DNA from: Apium graveolens
Lineage: Eukaryota; Streptophyta; Magnoliopsida; Apiales; Apiaceae
Assembly: GCF_009905375.1 (NCBI RefSeq)
Contig: NC_133656.1
Coordinates: forward strand, 236,676,396-236,740,395
Direction: 5' to 3'
Length of the DNA: 64,000 nt
Below the pieces are notes generated by a model, which ran no database searches, was not told where the DNA came from, and saw nothing but the letters and a program-made list of their open reading frames with translations. Positions 1 through 64,000 of the stretch are shown here, in pieces (positions within the stretch are counted from its first letter, which is position 1; each line of letters starts with the position of its first letter). The translations under genes were made by a program, and so were the position numbers.

Positions 1-1
1 G

Positions 2-178
2 AGAATCGCCATGGAGAGTGGGTCACTCAGGGCCAAAGCTGGAGAGATGAGAGAAATGTTTGGAGATGGGATCAGGAATGACAAATATATAGACAATGTT
101 GCAACTCAACTCATAAACATTAGAGCTTCCCATCTTAAGAGTGGTAAAAGGTCTCAATGTGAAACTTCAAAAATCTAA
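2..178 (+). CDS. C-terminal fragment of a probable UDP-glycosyltransferase (UGT79/91-like)
   Basis: The frame is open from base 2 to a TAA at 176-178 and gives 58 residues; the start and most of the gene lie outside the window. The segment LRAKAGEMREMFGDG followed by NDKYIDNVATQL resembles the last helix region of plant family-1 glycosyltransferases of the UGT79/91/94 group, where an '(R)EKAKEMr.lFgd..l.dkYid.f..yL' pattern is usual. These enzymes transfer sugars from UDP-sugars to flavonoids, terpenoids or other glycosides in the cytosol. The PSPG donor-binding box would lie upstream, so the assignment rests on a short tail only. It could also be a pseudogene end. Confidence 0.4.
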   Translation, partial: RIAMESGSLRAKAGEMREMFGDGIRNDKYIDNVATQLINIRASHLKSGKRSQCETSKI

Positions 179-1419
179 GTTAAACATTTGCCTTGCTGTA
201 AATTGTAATTTGATTTAGTTCATGTTCAATTGTAATAAGTTCAAGATTTTTTTGTTGATTCTGTATCTAATCATTGCTACAAAGTAAATCAACATTTTTT
301 TACTGTCTTATACTCTTGCAAACTTTACTGACACTCAAGTCGAACAAGCTAAACCTCAAAGCTACTTCTGGCACAAGATTTATCGTACAAGTGATATTGT
401 GATAGCCTCGTGGGATATCTGTACAGTAACTTATACGATTATATCGAGAGCATGTGTTTACGGATTTCGGAAATCGAAATTAATGGTTATTTTTATAATT
501 TATTGTCGATTTTTTAAAAAATAAATAATTTATGGATGATTATCGACAAATTATCAAATTGATCAAATATTTTTATAATACGAATTTTGGAAATGGTTTC
601 AATAGTCACGCCTACAAAATAAAATAAGAAATATATATTCATCTTACATGCACCAACAAGTCTTCCTAAAAAAAACATTTCTTGCATAAGCATGCTTTAT
701 TTTCCTCTCTACCTTTTCAGTTTTCACTATCACTTAATTATAATAATAATAATAATAATATTTGTTGCATAAACATGCTTTATTTTCTACTCTACCTAAT
801 TATAATAATGAATCATGTTAATCGTTTACAAACTTCATCTGTTTTATTAATAGAAAAATGTGGTAGCTTCTCAATATCCAACAATTAGGGCTCGCGATGC
901 GAGTTCAGATGGAAGTTACGAATTATTTAATTAAACAACCTGACTCGACTCGACTCGTAAAATTAAATGAGATGAATTCGGTTAGTTGTTAGGGTTCGAT
1001 TAAATGTAAAATTAAACAAATCGGCTCGCCTGATTCGTTAAAAACGAGTCGAGTTCGGGCAGAAATTTAGATTCAATTAATTAAATGAGCCAACTTGACT
1101 CGAATTAAAATCATCTCGAAACTCGTCTCGCTCGGCCCGAATTACCACCCTACCCCAACCCTCTTTCTTTTTTCTTTCCATCTTTTTAAAACGTCTTAAA
1201 AACGTGTAAATTGTAAGCCACTTAGCAAAAACAAAAAACAAACCATTTGCAGCTAATTAATCACCCTTAAAGCCCAATAAAATCAGAGACCCTAAAAAAG
1301 GAGGCCCAATCATATTAATCATTTAGGTTTTAGCCCCTGTAACAGACCCATTTAATTTTTGCTCCTGTGTTCACTGCTATACATACATACATTTGTATGT
1401 ATATGCACCTATCTTTATA
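179..1419. other. AT-rich intergenic DNA with a small duplication
   Basis: No coding region is seen. About 674-820 contains two copies of a 'TTGCATAARCATGCTTTATTTTC' type phrase separated by an (ATA)n run. The stretch at 1140-1419 directly precedes the PPR gene and should hold its promoter and 5' UTR, but no convincing TATA box stands out. Confidence 0.5.
895..1145. repeat. Dispersed CTCGACTCG-rich repeat, copy 1
   Basis: The stretch is rich in alternating CTCGA/TCGAG words (for example CCTGACTCGACTCGACTCG). The same style of sequence recurs near 40600-40900, 54780-54910 and 59555-59825. It looks like a diverged high-copy non-coding repeat; I cannot assign a class. Confidence 0.45.
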
Positions 1420-3335
1420 ATGGCTACTGCAATTTCTGCTATAATAAAATCAAGAATGTTAAAGATGTCATCTTTATTACTATTAAGAAATTTAATCAAG
1501 AAACCCAATTTGACAAGCCCTGTTTTTTCACCAAGCCCATCAAAAATTTCAAACAAGGCCTTGAATTTGTGTGATTTTTTGGCAAGAAATTATCATGATG
1601 GGAGGCCCAGAGGGTCATTGTGGAGAGGGAAGAAGCTGATTGGGAAAGAAGCAATTTTTGTGATATTGGGTTTGAAGAGGTTTAAGGATGATGATGAGAA
1701 GCTTGGTAAGTTTATCAAGAGTCATGTTTTGAGATTGTTGAAAATGGATATGGTTGCTGTTCTTAATGAGCTTGAACGTCAAGAAGAGGTTTCTTTGGCT
1801 GTAAAGGTTTGATCTTTTTGGATAAATCTCTCTCTCTCTCTCTCCCTCTCTCCCTCTCCCTCCCCCTCCCCCCCCCCCCCCCCTCTCTCTCTCCCTCCTC
1901 CCTCCCTCTCTCTCTCTCTCTCTCCCTCCCTCCCTCCCCCCTTTACCTCTCTCTCTCTCTCTGGTGCCAACTAGATGTATGATTAAGGTACTGACTGAAT
2001 ATAGTTGAAGTGAAATAAGGACATTATTTCGTCAAAGAACTGTCAGTGTTTGGTTTTTAAATTGGTTTTTAAATTGGTTTTGGTTGTATTTGAAGTCGAA
2101 TTAGGATATGATTTATTTTATTGTATCGAATCCAGTGTGTTATAGTTGAATTTTATGCATTGTTTTTGCTGAACACAAGAGATTTTTGTTAGGATTTCTG
2201 AAAGTGGTTTATGGCATAAGAATTTATAACCTTGATATCAATAAGAATGTCTACTAGCATTACTTTAACAAGTTGTACAATAAAAAAATCTTTATCAGCT
2301 ATGAATAGTGTTGATTTTAAAACCTGTTTTTGTAGGGAAATGTAGAATATAGTTTGTAAATCTATTTTTGTTTTAGTATTAGCAATAAAACATTAAAACC
2401 TTTGTTCATCTTGTATGCATTTGTAGCCTAGGAGATTAGATATTTAGTTTGCAGAGGCTACACATTGTGAGTTTTATTTGTTGTGGTCTTGTTAATCATA
2501 TCTGGAGGGACAAGTGTTTTCCCTGTATAAGTATGAAATACTTTTCTGTAAATGAGCACTTGAGCACCAGTCACAGCTGAAGTATACTTTAAACACCACG
2601 AGACATGAATTCAACTATTTTATAGAAAGTAATAGTGACTAATAGTTATGGACAAAACCATGGAGGAAGTACTTCGGTAATAATTTTCAGGATTCAAATG
2701 CACAAAGCCCAAAAAGAAAAAAAGTTGTGAAGTAGGATAGTTGGTTAGATGTTTGCTAATTGTTAATTTTGCATAGTAATTCATGTACTTTGTTTTATAA
2801 ATTTGTCTGGCGTCTGTCGAAGTCATCGAGTTGTAAGGAAACAGAATATATGATACATGTTGTCAACATTTTTACTATTTGCATAATTAAATGTTGGCAT
2901 GATGGCATGGGGATTACATTTGTGATTTGTTTTATTATATTTCAGATGTTTTGGGTGATTAAAAAGCAAGATTGGTATAGGCCAGATGTTTATCTGTACA
3001 AGGACTTGATCATTGCATTAGCTAAAAGCAAAAAAATGGACGAGGCAATGCTGTTGTGGGATAGCATGAGAAAGGAAAACTTGTACCCTGATTCCCAAAC
3101 GTACACTGAAGTCATACGGGGCTTTTTGCGGAATGGGTCTCCTGCAGATGCCATGAATATCTTTGAAGATATGAAACAATCTCCAGATCCACCGGAGGAG
3201 TTGCCTTTCAGGATTCTGTTAAAGGGATTATTGCCACATCCTCTTCTGAGAAACAAAGTCAAACAAGATTTTGAGGAGATCTTCCCTGATCAACGTATAT
3301 ATGATCCACCAGAAGAGATATTTGGACTGCGCTGA
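1420..3335 (+). CDS. THA8L: THA8-like short pentatricopeptide repeat protein (two exons)
   Basis: Exons are 1420-1806 and 2946-3335, joined in phase 0 (AAG|GTTTGA ... TTCAG|ATG), giving 258 residues. The ATG at 1420 starts MATAISAIIKS, a basic, Ser/Leu-rich segment of about 55 residues that looks like an organelle transit peptide. Next come a GRPRGSLWRGKKLIGKEAIFVI block and 'KFIKSHVLRLLKMDMVAVL', then PPR helices including 'PDVYLYKDLIIALAKSKKM' and 'PDSQTYTEVIRGFLRNG'. The tail is PPEELPFRILLKGLLPHPLL...DPPEEIFG. This matches the Arabidopsis THA8-like proteins in length, order and conserved tail. THA8 is an unusually short PPR protein needed for splicing of chloroplast group II introns; for this homologue the RNA target and organelle are inference. 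The 1.14-kb intron begins with a long CT/poly-C tract. All junctions are clean and the frame is unbroken. Confidence 0.88.
1828..1962 (+). repeat. CT/poly-C low-complexity tract in the THA8L intron
   Basis: About 135 bases are almost pure pyrimidine: (CT)n, CCCTCC blocks and a poly-C run near 1868-1882. The tract starts only 22 bases after the 5' splice site at 1807. It explains the long Glu/Arg/Gly-rich open frame on the minus strand, which is not a gene. Confidence 0.9.
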
Positions 3336-3794
3336 GGTCTGTCTTTGAATTCGGACGTTCTGTCTATCATTATATATCTGTATTGAAATTGCATCAAGCA
3401 TATAGTGATAAAGTCCAAATTTTATAAAGGTGGATTTAACATATATGCAATTTTAGTCGACTTCCTATGCTTCCCTCTACTTTCATTTACTTTCCAATTT
3501 GGGGAAATTCTAGAACAAGGCATTACTAATGAAAAACAAATCATTTAGTTATAAATAACATGCAATGCGTTTAGAAAATAATTAAAATGATGAGGAGAAG
3601 ACATGACACAAAATTACTTGTACTTCACCAGAGGGGAGAAGACCACTAGATATTCTCGACTGCTCTGGCATTCCAGTAAAGACCAAGTCTATAGTGGAGG
3701 TTGAGAGTGTGTGTTTTGTGGGGGATAATAATTTCTTATCTTAAACAGTGTGTTATTCTTGCTTCTGTAGGTACGCAGCAGGTTCACAGCTATA

Positions 3795-4725
3795 TATTTG
3801 GGTTTATATAGGGGTCCTCAAACTCAAACGATGGGGGTCACTTGGAAGTGGAAGAAGTTCACTTTATAAGGTGGAAGGTAGACAACTTATGCGTATTTCT
3901 AAGACTAGAAGAGTCCCACAAGGGCCTCAACTGCTCATTGCAGCTAACCCTGTTTAATCAAGTGTATGATTCAAGTCCTCTCCTCCCCAACTGTACCGCC
4001 TATTTCAAGCAAAAACACCTAATCTTCGTAGTCCAGACAACGATCTGTTTGAAGAAAAGACGTTGATCATACAAACAGAACATGCTAGTTTGATTCTTAG
4101 AGAAATTTGTTTGTTTTCTTTGAAGAGTGGACTGAACGAAAAGGCGAGACTAGGTTGTCTTTTCATTGCTCTTGCCTTAATGCAGTTCATACATAGCAAC
4201 TGGACCTTCTCATAAAGAAATGATGCATCATGGTTTCATATATTGCATTTCACTACCCGTTGTATTCCTTATTTTTATGACTTGGAATAAATTTTAACCG
4301 ATCACATATGACCTTTCATCACTTTGGTTATTAACGAAAGAATTAACCCTAACCCACATGTTCACTCAACATTTTTTGGCAACTATATCAAAAGTGTTAA
4401 AATTGATATAGATATATCATGTTATTTGCAAATGGGTGAATTTCATGAAATTTGGGGGGAAAGATCATATACGCTAGACTCTAATGCAGCATTTTACACA
4501 TGATTTAAATGTTTATAATTTCAGGTATCAGTTTATATTTATTTGCATGAAATAAGCAAATTATAGTTTAAGACACTAGAAAAATATAAGAAATGATTTA
4601 AAAATTTATAATTCCTTCCTCGAAAAAAAGTTAATAATTCCGAGTATCAGTTTAAATGTATTTGCATGAAATACGCAAATTATAATTAAGACACTAGAAA
4701 TATCGGAGGAAACTTAAAATAAACA
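3795..4725 (+). repeat. Dispersed repeat family, most complete copy (uninterrupted)
   Basis: This stretch shares long blocks with 14860-15180 plus 32796-33150, for example GAAGAAAAGACGTTGATCA, ACAGAACATG.TAGTTTGATTCT, GATGCATCATGGT and GCATTTCACTACCC. Shorter relatives occur near 48100-48165, 51690-51930 and (minus) 40330-40570. There is no coding content. It matters because it shows the empty site (4231-4245) for the large MULE insertion at 15.2-32.8 kb. 3336-3794 upstream holds the PPR gene's 3' flank and nothing else I can identify. Confidence 0.7.
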
Positions 4726-4926
4726 AAATTTTATCCAAAATGAATATGTAATAGTGAACACTGACCGAAAAATATGAACGCTATGAATTATTTTATGGTA
4801 TCTTGCGTATTTGTTTGGAAGCCGCTCTGATTTATTAACATCAACAAATTTTTATATTGGAGGTTAACATTATTTTTATCTTACATTCTCTTTAAATTGT
4901 ATCTCGAAAACAATAAAAGTGATGAA

Positions 4927-5354
4927 TCTATACTATACTATTATAAGCAAAACACCCTCTATTTGGTAGTTGCTAGGTACAATTGTTTTGTAGTTGCTCG
5001 GTACAGTTGTTTGGTACGATAAATAACAACCGTCAGATCTAAAGTCAGAAAAATGAGAATCATTGGATACAATAATAAAATATTATTATATTAATATTTA
5101 AATTGCTCTCATGGATTCAGGGTTCCAACCCCGTCAACAGCTTATTATATTTAAACTTTTATATTCTTTATTTAAACAATATATTATATTATATTATTTA
5201 TTTTCAGTCAAGTTTCAAATTATTATAAAACATATATTGTTATAATTTATTATGTTCTTCGATTTATTTTTCAACTATTAAAAATTATATTATAAAATAT
5301 ATTATTAAAAACTATCGAATGTTAAAAACAGCGGATGCACGGGTTATATGTTAG
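4927..5354 (+). mobile_element. Short non-autonomous Helitron
   Basis: It begins A|TCTATACTATACTATTATAA, the 5' end shared by other Helitrons in this window, and ends GATGCACGGGTTATATGTTAG|T. That is a decayed form of the 3' hairpin (CCGTGCATTGCACGG) plus CTAG seen at 40140-40168. There is no target duplication, as expected for Helitrons inserting between A and T. No coding capacity. Confidence 0.6.
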
Positions 5355-5690
5355 TATATATTAAATATGAAGCGGGTTTTATATAAGACATTTGTATGAA
5401 TGCAGCCATTTATATTTAAATCCACTCTTTTTCACGAGTCAGATGAATTTTTTTGTCCTGAATGATTGAACACTGTTAAAACGAGATGTGCATTAACAAA
5501 GATAAATAGTAACAACTTAAAATGAAGACCATTTTAGTATAATTTTAAATAAAATAGCAAAATTTTCTTAATGTTTGTAAAAGTTAAATTAATCAAAAAT
5601 TTGGATGAAAGGAGTATATTTTAAAACCTGCAACAACTTCCACATTTCAGTTTACTGAAGGCGATCACAAAGAAAAATCCTGGGGAATAA
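5355..5690. other. AT-rich intergenic DNA
   Basis: I see no gene, RNA or recognisable element here. Confidence 0.5.
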
Positions 5691-6665
5691 GTGCATGCTT
5701 AGTTCATCTGCACAGCCAAACACACTTGAAGAAACTGACGTTACTAGGACTCGACTAGAAGTGTCCGACACTCGGCTACAATAGTAGGGTTTATAAGATA
5801 GTAAGAAAAGAATTAAATGTTAATAGAACTAAGATGTTATCACTGCAACAGCTCCCTAAATTTATACAAGGACCTCAAATTTTCTCTATTCACTTTGTCC
5901 AGCATGTAGCCAAATATGGCATTTGTAGTGCTAGGCTTGATTCCTCTGATCTCGAGATACTTCTTTCAGGTTGTCGTTCAGTTTACCGGGATTAAGAGTT
6001 GTAGATTGTAATACACAAAACTGATCAGCATTCATTTAACAAAATGGAAACATCATGGAAAAGAATGACACTCACCTAAAAACGAGTTTGCCAGGATTAC
6101 TGCCGGAAACATTGTCAATTAGGAACCCGTTGCTGAATGCAGAACAGTCGAAAGCAATGACCCCGATAACACTAATTACAAACCTGGCCAGACACTCGAC
6201 TGAAGTCCAGAGCACGCGATATCTCTGATTCAATCTCCTTAAGTAATGGATTTTGTTCTTTGCTATCAGGAACCGTCGCATTGTTGTCCTCAGGTTCAAT
6301 CTTCTGTATCCTTTCCGTGGCCTTCTCGTCAGTACTCTTCTGTATTTGTCGGAGAAATCACTTATCTTCTCTTCTGCGATCTTCTCGTCCTTGTCCCCAG
6401 TGTCACTCTCCTATATCTCCTCAGACACATCCCCGTTTCACTCTTCTGCAATTCCTCTGAGAAATCGTACGCATTTTCTGCCGCCTTGTTATCCTGACTG
6501 ATCACATTTTTTGGATTAAATCGAGTAGCCATTGCCTCTGAGAAATTACTCTTTTCTATGGTCTTTTCGTTGTCGTTCAAGAGAGAATCATTAACATAAT
6601 CATTGTCATCATCTTTCTCTAAGCCAACGTAATCACTAATAACATATTCACCACCATTACACGCT
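5690..6665 (-). pseudogene. Degenerate minus-strand gene fragment of unknown function
   Basis: Read on the minus strand, 6665 to about 6210 gives acidic, polar coding-like sequence (ENAYDFSEELQKSE, then in another frame EQNPLLKEIESEISRALDFS). It shows a frame change near 6440 and a plausible donor after RVSGQ (CCAG|GTTTGT). A further short open piece, LNDNLKEVSRDQRNQA-stop, lies near 5930-5990. Repeated 'FSEA/FSEE' phrases suggest internal repeats. I do not recognise the family. The frameshift and missing start point to a decayed gene or captured fragment. Confidence 0.3.
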
Positions 6666-7363
6666 TAGCAAGGCATTTTTGCATTGTACTGACCACGGAG
6701 GGGGGATTCACAGGCCATCGGGGACACGTGTCCCACAGAATAAAAAATTAGCAAAAAGTAAAGTAAAAATCTAAAAATCTGTCATGACTCGTGATGAGGG
6801 TTAAAAGAAGAGTGGTGATATATGCATCGTATTTTCTGTTCGGGCCAAATTATTTGTTGTATTATATTGATTTTCCTAAGTAAATTTTCTTAACTACACA
6901 ATGCACATAATTATTTGCTTCCGAACTATTTTCAACACCATCTTGATAAAACTAAATTTTTTGGGAAAAATTCTGTAGAAGATACTAAAAAATTTCTATA
7001 TAATTTAATTTATACACCACTGTTATCATAAATATTAAAGGATGATCAAATTAAGAAATGCACATACATAAGAAGATAATATTTGTATAATAAAACATAT
7101 CGAACTTTCCAATGTCTATATTGTATTATTTGTATTTAACAAATAATTATAGTAAGTTAAGAGGACACGTGTATTATCTTCATATAAATAAGACATAAAT
7201 TCGATGGGGGAAAGACACCAACTAAATAAATTAATAAAAAAGTTATATATAAAATAATTTTGCAAGCTTAATTGAGTCCAAAATTAAAAAAAAAATTGCG
7301 TGTGCAAAAATAAATTTTGGATATTACTTGAAACTTTTAAACTTAAATTCAATATACTAGTAC
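6666..7363. other. AT-rich intergenic DNA left of the CACTA element
   Basis: There is no gene or clear repeat. The last three bases (TAC, 7361-7363) are the target duplication of the CACTA element. Confidence 0.5.
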
Positions 7364-7379
7364 CATTACAAGAAAACAG

Positions 7380-7740
7380 GGTAAAACCGACCGACGTCGA
7401 TTTGGTCACCTTAAAACCGACCGACGTCAGTGGTCGGTTATATGTCAACTAAACGACACCGTATCGATAACGTGGCACACATAAAACCGACCATCCACTG
7501 GTGGTCGGTTTTACTAAAAAAAACGGCACCGTTTTGCTGATGTGTCACTTTTAAAATCGACCACCTACAAGTGGTCGGTTATATCCAGAAATTCTGCAGG
7601 TTAAAACCGCCCATATTTGGTGGTCGGTTTTGTAGAATAATAAAAAATTAATTTAAAGTACAAAAAAAAGTACTCGTTACAGAGAAAACAATGTTGTTTT
7701 ATTCTTCTGCCTAAAACCGACCGCTGACGGTCGGTTTTAA
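7380..7740 (+). repeat. CACTA 5' subterminal AACCGACC/GGTCGGTT repeat array
   Basis: About ten copies of AAACCGACC(A/G) and its complement GGTCGGTT occur here, several paired as small hairpins such as TAAAACCGACCGCTGACGG. In CACTA elements such subterminal motifs are TnpA binding sites; that role here is inferred. Confidence 0.85.
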
Positions 7741-8117
7741 CCTATTTTTTTTAATTTTTTTGTTATATCCCTCATTTCTTGATTTTGGGCAAAAAATTAA
7801 AAAGACACAAGTGATTGAGAATTGAAGTGGAGGAGTTTTAGAAAATTGTAATTTCTTTCCATATTTTGTAATTAATGTGCGTGTGTTTATGTAGGTGTAT
7901 GTATTAAATGTTATTGTATGTATTTAATGTTTTTATTTTTTTTATATAATGTTTGTTGTGAGAATTGAAGTTTGGTAGTAGATAATTTGTAAGTTAGTTT
8001 CATTTATTGTAATTATAGTGTGTGTGTGTGTTTTATGAAATACATGAATAATTATGAGATTAATGATAAATTATTTGTTAAATATGTTTTTTTTAATTTT
8101 AAAAAATATTATTGTAG

Positions 8118-8217
8118 ATGGAAACCATTGATCGAAGTTGGATTGGTAATCAATTGCAAAATGATAAAATTTTATTGACCCTGAAATATAGAATTGGTGT
8201 ACAAGTTTTTTTAAAAT
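8118..8217 (+). pseudogene. Remnant of a TnpD first exon (transposase-associated domain)
   Basis: After an acceptor-like TATTGTAG the ATG at 8118 opens a reading frame, METIDRSWIGNQLQND..., that continues to a K(Y)RIGVQVFL-like phrase. This matches the start of the plant transposase-associated domain found at the N terminus of CACTA TnpD proteins ('DRSWM...Y..GV..FL'). The frame then runs into AT-rich sequence that also occurs in a TnpA intron (10553-10640). I read it as the 5' scrap left after deletion of the TnpD gene. Confidence 0.45.
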
Positions 8218-8484
8218 ACACGTTCACTATATTATTATATTCCATCTCACACACATACATATTTAATTATTATATTCCATTGTTACGTGTATTTTGAATA
8301 ACGTCATTTGTAGTTTAAAGATGTTTTTTAGTAAATTTTGTAATGATTAGGATACTTTATTTATAAATTATAGTAAATTTTTAATGGGTTTGTGAATTTT
8401 TGGTTTTAATGATAAATTTTTATGCGTTTACGTCCGATTAGGGCCAAAAAATCATAATATTTGACCATATTATTTCCCGGAAAA

Positions 8485-8660
8485 CCAACCGTCTCCTTGC
8501 CTAAAACCGACCACCTTCTTGATAAAACCGACCGTCTCCTTAAAGGGGTGGTCGGTTATAAGAATTAAATTGGTTTCTGAAATAAAACCGACCACTTTGC
8601 ATATTTGACCTCGGTTAGTTTTAGCAGTCTTGGTCAAAGTACATTTTTAATACTTATTTT
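8485..8660 (+). repeat. Internal copy of the CACTA subterminal repeat block
   Basis: A run of AAAACCGACC motifs is followed by ATTTGACC..., with the same order and spacing as 12545-12740 near the 3' end: CCGTCTCCTT, then GGTGGTCGGTT, then TTTCTGAAATAAAACCGACC. It is therefore a direct duplicate of the 3' subterminal region placed just upstream of the probable TnpA promoter and CT-rich leader (8735-8775). Confidence 0.75.
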
Positions 8661-9592
8661 CAACGATCGAACCGTACGGATGTTAACTTCATGTCAAAAT
8701 ATGTTTATGCACAAAAAATTAACACTTTTCTCTCTTTCTTTCTCTATCTCTCTATTCTCTCTATCTCTCTATTACACTCAAAACCGACTTAATTCACTAA
8801 AAAGCTTCGATGCAATGGTGTTTAATTCACGAACGAGCCCCAAATCATCTCTCATTGCCTCCGGTTTCACTGTCGATATAAGATTTTCTTACGATTAAAC
8901 AATTTTTTACTCGATTGCATATATGTGTGTATTTGTATGTATTTTTTTGTGTTTATATATATGATTTGAAGTTTATTATATGTTTTTTGTGTTTGTTAAA
9001 GTATTATTCTCACTTAAATTGATGTGTTTCACTTCAAATCAAACTTCATTAATTTTTCAGTTTTTATGTAAAATTTTGCATGGAAAACATTCGTCGGTTA
9101 TGTCAATTTGTTGAATATAGGTTAAGGTCATAATTTTTGGGTGTTTCGTCGGTTTGTTTACTCTTTTTAGAAATATAAATGTATTTTTAGGGTTAATTTT
9201 TAGGGGTTTGCTCTCGTTAACACATAAAAGTACTCGGAATAGATAATTGCACTTATATGTTAGTTTGTAACTTTAATTTGATGTATATATATGCATTTAT
9301 ATGCATATATATGTTAGTTTGTAACTATAATTTGATGTTAACACATTCTGTACTCGAAATGGATACGTTTAATATGCATTTTTGTGATTCGAAGTTAATC
9401 ATATGTAATGTGATTTAATATGCATTTTGATGTGATTTATGTGATTTTATATGCATTTTTTATGTGATTTTAAATACATTTTGATGTAATGTGATTTTAA
9501 ATACATATTGGCTAATATATTCTTATTGTTTATTTTAGGATATTTTTGCTTGGTTGTTGACGTTAATGATGATTAGCCTCGTTGTTTTGGCA

Positions 9593-12164
9593 ATGGCGAG
9601 GAAAGGGAAGGGGAAGGAGGTTGAGAAGGATAAGGGGAAGAAGGCCAAGGGCAAGGCCAAAGCCACTAGTACTACAAAGGGCAAGGGCAAGGCTAAGGCC
9701 AAGGGTATGGGCAAAACTAGCGTGCATTTGCGGGATGAGCCAACGGATTCGGATTCGGACCCGAATGATCCGACTCAGCACATGACAAATGCGGAGGAGC
9801 GAGAATGGCGGGGAAGGCGACCTCGATCACATTCGAGTGGTATATATGGAGAGAAACCGCCATTGAAGCCATATCGCATTGATATCTCCGATGGACAGTA
9901 AGTTAAAAAGTTTTTAAATTGCATTATTCCTCTATATTCATATTTTTGGTTCATTGTTCAATATTGTTATGTGAATTGTTAATGTTTATTGTTTTCTTTT
10001 GTTTAAATATAGTATTGAAGATGATACGGCTAAGAAAACGCTTTTGGCTATGATTCGGGAGAAGTGGCCTCTTGGGCATTACACTTATACCGATATCGAA
10101 GAACGTCACCCGGGTTGGTTGAATGCAAGAGTTGAGGAGTTTCAAGTAAGTTAAAATTCAATTTTTTTTGTAATTTTCATATATTTCTTGATTTTATGAT
10201 GCATTTATCTTTGTTTTCTTTTTTTTTTTTGCAATTTTCGCAATATTATAGGCATCTTAAGGGGCAAAGCCGTTCAAAGGCCCGAAAAATTATGGAAGAT
10301 CACATTAAAGTGACGATAAAAAGGATTTTGAACGAGCTTAAGAAGAGGGTGGAGCGAAAAGCAAGGGAGGAGGGCGTGAGCAAGTTGTCTTTGAAGCCGC
10401 CTTATTGGTCCGTTCCTTTTTGGAAGGACCTTTTGAAGTATTGGGAGAAGAACGAAGGACACTTGCACCGGTCATTGGTTGGATCCGCCAACCGACAACA
10501 AGTTGAAAGATTGCATAGTGCCGGTGCAAGGTCATTCAATAAAGTTCGGGAGGTAATATTATTATATTCCATCACACACACATACATACACGTTCACCAT
10601 ATTATTATATTCTATCTCACACACATAAATATTTAATATAAGTTTATTTAATATTTTGAAAGGTAATGACGAACAAAAACAAGAAAAAGCCGACGAAACT
10701 CGAGGTGTGGGATAAATGTCATAGGAAAGTTGGATCCGATCCGGAAAATCCCGTCTACACTACACCGGCCGTCATGCGTATTGCGGTAAATGCATTTTAT
10801 GTGATTTTATGACCATTTATGTGATTTTAAATGCATCTTTAATAAGTGAATTTATATGTATTTTATGTGATTTTAAATGCATTTTAATATGATTTTATGA
10901 CCATTTTATGTGATTTTAAATGCATCTTTAATAAGTGAATTTATATGTATTTTCATGTGATTTTAAATCCATTTTTATGTGATTTTATGACTATTTTATG
11001 TGATTTTAAATGCATCTTTAATAAGTGAATTTATATGTATTTTCATGTGATTTTAAATGCATTTTTATATGATTTTATGACCATTTTATGTGATTTTAAA
11101 TGCATCTATAATAAGTGAATTTATATGTATATTCATGTGATTTTAAATGCATTTTTATGTGATTTTATATGCATTTTTATGTAATTTTAAATGCATCGTT
11201 AATATGTGATTTTATATGTATTTATGTGATTTTAAATGCATTTTTATATGTGATTTTATATGCATTTTATGCGATTTTAAATGCATCGTTAATATGTGAT
11301 TTTATATGTATTTATGTGATTTTAAATGCATTTTTATATGTGATTTTATATGCATTTTTATTTTATTTTAAATGCATCATTAATTGTTTTAAATGAATTT
11401 GTAGGAACGATATGCCGCCATTCTCGAGCGCATGCCCGTGGAGGTTATACAAACGGGTGATCGGGATGAGCCGTGGGATTGGTGGATGGAAGCCTTGGAG
11501 GTCCCCCAAGGTACAAGGCCGAAAAAGAATTATATGGTGGGGTTCCCCAATGCTCGGGCCACCGATCTCTTGCCTACACTTGTTACCCGGTACCGAGATT
11601 CCACACGGAATGAAGCCGGCTCATCCTCATCCGCTCTGAGACAATATGAAGCCATCCCCGACACTTTATATCTTGCCATCGTGAGGAATGTGCTTACGGA
11701 GATCCGTGCTAATCCAAATCGGTTTGCTTACCAACTTTTCGATGCGGAGATAGCTACATCCGCACATACCGCTCTCGAGGCCTCGGATCCATCCTCCGAT
11801 CCTAGCCAAAGGTTACAATGGAATAACCTTATCGGTGGCGAGATCGTGCATATCGTGAGCTCTTTGATTGAAGATATCGTCCAAAAGACGGAAGCTCGTG
11901 TTGCGGAGGTATAATTTTTGACCTTCTTGTTTATTTATTTATTTTCATTCACATGTAAATTTTGTTTCTTCTTTTTAACTAGTTTAATTAAACTTGTATA
12001 TCTAGGAAAACAATCGGCGTGCTATGGAAGTCGATAAGGATTACACGTCCGAGGATGAGGCCTCCGATGATGAGGACTTTGATGATGGCGGCGGTGATGG
12101 CGGCGGTGATGACGGTGATGGCGGTGATGGCGGTGGATCGTCCGATGTTGATTTGTCGGATTAG
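9593..12164 (+). CDS. TnpA-like CACTA transposition protein (Transposase_24 / Ptta-En/Spm type)
   Basis: The proposed exons are 9593-9897, 10013-10145, 10262-10552, 10663-10785, 11405-11908 and 12006-12164, which join in frame to about 504 residues. The N terminus is Lys/Gly-rich (KGKGKEVEKDKGKKAKGKAK), as in a nuclear, DNA-binding protein. The middle has PPYWSVPFWKDLLKYW, then NRQQVERLHSAGARSFNKVRE and LEVWDKCHRKVGSDPENPVY, the core of the plant Ptta/En/Spm transposase family. The end is an Asp/Gly-rich acidic tail (DDGGGDGGGDDGDGG). TnpA binds subterminal repeats and promotes excision; the AACCGACC arrays are its likely sites. The acceptor of exon 3 is uncertain: AG at 10252 would give a stop, so AG at 10261 is used. 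An in-frame ATG at 9566 is an alternative start. Upstream, 8735-8900 looks like a CT-rich non-coding leader exon. Confidence 0.75.
10786..11395 (+). repeat. Minisatellite in TnpA intron 4
   Basis: About 600 bases are built from 20-24-bp variants of ATGTGATTTTAAATGCATTT. Similar units occur in the upstream intron at about 9370-9510. The repeat has produced a spurious long open frame at 11169-11396. Confidence 0.85.
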
Positions 12165-12499
12165 TTTATATTGATCGGTTTTAAGACTATTGTAATTTGC
12201 TACTTTGATGGTTATGGGATGTAAATTTAATACGTTGTTATGGTTTGATACTTTGTCGGTTATTTAAGATTGCTTATTATGTAATGATATGGTTTCATCC
12301 TCCGGTTATCGGAGTTTGTAAATGATTTCGTTGGATTTAATTACTATTGTTTAATCATTAAATTTACTAGTTTGGTGGAATGATTTTGAGTAGTATAGGT
12401 TATTGATTGGATTGGAGATTTGGTTGTGAATATTGTTTGGTTGTTTGATTTGGTTTTGTATAGGGACTGCAGAAAAACCTGCAATTTTTTTTAAAATCA

Positions 12500-13015
12500 G
12501 ACCTTAAAACCGATCGACAATAGGCATAACCGACCACTTTTGACCATTACAAAACCCCGAAAACCGACCGTTAGGTGACATAACCGACCATCTTCTTCAT
12601 AAAACCGACCGTCTCCTTCAGAGGGTGGTCGGTTTTAAGATGGTCGATTATGACATTTAAATTAGCTTCTGAAATAAAACCGACCGATGTGCACACTTTG
12701 ACCACGGTCGGTTATGATTTCCAGTCAACTTTTTAAAAACAGACATAACCGACCACCAACGGTCGGTTATGACTAAGTGGCGAGGCAACACGTGTGCACA
12801 CGTGTTGCCTCGTGTACATAGTGACCCCAAATTTGAATAAAATGCCCAGGCACTTAACCGACCACTATGTTGGTCGGTTATGAGGGTTAAACCCGACCAA
12901 AAGTCATAACCGACCAGGCTAAAACCGACCATGCCCTGTGGTCGGTTATGATTATTTTAACCGACCGTGTTGCCTCTTAACCGACCGTTTTTGACGGTCG
13001 GTTTTGTCTTGTTTT
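12500..13015 (+). repeat. CACTA 3' subterminal AACCGACC/GGTCGGTT repeat array
   Basis: Roughly twenty AACCGACC or GGTCGGTT motifs in both orientations fill the last 500 bases before the right terminus. They include a perfect palindrome around ACACGTGTGCACACGTGT (12789-12806). This mirrors the 5' array. Confidence 0.85.
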
Positions 13016-13265
13016 CTTGTATTGTACTAACTACTACCTACTAACAAGTTATTAAAAATAATCAACCAAGAAACAAGTTCTCGAATGATCGAATGCTGAA
13101 AATACACCACTTTATAGTTCCAACTGCTAAAAATACTGAATGACGGTATGTTCCGTCCAAAATATTAATTAAATACGTATTCTATACATGTACACTGAAT
13201 ACATATTCTTTAAAACAATAAGGAGATACGTATTTTGTGAGTGCGTATCTAATTGTTATTCCTAG

Positions 13266-14332
13266 TGGACTAACAATGAGATTTACAGAAGGGGGGTTGA
13301 ATGTAAATCTCAAAACTTTTTCAAGTTTTGAGCAGTTTATGAAAGTTGTGTGTTCAAGAAGAACAAGTGTGTGAATTGCTTTAAGCTAATACAGACAGAT
13401 ATATATTCAAGCACAAATGTAAAGAACACAACAGACCTTAAAAACTTTTCTGGTGGATTTGTTGTTCCACCAGAGATGGTATTTTAGAAAATCTGTGATT
13501 AAACAATGTTGATCACAGCTGCATCCTAGTACAAACTAGATGAATTTTCTCTCAATATTTTTCTAAACAGCTCTGGAAAATCTCTCTTCTAATTACTAGC
13601 TTCTACTTGGTTTATATATTACCAAGTGTACAAGTGAAGAACAATATAAAATACAGTAATAAAATAAGATCTTCACTTGCTTCTTTTCCTGTTCACTCCA
13701 GTACTTTGTTGACTATTGCATCTTTGTACTAAAGAAGAACGGCTGCTTTTTCTGTTGTTCCTGAAATTCGGCTACCACATCTCAGTTGTCTCTATCAACC
13801 CATGTGCCTCTGTTTGAAGGTACAACTACCCCTTATCAACGGCTAATCATCAGAACATCCGTTGAAGCTTTCATCCGTTGATGTACTCATCCGTTGAAGG
13901 ATGTTATCCGTTGAAGCTTTCATCCGTTGATGCATTCATCCGTTGAAGGATGTTATCCATTGATGACTTTATCCGTTGAAGCTTTAGAGACATCCGTTGA
14001 AGCTTAGCTTCTCATCCGTTGAAGGTCTTTAAGTCATCCGTTGATACCACTTCACTTATACAAAATTACAAGGCATGAAGTATTTACAATTGGCCTTCCT
14101 ATCTGCATATCATCTAGCAGTCAACATGACTCATAGTTTCTCTCAACTTCCAAGAATTACATTTTAAATGCAGAGACTGAAACATGCTACAACACTAGAC
14201 TTATTTCTAAGTAAAGCTACACCATCAACGGATAGCCAAAGTGGTCTTATCCGTTGAGGCTACAGACACTAAATTTCTACTTAAGTATTTTGTTAAACAT
14301 ATCATCAAACTAATGCACATACACTCCTAACA
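13266..14332 (-). mobile_element. Solo LTR of an LTR retrotransposon (probably Ty1-copia type)
   Basis: It is bounded by TGGACTAACA...CTCCTAACA, which on the minus strand reads TGTTAGGAGTG ... TTAGTCCA and so keeps TG..CA ends. A minus-strand TATA box (AATATATAAACC) sits near 13608-13622, in the place of an LTR promoter. An array of ATCCGTTGA units lies inside. There is no second LTR, primer-binding site or internal domain, so it is a solo LTR. The flanks (CCTAG / CTAAT) do not give a clean 5-bp duplication. The copia assignment comes from general resemblance only. Confidence 0.6.
13857..14045 (-). repeat. ATCCGTTGA minisatellite inside the solo LTR
   Basis: About a dozen units of CATCCGTTGA(A/T)G occur with short spacers (CTTT, CATT, GATGTT). 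Two more are near 14226-14258, one of them inverted (ATCAACGGAT). The array lies in the upstream (U3) part of the LTR when read on the minus strand, so it could act as an enhancer-like array. Confidence 0.8.
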
Positions 14333-14859
14333 CTAATATAATAAAAAATGAACACGCATATCCCAAATACGTATTCAGTGGATATTTTGAGCGGAAAATT
14401 ATGTCAAACTGTATTTTAGATATTTGCCCCCAAAATGATGGGTATTTTAGTTTTTTCACGAGCAAATCTACAAGATTACAAGTAGACGCAACAATTATTA
14501 TAATTGTTTAGGTAATAATGTGTCAAAAATATACTTAAGTAGTGTAATTGACATAGTGTGAAATACGCCTACAAAATGTTGATGCACCGGTTGAGTTCAT
14601 ATACCTCTTGCGGGAGGTCAGGAGTTCAACACATGACATGTGTTTTATTGATTAGAAAAAAGACAATACACAGTGCGAAATCCTTAACCAAAAAAAATAA
14701 TTTGTAATGAGGATTTCGCCCTTGGGTAAATCCCAAATGACGTGAAATAAAATCAGCTGATGTACACAAAATGGTTAGGAATGTAAATTTAAAGTAAACC
14801 ATGTGCACAATTAGTAGTACTGTAGTTTGTTGAAGGTTGCTCTACATTAGGGTTAATAC
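14333..14859. other. Intergenic DNA with a possible SINE-like scrap
   Basis: There is no gene. 14583-14640 (CACCGGTTGAGTTCATATACC...GGTCAGGAGTTCAAC) looks weakly like a tRNA-derived head with poor A and B boxes. I would not rely on it. Confidence 0.3.
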
Positions 14860-15180
14860 AGGGGTCCTCACCCTCAGACTCCTCACATTCAAAGATAAAT
14901 CACGTGAAAGTGGAACAAGTCGCTTTATCCACACATTTCAAGCAAAATACCTGATGTTCTTAATCTGAACAATGGTATGTTTGAAGAAAAGACGTTGATC
15001 AATACTAACAGAACATGTTAGTTTGATTCTTATATTAATTTGTTTGTATGTTTTGAAGAGTTGACTGAACGGAAAGACCAGATCAGGTTGTAGTTTAGTT
15101 GCTCTCGACATAATGCATTCCTTACATAGCAACCACAACATAGTTCTTTATCGTAAAAAACTGATGCATCATGGTCTAAT
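14860..15180 (+). repeat. Dispersed repeat family, left half of an interrupted copy
   Basis: It matches 3810-4240 block by block (GGGGTCCTCA, GGAAGTGGAA-like, CAAGCAAAA, TGTTTGAAGAAAAGACGTTG, GATGCATCATGG). It stops at CATGGTCTAATATA, where the (TA)n tract and the large MULE pair begin. The other half resumes at 32798. Confidence 0.75.
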
Positions 15181-15181
15181 A

Positions 15182-15198
15182 TATATATATATATATAT
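15182..15198. repeat. (TA)n tract at the left end of MULE copy A
   Basis: An uninterrupted AT dinucleotide run abuts the element end. The uninterrupted repeat at 4231-4245 has only CATATATTGC here, so the tract arose with the insertion or expanded afterwards. Confidence 0.8.
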
Positions 15199-15250
15199 AA
15201 GGAAATAATCAGGAGCCAACGTGGGTTGGAGGGACAACCAGCCAACCCAC

Positions 15251-15389
15251 AGCAATGAAACATTGCGGGGGAAAGCAATGTTTCAATACGGGTCTTGGCT
15301 TCCGCAATGAAACATTGCGGGATGTCGCCATGCACAGGAAACATTGCGCATTCCGCAATGTTTTATAGCTGGGCCGCAATGTTTCATTT
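15251..15389. repeat. Left subterminal CGCAATG palindrome cluster, copy A
   Basis: Good copies of CGCAATG-AAA-CATTGCG lie at 15251-15268 and 15302-15320. Degenerate or half copies follow at 15275-15290, 15338-15348, 15352-15364 and 15374-15389. They occupy the first 200 bases of the element, where transposase binding sites usually sit. Confidence 0.85.
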
Positions 15390-15510
15390 TTGGTTAGGCT
15401 CCCAGTTTTTAATGTCCAAATGAAATTTCAACAGTCAAATGAAATTTTTTCAGCAAAATTTTTTTTGTGCCAAATTTAATTTTGTGAATTTTAAAATTCA
15501 GATTTTCACC

Positions 15511-15518
15511 TATAAATA
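15511..15518 (+). promoter_or_regulatory. TATA box (TATAAATA) for the small Lys-rich ORF
   Basis: CACCTATAAATAGTCCTGCC is a textbook plant TATA context. It is followed 25-35 bases later by pyrimidine-rich CTCATCTC and a CT-rich leader (15540-15600), with an ATG at 15610. Confidence 0.6.
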
Positions 15519-15609
15519 GTCCTGCCTCATCTCATTTTTTTTCAACATTCTCTTCTCTATTTTCATTCTACATTTTCTCTTCAACATTATCTTCTCTAAT
15601 ATCCGAAAA

Positions 15610-15834
15610 ATGGTTTCTACTACGATTTAGACAATAATAAGGTAATTATAGATGGTGTGGCTTACGACGGGCCCGAAGGAGAGGAAGACATGGAAATAGC
15701 TCTCCGCCATATTCAAATGGCGCTTGAGCGCAAGAAAAAAAAATGAAGTTAAAGCGAAGGCGGAAAAGTCGAAGAAAAAGAAAGACGACGATAAGGGTGA
15801 TAAAAGCGGTTCTTCCAACACCGTTAAAGTTTGA
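15610..15834 (+). pseudogene. Small Lys-rich ORF of the MULE, frameshifted
   Basis: The ATG at 15610 and the TGA at 15832-15834 are in the same frame, 75 codons apart. The middle (NNKVIIDGVAYDGPEGEEDM, then EIALRHIQMALERKKKK) is only open one frame away. The last part (NEVKAKAEKSKKKKDDDKGD) returns to the first frame after an A-run. Two compensating indels in a once-continuous gene explain this: one near the ATG and one in the A9 run near 15736-15744. The predicted product is about 74 residues, acidic then very Lys-rich, with no family I recognise. Its own TATA box and leader suggest a third MULE gene. Copy B has unrelated AT-rich sequence at this place. Confidence 0.45.
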
Positions 15835-16442
15835 TCATTCTCGTCGACATAAAATGTTATTATGTATTTGTTTTGAAAAAATATTTGAATGTACTCCATT
15901 TATATTTGAATGAAATAAATTATTTAATGTTTTATTTTTCTTGTACTTGTCCAATATATTTTATCAATTTTAAATTTTAATAAACAAATATAATACTAAA
16001 ATTTGAAAATGTGAAAATCTAAAAAAATGAAAATTTATCGAATTTTCGTTATCTATAAAAAAATATAAAATAATTTAGCCCCCAAAATGTTAAACATTTC
16101 TTGGTAACAAACTATATATAAATACCGCATTTTATTTAAGAAATAATTTTTCTTAATTATTATAATCATTATATTTTAACATCCATATAGTTGGATCGTC
16201 AAAATTTGTACTTTACAACTTACACGTCAAGAAATATCATTTGACATAAATATTATGCAAAATTTTCACAAAACTATGTAAAATAGTTGCATATTATAAT
16301 TAAGTTACTCTTATAAATATTTATATTTTCAAAATAACATTTAACATATTAAATGAAATATAATAAGTCTAGAAACTATTTTTTATAATTTTTTTGATTA
16401 ATTTTCTAATTTTAAAGAAAATAACAAAAATAAACATCACAA

Positions 16443-16601
16443 CCGCAATGTTTCATTGCGGTGGACACTTCCCCCCGCAATGAAATTTTGCTGGGGTACG
16501 TTGTAAAATTTTTTTAAACTGCAAATATTTATAGTTGTTGGCTTGGGGGTTTGTACAGTGCCGCAATGTTTCATTGCGGCCATCGCAATGAAACATTGCG
16601 G
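16443..16601. promoter_or_regulatory. CGCAATG palindromes at the transposase promoter, copy A
   Basis: Palindromes lie at 16443-16461, 16475-16494 (degenerate), 16561-16579 and 16583-16601. The last two flank the expected start of transcription, just downstream of the TATA position (about 16519-16526). Copy B keeps ACTATAAATAC at the equivalent place, while copy A has ACTGCAAATAT, so the TATA box is lost in A. The placement suggests that whatever binds the palindrome also controls the transposase gene. Confidence 0.6.
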
Positions 16602-16724
16602 GCGTGCATTTAATGCACACACCTACCTTAAAATGTCTGTATTTTTGAAACATTGTTGTTTCACTGCTTCTTAACATTCTGCTCAAATTTATTCTTCTGA
16701 AAAAAAGGTTAGTATTCAATATCC

Positions 16725-19184
16725 ATGGCTTCTTATTTATTTGATTATTCAAGTTCATCTAGTGATCATAACGATTTTAATTATGTTACCCCCCACACAA
16801 AAAAGAGGGTTTATCGTAAAATCTTTAATGATGATGAAGTAATAGATGTTGATAGTATTGAAGATAAAGTTAATGATCCGGGGAAGCGAAAAACGCATAG
16901 TGATGATGATGTTGGTTTCGGTTGGAAGAATCACGATGTTCACGGTGATTCCGATGATAGTAATGTTTCTTTTAATGGCGATGATGATGATAAAATTAAT
17001 GATGAAAATTTTATTGGAAATATGAATGATGTAGTTCCTTGTGTTGGTATGATGTTTGATTCGTTGGATGAAGCGGAAAGTTTTTATCGAGGTTATGGTC
17101 GAAGTATAGGATTCGAGATAATTATTCGAAGTAGTCATAAGCATTCAAGAAATGGTGGTATATCGTCACGTTTGTATATATGTCGAAAGGGTGGAAGATT
17201 GGGCCCAAAACCCTTGGAAGTTGAAGATAGGGCTAAAGGGAAACGACCTCGAGATGTTATTCCTCGAACTTGTTGTCGTGCTCGTATGTGTGTTGCTCAC
17301 AAAGTAAGCTCAAACAAATGGGAAGTAACCAAGGTCAACCTAGAGCACAATCATGCTATGGTTACATCGGATAAGGTAAATTTCATGCAAAGATCACGCA
17401 ACATAGATCCGTTTACCCGATCTTTGATTGAGTTATTCAACAAATCGGGTATCGAGACCCCGAAAGTGATGAATTTACTTAGTGAGACGTGTGGTGGTAT
17501 TGAAAAAATTGGTTTTTCCGCTCAAGACGTACGAAATGTAATACGTGACATTCGAAGATGGGTTTTTGATTCCGGTGATGCGGAGTGTGGATTGGTTTTG
17601 TTACGAGACTTGAAAAAATAAAGTGATGGCAATTTTTTCTACCGAGTGGATGTGGATGAGGAGAATCGGGTTAGGGGTTTGGTGTGGGTTGATCCTCGTT
17701 CGCTTAACGCGTACAAGAATTTTGGAGATGTGGTGACTTTCGACTCGACATATCGGACTAATAGGTATGACATGCCTTTTATTCCAATTACGGGAGTGAA
17801 TCACCACTACCAAAATATTTTGTTTGGATTTGCACTTATAAGGGACGAGAAAGAGACTACTTATAGATGGGTTTTAAAGACTTGGTTGGAAGCGGTCGAT
17901 AAAAAGCCACTTATTACCATTATTACGGATCAAGACATCGCTTTAAGTAATGCCATTTCCGAGGTTATGCCTAACACCAACCATACATATTGTACGTGAC
18001 ATATTAGTAGCAAGTTTCCCGAGAAACTATCTACTTTGTATACTCAATACTCGGAGTTCAAGACGGATTTTAATGCATGTATCTACAAGTCATTGTCACC
18101 AACGGAATTTGAAGGTAGGTGGGAGGACTTGAAAGAGAAATATGATCTTGAAAATCACAATTGGCTAAATGATATGTATGCAATTAGACGGGAATGGGTT
18201 TTTGCTTTCACGAAACAACATTTTGCCGCCGGTATGACTACCACCTCAAGGAGCGAGTCTATGAATTCATTTTTTGATGAGTATGTGAAAGCGTCGACCG
18301 GTTTGAAAGAATTCATTGAGAATTCACAAAAAGCTTTGGACTCACAATATTTACGGGAGGTTCAAGCCGATTTTGACACCGAGTACAAGGAAAGGGGACT
18401 ATTCTCTAACTCGTCAATGGAGATACATGCCTCCAAGATATACACAAAAGAGATGTTTAAGCGATTTCAAAAAGAGCTTCAAAAAAGTCAATCTTTTGTT
18501 GTGAAAAGCATGAAAGGTTGTGGAGATTATCTTTCAAAGATGTATTTGGTAGAAAAGTCCACCTTGCCGGAGATTAATAGAAGGAATTTTTTCTTGAAGG
18601 TTTCCATCGACGGGAGTTATTCTTGTACATGTAAAAAATTTGAACATTCCGGGATGATTTGTAGACACATGATCCGTTACCTTAACAAGAAACAAAAGAC
18701 GATGATACCGCCAGATCTTGTCTCAATGAGGTGGGCAATAAACGGAAACAAAGTTGCGGGACCTCTACCGTGTACCCCTCGGATGCTTGGTAATGTTGTA
18801 GAATCTCAAACGGCAAGATATAGTGGATTGTGTAAAGCTTTCCAAGGTTTGTCCGTTGTTGGTAGTTGCTCCGTTCGGCGGTACAATTACTTGATGAGCG
18901 TGATCAAGAGAGAAAAGGAGTATGTGATTAAGTCTTTTCCGGGAGAAAAGAGAGAGAAAAAAATAAATGAGGACTATGAAAGTGATGAAGAAGATGATCT
19001 GTTATTAGATCCCCCAAGGTCAGAAACAAAAGGACGTTCAAAAGCGGGTAGATTCAAAAGTGGTATCGAGACGTCAAGTTCAAATAAACAATTTCGAAAG
19101 TGTAGTTTTTGTGGGGCGAGGGAAGAAGGCCATGATAGAAGAAATTGTCCCTCGAGATTATTAGGAAAAAAAGGAAAAAATTGA
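16725..19184 (+). pseudogene. FAR1-like MULE transposase, two in-frame stops (copy A)
   Basis: One frame runs from ATG 16725 to TGA 19184 (820 codons), interrupted only by TAA at 17619 and TGA at 17997. Copy B has CAA and CGG at these places. Domain order: an acidic N terminus (about 1-100); a FAR1 DNA-binding domain (about 105-215: F.SLDEAESFYRGYGRSIGF ... RARMCVAHK ... VNLEHNHAM); a MULE transposase domain (about 320-480) with catalytic Asp in TFDSTYRTN, Asp in IITDQDIALS and Glu in SRSESMNSFF; a SWIM zinc finger (CTCKKFEHSGMICRHM, about 625-640); and a C-terminal CCHC knuckle (CSFCGAREEGHDRRNCP). This protein would cut and move the element in the nucleus. FAR1/FHY3 light-signalling proteins are domesticated relatives, but the position in a MULE argues for a transposase. 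It converges on the PMD-ULP1 gene. Confidence 0.9.
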
Positions 19185-19186
19185 TT

Positions 19187-19785
19187 GTAATTTCTTATTG
19201 TGTACTTTGAAATATTAATGAATTTTAATTAAATATTTTCAATGTTGTTAATGTTAGTACTTGTTGCCATTATTAATAATCCCAAAAAAAGAAGTGACTC
19301 CAAAAAAAATTTGAAAAAAAAGTTATTTTTGTAGATTTTTTTTTCCAAAATTGGGCAGAAAGTTTTCTGTAAAACAGAAAAAGTATTATATAAAAAATAA
19401 ATCATTTGCAAGTGCAATGACCAATCTGCAAATTTATGCAAAACCCAGATTACCCCCGCAATGAAACATTGCTGCATCCGTAATGAAACATTGCGGCATC
19501 CACAATGAAACATTGCGGGCCTAAACTGGGCTTTGCCGAATTTTGCATATTGGTCACTGCACTTGCAAAAGATTTATTTTTTATATAAAACTTTTTCTGT
19601 TTTACAGAAAACTTTCTGCCCAATTTTGGAAAAAAAATCTTCAAAAATAACTTTTTTTCAAATTTTTTTTTGGAGTCACTTCTTTTTTTGGGATTATTAA
19701 TAATGGCAACAAGTACTAACATTAACAACATTGAAAATATTTAATTAAAATTCATTAATATTTCAAAGTACATAATAACAAATTC
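19187..19785. repeat. Large inverted repeat between the convergent MULE genes
   Basis: Left arm about 19187-19472 and right arm about 19504-19785 are close inverted copies: TGTACTTTGAAATATTAATG at 19201 pairs with its complement ending at 19772, and GGAGTCACTTCTTTTTTTGG pairs with CCAAAAAAAGAAGTGACTCC. The centre holds three CGCAATG palindromes at 19456-19472, 19479-19496 and 19500-19519, about 22 bases apart. The left arm starts right after the transposase stop codon, so it is its 3' UTR; the right arm lies downstream of the PMD-ULP1 gene. A transcript through it would fold into a long hairpin. Confidence 0.85.
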
Positions 19786-19904
19786 GGCATGACCTCTTTG
19801 TTTTTAAGTTAAACTTTACCTCTAAAATAAAAAAACCGGCATGACCTATTTATTTTTAAGTCAACCAAAAACCTGTAAAATTTCAAACCAAACCAAAATA
19901 AACT

Positions 19905-20110
19905 TAAAAATGAATGGCCTTGACATGCCAACTACAAACAAACCAAACCAAACTAAACTTAAAAATGAATGGCCTTGACATGCCAACTATAAAAAAAACA
20001 AACCAAACCAAACTAAACTTAAAAATGAATGGCCTTGACATGCCAACTATAAACAAACCAAACCAAACCAAACCAAACTTAAAAAAAATGGCCTTGATAT
20101 GCCAACTACA
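19905..20110 (+). repeat. About 60-bp tandem repeat downstream of the PMD-ULP1 gene
   Basis: There are four units of roughly TTAAAAATGAATGGCCTTGA plus CATGCCAACTAYAAACAAACC and a run of AACCAAA. It gives a false open frame at 19914-20129. It lies in the 3' flank of the minus-strand gene. Confidence 0.85.
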
Positions 20111-20540
20111 AACAAATCAACTAAAATAAATACATCTAACCAACCAAAATAAATACAACCAATCTAAATAAAATACAACCGGGCAAAATATGTACAACTA
20201 ACTAAAGTAACTACAAGTCACTAATCAAATAACAAACTAGTGTCCCGCCTCTCTTTGTCGAATGCCCCACTCAGAAATGTGTCTAGCAACCCCTTTTGAT
20301 AACTCGTGCGCCATCCGATAGTGAAAAGTCTGTACATCAACTTTAGGGTTCCACACAGCTGATGGCAAGGAGATCCCGTTGAGCATAGCGTCCATGTACT
20401 TGGATACATACACACCACAATCATTGCCACCATCTTGCTTGGGTCGAGCATCAAGACCATGAACCCGGGTATATTTCAATGGAAATCGAGATGGATGCAA
20501 ATAATTGAGCATATATGGGATCAACTTTTCCTGCAAATAA

Positions 20541-20702
20541 CGGGAAATGAACCTAACAAGTCATTATTTAATTATTAATCTATTTAAAACTACTGGTAGG
20601 GAATTAAAGAATGATATTTCACGGGAAATGAACCTAACAAGTCATTATTTAATTATTAATCTATTTAAAACTACTGGTAGGGAATTAAAGAATAAATAGT
20701 TA
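20541..20702 (-). repeat. 81-bp tandem duplication in the last PMD-ULP1 intron
   Basis: CGGGAAATGAACCTAACAAG begins at 20541 and again at 20622, with near-identical sequence between. Related text (CTAGTTGTAGGGAATTAA...TTCACGGGAAAATAACC) also occurs in the introns at 21680-21750 and 22845-22915, and as an array in copy B at 31290-32165. Confidence 0.85.
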
Positions 20703-21819
20703 CCATAATGTAATACTGGAAGGGGTGAGCGATGTTCCCTGTTGTGTCTTTGTCGTCCCTAAGAGGATCAATGTTTAGCACTCTCATATTGTTGAGATTA
20801 ACAACAAACAAGAACCAATGAGAGCTATCACACGTGGGGAAAAATGCAAAGTCACAAAACTGAAGAGGCAAGCTACCCCCCTTGTTAGCATAATCTCTAA
20901 AGAACCTCTCCATTGATTTCTTGGCATCACCTTTTAGGGTACTCGGAGAAGCCTAGAATTACAAGTCAAAAGATAGGTTAACATTTATACAGCATAATTG
21001 ATATCTGTTTATAGAAAAGCAGGTTGGAGCATTGCTATTTGTTTAATAGAGTACCTTCAAGTTAGGACAAAACTCAAGTGCCATCGCCATGAAAAAGCTA
21101 GGAGCAATGAAATACCGCCTGGGCTTGAAACTTTCAGTTCTGGGAATTTTTTCCCATTTTTCCCAGAGTTCATCCTCTCTAAGTCTCAAGAGCTCACCAT
21201 AGGCATTGAGAACATCATCCTCCACCCAAAACTCTGGTCGCAAAGTTGTTACTTGGCTATGTGTAAGAGGATAAGTAATGCCCCGCTCACTGTGATCACG
21301 CCAAATGTAATCAACTTTTAAACTCCAGAAATGCCGATACAACCACCTCACTTTCCGATTTTTTAGTGGTCTTGTCATATCACCACGTCGCTCAGGACCA
21401 CCTCGTTTCGCCGCATCCTCCGCCAAATCTTCAATTGAGTCCATCTACAAAATAAACAAAAACACAATTAGCATATTTGGAACTAGTTAATCTAAGGCCA
21501 TTTACTTTAAAAAAGAGTTAAGAGTTATTACATCAAACATGTCTCACAGCTCACTAGGAACAGAAGACTCGCCTATGCCCAAATGTACATATGGAGTGAC
21601 AAGGGAGGAAAAGGCCTCTAAAGATTCTGGAGTAATAGGCATCTGCAATCCATAAATTAAGTACACATTTAACACTTAGTTTAATCCATTTATAACTAGT
21701 TGTAGGGAATTAATCCATTTTAATCCCATTTAGTTGACATAGTAGGGAACAAATAATACCTTTAGTGGAATAGGTTGAAATGTCATAGATCTGTGGAATG
21801 GTGTTGGAGTAGTATAATC

Positions 21820-22310
21820 AACCTGCAATTGGAAGCCGATACATAAACATATTCAACACCCGAAGCTAAAATATTTTAGGTGCATAGAATGACAATATTT
21901 GTTAAATATTTGTACCTGAGGGGGAATGGATACAGGTGTCGGATGAGTGGTGGGTGGATCATCAGCAGGAGATTGAACCTCAACCTGCAATTTGAAGCCG
22001 ATACATAAACATATTCAACACTCGAAGCTAAAAATGTGTAAGTGCATAGGAGGACAATATTTGTCAAAGATTTGTACCTGAGAGGCAATGGATACAGGTG
22101 TAGGAGCAGTGGCGGGTGGAACATCACCAGTAGACTGAACCTCAACCTGCAATTACAAGCCAATACATAAACATTATTCAACACAGGAAGCTGTAAATAT
22201 GTAAGTGCACAGGAGGACAATATTTATAAAATATTTGTACCTTAGGGGAAATAGATACATGTGTAGGAGCATGGGTGGCTGGAATATCACCAGTAGACTG
22301 AACCTCCTGC
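21820..22310 (-). repeat. Tandemly duplicated exon-intron unit (about 163 bp, three to four copies) in the PMD-ULP1 gene
   Basis: Exons 21984-21916, 22146-22078 and 22306-22241 encode similar 22-23-residue peptides of the form (V)EVQSTGDVPPATAPTPVSI. Each is flanked by near-identical intron sequence (GCCRATACATAAACATATTCAACA). Donor-to-donor spacing is about 163 bases. Each exon is phase 0-0, so any number can be added or skipped without changing frame. The result is a Pro/Thr/Ser-rich linker between the PMD and protease domains. Confidence 0.85.
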
Positions 22311-25300
22311 AATTACAGCTGATACAGACATATTAATTGAAGTTCTACGATGCATGAAATGAAAGCTTTTGCTAGAAATTTATACCTCACGTGGACGTTT
22401 AGGGGGGACAAGTACTGCGGTATCCTCCTCAGGACCACCAGTCTCATCCTGCCATTAATGTAAATTAAAGACACACAGGTCATTTACATATTCAATAGAC
22501 GAAATTAAAAAGATCACAAGTTCATGAATGATAGTTATTAGTACCTCACGAGGACGCTTCTGAGAGATAGGGGGCGCTGTCTGTTGCGAGCTACTAGGAG
22601 TTGTATCATGAATGTCTACCTCACGTGCATCTCCAGCAGGAGGCTGACGCTCAACAAGAGGCTGCTGAATATCTTTCGGTCTGATGAAAGCGGGCCTACT
22701 GTATCCAAGACCCTTCCACTCAGTCATTACCCGATCATAATGTGCGAGAAAATCGGGAATGACATCATAGAACCAGCTAGGAGGGCCGCGCATGTGGATC
22801 ATGTATGTCATTTTCATAGCACTCTCTAACTACAAATAAATAACGATAATCCATTTTACAAGTAGTTGTAGGGAATTAACGATAATTCACGGGAAAATAA
22901 CCTTAATAGTTGTAGGAAAACAGGTAAAGACTACAATTGGAAACAAGTGAAGAATACCATACCGCATCACCCATCATCTGCTGAGGGTACCAGTCACGGG
23001 GCTGTATGATATCGCCCTCAGGGGGTACACAACGAGCGATCCTCATCTTACTTACCCGTCTATACCACTGCATATACTCGGCGAGAGATACAAACCCGCC
23101 CTCAACAATCTCCGGCCCGCCCGTAGCCACATAACTCTCCCACTCGGCAACATACTGCTGATGCATAGCAAGACGGTGAGGCCGCTGAAAAGAAGACTGT
23201 CTCTCCAACCTCAGAACAGCGTGGTCAAACGGATCATCCGGTATATGCTGGCACATCCCAGACTGTCTCAGTACCCTATCAGAATACTGGTACTCAATAA
23301 AAATCAAATGCTACCAGCGGGATACGACCAAGAGCCATATGATGGCACACCGGGAAATGAGTAGCATCAACATCATCAGGATCAGCCTCTCTCTCGTAAA
23401 GTCTGGCATACGGCTGCCATGTCACCCAGTGTAGCTGTAAACTGTCCAAATCACCCCGGTAGTTACGTGTATGGTGGTGGGGGTTTATTCTACTAACCTT
23501 CACTGGCTCGGCCCACGCGCACGCCCTCGGCCACCGAATCTCCTGCTGAGGCGCAATCTCCGGCCTCCCGGGTGCCAATCTCTCGTAAGCCCACAACATC
23601 AATAGCAGACTACACCCTTAAAGGTGCGAACAGACCTATCAGCCGACAAAGTCAGTGATCTGTACAAGTGTGCCAAAACAGCTGCACCCCATGCATAATC
23701 ACGAATCTCCGACTCCTCCATCAGCAACTGCATATACCGGGGATGCACCACGTCCCGCGAAGATGTAGGGAAAAGTACGCCTCCAATAATAAATAACATA
23801 TAGGCCCGTGTATGCACTCTGCACTGTACCTCAATCTAAGCAGCATCCATATCTCTGGTATCAGCTCTCGCCCCGTACCGGTTCCTCAGCTGGTTAAAAT
23901 GCAGCTCATCCTTATAGAACTCCTTGCGCTCCTGCTCTGACATAGACGGATCCTCCCTGTTCTTCATGAACTACGCCTTCGGGTGCTCAAGCTCGCCCTG
24001 GGTGAGAGGACGGCCAGTAACCGGTAATCCCAGAATCATATAAACATCCTCCAAAGTAATAGTCATCTCCCCACACGGCAGATGGAATGTGTTAGTCTCT
24101 GGCCTCCACCTCTCAATCAAGGTCGTAATGAGTCTGATGTCATTCTGCCGAACCACCCGGGGGTTGCCGAACGCCCCAAAACCATATGCATCCAACAGAG
24201 CCTGCTGATCTGGAAGTATATGCCACTCACCCATCCTCGCTGTCAGCTGTCTAACATCTACGGTATTCCTGTCCCCGCCCTCCCAGATCAGACTGCTAAT
24301 ATGGCGGTCCTGCATAGTCAGCAAGGATCGATCAAGAGGTCCACACTCCATGTCCATAGTATCTGCAATATTTTAAACCAAAAAGCCCATCAGTACAACT
24401 CCAAACAAACAGTAATTAAGAAAAAGAAAACAAACAAATGCGTGAAAATATCATCTCAACACAATCAAATTATTACAACACATGTTTTCTAAATTTTTAA
24501 GTGTATTACTTTGCACGTAAATTCACATAAAAATTAACAAAAACTACTGTATATTTTCCATTTTTATTCGAATTATTCACTCAACAACAAGTGCAAACAA
24601 TCCGGAGTTCGTCCCTCATTTAATCAGAAACATATATACTAATATGTCATCTATCAATTTATTTGTGTTTCAGAGAGTTCTTAGCCGTTGAATAGAAACA
24701 AATATACACGAACTATAACTTGAAAAACGACCTTAGCTTCTCAACCTAATTTTATACGCCACCATAAAACTTGCAAGTACAGATATGGAAGCAATTACAC
24801 AACATATGTTTGCATAACACAAAAGATGTGAGATTTTAAGTTATATTTTAGAAGATACAATTGATTAAAGGGAACGACTAATAGCATTCAGTTAGAAGCA
24901 GCCTAGCTACTAAGAGATACAAAAAATTAGAACACAGTGATGCAGACTATGTTCATAGGGTTCGGCTATCATTTGAACTCCAACACATAAGCTTTTTCTT
25001 ACAGATCCATAACTCTTCTACAAAAACTTATCAAGCATTTCATCAACAAAAACTTTCTTTACATCACGGATTCATAACTCTTCTACAAACAGAACAACAT
25101 CATAAAGATCCCAAGTACAATCATATAACTGTCTTAATAGTCAATTTATCAAGCTCCTTACTGTTAATTTCTTTCATAAATCATAGCCAAAGTAGTATTC
25201 ATAAATCATAGTCAATTTATCAAGCTCCTTACTGTAGTATTCTTTCATAAATCATATATATAAGTTAAGATTCTCTATCTTGATATTCTGTGTACTAGTC

Positions 25301-26021
25301 TTCTTCTTCTTGTTCTGTTTTATTTACTACTTTCCCTTCAATTTCTTACCAACTATTCCCACCTTACCATTAGTTGTAATAAAATGCATATTATCCGTTT
25401 GTGTCCAAAGTAGTATACATAAAATTTCACATTTTACGTGGTATTCTTCTTAGTTACTCCCTCTGTCCCTCCCTTCGTCGATCCCGACCAAATTCAAAGA
25501 ATCCGACGAACAAAGTCCGGCCAACAGTCGAATCGCCTCAATTCTAAACCAAACTTCATGATTTTGATATCAAAATGATGTTCAGAAGGAGTACAATCTA
25601 TTTACATGATCCTAATCAACCACAACAATCCGTATAACTCAAGAAATCGAAAATAAAAAATCAAAAACCCGAGAACTCGGGTTCATCGATTTAGCATACC
25701 AAAAATTACGAAAAATACATAAATAGCATCCTCAGATCATCTTAATGCTTATTCTAACAACTAAATCATTCAACAATCCACAGAAATCAAACCCCCAATT
25801 ATATCCCTAACGGTTAAAAACAAACATATTTCGGAAAATTACCTCAAGAATGTATGAGCGAGAGAGAGAGAAAGAGAACAAAGCTGCTTGATTAAGGAAG
25901 ATATCAGGAGCTGTTTGATTTCGCTGAAATCGCTTTTGATCGCCGGTGTTTTGTGTTTGTTTCTGGGTTGGGGCGGGTATAATGGTAGTTTTCGCATGTG
26001 TATGTGTTCAAAAGACGACTA

Positions 26022-26061
26022 CCGCAATGCTTCATTGCGCTACCGCAATGATTCATTGCGG
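26022..26061. promoter_or_regulatory. CGCAATG palindromes upstream of the PMD-ULP1 promoter
   Basis: Two palindromes lie back to back, at 26022-26039 (CCGCAATGCTTCATTGCG) and 26043-26061 (CCGCAATGATTCATTGCGG). They sit 40-85 bases upstream of a weak minus-strand TATA (ATTATAC near 25980) and the likely 5' UTR start. The central three bases differ (CTT, ATT) while the arms are kept. Confidence 0.6.
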
Positions 26062-26197
26062 TAGTAGGTTTATGTTTATTTAAAATTCGAATTAATATTT
26101 AATATTATTAATATTTTCAAATATTCAAATATTTTAATTTATTACTAAAAATATTGAATAATTAAAATTTTTAAATATCAAAATATTTTCCTTTATT

Positions 26198-26745
26198 ATT
26201 TTAATATATATTATTAAATATTTAAATATATTAATTTCATTTTAATGTTTCAATACTTTTAAAATATTGAATATTAAATATAATATTTAATATTATTATA
26301 AAATATTTTATAATATTTTTTAAATATTATATTTTTGATCAGAAATATTAAGAATAATATCTTATTAAATTAATATTTATGTAGTTAAAAAAGCATTGAT
26401 AAATGAATTAACATAGGAAAAGAGTAAAAAAGGGAATGGAGTATGTGGGCCACTCCCGCAATGTTTCATTATTTTAATATATATTATTAAATATTTAAAT
26501 ATATTAATTTCATTTTAATGTTTCAATACTTTTAAAATATTGAATATTAAATATTAAATATAATATTTAATATTATTATAAAATATTTTATAATATTTTT
26601 TAAATATTATATTTTTAATCAGAAATATTAAGAATAATATCTTATTAAATTAATATTTATGTAGTTAAAAAAGCATTGATAAATGAATTAACATAGGAAA
26701 AGGGTAAAAAAGGGAATGGAGTATGTGGGCCACTCCCGCAATGTT
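26198..26745. repeat. 273-bp tandem duplication in the AT-rich right part of MULE A
   Basis: ATTTTAATATATATTATTAA occurs at 26198 and 26471, and the two following 270 bases are almost identical, including GGGAATGGAGTATGTGGGCC and CCCGCAATGTTTCATT. Copy B has one unit only (about 32440-32700). Confidence 0.9.
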
Positions 26746-26776
26746 TCATTGCGCCCTCGCAATGAAACATAGCGGC
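26735..26776. repeat. Right subterminal CGCAATG palindromes, copy A
   Basis: CCCGCAATGTTTCATTGCGC at 26734-26753 is followed by CTCGCAATGAAACATAGCGG at 26756-26775. They lie about 100 bases inside the right end, mirroring the left cluster. Confidence 0.8.
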
Positions 26777-26868
26777 AATAGCGGATCCTAGCCATTCGTT
26801 TTTTACTTCAATGGTCCTGATTTGTTGGTTGGATAGGGTCCTTATCCAACTATGGCTGTGGATAGGGA

Positions 26869-26871
<3 letters not shown>

Positions 26872-26923
<52 letters not shown>
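26872..26923. repeat. (TA)n microsatellite between MULE copies A and B
   Basis: About 50 bases of AT/TA dinucleotides with one C interruption separate the right end of A from the left end of B. A (TA)n tract also abuts the left end of A. Confidence 0.9.
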
Positions 26924-26924
<1 letters not shown>

Positions 26925-26974
26925 AGGTCCAATCAGGAGCCAACGTGGGTTGGGCGGGAGTGGCAGCCAACCCA

Positions 26975-27092
26975 GCGCAATGTTTCATTGCGGCAGGAGA
27001 CAATGTTCCAATGCGGGCCTGGACCACCGCAATGAAACATTGCGGCAGGTGGCCCATGCACAGGGAACATTGCGGCGCAATGTTTCATTTTT
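26975..27092. repeat. Left subterminal CGCAATG palindrome cluster, copy B
   Basis: GCGCAATGTTTCATTGCGGC at 26974-26993, ACCGCAATGAAACATTGCGG at about 27026-27045, and half-sites near 27000 and 27068-27092 occupy the same positions relative to the end as in copy A. Confidence 0.85.
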
Positions 27093-28451
27093 GGGCCGGT
27101 CCACAGATTTTAATGCCCCAACTGCCACTCTCTTTAGCTTTTAATGCCCCTTTTAGCTTTAAATGCCACTTTTTTTATAATTAAATATAACTTACTATTT
27201 TAAATAGCTAATATTAATATTCCACTTAATTTTTTTAATAATATGTAATAATTATTAATATTCAATATTAATATATAGCTTAATTACTTTATTCAAAAAT
27301 AATATTAATATTTTTTAATAAGAAATATTAATATTATTTATTAAAAATATAAAAATAATATTAATATTCAACAGTAATTAATTTTTTAAAATATGTTAAC
27401 ATTAAAATATAAGTAAAAGTAATATTTTAAAATATTATAATATAGCTCATTTACTTTATTAATATTAATAACTGTTTAATACTTTAAATTATTCTTTTTA
27501 TTTTATTTTTTCTGTAGTTTTCAAATATTAAATATTAATAATAATATTAAATATGAATATCTTAAGGTGTTAATATTAAATAGTAATTTAATATTAATTT
27601 ATACTGACCATATAATAATTCAATATAATTATATAAAATATGAATATTTTAAAATATGAATATTAAATTCTAGTTTGGTAAGATATTTATATTTAATATT
27701 ATTATTAATATTTAATATTTGAAAACTACAGAAAAAAATAATTTAAATTATTAAATAGTTATTAATATTAATAAATTCATACTAAAATATATTAATATAA
27801 TTTTAATATTATTTATATATTTTAATGTTGTGTGAAAAAGCGGTGTCTTTAATATGTATTATTATCATAATTTTTTGATATGATTATATTTTAACATCCG
27901 TATAGTTGGATCATCAAAATTTGTATTACTATTGTGGCAAATATTCACAAGATTATGTAAAATAGTTATATTTTTTTAATTAAGTTACTCTTGTGAACAT
28001 TTAAATTTTGAAATTAAAATTTCACATATTAAAAGAAATATAAAAAGTCTTGAAACTATTTTTCAATATTTTTTTGGATAAATTTTCTAATTTTAAAGAA
28101 ATAAAACAAATATGTTTTCCATTACTAATATAAAGGATGAAATTTAAAAAATATTGTAATTTTTTGATATGATTAGAATAATTATATTTTAACATCCGTA
28201 TAATTTGATATTTGAAATTAATATTTTATAACTTATATGTCAAGAAATATCCTGTGACACAACTATTGTGCCAAATATTCACAAAACTATATAAAATAGT
28301 TGCATATTATAATTAAGTTATCTTATAAACATTTATATTTTAAAATTAAAATTTAACATATTAAATGAAATATAATAAGTCTAGAAACTATTTTTTAATA
28401 TTTTTTTGAATAATTTTCTAATTTTAAAGAAAAAAAACAAAAAAAACCCCA

Positions 28452-28618
28452 CCGCAATGAGTCATTGCGGGGTGAAGTATCCACCGCAATGAAACATTGT
28501 GGGGGTGTGTTGTACATTTTTTTTAAAACTATAAATACTTACGGTTGTTGGCTTGGGGGAGGGTGTACAGTTATGCACTGCCGCAATGTTTCATTGCGGC
28601 CCCCACAATGAAACAATG
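28452..28618. promoter_or_regulatory. TATA box and CGCAATG palindromes at the transposase promoter, copy B
   Basis: Palindromes occur at 28452-28470 (centre AGT), 28483-28501, 28581-28599 and a decayed one at about 28603-28618. A TATA box (CTATAAATAC, about 28529-28538) is intact here, unlike copy A. The layout of two palindromes upstream and two downstream of TATA is the same in both copies. Confidence 0.6.
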
Positions 28619-28749
28619 TTGTAGTGCAGTAAATGCACACACCTACCTTAATTTGTCTATATTTTAGATCTTATACTGCTGTTTTTACTGCTGCTTAACA
28701 TTCTACTCAAATTTGTTCTTCTGAAAATCAAGGATAGTATTCAAAATTC

Positions 28750-30750
28750 ATGGCTTCTTATTTATTTGATTATTCAAGTTCATCTAGTGATCATAACGAT
28801 TTTAATTATGTTACCCCCCCCCCACAAAAAAGAGGGTTTATCGTAAAGTTTTTAATGATGATGAAGTAATAGATGTTGATAGTATTGAAGATAAAGTTAA
28901 TGATCCGGGGAAGGGAAAAACACATGTTTTAATAGATACTGATGATGATGTTGGTTTCGGTTGGAAGAATCACGATGTTCACGGTGATTCTGATGATAGT
29001 AATGATTCTTTTAATGGCGATGATGATGATAAAATTAATGATGAAACTTTTATTGGAAATATGGATGATGTAGTTCCTTGTGTTGGTATGATATTTGATT
29101 CGTTGGATAAAGCGGAAAGTTTTTATCGAGGTTATGGTCGAAGTATAGGGTGCGAGATAATTATTCGAAGTAGTCATAGGCATTCAAGAAATGGTGGTAT
29201 ATCGTCATGTTTGTATATATGTCGAAAGGGTGGAAGATTGGGCCCAAAACCCTTGGAAGTTGAAGATAGGGTTAAAGGGAAACGACCTCGAGATGTCATT
29301 CCTCGAACTTGTTATCGTGCTCGTATGTGTGTTGCTCACAAAGTAAGCTCAAACAAATAGGAAGTAACCAAGGTTAACCTAGAGCACAATCATGCTATGG
29401 GTACATCGGATAAGGTACAATTCATGCAAAGATCACGCAACATAGATCTGTTTACCCGATCTTTGATTGAGTTATTCAACAAATCGGGTATCGAGACCCC
29501 GAAAGTGATGAATTTACTTAGTGAGACTTGTGGTGGTATTGAAAAAGTTGATTTTTACGCTCAAGACGTACGAAATATAATACGTGACATTCGTAGACGG
29601 GTTTTTGATTCCGGTGATGCGGAGTGTGGATTGGTTTTGTTACGAGAATTACAAAAACAAAGTGATGGAAATTTTTTCTACCGAGTGGATGTGGATGAGG
29701 AGAATCGGGTTAGGGGTTTGGTGTGGGTTGATCCTCGTTCGCTTAACGCGTACAAGAATTTTGGAGATGTGGTAACTTTCGACTCGACATATCGGACTAA
29801 TAGGTATGACATGCCTTTTATTCCAATTACGGGAGTGAATCACCATTACCACAATATTTTGTTTGGATTTGTACTTGTAAGGGACGAGAAAGAGACTTCT
29901 TATAGATGGGTTTTGAAGACTTGGTTGGAAGCGGTCGATAACAAGCCACTTATTACCATTATTACGGATCAAGACATCGCTTTAAGTAATGTCATTGCCG
30001 AGGTTATGCCTAACACCAACCATACATATTGTACGCGGCATATTAGTAGCAAGTTTCCCGAGAAACTATCTACTTTGTATACTCAATACTCGGAGTTCAA
30101 GACGGATTTTAATGCATGTATCTACAAGTCATTGTCACCAACGGAATTTGAAGATAGGTGAGAGGATTTGAAAGAGAAATATGATCTTGAAAATCATAAT
30201 TGGCTAAATGATATGTATGCAATTAGACGATAATGGGTTTTTGCTTTCACGAAACAACATTTTGCCACCGGTAAGACTACCACCTCAAGGAGCGAGTCTA
30301 TGAATTCATTTTTTGATGAGTATGTGAAAGCGTCGATCAGTTTGAAAGAATTCATTGAGAATTCACAAAAAGTTTTGGAGTCACAATATTTACGGGAGGT
30401 TCAAGCCGATTTTGACACCGAGTACAAGGAAAGGAGACTATTCTCTAACTCGTCAATGGAAATACATGCCTCCAAGATATACACAAAAGAGATGTTTAAG
30501 CGATTTCAAAAAGAGCTTCAAAAAAGTCAATCTTTTGTTGTGAAAAGCATGAAAGGTTGTGGAGATTATCTTTCAAAGATGTATTTGGTAGAAAATTCCA
30601 CCTTGCCGGAGATTTATAAAAGGAATTTTTTCTTGAGGGTTTCCATCGACGGGAGTTATTCTTGTACATGTAAAAAATTTGAACATTCTGGGATGATTTG
30701 TAGACACATGATCCGTTACCTTAACAAGAATCAAAAGACGATGATTCCGC
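28750..30750 (+). pseudogene. FAR1-like MULE transposase, truncated and broken (copy B)
   Basis: It starts with the same ATGGCTTCTTATTTATTTGA as copy A. A C-run near 28813-28822 is longer than in A and shifts the frame. There are stops at 29358 (TAG for Trp), 30159 (TGA for Trp) and about 30231 (TAA for Glu). The FAR1 domain, the DDE-type core (FDSTYRTN, ITDQDIALS, SESMNSFF) and the SWIM finger (CTCKKFEHSGMICRHM) are recognisable. The sequence ends at KTMIPP, where a deletion joins it to PMD-ULP1 exon sequence in the opposite sense. It keeps the ancestral codons at the two positions that are stops in copy A. Confidence 0.9.
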
Positions 30751-31290
30751 CAGTAGACGGAACCTCCTGCAATTACAGCCGACACAGACATATTAATTGA
30801 AGTTCTATGATGCATGAAATGAAAGCTTTTGTTAGAAATTTATACCTCACGTGGACGTTTAGGGGGGACAAGTACTGCGGTATCCTCCTCAGGACCACCA
30901 CTCTCATCCTGCCATTAATGTAAATTAAAGACACACAAGTCATTTACATATTCAATAGACGAAATTTAAAAGATCACAAGTTCGTGAATGATAGTCATTA
31001 GTACCTCACGAGGACGCTTCTGAGAGATAGGGGGCGCTCTCTGTTGCGAGGTACTAGGAGCTGTATCATGAATGTCTACCTTACGTGCATCTCCAACAGG
31101 AGGCTGACGCTCAACAGGAGGCTGCTGAATATCTTTCGATCTGACGAAAGCGGGCCTACTGTATCCAAGACCCTTCCACTCAGTCATTACCCGATCATAA
31201 TGTGAGAGAAAATCGGGAATGACATCATAGAACCAGCTAGGAGGGCCGCGCATGTGGATCATGTATGTCATCTTTATAACACTCTCTAAC
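30751..31290 (-). pseudogene. Fragment of the PMD-ULP1 gene (copy B)
   Basis: The minus strand carries the counterparts of copy A exons 22829-22545 (YMIHMRGPPSWFYDVIPDFL...) and 22448-22386 (PPKRPRE), and the edge of the duplicated small exon. The mobile domain and protease exons are deleted. The fragment joins the transposase at a shared CCAG. Confidence 0.85.
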
Positions 31291-32165
31291 TACAAATAAA
31301 TAAACAAGTAAAAGCTGTAAATAAGTCCTTATTTTCATTTTTAATCCATTTTACAAGTAGTTATATGGAATTATGATAATTCACGGGAAAATAACCTAAA
31401 TAAGTCCTTATTTTCATTTTTAACCCATTTTACAAGTAGTTATAGGGAATTAATGATAATTCACGGGAAATTAACCTAAATAAGTCCTTATTTTCATTTT
31501 TATTCCATTTACAAGTAGTTATAGGGAATTAATGATAATTCACGGGAAATTAACCTAAATAAGTCCTTGTTTTCATTTTTAATCCATTTATAACTAGTTG
31601 TAGGGAATTGATGATATTTCACGGAAAATTAACTTAAATAAGTCCTTATTTTCATTTTTAATCCATTTTACAAGTAGTTATAGGGAATTAATGATAATTC
31701 ACGGGAAATTAACCTAAATAAGTCCTTATTTTTATTTTTAATCCATTTTACAAGTAGTTATAGGGAATTAATGATAATTCACGGGAAATTAACCTAAATA
31801 AGTCCTTATTTTCATTTTAATCCATTTTACAAGTAGTTATAGAGAATTAATGATAATTCACGGAAAATTAACCTAAGTAAGTCTTTATTTTCATTTTTAA
31901 TCCATTTACAAGTAGTTATAGGGAATTAATGATAATTCACGGGAAATTAACCTAAATAAATCCTTATTTTCATTTTTAATCCATTTACAAGTAGTTATAG
32001 GGAATTAATGATAATTCACGAGAAATTAACCTAAATAAGTCCTTATTTTCATTTTTAATCCATTTTTAACTAGTTGTAGGGAATTGATGATATTTCACGG
32101 AAAATTAACCTAAATAAGTCATTATTTTCATTTTTAATCCATTTTACAAGTAGTTATACGGAATT
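31290..32165. repeat. About 80-bp minisatellite, eleven units, grown from an intron
   Basis: Units read roughly AATAAGTCCTTATTTTCATT, TTTAATCCATTTTACAAGTA, GTTATAGGGAATTAATGATA, ATTCACGGGAAATTAACCTA. In copy A the matching intron (22845-22915) has about one unit. Some units carry AACTAGTTGTAGGG instead of AAGTAGTTATAGGG, showing partial homogenisation. Confidence 0.9.
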
Positions 32166-32170
32166 AATGA

Positions 32171-32267
32171 TACAAACCCGCCCTCAACAATCTCCGGCCC
32201 GCCCGTAGCCACAACTTTCCTACTCGGCAACATACTGCTGATACATAGTAAGACGGTGAGGCCGCTG
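32171..32267 (-). pseudogene. Scrap of the PMD exon (copy B)
   Basis: About 97 bases match copy A 23090-23190 (the region encoding QRPHRLAMHQQYVAEW on the minus strand). They are bounded by deletions on both sides and joined directly to the right subterminal palindromes. Confidence 0.8.
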
Positions 32268-32276
32268 AAAAACGAC

Positions 32277-32317
32277 TACCGCAATGCTTCATTGCGGCAA
32301 TGAAACATTGCGGTAGT
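32277..32317. repeat. Right subterminal CGCAATG palindromes, copy B
   Basis: CCGCAATGCTTCATTGCGG and an overlapping CGGCAATGAAACATTGCGG share one arm. They correspond to 26022-26061 of copy A. A decayed copy (CCGCAATGACACATAGCGG) lies at about 32700-32718 near the right end. Confidence 0.8.
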
Positions 32318-32795
32318 GGATTCATGTTTATTTGATATTCGATATAATATTTAACATTATTAATATTTTCAAATATTCAAATATTTTCATTTATTATTAA
32401 AAATATTGAATAATTAAAATATTTAAATATCAAAATATTTTCATTTATTATTTTAATATTTATTATTAAATATTTGAATATATTAATTTCATTTTAATGT
32501 TTCAATACTTTTAAAATATTAAATATTAAATATAATATTTAATAATATTATAAAAATATTTTATAGTATTTTTTAATATACAATCTTTAATCAGAAATAT
32601 TAAGAATAATATCTTAATATTTATGTAGATAAAAAAGCATTGATAAATGAATTAATATAGAAAAAAGGCAAAAAGGGAAATGGAGTATGTGGGTCACTGC
32701 CGCAATGACACATAGCGGCAGTAGCGGATCCCAGCCTTCCGTTTACCACTTCAACGATCCTGATTTGTTGGTTGTAAGGGGTCCCTATCCAACTA

Positions 32796-33150
32796 TAGCA
32801 TTTCACTACCCATTATCTTTCATAGTTTTATAAAATTTTGAAAGGTAATTTAAACGTTCACATATATTATATTTTATCACTTTTGATATTAATAAAATAT
32901 GTAATCTTAACCCCACATTCACTCAATTTTCTTTTGTGTTTGTAACTTATAAATTGATTAGTCGGTCACAAAGTGCTAAAATTTATATAAATATATCATG
33001 TAATTTATAAATGGATGTAGTTCACGAAATTTGGTAGGAAATACTATATATATTTCAACTATTGTGCAAGCAGTTGACACATGATTTAAAAATTTATATA
33101 ATTGAATATTAATATTTTATGTATTTGCATTAATTATGATTAAGATATTG
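32796..33150 (+). repeat. Dispersed repeat family, right half of the interrupted copy
   Basis: It resumes with GCATTTCACTACCC and continues as in 4245-4600 (CTCACTCAA..TTTT, ATATATCATGT.ATTT.., TTCA.GAAATTTGG). The first half ends at 15180, so the 17.6 kb between is insertion. Confidence 0.75.
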
Positions 33151-34730
33151 GAAGAGACTTAAATTTTTTTTACATCAAACACTAGTTCAGGCGTTCAGTT
33201 ATTTTGAGTATTAAATTTTCTTTTTTCTGTTTCAGTTATTTCGAGTATTAAATTTTCTTTTTTCTGTTTGAAACTCGGTACCCAAACCCCTAGCTCTAAA
33301 AGCAATTTATAAATAGTTTTATATTAATTTTATAAGAAAAACACTTTTACCAATTAGTTTAAATTTGTATTATTGGAATAAATTTTAAGTATGTATCTAT
33401 AATTATATTTTTTTTAAAAGAGTTTTAATTAGCTAGTAAAAAGTTGTTAAGATCAAACATAACCCTCCAATTGAACCAAAGTACAAATTACATTATACCA
33501 AACCAAACAGCACATTAGGACCTCTAAAATGCTCTTAAACAGAAAGACAAGAGACTAATTAAATACATGCAATTTATACATGGCAACTGATCCATCAAGG
33601 TCCCGAAAAAAATTATTAGTAAACCTGAATAATTTATGAGACGCCTATAGGCTTCAAATTTTTTTTATCAATAACCGGTGCAAGGCAACACATGAAAGGT
33701 CCTGTCAAATCAAAGACACTTCTTCCTTCCTGAGTTTTTGAAATCATTGTCCATGATTTACTATACCTACAGGCTACAGCTAATGTTCTAAAAATTCTCG
33801 ATAAATCCCCATTCGGCTGATTAATTCCCAATTAATTCCTTACAAAATATCCGATCGATTCGATCTTTGAAATCCGATTAATTTTTACGAATTTTTCTTT
33901 ATTAGAGTATATATAATTATTTATTAAAATTTAAATACTATATTAATTTATATATATATATAAGAGTCCTTGTTTTTAGTTCAGTATGAGAGTCCATATA
34001 TATGTTCTGCAAGTAAAATTGTATAAAAATAGTAATTTTGAAACATAATATCAATTGACTTTAAATAGCTCAAAAATATTAATTTTTATTAATATAAGAT
34101 ATTATAAAATTTATCTTTATTGGTAAGATATTCTCGTCGAGCTCGTAATTTAAATTTATTAAATTTAGATAGTGATTATGTATTTTCGGCTGGGTCATCT
34201 ATTCAAATTTCGAGTATTTTTCAAATTGGGTAAAATTCTGATTTTGAATCTAGTAATTTTGATACATAAATCAATTGACTTGATTTTATAAAGATCACAA
34301 AGATATTAATTTTGTTGGTAAGATTTTCTCGTCAAACTCGTAATTCAAATTAAACCAATATAGTGACATGGTATTTACAGATTTCGAGTATTTTTTAAAA
34401 AATGAGTCAATATCTAATTTTGAATTCGAAATAAATCGAAATATGCTAATTATAACTTATCTAAATATGTAGTACATATATATTATTTATATAAGTGTAT
34501 CTCTTTTTATCAAATAAAAAAAATAATTATATGTACAATTTATTTTTTATTAAAAATATACGAGACATACTTTTCAAACTAAATTATTTAATAAATAAGG
34601 TAATGATCCGTTTATATACTGTACTTAACTTTATATCTCAAATTTAATTGTTCAAAACTAACTCTACAGATATATTAGTAATCATGTTTAAAGTTAAATA
34701 AATTGTTGTTATTTACAACACTCACATACT
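33151..34730. other. AT-rich intergenic DNA
   Basis: I see no gene. 33780-33900 contains CCGATTAATT-type words also found near 49210-49320 and 55930-56010, probably another diverged repeat. An unrecognised 65-codon open frame lies on the minus strand at 33634-33831. Confidence 0.4.
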
Positions 34731-35050
34731 ATGTTTATGATAAAATACTTAAGTAACAGTGTGGTGTAGTGGTAAAATGATGTGTTATTCCTCTCAACAA
34801 CCTTTTTTATATAAATTTAAAATAGAGGGGTACATTAGTTATTTCAATGAGACTTTTTAATTATGTTTATGATAAAATACTTAAGTAACAATGTGGTGTA
34901 GAGGTTAAGTGATGTGCTTGTGAAACTGAAGACTCGGGTTCAATTCCTCTCAACAACCTCTTTTATATAAATTTAAAATAGAGGGGCAAATTAGTCATTT
35001 CAATGAGACTTTTAATCTCATCAATTTATCCCCTTATTCTCCTATTATAT
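34731..35050 (+). mobile_element. tRNA-derived SINE, two tandem copies
   Basis: The second copy (about 34862-35050) has an A box (GTGGTGTAGAGGTTAAGTG) and a B box (GGGTTCAATTCC) spaced as in a tRNA, followed by a unique tail ending GGGGCAAATTAGTCATTTCA. The first copy (about 34731-34861) has the same start and tail but lacks about 33 bases containing the B box. Together they look like a tandem duplication with an internal deletion. Confidence 0.65.
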
Positions 35051-35307
35051 AGAAGAGATATAAAATATTATGTCTAAGTAACTTATGACATATTTATCTT
35101 ACTTCAACTCCAACAAAGTGCTTTATTCTCATTATATATTTAATATTTTATTCTTAAAAATTTACTTTCATTATTAAAGCACAATATATAGTAGAGAGAG
35201 AAAGAGAGAGTGTACAATAATATATAATAAAATATAAAATAGGATAATGAGAGAAGTGATTTAAAAATATGGCACAAGAGTTTGTCCTAGTGATATAAAG
35301 CATCATT

Positions 35308-35774
35308 AGAGCAAGTCCAACAATGTCCTAGTAAATGCCTTATAAATATAATAAAATATTGTGTTATAGTGATTTAAGACAAATTTGTTTTACATCAACT
35401 TCAACAATATACCTTATATTTGTGCCTTATTACTAAAATAATAATAAATTTGAATTATAATGTGGGAAAAAAATGATGGGAGGAGAGAGATGTGTAAAAT
35501 GGGAGGGAAATAATTTTTTAATTAAAATAAATGTCATAGGGCATGCTTAGTGGTGCCCTAAAAATGAGGCACTTGATGAATGTTCTAGTATTTTAAGACA
35601 CCACTAGGACATTGTTGGAGCACTCTTTTGTCTAAGTGCCTCAAATTTTAATTTAAGACAAGTTTTTACGACACTCTTGGACTTGTTCTTTAAACAATGT
35701 TGTAACTACTTTTCTTATCAAATGCCCTAAATTTTGATTTACGATATCATATAAGGCACATGTTGAACTTGCTG
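35308..35774. mobile_element. MITE with AGAGCAAGTCCAACA terminal inverted repeats
   Basis: The left end AGAGCAAGTCCAACAATGTCC is mirrored by AGGCACATGTTGAACTTGCTGT at the right. The interior has repeated 'CCTAGTA..TGCC' phrases and no coding capacity. I cannot assign the superfamily. Confidence 0.6.
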
Positions 35775-36753
35775 TTATTTATTGTACTTCTAATTTCTAA
35801 CTGCTACAATATAAAATTTTGTTAATACAAAAGTGATAAAAGTTCAAAATGTCGAGTATTTGGATTGGGCTTCTATTTTCATCAAAAAGGAAAATAAAGG
35901 ATTGGGGTTTCGTTTATCAAGTAAAAAAGAGCCGCTGCAAGAGGCGTTGGTAATGGTGTTTTTTACTCCTACCTACTGTTTTGTCCTCCACCCCTCTGAA
36001 TTCTTTATATTTGAAAGGTTCGACACATATTTTAAGACTATTATATAGTTAATTTCATAAATTATTTTTAAAAAAAATATTTTTGAATAAATTTTATTCA
36101 AAAAATGAGGTGGCGAAGGTAGTACTAGTTTTTAAATCTTAAGATGTATGTTGAGCCCTGAAAAAAAAAATAAAGAAATGAGGTGGCGGAGGTAGTACTA
36201 GCTTTTAAAACTCATTATTGTAGTCTAGAATCTAGCTACATGTTATATTCATCAAATATAAATGCACTCTTCTTTCTTTTTTTCTTACAAAAAGTGTTAT
36301 TTATTTCATATATGAATTATTTCGAATATAATAACTGGATAAAAAAAATCATTCAAAAATGTTTATCAACTAATTAATGGGCACACAAATTATAGGAAAA
36401 TGCACTCTTGTTTTGATTGAAAAGAAATTCTTACATTTCAATGAAAATGAAATAATATTCAAAAATGATAATAAAATCATATAATTTATTGTTTAGGATT
36501 CCCCCGATTAAGCTTACCTTCATGTTATATTTATATTATTATATTAAAAACGAAAAAATTGCAAGTTTGGTTGTTGGTCTTATGATCACTCAATCCGGAG
36601 CCGTTAAATATTTCAGATCAAAATAACGTTAATAGTTTAATCAAATCATAAAAAATATTATATAAGAACATGTAAGGTAGAATCCCGTAAATAACATATT
36701 AAAATTATAATTTATAATATAAATAAAAGTATACCGCACGGATTATATACTAA
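35775..36753. other. Intergenic DNA ending in a Helitron 3' end
   Basis: There is no gene. 36100-36210 has two similar GAGGTGGCGRAGGTAGTACTAG phrases. The last bases (TACCGCACGGATTATATACTAA, up to 36753) look like a Helitron 3' end (CTAA then T); its start was not found. Confidence 0.4.
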
Positions 36754-37312
36754 TCTATACTATATCATAATAAACGAAATATTAAAAGTTTGGTATCCAG
36801 TCGGTCGGTACTTGCTGAAATTAACTATTTACCCTTAAATATTAAAATATATTTAATACTGAATTTAGTCTGTGGGATAAGTTAACAAGTTAAGGATGGC
36901 ATATAGCAGGAAATTAGGAATTATATTTAATACTTTTTTTAAGATTCTTAATGAGAAGCCTACTGAAGCACAATCACTATAACTTCAGTTAATCTCCTCA
37001 GCAAAACCTGATTTCTGATCAGGGGTCAATCCGTCAATGGAGAATCGTAGTATTCTTTTACCGAAAAATTAGAGATATTTGGATACATATTCACTGGGGG
37101 GACTATTGAACATGTAACAGTTTAATGTCCGTGTTTTAAGTATTTGAATTTGAAAAATATGGAGTTTTAAGTAATTAAAGAATATGGAAAGTAATAATAA
37201 ATCACAAAATTTATTATCTTTTCATTACTTTGCGCATGTTCGGAAGAGAAGACAATCCAAATGTCATCCAATCATTTGTTCCCGACTTAAAAAGCGAACT
37301 AAAAGAAACTAA
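36754..37312 (+). mobile_element. Helitron 5' part (end not identified)
   Basis: It begins TCTATACTATATCATAATAA immediately after another Helitron 3' end, so two Helitrons abut head to tail. A matching 3' hairpin is not seen before the next element, so the true extent is unknown. Confidence 0.45.
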
Positions 37313-37653
37313 GGCTCTGTTTGGGAAGGCTCTGTTTGGGAATGCTCTTAAGTGCTGCTAGAAAAATTAGATGATTGTTTGTTAATTTTTTTTAATTTAT
37401 GCATATTTTGAGATATAATATATAAAAATAATATTTTTTAGAAGATTTGATAATGAAACTGATAACTAATTCCTTTGAAAGCTGAAAACAGCTTTTTTCA
37501 AAAGTATAGGGGGACATGCTGTTGATAACAGCAGCTTTTAGACCAAAAGCGCTTTTCCAGACAGCAGTTTTTAGAATTTACCAAACACTTTTCTGACAAC
37601 TTTCAGCAAAAAGCTGTTGTAGCTGTCTGCAACAGAAATACCAAACGGACTCT
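37313..37653. mobile_element. MITE with GGCTCTGTTTGG ends (hAT-like)
   Basis: The left GGCTCTGTTTGGGAA (present twice, 37313 and 37328) mirrors the right CCAAACGGACTCT. Inside are paired AAAAGC/GCTTTT and CAGCAG words such as AACAGCAGCTTTTAGACC. It is non-coding. Assignment to hAT is by terminal resemblance only. Confidence 0.55.
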
Positions 37654-37822
37654 AAATATCAATAACTATACTGTCGTGTAAAGTAAATCAATAATTATTG
37701 TGAAAGTAACATATAAACGAAATTTTAAAAATTTTGATAGTTACAAAATCATACTTAATATTTTTTATTATATATTATTTGTACTATCACCTATACTATC
37801 TATCGATCTATTTATCTATCTA

Positions 37823-38698
37823 TCTATTACTATTATATAAAAGATGAAATATTAAAAAATTTGGTACAGTACGGTACCTGTTTTTTGGTACACGCTTAAT
37901 TTACTGAATTACCCTTCTTTTACTTAAAAGTCTTATTAGCCTTAGTAATCGAATTATAATAGAAAAACGAATAGAAATCGTTTTCAATTATAACACGTTT
38001 ATATTTTTTATTTCTCTCAAATAAAACAACTTCTCTAAATATCACGGACAAACTTATTTAATAAATTAGAATAGTAATATTATAACCACTACTAACTAAT
38101 AAATTACATTTTTCAGCTACTTAATTATTTATTTTATTTTATAATTTTAGTTAAAGATTTTATTAAGCTATCTTAAAGGGCAATCTATTATAGATGGTGT
38201 ATGCCGTAAATTTTACCCATAAATTTATTTTACTTAATTAGTTTTGTTTAATTTTATTTAGTTATTCCAAAAGGAGTTTGAATTCAACCAGTAGAAAGCT
38301 AACGATATAATACCCGTACACACCCGAATAATTTGATTTGATAGGTTTATAATTTGAAAAAATTTATAACCTCTCCAAGTAAATTCCAAAAATAAAATAT
38401 TTGACACACATAATTACCTAAACTAAAAAAATATTGATTTTCTAATATATTCTCACACTTCTTTCCACAAATAACAAATCTTTTCACAAATCAACTACCT
38501 TGCATAGAATATTTTCAGAATATTCTAATTTTAAAATATTTATCTAGACGAATTAATATCTAATTTCTAATAAATAAATTAAAAATAAAATTATGGATTT
38601 TATATTATTTTTTAAAAAATAAATTTAATAAAATATTATAAAAGAAAATATAAAATATTTTTTTAAAACAGCCGTGCATTGCACGGGTTTTAGGCTTA
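37823..38698 (+). mobile_element. Non-autonomous Helitron
   Basis: The start TCTATTACTATTATATAAAA and a 3' hairpin CCGTGCATTGCACGG at 38672-38686 are followed by GTTTTAGGCTTA|T. The last four bases are CTTA rather than the usual CTRR, a likely point change. No coding content. Confidence 0.6.
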
Positions 38699-38892
38699 TA
38701 TAATATAATAACCGAAATAGTGTATGATTTGGTTCAAGTTATTACCCAATTTTGATTATTAAGAAAATAGAGATATATATATACACGCTAAACTAATAAT
38801 GACTTGCACCGCTCCATTTCATTTCACCAAATAATAAAAACAAAAACACAAATAATCCTTAGAAATTTGACTCTACTCGGCTCAAACAAATA

Positions 38893-40168
38893 TCTATATT
38901 ATACTATTATAAGCAAAACATATGATAATCACGTATCTAATATAACTACATGCTCTTATGAATTATTATCCAACTTAATTTCTAATTACACTCAACTTTT
39001 ATTTTACCTCTTTTATAGGGAACCAAACACTTTCACTTCTATCTTACCTATTTTACAGGGAACCAAATTTTTTCAAGATTAATTTTAGTCATTCAAATTA
39101 TAATATAACAAAATAATTAATAAATCAATAAAAAATTATCACTTTCATATAGGCACTGCATCCGCACAGTAAAGCGGAAGCCGTAATTGAAGGACTTATT
39201 AAGATTTTAACTATTTAAATTATAAGCAAACTAGAGGATAATTAGGTTAGTTAGTTCATACCTTCTTAAGAAGTCAGTTAACACCTTGCAAAACAAACTT
39301 TAAACAATTATAATTTAATTAAAAAAAATAAACTATGTATCTAATATAACTATATACTCTTATAAATTATTATCCAACTTAATTTCTAATCACACTCAAC
39401 TTCTATCTTACCTCTTTTACAGGGAATCAAACACTTTCAAGATTAATTTTAGTAATTCAAATTATAATATAACAAAATAATTAATAAATCAAGAAAAAAC
39501 TACCACTTTCATATAGGCACTGCATCCGCACAGTAAATTAGAGACTGTAGTAGAATGACTTATTAATATTTTAACTATTTAAATTATAAGCAAACTAGGG
39601 GATAATTTGGTTAGTTGGTTCACACATTCCTAAAAAGTCAGTTAACACCTTCAAAAACAAAGTTTAAACAATTATAATTTAATTAAAAAAAATAAACCAT
39701 GTATCTAATATAACTATATACTCTTATGAATTATTATCCAACTTAATTTCTAATCATAATTGACTTTTATTTTACCTCTTTTATAGGTGTCAAACACTTT
39801 CAAGATTAATTTTAGTAATTCAAATTATAATATAATAAAATAATTAATAAATCAATAAAAAAAATCAATATTAAGAAAAACAATACAAAATCATTCAAAT
39901 ACACCACTGCTGTTCAACACAACCACTTTCATATAGGCATTGCATCCGCACACTAAAGCGGAGGCCGTGGTAGAAAGACTTATTAAGATTTTAACTATTT
40001 AAATTTTGAATCCTTCAATAATATAATGCATACAAAATAATATGTAAATATTTTAACTTCATTAATCTCAATAATACATACTTATTATTTTTCTTAAATT
40101 ATTTTGATATAAAATAAAAAAATTACAAATATTATAAACGTCGGTGCATCGCACGGGTTATAAGCTAG
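38893..40168 (+). mobile_element. Non-autonomous Helitron with a triplicated internal module
   Basis: It starts A|TCTATATTATACTATTATAA and ends with the hairpin CGGTGCATCGCACGGGTTAT and CTAG|T (40165-40168). Inside, a module of about 370-420 bases is repeated three times in tandem (from about 38934, 39340 and 39702). Each contains GAATTATTATCCAACTTAAT and CACTTTCATATAGGCA..GCATCCGCACA. No gene. Confidence 0.8.
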
Positions 40169-41037
40169 TACTCATAATATATAATAGTATAAAACACTCT
40201 CCTGAAACCATAGACCTACAAATGGATTATCATTTGTTAAAAGTAATTAAATTATTTACTTAAAAACTTTTCTAGCTTCATAGACAGTCCCTTTTATTCA
40301 GTATAAAATTTATAAGTTTCCTCCCATATCTTAAAGTATAGCAATGGTCTATCGAATGAAAATGCAAATATATGTAAAAACACGAAATTATATTCCTTTA
40401 ATGTGCTAAATTATATATTGCTTGTTTGACACAAATACATAAAATAATATTCAGCAATATAAATTTTTGAATCATGCGTAAAATGCAACAAAATGGTTAC
40501 CAAATTTCATGAAATTGATCTATTTGCAACTCGCATCGCATGACATATAATTTCGACACATGATGTTTTTGCTATAACTAGCCAAAGAGAATACAAATAT
40601 TTGGATTGTAATTCAAAGCGAGACACGTATTTAAGTTGAACGAGTTTAAATTTGTTACCGAACTTAATTTATATGAATTGAGTTAAATATTCGTGACTTG
40701 TGAGTCAAAACGAGAGAAGCGGAGTTTGCTTGCGAAGAATCAACAATTTAAAAAGTCAAATTTAAGATAAATAATCGTGAATTGCGAATTATACCATTTT
40801 TAAGTCGATTAAAAATTTTCAAATTCAAATTAGATATAATCGAATTTGATGTATAATAGCTCGACTCGTCGTTAATGAAACGAGCATAAAATTTGCTCCC
40901 AAATTAAATTCTTATCATATAAGGATTTACTATGGATCGTTAGATTTTTAAACAAATTGATCATAGTTGTTAGATTTAGAATAAAAATTATATTTTATAA
41001 ACAGTAATAAGTAGCTATTCTAAATTATTAGAATTTC
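40169..41037. other. AT-rich intergenic DNA with dispersed repeats
   Basis: There is no gene. 40330-40570 is an inverted relative of the family at 3795-4725 (CAAATTTCATGAAATTGAT...). 40600-40900 is a diverged copy of the CTCGA-rich repeat. Confidence 0.4.
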
Positions 41038-41730
41038 CTATCGTTTCAACAATTTAAACCAACAAGAAGGAGGCATCCTGAATTGAACAGAATAATAATG
41101 CAAAATTTGTAATTATTTTTTCCTCAAATTATGAATAATATTTTTTGAACCAAAATTTTAAACCATCACTGAATTAAATATTATTTCGTGAGTTTTGTGT
41201 GGGCTGTAAAATCGACAAAATATGATTTATAGAACTCAAGATAGAGACGAAATAAAATCAAACGAAACTCGGTAATTTTTTTGTTTTGTTTGAACTTTAA
41301 TTTTATTTTTTAGCTATTTCGAATTAATAAATATTTGTTAAATAAAGAATAAAACATTCATGCATATAACCAACGATTCTAATTGAATATAATTTTCTCC
41401 TTTTTCAATAATTTAAACCAAAAAGAAGTAGATATCCTAAACTGAATAGAATAATAATTCTTAATTCTTAATTATCAATTTTCTTTAAATTTAGGATAAT
41501 ATTTTTCTGACAAAATTTTTAAGTCATCACGGAATTACAAATTTCTTTGTTATCTTCGTGTGGGCCGTAAAATTGTCAAAATATGACTTATAGAACTCAA
41601 GATAGAACCGAAATAAAATCAAATGGAACTTTGTAATTATTTTTGTTTCTTTAAACTTCAATTTGATTTTCTAACTATTTAAAATTAATAAATATTTATT
41701 AAATAAAAAATAAAACATTTGTGCATTGCA
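41038..41730 (+). repeat. Direct tandem repeat, two units of about 340-365 bp
   Basis: The unit starting at 41038 (CAATTTAAACCAACAAGAAG) is repeated at about 41403 (CAATAATTTAAACCAAAAAG). They share GTGTGGGC.GTAAAAT, ACTTATAGAACTCAAGATAG and AATAAATATTTRTTAAATAAA. The second unit ends in TTGTGCATTGCACG, half of a Helitron 3' hairpin, so this may be the inside of a decayed Helitron. Confidence 0.7.
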
Positions 41731-42823
41731 CGTCGAAATATTAAAAATTTGGTAATCGGTTAGTCTAATATAATACACGAGATTGCTTTTGTATTTATAT
41801 TATTCACAGTATTTTTTCAAAACTTAAGTAAAGATAATTCGTTCGCAGGTATGATGACATTGAAATAAGACAAAATAAACTATTCATCTCGTCTAAAACA
41901 AAATTATAATATTGGTCGGGATTAAAATAAATTTTAAATCAAACTAAGTGTAATCAGTTGCATTTAGTCAGTGGAATGGATTTCGTCCTAAAACAAAATA
42001 ATAAATATTATTAATTCGACTAAAAAAATAACTTATTCAACTGGTAATTCGTTGATCGGAATAAAAGCATGAGCCTAAAATAAAATAATATTTACTATTC
42101 ATCCAGGTAAAAATTTATAGAACTAATTCACGGTTAAACAGAATTTAAAATCAAAATAAAATTCGATCAGCTAAAATAAATAATATAAAATTTCATCTGG
42201 GTTAAATGAAAGTATTTATATTTATCTGATTTTAAACAAAATTAAAATCAAACTAAACATTATCAGTTGGATCTGATCAATATAATGGGTCTTGGGATAA
42301 AAAAAATATTAAAATAAAACTAAATGGGATTCGTATATTATTGAACCGGGTTAAAACTTATCGTTTAAATTAAAATAATTAAATTTCGTGAAGACACATA
42401 AAAATAACAATAATACTATATATTTCAATTAGTAATATTTTTTTAAAATTTAAATAACTCTAAATAAAAAAATGAAATATATTCTTATTATATAAGATGC
42501 ATAAGGAGATTTTATCCAAATATTTTGTAGTTATAATACATGTACTAGCAATTTCATATGGATCGTTAGATTTTTATGCAAATATATGTGCATGTGTATA
42601 ATTACTATAAAATCATATCATATAAAAAAATTTGAACAAACAAATTTTGCATCTTAAAAGTTGCAATTCAATTTATATTTACTAAAAATTATATAATATT
42701 AAAAAAAATTGTGCATCGCATGTGTTCGAAGCTTGTATAATAAATATGAGTATGATCGAACGATTTTAAATTTACTTATGTAAGCTTGACCAAAAAAGGC
42801 TTGTATTTTTATACAAAGTATAA
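41731..42823. other. AT-rich intergenic DNA, probably decayed Helitron
   Basis: There is no gene. GAAATATTAAAAATTTGGTA at 41736 resembles the interior start of the Helitrons here. AATTGTGCATCGCATGTGTT near 42706 resembles their 3' hairpin. Confidence 0.35.
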
Positions 42824-43425
42824 AGCATCTTCAATGGTGTTAGGTAAAATGATTGGCTAAAATAGCTTAAAATAATTGATATGTATAATTTACTGAATCT
42901 GTAATGCGATTTTTCTCGGTGGAGTTGGCTATAATGATTAGTTATATTATAATAATAGTACTCCCTCAGTCCCTAAAAACGTTTCCTGATTGTGTTGGAC
43001 ACATTTGCTTCGTATCTTTAATTTCGTATTAATATTAAATATAAAAACTTTATTGTATTAAAGTAATCATAAATACGAATACAACAAAATCACTCATAAC
43101 TATGTTTGATATTATACATTAGATGTAAATTAGTAGTCAATCGCTTAACATGAACAGTACTAAAAGTCAAAATATGATCAACATCTTGGGACGGAGGGAG
43201 TATGTTATTATTTTCTTGAAGTTATTATAAAGAGAGTGTATTATTTTTATATGATATCTAACGTGAAATTTCACTACAAACTAGCAACATTATGAGGTTG
43301 GTTAAAATTATAGATAAGGGTTTTGTCCCATTTGAGTGATGAATTTTCTAGATATTCTCTATTAATTTTATTTTTAGTATACCACTTAAATTTTTAGTTA
43401 AGGGTTCTTTAAGGTTGAAGATGCT
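42824..43425. mobile_element. MITE (AGCATCTTCAATGG ends) carrying a nested Stowaway MITE
   Basis: The outer ends AGCATCTTCAATGGTGTT and AAGGTTGAAGATGCT are inverted copies. Without the nested element the outer MITE is about 360 bases, with no coding content. Confidence 0.65.
42961..43200. mobile_element. Stowaway-type MITE
   Basis: It runs from CTCCCTCAGTCCCTAAAAAC to TTGGGACGGAGGGAG, with TA on both sides. Both the CTCCCTCCGTCCC terminus and the TA target duplication are typical of plant Tc1/mariner-like Stowaway MITEs. Length is 240 bases. Confidence 0.85.
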
Positions 43426-43573
43426 ATATTTGAAGAATGTATATTCATGGTCTTTGTTATATTTGTATGCCATTAATATAAAATTAATTCTCTTCTTTAA
43501 AAGGTATTTTAGGTATTTTTTTCTGACTGATCACTGTTACGATTTTATTATCCTTGTCTCGTTATTAAATTCT

Positions 43574-43605
43574 AAACTAGTTTTATAACCTGTGCAATGC
43601 ACGAC
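43574..43605 (-). mobile_element. Helitron 3' end, minus orientation
   Basis: AACTAGTTTTATAACCTGTGCAATGCACG reads on the minus strand as the hairpin CGTGCATTGCACAGG, then TTATAAAACTAG|T. That is the same 3' end as at 40140-40168. The element would extend rightwards; its 5' end was not found. Confidence 0.6.
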
Positions 43606-43994
43606 CATGCTGTACATTGTACTATTTGAATCTGTTTTCACGGTAATTGTTGACGATATATTTATGTTGTTATGAATAATTTATTTGCTTATGCATATGA
43701 GCATGAGTGATTGAGGTATTTTTGTATTGTTGCATTCGCAAAATATAAAAAAATTATGTTAGTATACATTTTTTGTCACTTTATAATTAAATGGTACTTG
43801 TAATATGTTAATACTTAGAAAGTAAAATAAACATAAGTGATTATTTGTGCCTGATGTATATCAATCACCATAATTATAAAATAATTATTAATTTTTTTTA
43901 TAATTATTTAATGTATATCAATCACCTTAAATGTTTCTGTATTATATAATTTTTTTTATATTGTAAGTTCACTCACAGAATAACATGTGATACT

Positions 43995-44175
43995 CTCCGT
44001 CCAAATAACTTTCTATTTTGGGATGTTTCAACAGATTGTTAACATTTCCTAAAATAGCATATAATTTTTATATGGCTCCACAATTTACCACTGCTTTCTT
44101 AATTTTTCCTCAACATAATTTATTTTTTTAATCTATGTGTCTAACAACGATGTTAACAACCTATGAGACGGTGAG
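43995..44175. mobile_element. Stowaway-like MITE, decayed
   Basis: ACTCTCCGTCCAAATAACTT at the left and CCTATGAGACGGTGAGAGTAT at the right are imperfect inverted ends. A partial second right end (CCTATGGGATGGTGGGAGTA) lies at 44525-44545 as part of a larger duplication. Confidence 0.55.
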
Positions 44176-46164
44176 AGTATATATGATATATGTTATAGAA
44201 TGCTTAATAGTGAAGTATAAGTCGTACATATATGTATAAATAGTTCATTTTATTTTTTATGTTTTTAAATTTAATATAATATTTCACCATTTTATGACGA
44301 GGTTAGATTGATCACAAATAAAAATATACGAGTATGTATGTGTGTATATCCCTGTATTAATTTATATATATATTGTATGTATATATGCACATAATAATTA
44401 TACAACAATTTATAATTTTCAATAAATGAATGACGAGATGAATTAAATATTGTATATAGATAATGTAGGGGTATAATTATCATATGCATTAATTTGCGCA
44501 ACAAATACCCTTAACGATGTTAACAACCTATGGGATGGTGGGAGTATATGATATATATCACATAATTATTAATAGTGAAGTATAAATCGTACATATGTGT
44601 ATAAATAGTTTATTTTATTTTTTATCTTATGTAATTTAATATAATATTTGGTCATTTCACTGTGTTGGAGTACGATGTTAAATTTATGACGAATAAGAAT
44701 ATATGAGTATGTATGTGTATGTATGTATATGTGTATGTATATGTGCATGTGTAATATCCCGTATTTTTTAGAATTAGATTAATAATTAAATAATAGAAAA
44801 AAAGGGATTAAAATTAGATAAAGACTAGGATTTAAAATTGGGTTAAACTAATGGGCTTAAAATTTGGATCCAATTCTAATATAGATAAAATGTAGGTTAA
44901 GATATAAGGTTTTGTATCATTATAAATAGATCATATTCGTATTCCTCGTTTTAATCATTAAAATTCGTAGGCCTTTATTCATAAAATTCAGCAGTCTTGT
45001 AAAATTCGTAGAAAATTCATCGTAAGTCGGGATTCAGTGATCCTGGACTTTTCGGAAAGGTCTTTTTGTTCTCTACAACTTTCGTGTTTCGTGTTTTCCA
45101 AAAAACCGTCGTTTAGATGGTCAAAAAGGTTAAAAACAGATCTAGTCAGAATTTGAGGTAAGTTTTCGATCGATCTTACTAGCGTTTTCAAAATTGTATG
45201 TTATGCGTTTATATTTGATTATTAAAATATGGGCGGGCTAAGTGATGATATATTTGAAAGTATTATGTGTTATAGTATACGCATTATTGTACCTCTGTGG
45301 TGTCGAGACAATAATTTGGGATCTTTGATTTGTGTCATGGTTTGTGAAGATATCGAATAATAACTTAAGACCGCTTACACCGGATTGTAGTGACAATTTT
45401 ATGAAAATTTAGGACCGTTGTCACCGGGTTGTAGTGGTCGTGGCATGGATTATGGATTTTGAATTATGGTTGTTTATATGTTATGTGTATTGTGTGTATC
45501 GAATAAGAATAAGAACATGTATCGAAAGTGTTTGTTTCGTATGTCGTATATCGTATTTTGTTATATGTGTTCATGATACTTGGCCAACTAGTTGGATCGA
45601 TTGGTCTCTTGCTGGGCTGTTTAGCTCATTCTTACAATTTCAGGTTTCGCCTAAGAGTTCGAGTTGAATAACATTGGAGTTCGAGGATCTTAGTATTAGA
45701 GTAGATTGACTTTTGGACTTCCGTTAGCTGCGCTTTTGTAATAGTCACCATTGTAATAGACTTTGTGATTAATAAGTTGGATTTTGTATTAGTTTTCGAT
45801 TTAGAATTAATAGTCGGGAAGTGCGGGCTGTTGCAGCATGCATGTATACATGTATGTATATATATATGTATGTATGTATATATGTATGAGGACGATGTTA
45901 AATTGATGACAAATAAGAATACATGAGTATGTATGTGTGTTTATGTATGTGTGTATGTGTGTGTATACATGTATGCATGTATGTATGTATATATGCATGC
46001 ATGTATTAATTTATGTATATATATATATTTATTATATGTATGCATGTACGTATTTATTAATGTATATATGTATGTACATATTAATTATACAATAATTAAT
46101 ATTTTTTAATAAATTAGTGATGAGATAAAATAAATATTGTATATATATATTAATGATGCGTTAG

Positions 46165-46200
<36 letters not shown>

Positions 46201-46330
46201 GAGTAATAAGTATTATATAGATATTAATAGTCAACTAACAAATATTAATTGTGAGAATAAATGTAAAATAAATATTATATAGATATTAAATGGGCATAAT
46301 CGTCGTATGAATTAAATTGCTCATCAAACC
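44176..46330 (+). repeat. About 350-bp segment present two to three times, split by a solo LTR, with ATGT microsatellites
   Basis: 44178-44350 and 44542-44730 share AATAGTGAAGTATAARTCGT, ATAAATAGTT.ATTTTATTTT and ATATGAGTATGTATGTGT. A third partial copy is at about 45889-46330 (GACGATGTTAAATTGATGAC). (ATGT)n and (TA)n runs lie at 44701-44745, 45841-46080 and 46164-46196. Confidence 0.65.
44750..45835 (+). mobile_element. Solo LTR with perfect 5-bp target duplication
   Basis: It starts TGTAATATCCCGTATTTTTTAG and ends GGGCTGTTGCA, keeping TG..CA. It is flanked by GCATG at 44745-44749 and again at 45836-45840. A TATA box (TTATAAATAG) lies near 44918-44927. There are no internal genes. The TGTAATATCCCG..CTGTTGCA pattern is common among plant LTR retrotransposons. 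I favour Ty3-gypsy but cannot prove it from the LTR alone. Confidence 0.88.
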
Positions 46331-47388
46331 CCCTATTGTTATATTATACCTAAAAAAAAAATTATTATAAAATAAAAATACATTAATCGTTTTGATATGC
46401 TCATATAATCTAGGAGAAATTAAATAGTTAAAACTAGTATCTTTAAAATTACATTTTAAGTAAAATACATTAACTTATGAGGATCTACTCTACTCAAATA
46501 AATTGTCATTTTCTTAGGAAAATTCATAATGTGTTAGCTTATTTACAGTTTTGATACCTAAATTAATAAAACTGTAAAATAAAATAACGAGTTGAAAGTA
46601 AAACCATTCTCTCCGACTACCTATTTTTTTTTCAAGTCTCCTCCAATATCTTCAATTTAAAATTTTATATGTCTATCTAAAATAACAAAATTCTTACCTC
46701 CCCTCGACTATCTTACATTATAATTATATATTATTGTGAGATGTAAATTCATTAAATTATATCAACGCCAATGTAAATTTATGGATCATGTGGAAAAAGT
46801 GTTAGAGAATGGTTAAACCATGATCTTTCCCACCAAATCTCATGATATTCATGCTCTCTCTCTTTTTTCACGGAGCGGAGCGTCCAGTCGGTTCGATCTA
46901 AAACTGGACTGAATATAATAAATTAAAAAATCTAATTATTATTTTTTTAGACCAAATCAGACTGAAATTGTATTATGGACCGGATCAACTTTTAAAAAAA
47001 ATAAAATTGTATTAAAATTTCAAACCAAAAATTATAAAATTTAAAATATAATTAAAATAAGGTGATATGTAGAGTTGTAAAAGTGTATAGATACAATTAC
47101 AAATTAAAATTTATGATTAAAATTTTTAAGATATATGTAATATATATATATATATAATTATAATAGGTCTAGTAGGTCCGGACCTGAATATTTTTTACAA
47201 GAACCGGACCGAACCAATTTTTTTTTCGGTCTATTCGGTATCGAATTTCTGAAAAACCAGGATCGAACTGGACTGAATTAAGACAGTACGATTTGGTTTT
47301 TCAATTTCGGCTCGGTTTTCCTTAGCCCTATTTTTTCCTAATTAATTTTTGACTCACATGACATATTTATATCTCTAAATATGTTATA
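46331..47388. other. AT-rich intergenic DNA
   Basis: I see no gene. 46890-47330 is rich in CGGACCGGA/CTGGACTGAA-type words (GACCGGATCAAC, ACCGGACCGAACCAA), probably another diverged dispersed repeat. Confidence 0.4.
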
Positions 47389-47935
47389 TCATACCTCTTG
47401 GTTAAAAAAAATATATAAGCAGACACCAACCAAACTGAAATCTCCCAAGTAAGCAAACATTTTTATACCCACCTTTTGCACCGCCACTTTAAAAACTAGA
47501 CGTCTCCATACAATTCCTACATCAATAGATCTCACTCCACCATCATGCTTAAGAAGTGGATTTAATGGAGCATTTACTACAAATTTTGCGAGAGAAGTTA
47601 GGCAATTTCCTTGCAACCACAGATTAAAAACTGGGGTGAGGACTACAAGAAGCTCTTTAGACAAAGTAGACTCATTACCACAACAAGCATCCAATAGATG
47701 TTGAGCTCTCAATCCATCTCGTCCACAAGAAGTCTCTTTTGTAAAGAATTTGATGCAACGATGAATAATTTCAAATTTTGCCGATTTCGAGCATAACATA
47801 AACTAGACATTGTAGGAGACGGTGCTTGAGCGTGATACCTGATGATGTCAAAACTTTGACTGCCTCAAAATAATGACCATCGGAAATTTTATTCAAACAT
47901 TGCTTAACATTGTCCTTCGTAGGGTTATGATCTGT
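47389..47935 (-). pseudogene. Reverse-transcriptase-like gene fragment
   Basis: Minus-strand translation gives VKQCLNKISDGHYFEAVKVL (about 47925-47840). After a stop and frame change it gives TSCGRDGLRAQHLLDACCG, then APLNPLLKHDGGVRSIDVG and WRRLVFKVA (47740-47470). This order matches a plant protein group annotated as reverse-transcriptase domain proteins, whose core reads 'APLTPLLKPDGGIRPIAVGtiWRRLVSK'. The region between the two blocks is deleted relative to those proteins, and the catalytic YxDD part is missing. It is a dead remnant of a retroelement or retroelement-derived gene. Confidence 0.55.
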
Positions 47936-48812
47936 TTTACGACTACCTATTTTTTTTCCAAGTCCTTTACAAGTTTTCAGAAATTCTTTAATACCTTAAT
48001 CAACCCAAATAATGCAGCATGACCCTCGAATATACCACTACAAAAAAATGCGGACATTTGTAACCAACTCGGAGTATCATGCTCTTATCTTCAACAAAAA
48101 GGCGAGATTGGGTTAATATTAGACTATCATGTTCTTATCTTAATGCAGTTTATACATGGCATTTTTAAATTTAATAAAGTTTTGTGTCTCTTTTCCAAAA
48201 TTTTATTTAAAATAAACCAACATACATTACATTTATAGTTATATAATGATGTGTCAAAGATAGTTATAACTATCTTTGATCTTAAATATAAGACCAACTA
48301 TTCATTTAAAAACATTTATAGAAACAAGTCCAATGTTAAAGTTAAAACGACTATAATTTTTGCTATAATTTGAGACCAAAAAGTACATTTTGGTGTCAAA
48401 ATAGGACATCAACTTTAATGCTAGTTCTATTTTACACCCATATATTTTCACATTTGGTGAAGTTTTTTCTCTATCTCCGAAATTTCATTTAAAGCAACCA
48501 ACATACATTCTATTTATAGTTATTTAATGATGTGGTAATGATAGCTATAACTATCTCTAATCCTAAATATATGACTAGTTATCCATTTATGCATTTGTAA
48601 GACCATGTATAGTTTTGCATTAGAATGATTTTTTTCATATTGGTTCTATATTATAGCTATAAGACTAACTATAGTTATTCATTGGACTTTGGACTTACTC
48701 TGAGATCAAGTATAACTATGCATTGGAGTAGATTTCTTTGGTATTGAGCCTATATTATAACTATAAGACCAACTATACCTATAAGCTATGCACTGTACTT
48801 ATTCTAATGTAT
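47936..48812. other. Intergenic repeats
   Basis: 48095-48165 is a short relative of the 3795-4725 family (AAAAGGCGAGATTGGGTTAA, TTAATGCAGTTTATACATGG). 48220-48800 repeats phrases such as ATAAGACCAACTATA and TATAGCTATAAGACCAACTA in both senses, probably a diverged MITE. No gene. Confidence 0.45.
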
Positions 48813-51049
48813 TATAATAGATGAAATATTAAAAGTTCACAAAATTTTAAAATAAATTTAATTAAAAATCATAATTACAAAGTAGGCAAATGTTTTAATA
48901 CGTAATAATATATAATAATAATTACTTTTTACAGGGAAGAGGCAGGAGAATTTGAGGTGTAAAATGTGGGCTGAAAAATGAGATTGTAAGTTAAACCTGC
49001 TTTCTGATTTTCATCATATATATAAAGAAATGGTCATTAGATTAAATTTTCCAAACAGGATGTGCAAACTCAAAATGGGATTTCAACTCATTTATGATGA
49101 AATTAGATGATGCCAAACATGCACTATATTGGATCTCCCTAACAGGTCCATATTTATACCATTTTAAATTATCAAGTTACGTAGTTGAGACTAGTGATCT
49201 GATTATGCTAAGACAGTGTTGTAAAAATCGGAAAAATCGGGAATCGGGGAAGATCAGTCGAGCTACCGATTTAGGATTAATTGAAAATCTGGGATTAATC
49301 GGAGTAAAAATTGGATGTATTATAATATTAAATTATATTTAATATATTATTATCATTATATAAGTTATTTTTTGACAAATATATATTTATTATATCATGA
49401 TTTCTATACTTATTTATATTACTCGTAAAATTATATATTTCAATATTTTGAAAAATAAAAATTAAATTAGCAATAATAAATTTACAAAAAAAATATTTAG
49501 TGTTAGAAAAAATTGTACAGCTATTTTAAATTATTTGAAAAAAGGTTAAAACTATAATATATTGTACTATTTGATCTAATCCATGTTATGCCATCTAAAT
49601 AAAATAATTAATATTAGTCGATATTTTGAAAGGATTAACAAGTTCAAGTTCAACTGATATTTAAAAAAAATCATCAAATTGAAAATATTTAATTTTAGAA
49701 AATTAGTATACAATGTTATCAAGTTACTATAAAAAGAAATATTAGTATCATAAATGAAATAAACTTTAAAATGATTTGAATAATGATATTAGTACAAATT
49801 TGTCTTCAGATTCTTGAAAAAAAAACTTCTGAATATCAGTAGTTAGTCTTGACGATATATGAATTATGTCAGATCCATGACTCATGCTCTGTTGAGTAAA
49901 AATAGATATTGTTTGATTTTCAGTGCTACTAGAACTACGATATATAAATAATTGTAATATATTTATTATATAATTATAATTTTTGAATAATCATAAATAC
50001 ATGTTATTTGAGTAATTTACTGAATAACAATTAGATATATACATGACCAAGATATCTAGAATATAAATAAACGAGACCAACATAATTTACTCAAAAATAT
50101 AATAATAATAATATACATACATACACACACATGTGACTTTATCTTAATCAATATTAAAAGATTCAATTTTGATGTTGTATTTCAGAGTTATTGATATATT
50201 TACTAGAAGAAAATAATAAAAGTCTTTTATGTTCTGAAAATAAGAATGATCGATTAAATTTAAGATTTTTTCAATGTGTTAAAAACTAAATAGATTATGT
50301 CAATTTTAATTTATGAATTGATAATAATCTGACATTTTATTATATTAACTTTGTATATTGGAGATGATTAAAAGCTAAATAAATAGTCGAGATCAACTTT
50401 AGTTAATGAATTAAGACATTAACAATTAGCAATGATATTAAATTAACATAAACGTTGAATTAAAAAAATAATATTTTCCTTAAAAAATAAACATATATTA
50501 ATTGAATTATAAATTCTACTTTGTTGAATATTACGATTGCATCTCTTGACCACTTTAATTATGCATTACTAATCCTTTTAAATTAAGCAAGATAATTGTA
50601 AATTAGTAATGACTTTAGTAATAAAATACCTCATTACTCCGCGAAATTCAAAAAATTTACTAGACTCTATAATATACATATATGTTAATTTTTAGTTTTT
50701 TTTATAAAGATATTGAAAATATTTGATGGATTAACTACAATTTTTTTATATTACACGTACAGTAGAGTGACTACTCTGCTTGTATTTATTTAATAAATAT
50801 AAATTACACGACATAAATAAGAAAATATGTATTATAATTAATGAGATATATTTAAAAACGTTATGAACGTTATTAATGTTTTACATGAAACCATACAGAT
50901 TGATAGATACTCAACTTGAATTTGATATGTTTTAGACGTTATATAATATTTATCAATAAAAAAACGATTAATAATTTTACTAATATAATTGTAAGATTTA
51001 CAAAAAAATCTAGAAAATAACCCGTACCTCGCACGGGTTATTATGCTAG
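48813..51049 (+). mobile_element. Probable Helitron, 2.2 kb
   Basis: The 3' end is clear: CCCGTACCTCGCACGGGTTA is a hairpin, followed by TTATG and CTAG|T (51046-51049). The proposed 5' end TCTAATGTATTATAATAGAT at 48813 resembles the other Helitron starts but follows T rather than A. There are no Rep/helicase motifs inside, so it is non-autonomous. A CGGGGAAGATCAG / GGATTAATCGG repeat (49210-49320) is embedded. Confidence 0.5.
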
Positions 51050-52780
51050 TTATATTTAAGACTTCAACTGAGACATTGTTGGACTTGGACTTGCTGATAA
51101 ACTTGATTATAATCAAGCCTTTCTTGTCACGTATAATATGGTGTACACCTAATCTTAAAATATATATTTTTAATAAATTTACCCGTTAATCAGCCTTCTT
51201 TGGTAATAAAATTCCAATATTACCCTTACCTTCATTAATCGTATATTTTTATCCGTAACCACCATTTTTATACATTTTAATATTTAAATCAATTTCAACA
51301 TACTTGTTTGATTCTTCAAAAAAATGATTTAAATTTACTTAATATAAAAAAAATTATATAATTTATTAATAAAATTAACTAGTTTATGAAATAAAATAAA
51401 ATAATTTGATATGTAAAATGATAATGAAATGATCGACAAAGAATATTTTCTTCGATTACATCATTGTAATGACTCATGAAGGTGATGTTGGAAGAAAATT
51501 TAATAAAAGAAATTAAAATGAACAAATCTTATAAGTCATAATTGAAATATTAAAATATACAACTTTTTATTTAGGCATTAAGTGACACGTGTTAAGTTGT
51601 AATTAAGCAATAATTTAATTAAACTATAACTTTATGGACAAATTCTGTACTCTCTCAGCGACAACTAAAAAACTCTGTCACTTACATAATGGGTCCTAAA
51701 TAGATGGATATATAAATATGTCATGTATAAATGAATGAATTCCATGAAAATTGGTGGGAAAGCATTTTACGCATGATTCAGAAGTTTAAATAGCCAAGTA
51801 TTATTTAATTTAATCGTATTAAATAAGCTATTTTAATTTAAGATATTGGAGGAGATTTAATTTTGTATATTTACTTTAATATATTTGCACTTAATAAGTA
51901 ATTATATTTAATTAAGATATGGGAGATAACTTTCTAAACTTTTACGTAAGAAAACGCTGTGTGCTTAACTTTTGGAATACTTTAGATATAGTAGTAAAAA
52001 ATAAAAAATAAACTAACTCATATATTTCTTAAACTTTTGAGAATTTTCATCTCCTCGATCTAATATTCTCTCTACTCTCGTTGTTTGGTTTTTTTATTAA
52101 TAGATTTCAACTTGGATTTCGATTTATTGTGAATTTATGGGTTTCAAGAGATCAAAGAATTTATGTTTTCGTAAATAGTACGCCAGGCTCTCTGTTTTTG
52201 ATTTGGATACATATATGTTGATGATTAACGAGTGTATTGATCAAATATCAAATCTTTTTTTTAAAGAACTAAAATTATTAGGGAATAAGAGTTCCTTATG
52301 TCATGGGAGACATAAATATAAATATCTGTGCACATATATTTATGTTTATGTACAATGGCGTAACCAGAAGTTTAAGTCACCGGGGTCAAAAAAATTTCAA
52401 TATCAAAATTGTCAACAAGATTTAAAGAAATTTGGTAAATTTTCGGTTCATTTCCGAACTACTGGAGTCAAAATTAAATATAGTATTACAATTATTTCTT
52501 TTGAGTGGGGTCAAATTAAAATTTAATACTATATTTTTTCTGAAAAAGTAATTTATATATAATTCTTTTTTAAAAATATAGATCCAGTGAGTTCATATGC
52601 CGCTGCTAGTACATTGACTACGCCCCTGTTTATGTACCTATCATTCTAGGAAATAAAATAATGATAAATGCATATATATATAAAATATCACTTGTGCATT
52701 CATAACAATGAATTTATTTTACACTTTTTTTTACTAATATGGCTTATATCCTTACAAATGAGTCTATTTTCTCAATAATT
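51050..52780. other. AT-rich intergenic DNA
   Basis: There is no gene. 51690-51930 resembles the dispersed family at 4420-4720 (ATGTCATGTATAAATG, GAAAATTGGTGGGAAAG, ACGCATGATT). 52340-52630 has a CACCGGGGTCAAAA / GGGGTCAAATTAAAATT repeat of unknown type. Confidence 0.4.
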
Positions 52781-52784
52781 CTCG

Positions 52785-52862
52785 GGTGAGCCAGAGTCGA
52801 ATTCAGGACCTGGGACGACAGTGGGATACATTCTTTACCCCTTGAGCTATCCAATCGTGCTA
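52785..52862 (-). mobile_element. tRNA-derived SINE fragment
   Basis: On the minus strand: GATTGGATAGCTCAAGGGGTAAAG (A box) and, about 35 bases later, GAATTCGACTCTGGCTC (weak B box), then GGGTGAG. The spacing fits a tRNA-like SINE head. No tail or target duplication was found. Confidence 0.5.
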
Positions 52863-53224
52863 TTATTTTATTTTAACTTACGAATTTTCTGAGATCATTC
52901 TAATGTAATGCCCAACAATTAATTTGTATATATTACTTTTAAAAAGAACTTATTAGATCCTACCGACTCCAATGTTGTTAAATGCATGTTTTATTGAATT
53001 TTTTAGGTGCTTGTTTATGGCATTTCAGTATTTCACTATCTAAATAGTTAGTAGTACTGTAACCTTGAAATGTTTGTTAATGAGATTAAAATTTCATCAC
53101 TCAACGCTTCTTGCCTTATACTTGAGTTAAAAGTCTGACAACCGAACCATAACAGTTTTTATAAATTATCTTTGCAAAATGAATGCCAAATAGTCGGTCT
53201 GTTGCCCCACCAATTAAGTACACG
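52863..53224. other. Intergenic DNA
   Basis: Nothing recognisable. Confidence 0.4.
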
Positions 53225-53635
53225 TTTGAGAAATCTTAAAATAAGTAACTTATAACTTAAAATGAATAAGTAATTTATAAGTGATAAGTAGATAAATACT
53301 TATAAGTTACATAAGTGTTTGGATAATTTCACTTATAAGTCAGAATTTTTTTTGTTAAATAAATTAAAATAAATAATTTTTAAAATATAATCATAATATT
53401 TCATGAATTTTAGATTAGATTAATATTTAAAAATATATATTTTAAAATTAAAATTAATAAAAAGGCAAGAAATCAAAATAAGTTGAGAAAAAGTACGTCG
53501 TTACTAACATTCAACTTATCAGCTTATAAATTGAAAATCCGAGTTATAAGTTAGGTATACAAACACTCCTCAATAAGTATTTACAGGCTTATAAGTGAAT
53601 AAGTAACTTATCAGATGTTGGCCAAACAGGCCATA
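53225..53635. mobile_element. hAT-like MITE (CAAACAGGCC end), copy 1
   Basis: It has many ACTTATAAGT-type palindromic words and ends GTTGGCCAAACAGGCC. The left end (ACGTTTGAGAAATCTTAAAA) mirrors the right end of the copy at 55259-55671 (TTTTAAGATTTTTCAAACAGGC). The two copies are in opposite orientation. Confidence 0.6.
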
Positions 53636-54007
53636 AGTTTGTGTTAAAAAACATAAAGAAAAGAACTTTCTAGTCGTAAAATATATACTAGTATAAATAT
53701 CCAACTCATGCAACAGTGTTTAATAGACTCATTGAAGTATATTTTACGTACGGCTAAATCAAGTAACGTTAAATAAACAAAGCTTGATGTATGTTGTCGT
53801 AATGTGTATCATATGAGATAGAGATTTATATCTAATTCTGCTTTACTCTATTATTCTTCCCATACTTTTATTTTATTATTTGATTTTAGTACACAGATAT
53901 TTTATATTAAATTTTGAGTATATATTTGACTGGGACCGTGGAACTTCCTAGAAGAAATTGTACTGCTGGATTTTTTCCATTGTTTATACTTTTCTAAAGT
54001 TTTAATA
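53636..54007. other. Intergenic DNA
   Basis: Nothing recognisable. Confidence 0.4.
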
Positions 54008-54531
54008 CTCCCTCCGTCCCGTTGAGATGTATACGTTTGATTTTTTTTTTTATCGTAGGTAACCTGCAGCCGCTACCCTTCAGTGCGCGTGCGCACTGGG
54101 TAAGCCCGTAGCCTGCAAACTACGTGAACCAAGATAAACCGCATTTAAGCGACAGGCTCTGACTCAAGAGGTATAATCATAAATTCTCCTCCCGTGGGAT
54201 TCGAACCTGTGACCAAGAGGATAGTTATCCCCTCTTTAACCAGTTGAGCCAACCCTTGCGGGCGTATACGTTTGATTTGGACACAGATGTTAAAAAAAAG
54301 TGGGATGTTATAAAAAATAAATAGAAAAAGGCGTAAAATGGTGGGACCAATCAATATTTAATGTATGAAGTTAGTGCAGTGGAAAAAAGTAGTGGATTTA
54401 GTGAGTAGAGTTAATTTTTATATTATAGATTTTTTTATTATTTTTCGTAAATTTTGAAATTTATAGAAATTAATGGGACATTCAAAAAGAAAATTACAAA
54501 AATGAAAATGTATAGAAATAAACGAGACAGA
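54008..54531. mobile_element. Stowaway-type MITE interrupted by a SINE
   Basis: The left end CTCCCTCCGTCCCGTTGAGA and the right end AATAAACGAGACAGAG|TA are inverted. Removing 54041-54263 and one target copy leaves an element of about 290 bases. Confidence 0.75.
54041..54263 (-). mobile_element. Full-length tRNA-derived SINE with target duplication
   Basis: On the minus strand: CCCGCAAGGGTTGGCTCAAC (A box TGGCTCAACTGG), then CACAGGTTCGAATCCCACGG (B box), then a body, ending in a poly-A tail (poly-T at 54041-54051). GTATACGTTTGA flanks it at 54029-54040 and 54264-54275, a 12-13-bp duplication as expected for LINE-driven insertion. Short ORFs inside are not genes. Confidence 0.9.
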
Positions 54532-55258
54532 GTACTGTTTTAATTCTATATGTGATGTATGCTTATGGTAACCAATTTTACCTCTACGGCTCTACTACCC
54601 TGCATATGGTAAATCTCACCTAAACTGAATAAAAAAATCTAATCAAAATGATCTAGATCAAGTCAAGACGTTTTATGTGAATTGATATCTTGTGTATAAT
54701 AAATTTTATTTTTTATGTTCATGTAATATTTTAGTTAAATAATTAGTAAAAAAATATTTTTTCTTTATTAATTAAGCTCATCACATACTCGACTCGCTCT
54801 ATTTAACTAAACGAGTTCGAAGTTATATTCTAACTGAACTCACATACGATCAATTTGAGATTTACTAAAAACGAGCTCGAGTTCAAGCTACTAGCGAGTA
54901 ATCCGACTCGAATTACTAACACTCCAAATATAGCCGAATACAAATGGGAAAATTAAACTGCTATATCTTGATTTGAAAACAACACAAATGAGTTGTCTAA
55001 TTATCTTTTCTTTATCCTTTAAGGGCTGTAAGAAGCATTACTCTAATGCGCAACATAATTATAAATAAAGATGAAGAAGCAAGAAACGGTAGATAGTTTG
55101 TTGATACGCCTGAAGTTGCAAAGCCCAAGATAACATGGAAGTCGAAATAGGGCATAACATTCAGCAGGACTTCTTCTTTCTCTTTCCTTCTTTTTCTTTC
55201 ATCAGGGGCTTAGTTTGCTATGCCAATGACCAATCAGCTTTAACTTTATTATGTGTGA
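54532..55258. other. Intergenic DNA with a CTCGA-rich repeat
   Basis: 54780-54910 is a diverged copy of the CTCGACTCG-type repeat (ACTCGACTCGCTCTATTTAA). No gene. Confidence 0.45.
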
Positions 55259-55671
55259 GGGCCTGTTTGTCTGCGGCGTATAGGTCAACTTATCACTTAT
55301 AAGCTCGTAACAGTTTATCGACGACCATTTGTCGACATAACTTATAAGTTGAATTTATAACTTATAAGCTGATAAGTTGAATTTTAGCATCGACGTATTT
55401 TTTCTCAACTTATTATTTTTTCCCATTTTTTTATTAATTTTAGTTTTAAAAAATATATTTGTAAATGTTAATCTAATATAAAATTCACGAATTAAGATAA
55501 TTATATTAAAAAATTATTTATTTTAGTTCATTTAAGTAAATAAATTTCTAACTTATAAATAAAATTATCCAAACACTTACATAAGTTATAAGTATTTATT
55601 TACTTAACATTTATAAGTCACTTATTAATTTTAAGTCATAAGTTACTTATTTTAAGATTTTTCAAACAGGC
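55259..55671. mobile_element. hAT-like MITE (GGGCCTGTTTG ends), copy 2
   Basis: It starts GGGCCTGTTTGTCTGCGG and ends TTTTTCAAACAGGC. It is filled with CTTATAAGT words and is the inverse-oriented relative of 53225-53635. No coding content. Confidence 0.7.
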
Positions 55672-56331
55672 ACCGAGTTTTAGTGGAGTTTACTCTGATA
55701 GATAAAAAAAAATCTAACAATCATAAACTAAACTTGTGTCCTCTACTTAACGAACACTTTCTCAAATGAGTATAATAAAAAAAAGTATTCACTTAGCTCC
55801 TCGAAGACGCGAATAGAATACATGCGTTACTGAATTCTCAAATATAAAATATTTGATTGAGGTACAGATTTATAATGTATTAGATATTTTTTTTAAAAAG
55901 GGAATAATTTTTTATTTGTTTGTTGGGAATCGGTCAAATTAAACAAATATTTTTAACTGATTTTTAAATAATTTATCGATAATTTTTAAAAAAGCGACCG
56001 ATTTTTACAACCATGATATCAAGTAATCATTATAATTAGCTCTAAAATATTAAAATGATTGAAAAAAATATCGCCATTACCTTATACTCTTAGTAAGAGA
56101 ACTCAAAATGATATCACAACCTAAATGGAAGTGATATTAAATTTAACTAAAATCTTAAAATTTTGGAAAAAGACTATGACGAGCTTTTTATTAAATAACT
56201 TGTATACTATCAATTAGTATATATATATTTAGAATCGAGTCTAGTGTGACATAATGAATAAGGACCGGTAATAAAGAGAATCATCGAATGAAACCTATGT
56301 ATTAGATAATGTATCTGAATCTAAATTAATA
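55672..56331. other. Intergenic DNA
   Basis: There is no gene. 55925-56015 carries a GGGAATCGGTCAAATT / CGACCGATTTTTACAACC repeat like that at 49210-49320. Confidence 0.4.
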
Positions 56332-57153
56332 CTCTCTCCGTCCCGTTAAACGTTGACCCTTTTGACTTTTTGTACTTTTCAGGATAAGCGATTGATTACT
56401 AATTTATATCTAATCTATAATGGGTTAAATATCAAATTAGTCACTGAAGTGAAGACCATATATCACTTCCTTCACTAATTTTAACGGGGTATTATTTTGA
56501 TCACTAAAATCATATAAATATCAAATAGATAACTCTAAAAATGCGATTATAAAGTAAATATTATCATCTGTTATGTTCTACACATTTTTTTTAACACTAC
56601 TATAATCAAATGAAAAGTTGTGAACTCTAGTATTTTAGATAATATATCTAGATTTAAAAAAAATTATTTACTATTTATTTTAAATTTTATAGTTATTTTA
56701 TCTTACTTAATTAAAAATAAATAGTAAATAAAAGTTTTAAAATCTAGATATATTATCTAAAATATTAGAGTTCATAATTTTTCATTTGATTATAGTAGCG
56801 TTGAAGAAAAATGTGTAGAACTTAACAAAAGATAATATTTACTTTTTCGTCACATTTTTGGAGTTATCTATTTGATAATTATACGAATTTAGTGATCAAA
56901 ATGATACCCCGTTAAGATCAGTGAAGGAATTGATATATCACTTTCACTTCAGTGACCAATTTGATATTTAACCCAATTTATAATATCAAACATAATCACA
57001 AGTGATTTTGTTATATTCGTATTTATGAGTACTTTAATACAATGAAATTTTTATATTTAATAGTAATAGGAAATTAAAGATATTAACAATCAAAAGTGTG
57101 CATTGACAAACATGTCCTACACAAATAGGAAACGTTTGTAGAGTCGGAGAGAG
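56332..57153. mobile_element. Stowaway-type MITE interrupted by a second MITE
   Basis: CTCTCTCCGTCCCGTTAAAC at the left and GAGTCGGAGAGAG|TA at the right are inverted ends. The interior matches the 42961-43200 Stowaway (for example AAAGTGTGCATTGAC-like and AATAGGAAACGTTT at the right, TAATCACAAGTGATTTTGTT). It is split by 56422-56974. Confidence 0.75.
56422..56974. mobile_element. Mutator-like MITE with very long terminal inverted repeats
   Basis: Starting GGGTTAAATATCAAATTAGT and ending ACCAATTTGATATTTAACCC, the two halves are inverted copies over about 270 bases, so almost the whole 553-bp element folds back. AATCTATAAT (56412-56421) and AATTTATAAT (56975-56984) flank it as a 10-bp target duplication with one mismatch, in the MULE range. 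Confidence 0.85.
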
Positions 57154-58600
57154 TAGAAACTATTTTCTTGCGGTTGTAAAACCTATATATACTCGATGTA
57201 ATTGGGAAAAAACGAGGGTCACAAAAATAGGGTAGCGAATTATTTTACTTGTTGAAGAATGGACAAGTATCCAACTCTCCGACCCTAAAAAGATCACAAA
57301 GTTAAAAAGCACTTTGAATCACGTTCATCAAGTGATTTCTAGTGGTTCAGAACGCGCAACTCCAACAAATTTTGACCTAGTTGTGAATACTAGTTGTGTA
57401 TATTTGCCTACTAGGGTAAATAATGTAGTTCTCACATGAGGTTTTTCCTATTCATGTATTTTAAGTTATATTTTTTTCCATTTTTGCAAGGTTCATAGGT
57501 TCGTTTTAAGCCTCCTCCTATCTTCACATTCATTTTTTTCATTTTTTTGACACGCATTTTATTAGAATATATGCCGATTTCTCGTCCCAATATAAAAAAT
57601 CCCGAAAGACGGAGAGAGTATATGATACAGGAATTAGACGTCTTGGCGCAAGATGGCGCTGCTCGTGTTTAATCTGAACATATCCATTTATAACGATTAG
57701 ATTATCTTGACGCAAGATGATGCTGCTCGTATTTAATCTAAAAATGTTCATTCATAATGTTTGCTCGATAATACGAAAATAGATCGTCTTGGTCTATTTC
57801 TGTAAAGTCGATATCACAATAATTTAAATAAAAAATTTTATAAAATAAAATTGAGAATTTATCAAAAATACTAATTTTTTTAAGTTTTTTTTGCAATTTT
57901 ACTATTTTCTGATTTTTTTTGCAAAATACGGAATCAACCAAAATCAACGAGAATCAACCAGATATGCAACTAGTTGAATAAAGTTTTTTTGGTTGATTCG
58001 AGTTTACATGTAGTTACAGAAACTCATCAAAGGTTGCATGCAGTTGATTCCGGTTGCCAAAAAACCGTATTTTTGCAATTTTTTTTTGAAAAATAGTATT
58101 TTTGCAAACTAAAAAATATTTTTACAAATTTTTTTAAAAAATAACAATATTTTGTAAAAATATTTTTAGCCTCGGGTATTTTTCAAAAAATCCCAACAAA
58201 ATTTAAGGTACAAAAAATTGTTACAAAATAAACAAACACACGTCGGTTCTAAGTCCATCACAGGTGACCCGGCCGTTACAATACTTCCAAAACAAGCAAC
58301 TCTCAGTTTCCAATTTTCCCATAAATCCCCATATGTCCTCAATCGTCATTTCACCTCCACTTGTTTCCCCTTCCCCATGACCATTGTCTTCTGCTCAACA
58401 CTATTTTAACATTTCTTTTGATCCAACTATAAATCATTTTAAAAACCCGCGACTATCTGTCTCTCTAACTTGCACCTTGTGCGTAATACGCACCCCTCCT
58501 CGTGTCACATACAAAACACACTGTAGTCAATACGTGTCGATACATTATTATAGGTGCGCACTCACGGGCCTGCGTACATTAGCCTCCCACGCTTAATGTT
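57154..58600. other. Intergenic DNA upstream of the Raf-like gene
   Basis: There is no gene. 57641-57704 and 57705-57768 are two tandem 64-bp units (TCTTGGCGCAAGATGGCGCT / TCTTGACGCAAGATGATGCT). 57840-58180 is an imperfect inverted repeat of TTTTTGCAAAATAC / GTATTTTTGCAA words around GGTTGATTC motifs, probably a decayed MITE. Confidence 0.5.
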
Positions 58601-58638
58601 AGATTTCCCACCTTTCTTCACACCCACTCTACTGCTTC

Positions 58639-58648
58639 TATATATAAA
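58639..58648 (+). promoter_or_regulatory. TATA box of the Raf-like kinase gene
   Basis: CTTCTATATATAAAAGTATTC is followed by a CT-rich leader (58671-58740, CTCTCTCTCCCTCCATCTCT). That arrangement is a common plant promoter and 5' UTR. It lies about 465 bases before the ATG at 59109. Confidence 0.6.
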
Positions 58649-59108
58649 AGTATTCATTTTTTATAATCCTCTCTCTCCCTCCATCTCTCTCCCATCTCTC
58701 TCCTCTCTCTCTCTCTCCCACATCTCTCTCTGCTTTCGTTAGTTCAGTTCACCAATCTCGAGGCACCTCTCTCTCTCCTCTTATCCATCTTCATCACATT
58801 CAACACACTCCGTTCGCCAACAATTAGAATTAGAATTTTAAATTGAAGCCTGCTGTATTTGTACGGTTTGATCAAGTTAATTCGTATAATCTTTATTACA
58901 ATTGAAGCTCAAACTACGTCAATTGTCGTTTAATTTACTAATTTCATTAGTTTAAATCGAATTAGAATTATGAATTAATTACATACTACTTTGTTTGTTG
59001 AAGTTTGCGGAGGAAACGAAGCTCAATTTTAATATATACATATAGCAGCTGTGTGTGTATATAAAATTAATTAGTTGTGAAGTGTGATCACGAAGAAGAG
59101 ATTGAAAA

Positions 59109-62100
59109 ATGCCGCACAGAACGACGTACTTTTTCCCCAGGCAATTTCCTGACCGCAGATTCGATTCGTCGACGACGTCGAAATCAGCGTCGTCAACGAT
59201 GGATCACGAGAAGAAATATACACTTGATGAAGTTGAAATAAAAGGCGGAGAAGTGAAAAATAATGTCACGGGAGATAGAGATAGTAACGTTCGTGGCAAG
59301 CAATTGACTGCTTTTGTGAATTGGTTAGCTGATAAGAAAAAAGATAATAGAAAGGCTTCGGCTCACGTGAGGTTCTCGTTGGATTCTCATGATCGGTATG
59401 ATGATGAGGAGCATCAGCTCTTGCTGATGCCGGATGCGGCGGAGATAACGGCTGAGATTGAGGTGGTTGAGGCCGGGAAAGACCAGGGTTTCATTCGGCA
59501 GGTTGGTAAAAATTATCATTCCCATATATACCTAGATAGTGATAGAGAACTATTCATGTAAACGAGTCAATACTCGAGTAAAATATTTGAATTCAGCCTA
59601 GCTCGAGTAATTCAAATTCTTTTTGGAGCGGAGCTTGAGCATTACACTCGGCCCGCAAACCTTTACTATTTTGATTTTTGAATATTATAATTTTTTAAAG
59701 CAAGTTGAAATCGAGCCGAGCCGATTATTTTCAATTTTTGTCGCGGTCAAATCTATTCGAATTTTTTAGCCGAGGTTGAAGGCTGGAGCTCGACTCGATT
59801 AAAGTCCATAATAACCGTGTGGCTAAGCAAACCTAAGGTTTAAAATTAACATTTATTGTATGTTTAGGCTTTAGCCTAGAAAATGATTCCGCCATCTTGA
59901 GTATCGAATTCAAAATGACAACTAACTTAAACTTAATGAGAGAAAAGTGAAAAGAAAAAAGAAGTCCGCAAATTTGGATGCAAATTATTGATAAATTTTA
60001 TGACCATAAGTGGTATTAATTTGTATCCCGAATGTTGATCATTGATCTGAATCACCGGTTCTCGCCGTTCTTATTTTAGTTACTCGTATGAGGATATATG
60101 CTGTTGCATTTGTATAATGAATTGTCATTTCATCCCACTTGTGCATATATCATAATATTCTGAATTGGATATGAAGATATTTAATTTTTTTATGTTTTCC
60201 AACATTTCATGTCTGTTTTGTGGGTCATAAGGTCATGGCAAATTCAATACTATTATTGTAAACATCACAAAAAACAAACTAGCCCTTGCTTCCTACCAAG
60301 AGGTTGGAGGGTGTGAAACCTGTGTGGGGAGGGGTGTAACTTGTAGGGATTTAAATTTCTGTATTTTATAAAAATATATGTTAGTAGTAACAGTGTTTTT
60401 GATTATTTATATTTTATTTTTGGATTTAGGAATCATTGACTAGACTGTCGAGTAATGCAAGTAGTTATGCTGGTCACTTGGGGATGGAGGATGTTGTTAG
60501 CTATAAAGGTCCGCGGGGTTTTGACAGACAGGTTCCATTACATAGGCTGTCAAGTGGGAGTAATTTTGCCGGGGAGGTGGGTAAAGAAAGGGGTTTCGAG
60601 AGGCAGGTGCCGTTGCAGAGGTTGTCAAGCGGAAGTAGCTATGCCGGTAGTTTATTTTCAGGGACCACATTGGATGGGAACTTATCAAGCTGTATTTGCA
60701 AGGATACAACTACAACTACTGTGAGAGAAGAACAAGAAGAGAGCGGAGGAAGTTTGGCACAAAGGGTGCGGGAGGGGTATTACTTGCAGCTGAATTTTGC
60801 TAAACGAATTGCTGAGCAAGGAACAATGTTCAGTGAGCCTACACTTCCGCAGCAAACTGGAAATATATGTGCTGATGCTGAAACCGTCTCATACCGTCTT
60901 TGGGTACAGCCTCTCTTTGGATCACTGTATTGCGATTTTTTTTTTTTTTAAATTGGAGTTGGTTTCAATTTAGATTTTAACTAAATCTTTTTATGGATTT
61001 ATATTTGTTTCCCAACTTCCGAAGAATGAAATCAAGCTTCCGAACAAAGAATCGTTGTTTAAATTCAGCTTGTAAAATAGCATGATATTGGATAGCTTTT
61101 ATCTGTGAAATTGACTACGTGAACTAAAAAGGGAGGGGGAAAGATTGAGGGGAATTGCTCATGCATGAGTAGAAATAATCAAAAAGATAAAGAGAAGTCA
61201 TGAAAAATTTAGATCATTATTTAGACATGTCCCAGGTTTATTTATTTCATAGTTACACAACCTAGTCCTTTGCACAATGTAATGGTCAACAGTTGAACTT
61301 GTGATGATATACTTCGATTTTCTGATACTTTTTATTTGAAAAAATGAACTAAACGCATATGACCAATGTTAAACTGTGTCTACCCAGGCACTTGAACGGT
61401 TTCCTAGGAGGTTAGACCTGTCTGCATTTAACAGCCAACTGGGAGGCCATATGAAATCGCCATTATATATCCGAATTGTTTCAGTTGGAAAGCACCTGGT
61501 AACATTAGGTTTTAAAAACTAAAATTGTACATGTCCATAAAATTAGAGATATAAAGTATAAATTCTGACCATCTGAGAATAATTATGATTGATGATCATG
61601 GTTGGTCATATAATGTCATAATTGATCGTATAATATTTCTTGTTGTAAACTTCCCTGTTTTGTTGGTTTTTATATATTCAGAGTTCTGTACATTTCAAAT
61701 TATGGATGAACTTCTAAATCCAACTCGTGGAATCCCGGATGAGCTGAGTTATATCTGATGCTTGACAACCTTAACCTTTTTTGAATTACAATTTCTAAAC
61801 TAGACCTTTTGGCACATGGTATTGGAATTTGTGGTTCATGTTAAAGCTTCCATTTTGTTGTGATTGTTTTTCTCTTCCATTAAATTTGTTAGTCAAGCAT
61901 GCATGATAATGTTTCTAGTTCTGCTTTTGTGTTTAGCTTATATATCCAGGTAGAATGGTTATATGGATGAATTTGACCACATCTGATTTCTCAGGTCAGC
62001 GGCTGTTTGTCATACACTGATAGGATATCAGATGGATTCTATAACATTCTTGGAATGAATCCATATGTATGGGTGCTGTGCAACGAATCGGAAGAAGGTA

Positions 62101-63671
62101 GAAGAATACCTTCATTGGTGGAACTTAAATCAATTGAGCCTGATGATACCTCAATGGAGGTGGTTCTTGTTGATCGCTATGGTGATTCAAGGCTTAGGGA
62201 GTTAGAAGAGAAAGCACAAGAATTATATTTTGCTTCTGAAAATACTTCGGGTCTTGTGGAGAAACTTGGAAAGCTTGTTGCTGTCTATATGGGGTAAATT
62301 CTGATAGCCTTGTTAGACTATTTACGAGCCTGCTGACTGATTAGTGCTTATTACTAGATGTCTATTCTTTTTTAATATCAAATTTAATTTTCTAGGGGAT
62401 CTTTTCCAGCAGAGCAAGGTGACCTTCATGTGCACTGGAATATGCTAAGCAAGCAAATTAGGGAGTTGCGGAAGTGCATTATAGTTCCTGTAGGAAGTCT
62501 GTCCATGGGTCTTTGTCGACATCGAGCTATTCTCTTTAAGGTAAGGTTGCATTCTATCTGCTGCTATATTTAAGTGTTATTGTCTTAAATGATCAAGTAC
62601 TTGTATTACCTAAGAGACTAATTGCCGATGTTCTTTTACTAATTCTGATTCCACAACTATCAATATTTTAACTTGTTTAGATGTCATCATAATCTTGCTA
62701 CATTCAATCAAAAAATATTGCTTGTTATTTGCAAGTAAAATTTATAGTGTGAAACTTAAGTTCATAAATATTTTAACAGAGTACCTGATCAAAAGTGTAA
62801 CCAGTATTTACATAAGTTTTCTTATCATACTATGTTTTACTTTTCTCTATTACACTTAACTGTTTCAGTTCAAGAATTAAATAACGATTCATTTAGGCTA
62901 TGATGCCAAGTAGTTGCTTGCATGGTCTTGAAGCTAATGATATGGCTAGCCTTTTAGGCTAAAGTAGTTGCTCAAATGGTCTTTTAGAAAGTGACCGGGG
63001 CAGTTTGTTTTTTTATATTTAGATTAAATGGTTTAAAATCAACAATGAGGGTCTCACTGGGCTCAAACTAATTTTCAGCATTCCTCATGCACAATAGGCC
63101 ACATAATGATTTTATTATCTAATCAAAGCTTAGATATCTATTTTGATGGATATATAGTGGGATGCATAACTTAGGCTTTCGCCAGATAAGTCACAATATG
63201 AGTATTTTAGTTTGTTAATCTCTCTATCACTTCAGACTTTTTGCGGATATGCAATGATATAATTTAGCCAAGCAATGATATAATTTAGCCAAGTATTTGT
63301 GTAAGAAAAATATAGTAACGAACATGAATAGGAATGTGGAGTTGTCCACCTGTGTTATGTTACAAGAATTTTTCTCCACCCTCTTTTGCTTCTTTTACTG
63401 GTTCTCAATTGCGAAAGCTATTGAGATACTTCTTTCCTGGAAGTTCTAAACAATCTTTTGATGTGTGCTTATAACTGTATATTAAGGTCTCTTTAAAGCT
63501 TGAATATAAGAGACACTTTAGAGATACTAATCAGGTACGACTGGTTCTTCTACAGAAATTGGCAGACTCCATAGGTCTTCCGTGCCGGATAGCTCGAGGG
63601 TGCAAGTATTGTGTTGCAGATCATCGCTCTTCATGTCTAGTTAAAATTGACGATGACAAGAAACTACCAAG
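59109..63671 (+). CDS. Raf-like MAP kinase kinase kinase, CTR1/EDR1 type (N-terminal part; 3' end outside window)
   Basis: Coding exons 59109-59501, 60430-60903, 61995-62293, 62396-62540 and 63556-63671 join in frame to about 475 residues. All have GT..AG borders, and the last ends in phase 2. The N terminus (MPHRTTYFFPRQFPDRRFDS) is followed by Ser-rich repeats: TRLSSNASSYAG, HRLSSGSNFAG and QRLSSGSSYAG, the latter two led by a (F)DRQVPL/ERQVPL phrase. Next comes SLAQRVREGYYLQLNFAKRI. From about residue 285 an EDR1 domain runs: VSYRLWVSGCLSYTDRISDG, GMNPYVWVLC, MEVVLVDRYGDSRLRELE, PVGSLSMGLCRHRAILFK and LPCRIARGCKYC. This is the regulatory half of B3-group Raf-like kinases. CTR1 itself represses ethylene signalling at the ER; this gene's pathway is not shown by sequence. 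The Ser/Thr kinase domain should follow beyond 64000. Confidence 0.88.
59555..59825. repeat. CTCGAG-rich dispersed repeat in intron 1 of the Raf-like gene
   Basis: Words such as AACGAGTCAATACTCGAG, GAGCGGAGCTTGAGC and GAGCTCGACTCGATT match the style of the repeat at 895-1145, 40600-40900 and 54780-54910. No coding content. Confidence 0.5.
61388..61498 (+). other. Possible 37-codon cassette exon in intron 2 of the Raf-like gene
   Basis: TACCCAG| precedes and CACCTG|GTAAC follows a 111-base stretch with no stop in the phase used by exons 2 and 3 (ALERFPRRLDLSAFNSQLGG...). Inclusion would insert 37 residues between YRLW and VSGCL of the EDR1 domain, a junction that is unbroken in known family members. 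It may be chance or a rare isoform. Confidence 0.25.
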
Positions 63672-64000
63672 GTTACATACATCTCTGATCTTTCCACTTC
63701 ATTTACTTCCTCTGTGTTTCTTTTGCTGTTCTTCAATGTTTTATTCACCAAATGTTTTGTTGCCTATCTATTTTGTGAATGCAGATAAGTCCATGCCGAT
63801 TTTCTTGCTCATATCTATTGTGTTTTCCTTGTTAATCTATAACAATAAAATTATGATGATAAATATAATTTGTTACCCGTACTTCAGTCTTATGACATTT
63901 TGTCAGTACAGTCTTTCAATATTTATGGAAGTACACCTCCCTTAAAAGCATCATCTAGACTTTTAGGAACTTTTGTTGACATTTTTCTAGTTTAAAACAT

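What the first reader, a model, noticed from the sequence alone, without database searches (positions are those of the whole stretch)
15251..32718. A 19-bp palindrome (CCGCAATG-NNN-CATTGCGG) repeated about two dozen times at the ends, promoters and gene junction of a MULE family
Seen directly: the palindrome clusters at both ends of copies A and B. It flanks the transposase promoter (16443-16601; 28452-28618), lies just upstream of the PMD-ULP1 promoter (26022-26061), and forms a triplet at 22-bp spacing in the loop between the convergent genes (19456-19519). The arms are kept while the central three bases vary (AAA, TTT, CTT, ATT, AGT), as expected of a site bound by a protein dimer. Inference: it is the binding site of the FAR1-type transposase, or of a partner, and coordinates transposition with expression of both genes. 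I know of no description of this arrangement.
Basis: partly seen in the sequence, partly recalled or inferred. Interest (0 to 1): 0.88.

Follow-up and report, generated by a model that had tools for sequence, protein, structure and literature searches.

The report
Palindromic control sites of celery transposons
A family of jumping genes in what looks like the celery genome carries one 19-letter mirror-image DNA signal at its ends, in front of its genes and where two genes meet, and a related family carries a different signal of the same shape in similar places, as if each family had a private docking site for one of its own proteins.

Summary
The palindrome is real: 23 sites (up to 3 mismatches; 0.05 expected), all inside two copies of a FAR1-type MULE. 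The window's genome (3.33 Gb; best protein matches celery, 96-97%) holds 5753 sites (up to 2 mismatches) against 22 for the reversed pattern. All 30 transposase loci read carry it in the promoter, 26 also after the gene, none in transposase coding sequence. All 22 exact-site clusters sampled motif-first (part of one contig) lie in this MULE superfamily. The 3-bp spacer is strict. Gene-less 153-bp elements with 9-bp target duplications keep the sites. A diverged lineage keeps the arms in hardly alignable promoters. A 43%-identity sister lineage lacks it but has CCGCGGAA-NNN-TTCCGCGG. Best reading: a co-evolving site for an element-encoded dimer, most likely the FAR1 transposase; a VANC-like PMD-ULP1 protein is the main rival. 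Binding was not shown; within young families the arms are not measurably more conserved than flanks.

The parts
15200..26871 (+). MULE copy A, about 11.7 kb; both termini abut runs of AT, so its 9-bp target duplication cannot be told from the repeat
   Evidence: ends placed by comparison with three copies read end to end
26924..32800 (+). MULE copy B, internally deleted relative; right terminus uncertain
15250..15392 (.). left-end cluster of copy A: sites 15250, 15302, 15353, 15374 (degenerate one at 15273)
   Evidence: same cluster at the left end of three other copies
15510..15834 (+). small third gene, broken in the window: TATA box at 15510, ATG at 15610; open for 76 aa in L009, L011, L019, L026, L038
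   Evidence: relatives annotated in celery
16443..16601 (.). transposase-promoter cluster of copy A: sites 16443, 16475, 16561, 16583
   Evidence: same positions in relatives
16725..19187 (+). FAR1-type MULE transposase gene of copy A, broken by two in-frame stops
   Evidence: FAR1 PF03101 and SWIM PF04434, frame, relatives
19189..19784 (.). inverted repeat (166-bp outer arms, 94% complementary) between the convergent genes
   Evidence: also in three other copies
19456..19518 (.). junction triplet of palindromes at 22-bp spacing, centre of the inverted repeat
   Evidence: sites within 800 bp after the gene in 26 of 30 loci
20237..24372 (-). PMD-ULP1 gene of copy A (several exons, borders not determined), convergent with the transposase
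   Evidence: PMD PF10536 and Peptidase_C48 PF02902
26022..26061 (.). PMD-ULP1 promoter pair: sites 26022 and 26043
   Evidence: also before the PMD gene of another lineage (L039, L041)
26736..26775 (.). right-end cluster of copy A: sites 26736 and 26757 (a partial copy at 26456)
26975..27093 (.). left-end cluster of copy B: 26975, 27027, degenerate 26998 and 27075
28452..28621 (.). transposase-promoter cluster of copy B: 28452, 28484, 28581, degenerate 28603
28750..30750 (+). truncated, broken transposase of copy B
   Evidence: MULE PF10551 in 29397-30161; ORFs; ATG
32279..32313 (.). PMD promoter pair of copy B, two sites sharing part of an arm
32700..32718 (.). right-end site of copy B

Best explanation
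CCGCAATG-N3-CATTGCGG is the recognition site of a homodimeric DNA-binding protein encoded by the element itself, most likely the FAR1 domain of its MULE transposase. SHOWN: 16-20 sites in each of three copies read end to end, in six non-coding clusters (left end, small-gene promoter, transposase promoter, convergent junction, PMD-ULP1 promoter, right end); strict 3-bp spacer; neighbouring sites mostly spaced near whole helical turns; confinement to this MULE superfamily in the sample; sites kept in gene-less elements flanked by 9-bp target duplications; arms kept between diverged lineages; a different palindrome of the same 8-3-8 shape in a sister lineage. INFERRED: transposase dimers bind neighbouring sites on one face of the DNA, bring the two ends together for transposition, and at the promoters and the junction activate or repress the element's own genes, so that one protein ties mobility to expression; a new lineage arises when protein and sites change together.
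For: Counts: (5753 against 22). Transposase-first: 30 of 30 loci (one, L018, is the window's own copy A; 30 of 58 matches were cut out), 263 sites in 90,000 flanking bases, 0 in 71,496 coding bases. Motif-first: 22 of 22 clusters. Spacer: 376 sites at spacer 3 and none at 0-2 or 4-10 with up to 2 mismatches in 269.5 kb; with up to 3 mismatches 410 against 38 for all other spacers. Phase: V = 0.62, n = 32, 0 of 100,000 random draws as high. Mini-elements: 21 of 21 copies hold 2-6 sites; 153-bp consensus. Between lineages: L039 keeps palindromes in a promoter that hardly aligns otherwise, and its FAR1 domain is 76% identical. Sister lineage: FAR1 domain 39% identical; 0 CCGCAATG-type sites in its 4 loci, 4 of 4 with CCGCGGAA-N3-TTCCGCGG, and 0 of the latter in L005-L080 and the window; 13 of 15 of its transposases have an exact such site within 3 kb. 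FHY3/FAR1, domesticated MULE transposases, form dimers and bind promoters through this domain (PMC13306707, passages).
Against: No binding data. Within the family the arms are hardly more conserved than the rest (0.921 against 0.918; mini-elements 0.937 against 0.925). In divergent pairs the arms are better than the rest in 10 of 16 rows, and in 8 of 16 after allowing for how sites were chosen; in L040/L038 they are worse (0.70 against 0.84). FHY3/FAR1 bind CACGCGC, neither of these palindromes. A convergent PMD gene is present in both main lineages, so co-variation does not single out FAR1. The mini-elements share one ancestor, so their 21 copies are one event, plus L043. Only two palindrome types were read. 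A period of 11 bp fits the spacings almost as well as 10.5 (V 0.60).
Confidence: 0.52

Rival explanations
1. VANC-like anti-silencing: the convergent PMD-ULP1 protein, not the transposase, binds the palindromes in the non-coding parts and removes DNA methylation or other silencing, as VANC21 does on VANDAL21.
For: VANC21 binds a short motif enriched in non-coding parts of VANDAL21 (introns, intergenic and terminal parts), often in tandem repeats, and related VANCs have other targets (PMC5735166 and PMC10398659, passages). VANC carries DUF1985; the window's PMD exon 2 also matches DUF1985 (E 3e-4, below its cut-off). Here too sites avoid transposase coding sequence, form 22-bp tandem repeats at the junction and differ between lineages. 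A convergent PMD gene occurs in both main lineages.
Against: The word palindrome does not occur in the VANC paper's main text, and YAGTATTAY is not piled up here (2 in copy A, 15 in 90 kb of flanks). No DNA-binding activity of a PMD protein was found; the MAIN/MAIL1 paper leaves it open (PMC9899485, passages). Gene-less 153-bp elements that are little more than ends and palindromes point to a role in transposition, though targets of anti-silencing might also be kept.
Confidence: 0.27
2. Two proteins share the site: transposase at the ends, PMD-ULP1 or the small protein at promoters, competing or cooperating.
For: The same site serves ends, three promoters and a junction.
Against: No direct evidence; one protein would suffice.
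Confidence: 0.1
3. A host transcription factor binds the palindrome and the element borrowed a host enhancer.
For: Sites often sit about 50-140 bp upstream of the small gene's TATA box and within 300 bp of the transposase ATG.
Against: In the sample the motif is confined to the MULE superfamily (22 of 22 clusters), it is also in gene-less elements, and the sister lineage uses another sequence.
Confidence: 0.06
4. The palindromes act as hairpins or cruciforms (or are by-products of slippage and template switching), not as protein sites.
For: They are palindromes, some in tandem repeats; one homologous site has its centre flipped AAA to TTT between copies A and B, as inversion of a palindrome would give; where both arms changed, 11 of 14 pairs are still complementary.
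Against: Among 477 sites 432 pairs are changed on one arm only; arm letters, not just pairing, are kept between lineages; spacer and spacing are constrained.
Confidence: 0.05

Closest known systems
VANDAL21 / VANC21 sequence-specific anti-silencing (Arabidopsis MULEs; PMC5735166, PMC10398659, passages read)
   Same: transposase and two further genes; short motif in non-coding parts, partly in tandem repeats; lineage-private motifs; one further protein with a DUF1985/PMD-like domain
   Different: here a 19-bp palindrome with fixed 3-bp centre, FAR1-type transposase, Ulp1 peptidase on the PMD protein, sites also at the ends of gene-less elements; no binding shown
MULEs with an antisense PMD gene and MULEs with a Ulp1-like region (PMC6446971 table passage; PMC2528002 passages)
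   Same: transposase plus PMD or ULP1 gene, often in opposite orientation; 9-bp target duplications
   Different: the passages read describe no dispersed palindrome
FHY3/FAR1 transcription factors (PMC13306707, passages)
   Same: FAR1 domain binds promoters; proteins form dimers; derived from MULE transposases
   Different: bind CACGCGC; that motif occurs once in copy A and once in 90 kb of family flanks
MURA binding sites in MuDR ends and TNPA sites in the En/Spm subterminal regions (recalled, no call)
   Same: one element protein binds repeated terminal sites that also overlap promoters
   Different: other sequences and, for En/Spm, another superfamily; no sites recalled at a convergent junction

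Membership tests
Mutator-like element (MULE) | MULE transposase domain | tested here: met
   PF10551 E 6e-28 in copy B
Mutator-like element (MULE) | about 9-bp target-site duplication | tested here: met
   AATTAATAA (E24), TTATTTCTA (E13), TATATATAT (E11), read by eye; mini-elements TATTATTAT, AGGTTTATA, ATCTTTTGG, ATAACTATT, TATCATCTA; L043 TATTTATAA. Window copies: AT runs, not decidable
Mutator-like element (MULE) | long terminal inverted repeats | tested here: inconclusive
   mini-elements have about 40-bp imperfect ones (by eye); the long copies show only a short terminal match plus a self-complementary right end
FAR1/Jittery-type MULE | N-terminal FAR1 domain and C-terminal SWIM finger | tested here: met
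   PF03101 E 1e-16, PF04434 E 7e-5
FAR1/Jittery-type MULE | place in the transposase tree | not tested
   no tree built
VANDAL / VANC system | VANC protein with DUF1985 | tested here: inconclusive
   PMD exon 2 matches DUF1985 at E 3e-4, 21.2 bits against cut-off 35.1, and PMD better (56.4 bits)
VANDAL / VANC system | YAGTATTAY or AGTTGT[CA]C motif arrays | tested here: not met
   2 and 2 in copy A, 15 and 17 in 90 kb of flanks
VANDAL / VANC system | loss of methylation when the protein is expressed | not testable with these tools
   needs plants
PMD/ULP1-bearing MULE | convergent gene with PMD and Peptidase_C48 | tested here: met
   for the window; in the genome a convergent PMD place within 25 kb for 13 of 43 (P0001) and 19 of 56 (P0040) transposases typed, 8 and 18 of these within 8 kb, same strand 0, with 51 PMD places typed in

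The most novel reading that the evidence does not exclude
A superfamily of FAR1 MULEs in which every lineage owns a private 19-bp palindromic operator (8-N3-8 arms) that co-evolves with an element-encoded dimer and serves at once as end site for transposition and as self-regulatory operator at all of its promoters and at the convergent junction, so that a single protein runs the whole element and changes of the code split lineages.
Probability: 0.45. Interest if true: 0.85.

Novelty: new variant of a known kind. Interest (0 to 1): 0.72.

Why it matters
Sequence-private protein-site systems of plant transposons are known from VANDAL/VANC; what selects and changes the target is open. Here two lineages of one family in one genome have different palindromes of identical geometry in similar places, so specificity could be tested by swapping FAR1 and PMD domains in vitro. 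It also suggests a testable function for the PMD-ULP1 gene carried by many MULEs, a candidate ancestral site type for the FAR1 domain from which FHY3/FAR1 were domesticated, and tiny natural elements (about 153 bp) that may come close to a minimal substrate.

Tried and rejected
Viral contigs: 4 exact matches, one exact site each, centres CAC, TCG, GTG, CTG, no relatives: taken as chance; no relatives of the transposase there. 'Arms more conserved than flanks' within the young family: flat; mini-elements: flat; divergent pairs: mixed; told as against a simple reading. Spacer-4 control: 402 genome sites at up to 2 mismatches against 40, but only 2 exact and 3 with one mismatch; the 397 two-mismatch sites were not read, possibly another repeat. 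Absence of PMD in the sister lineage would have singled out the transposase; it is present, so that argument fails. Known motifs of VANC, FHY3/FAR1 and MAIN/MAIL1 do not explain the palindromes. Solved structures: only a weak match of the FAR1 part to AFT2 (E 0.43). Text searches for the palindrome sequences gave no paper; this covers only the held open-licence library.
Full report
What was checked. The pattern CCGCAATGNNNCATTGCGG occurs 23 times with up to 3 mismatches in the window, all between 15250 and 32718, against 0.05 expected. With up to 4 mismatches there are 28 in 15200-32800. The half site CCGCAATG occurs nowhere else in the 64 kb. The sites lie in two related copies of a MULE. Copy A (15200-26871) has a FAR1/SWIM transposase with two in-frame stops and a convergent gene with plant mobile domain and Ulp1 peptidase exons. 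Copy B (about 26924-32800) is internally deleted. Protein matches of 96-97% are to Apium graveolens; the window's genome has 3.33 Gb. The genome handle carries no name, so 'celery or very near' is inference.

Genome-wide test. The own genome holds 5753 sites with up to 2 mismatches against 22 for the reversed pattern. Transposase-first: 58 matches to an 825-aa relative were listed and the best 30 were cut out with 1500 bp on each side; one of these (L018) is copy A itself. All 30 have palindromes within 600 bp before the transposase, mostly near -285, -253, -166 and -144 from its ATG, and 26 of 30 within 800 bp after it, mostly near +290, +312 and +335 (not L023, L025, L030, L033). In all there are 263 sites in 90,000 flanking bases, none in 71,496 coding bases, none with the reversed pattern. 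Motif-first: the 50 exact sites listed (first 125.65 Mb of contig C1 only) form 22 clusters at 6 kb. Sixteen carry transposase, PMD, ULP1 or small-gene homology or a match. Four (L005, L042, L045, L048) match those by DNA (66-93%). Two (L006, L043) are gene-less elements flanked by 9-bp repeats. So 22 of 22 fall in this superfamily. L044 rests on a short ULP match (32 aa), and L005 on 66% DNA identity.

Anatomy. Three copies were read end to end, E24 (about 12.5 kb), E13 (about 8.5 kb) and E11 (about 9.3 kb). Only E24 keeps the PMD exons; E13 and E11 have lost them but keep the ULP1 exons and the PMD-ULP1 promoter. They have 16, 17 and 20 sites (up to 3 mismatches) in six clusters: left end; promoter of a small third gene; transposase promoter; convergent junction; PMD-ULP1 promoter; right end. 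Their 9-bp target duplications, read by eye, are AATTAATAA, TTATTTCTA and TATATATAT. In the 23 of 30 loci where its start was found, a TATA box CTATAAATAG lies 85-101 bp before the ATG. Seventy-six codons are open in L009, L011, L019, L026 and L038. Palindromes often stand at -138 and -106 from the TATA box, or at -117 and -54. Its relatives are hypothetical celery proteins, and no Pfam family reaches its cut-off. In the window this gene is broken and its own palindrome cluster is deleted. The junction triplet lies in the centre of a 600-bp inverted repeat that begins just after the transposase stop and is present in the three other copies.

Rules of the site. In 55 stretches (269.5 kb) the two arms occur with a spacer of 3 bp 376 times (up to 2 mismatches) and never with 0-2 or 4-10. 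With up to 3 mismatches there are 410 against 38 for all other spacers together. Of 521 exact half sites 10 stand alone. Some of these stretches were chosen by the spacer-3 pattern; the transposase-first ones were not. In the whole genome the spacer-4 version has 2 exact matches and 3 with one mismatch, plus 397 with two that I could not read. Neighbour distances pile up at 21-23, 31-34, 51-53, 63 and 84-89 bp. For 32 distances, one list per cluster type and lineage compiled by hand, they favour whole helical turns (V 0.62 at 10.5 bp, 0.60 at 11 bp; 0 of 100,000 random draws as high). The centre is mostly AAA/TTT in the window's lineage, AAT/ATT in L007, L039, L041 and L047, and ACC/AGC in L045. 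Changes hit one arm far more often than both (432 against 14, of which 11 complementary, in 477 sites), so pairing alone is not what is kept.

Gene-less elements. L006 is a mini-element with about 40-bp imperfect terminal inverted repeats and four palindromes. Forty places were scored among 196 candidates. All 21 copies read (L006 and 20 more) hold 2-6 palindromes, several with clean 9-bp duplications; the aligned consensus is 153 bp. L043 is a separate element of 1286 bp between TATTTATAA repeats, with three palindromes near each end and an interior without homology to the proteins tested. What moves thus carries ends and palindromes, not genes. This points to a role in cis, though the mini copies descend from one ancestor.

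Lineages. In L039 the N-terminal 278 residues of the transposase are 55% and its FAR1 domain 76% identical to the P0001 relative. The non-coding DNA in front of the gene hardly aligns with copy A except at the palindromes, and palindromes also stand before the PMD gene in L039 and L041 (judged by eye). A more distant transposase (P0040, 43%; FAR1 domain 39%) is present in 56 scored places. Its four loci read have no CCGCAATG half site and no such palindrome. They have a pair of CCGCGGAA-N3-TTCCGCGG palindromes 33 bp apart, about 190-240 bp before the ORF start, and one or two more about 1.4 kb beyond the transposase match; L005-L080 and the window have none of these. Genome-wide that pattern has 1121 matches against 32. 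Of 15 such transposases on C1, C2 and the first 20 Mb of C3, 13 have an exact site within 3 kb. Of 50 listed exact sites 27 lie within 6 kb of a listed transposase and 30 within 6 kb of a listed transposase or PMD; 20 stay unassigned, and only the best matches are listed. Convergent PMD places occur in both lineages: within 25 kb for 19 of 56 and 13 of 43 transposases (18 and 8 within 8 kb), none on the same strand, using 51 of 133 PMD rows. By coordinates one sister palindrome (C1:189515959) lies 1.2 kb before a PMD gene start, as in the window's lineage.

Interpretation. Shape, spacer, spacing, confinement and lineage-private change together are best explained by a dimeric protein carried by the element. 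The transposase is favoured because the site is at the ends and in gene-less elements, because the FAR1 domain is the known DNA reader of this protein family, and because that domain is conserved where the palindrome is conserved and diverged where it differs (three lineages). The PMD-ULP1 protein is a serious rival: VANC, which binds motifs in non-coding VANDAL DNA and lifts silencing, carries DUF1985, and one PMD exon here has a sub-threshold DUF1985 match. The data at hand cannot separate the two.

Against the reading. Arms and flanks are equally conserved within young families. Pair comparisons are mixed: arms better than the rest in 10 of 16 rows, 8 of 16 after a correction for choosing sites by likeness, and worse in L040/L038. 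Only two palindrome types were read. No binding, expression or methylation data exist here. The motif-first sample covers one part of one contig.

Comparison with the literature. Papers were seen as search listings and passages only. Five sequence strings and six gave no paper in the held open library; a text search for celery with Mutator gave one unrelated review (listing). I therefore know of no description, but subscription literature was not searched.

Two of the three copies were first called full-length and are not. The 0-of-50 proximity test was replaced by direct counts. Junction and PMD counts were recounted.

Noticed in passing
window 15510-15834; L009, L011, L019, L026, L038: Small third gene of the MULE (about 76 aa, acidic then lysine-rich), with TATA box; no Pfam family above cut-off, relatives annotated in celery as hypothetical proteins.
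   Followed up: partly
window 19189-19784: A 600-bp inverted repeat starts right after the transposase stop codon and holds the palindrome triplet at its centre; present in three other copies. It could give hairpin RNA from either gene.
   Followed up: partly
window 31318-32172: About 11 tandem copies of a 79-bp unit in copy B; one related unit lies at 22847 in copy A.
   Followed up: no
G000 C10:161129259-161148663: Tandem cluster of seven PMD matches, each in one open stretch over the whole profile; candidate host PMD genes of the MAIN/MAIL type.
   Followed up: no
protein P0049: A celery record named RPP13-like resistance protein carries the MULE transposase domain together with resistance-protein domains (PF00931 as NB-ARC recalled): real fusion or annotation artefact.
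   Followed up: no
G000, genome-wide: The spacer-4 version CCGCAATGNNNNCATTGCGG has 402 sites with up to 2 mismatches against 40 for the control, nearly all with exactly two mismatches: perhaps another repeat family.
   Followed up: no
window 10787-11384, 39035-39862, 41044-41726: Further tandem arrays with 90/181-bp and 361-364-bp units.
   Followed up: no
L081-L084, 3879-4268: The sister lineage has a further open frame after the transposase, same strand, matching the C-terminal part of P0089; at least 186 aa in L081, no Pfam family.
   Followed up: partly
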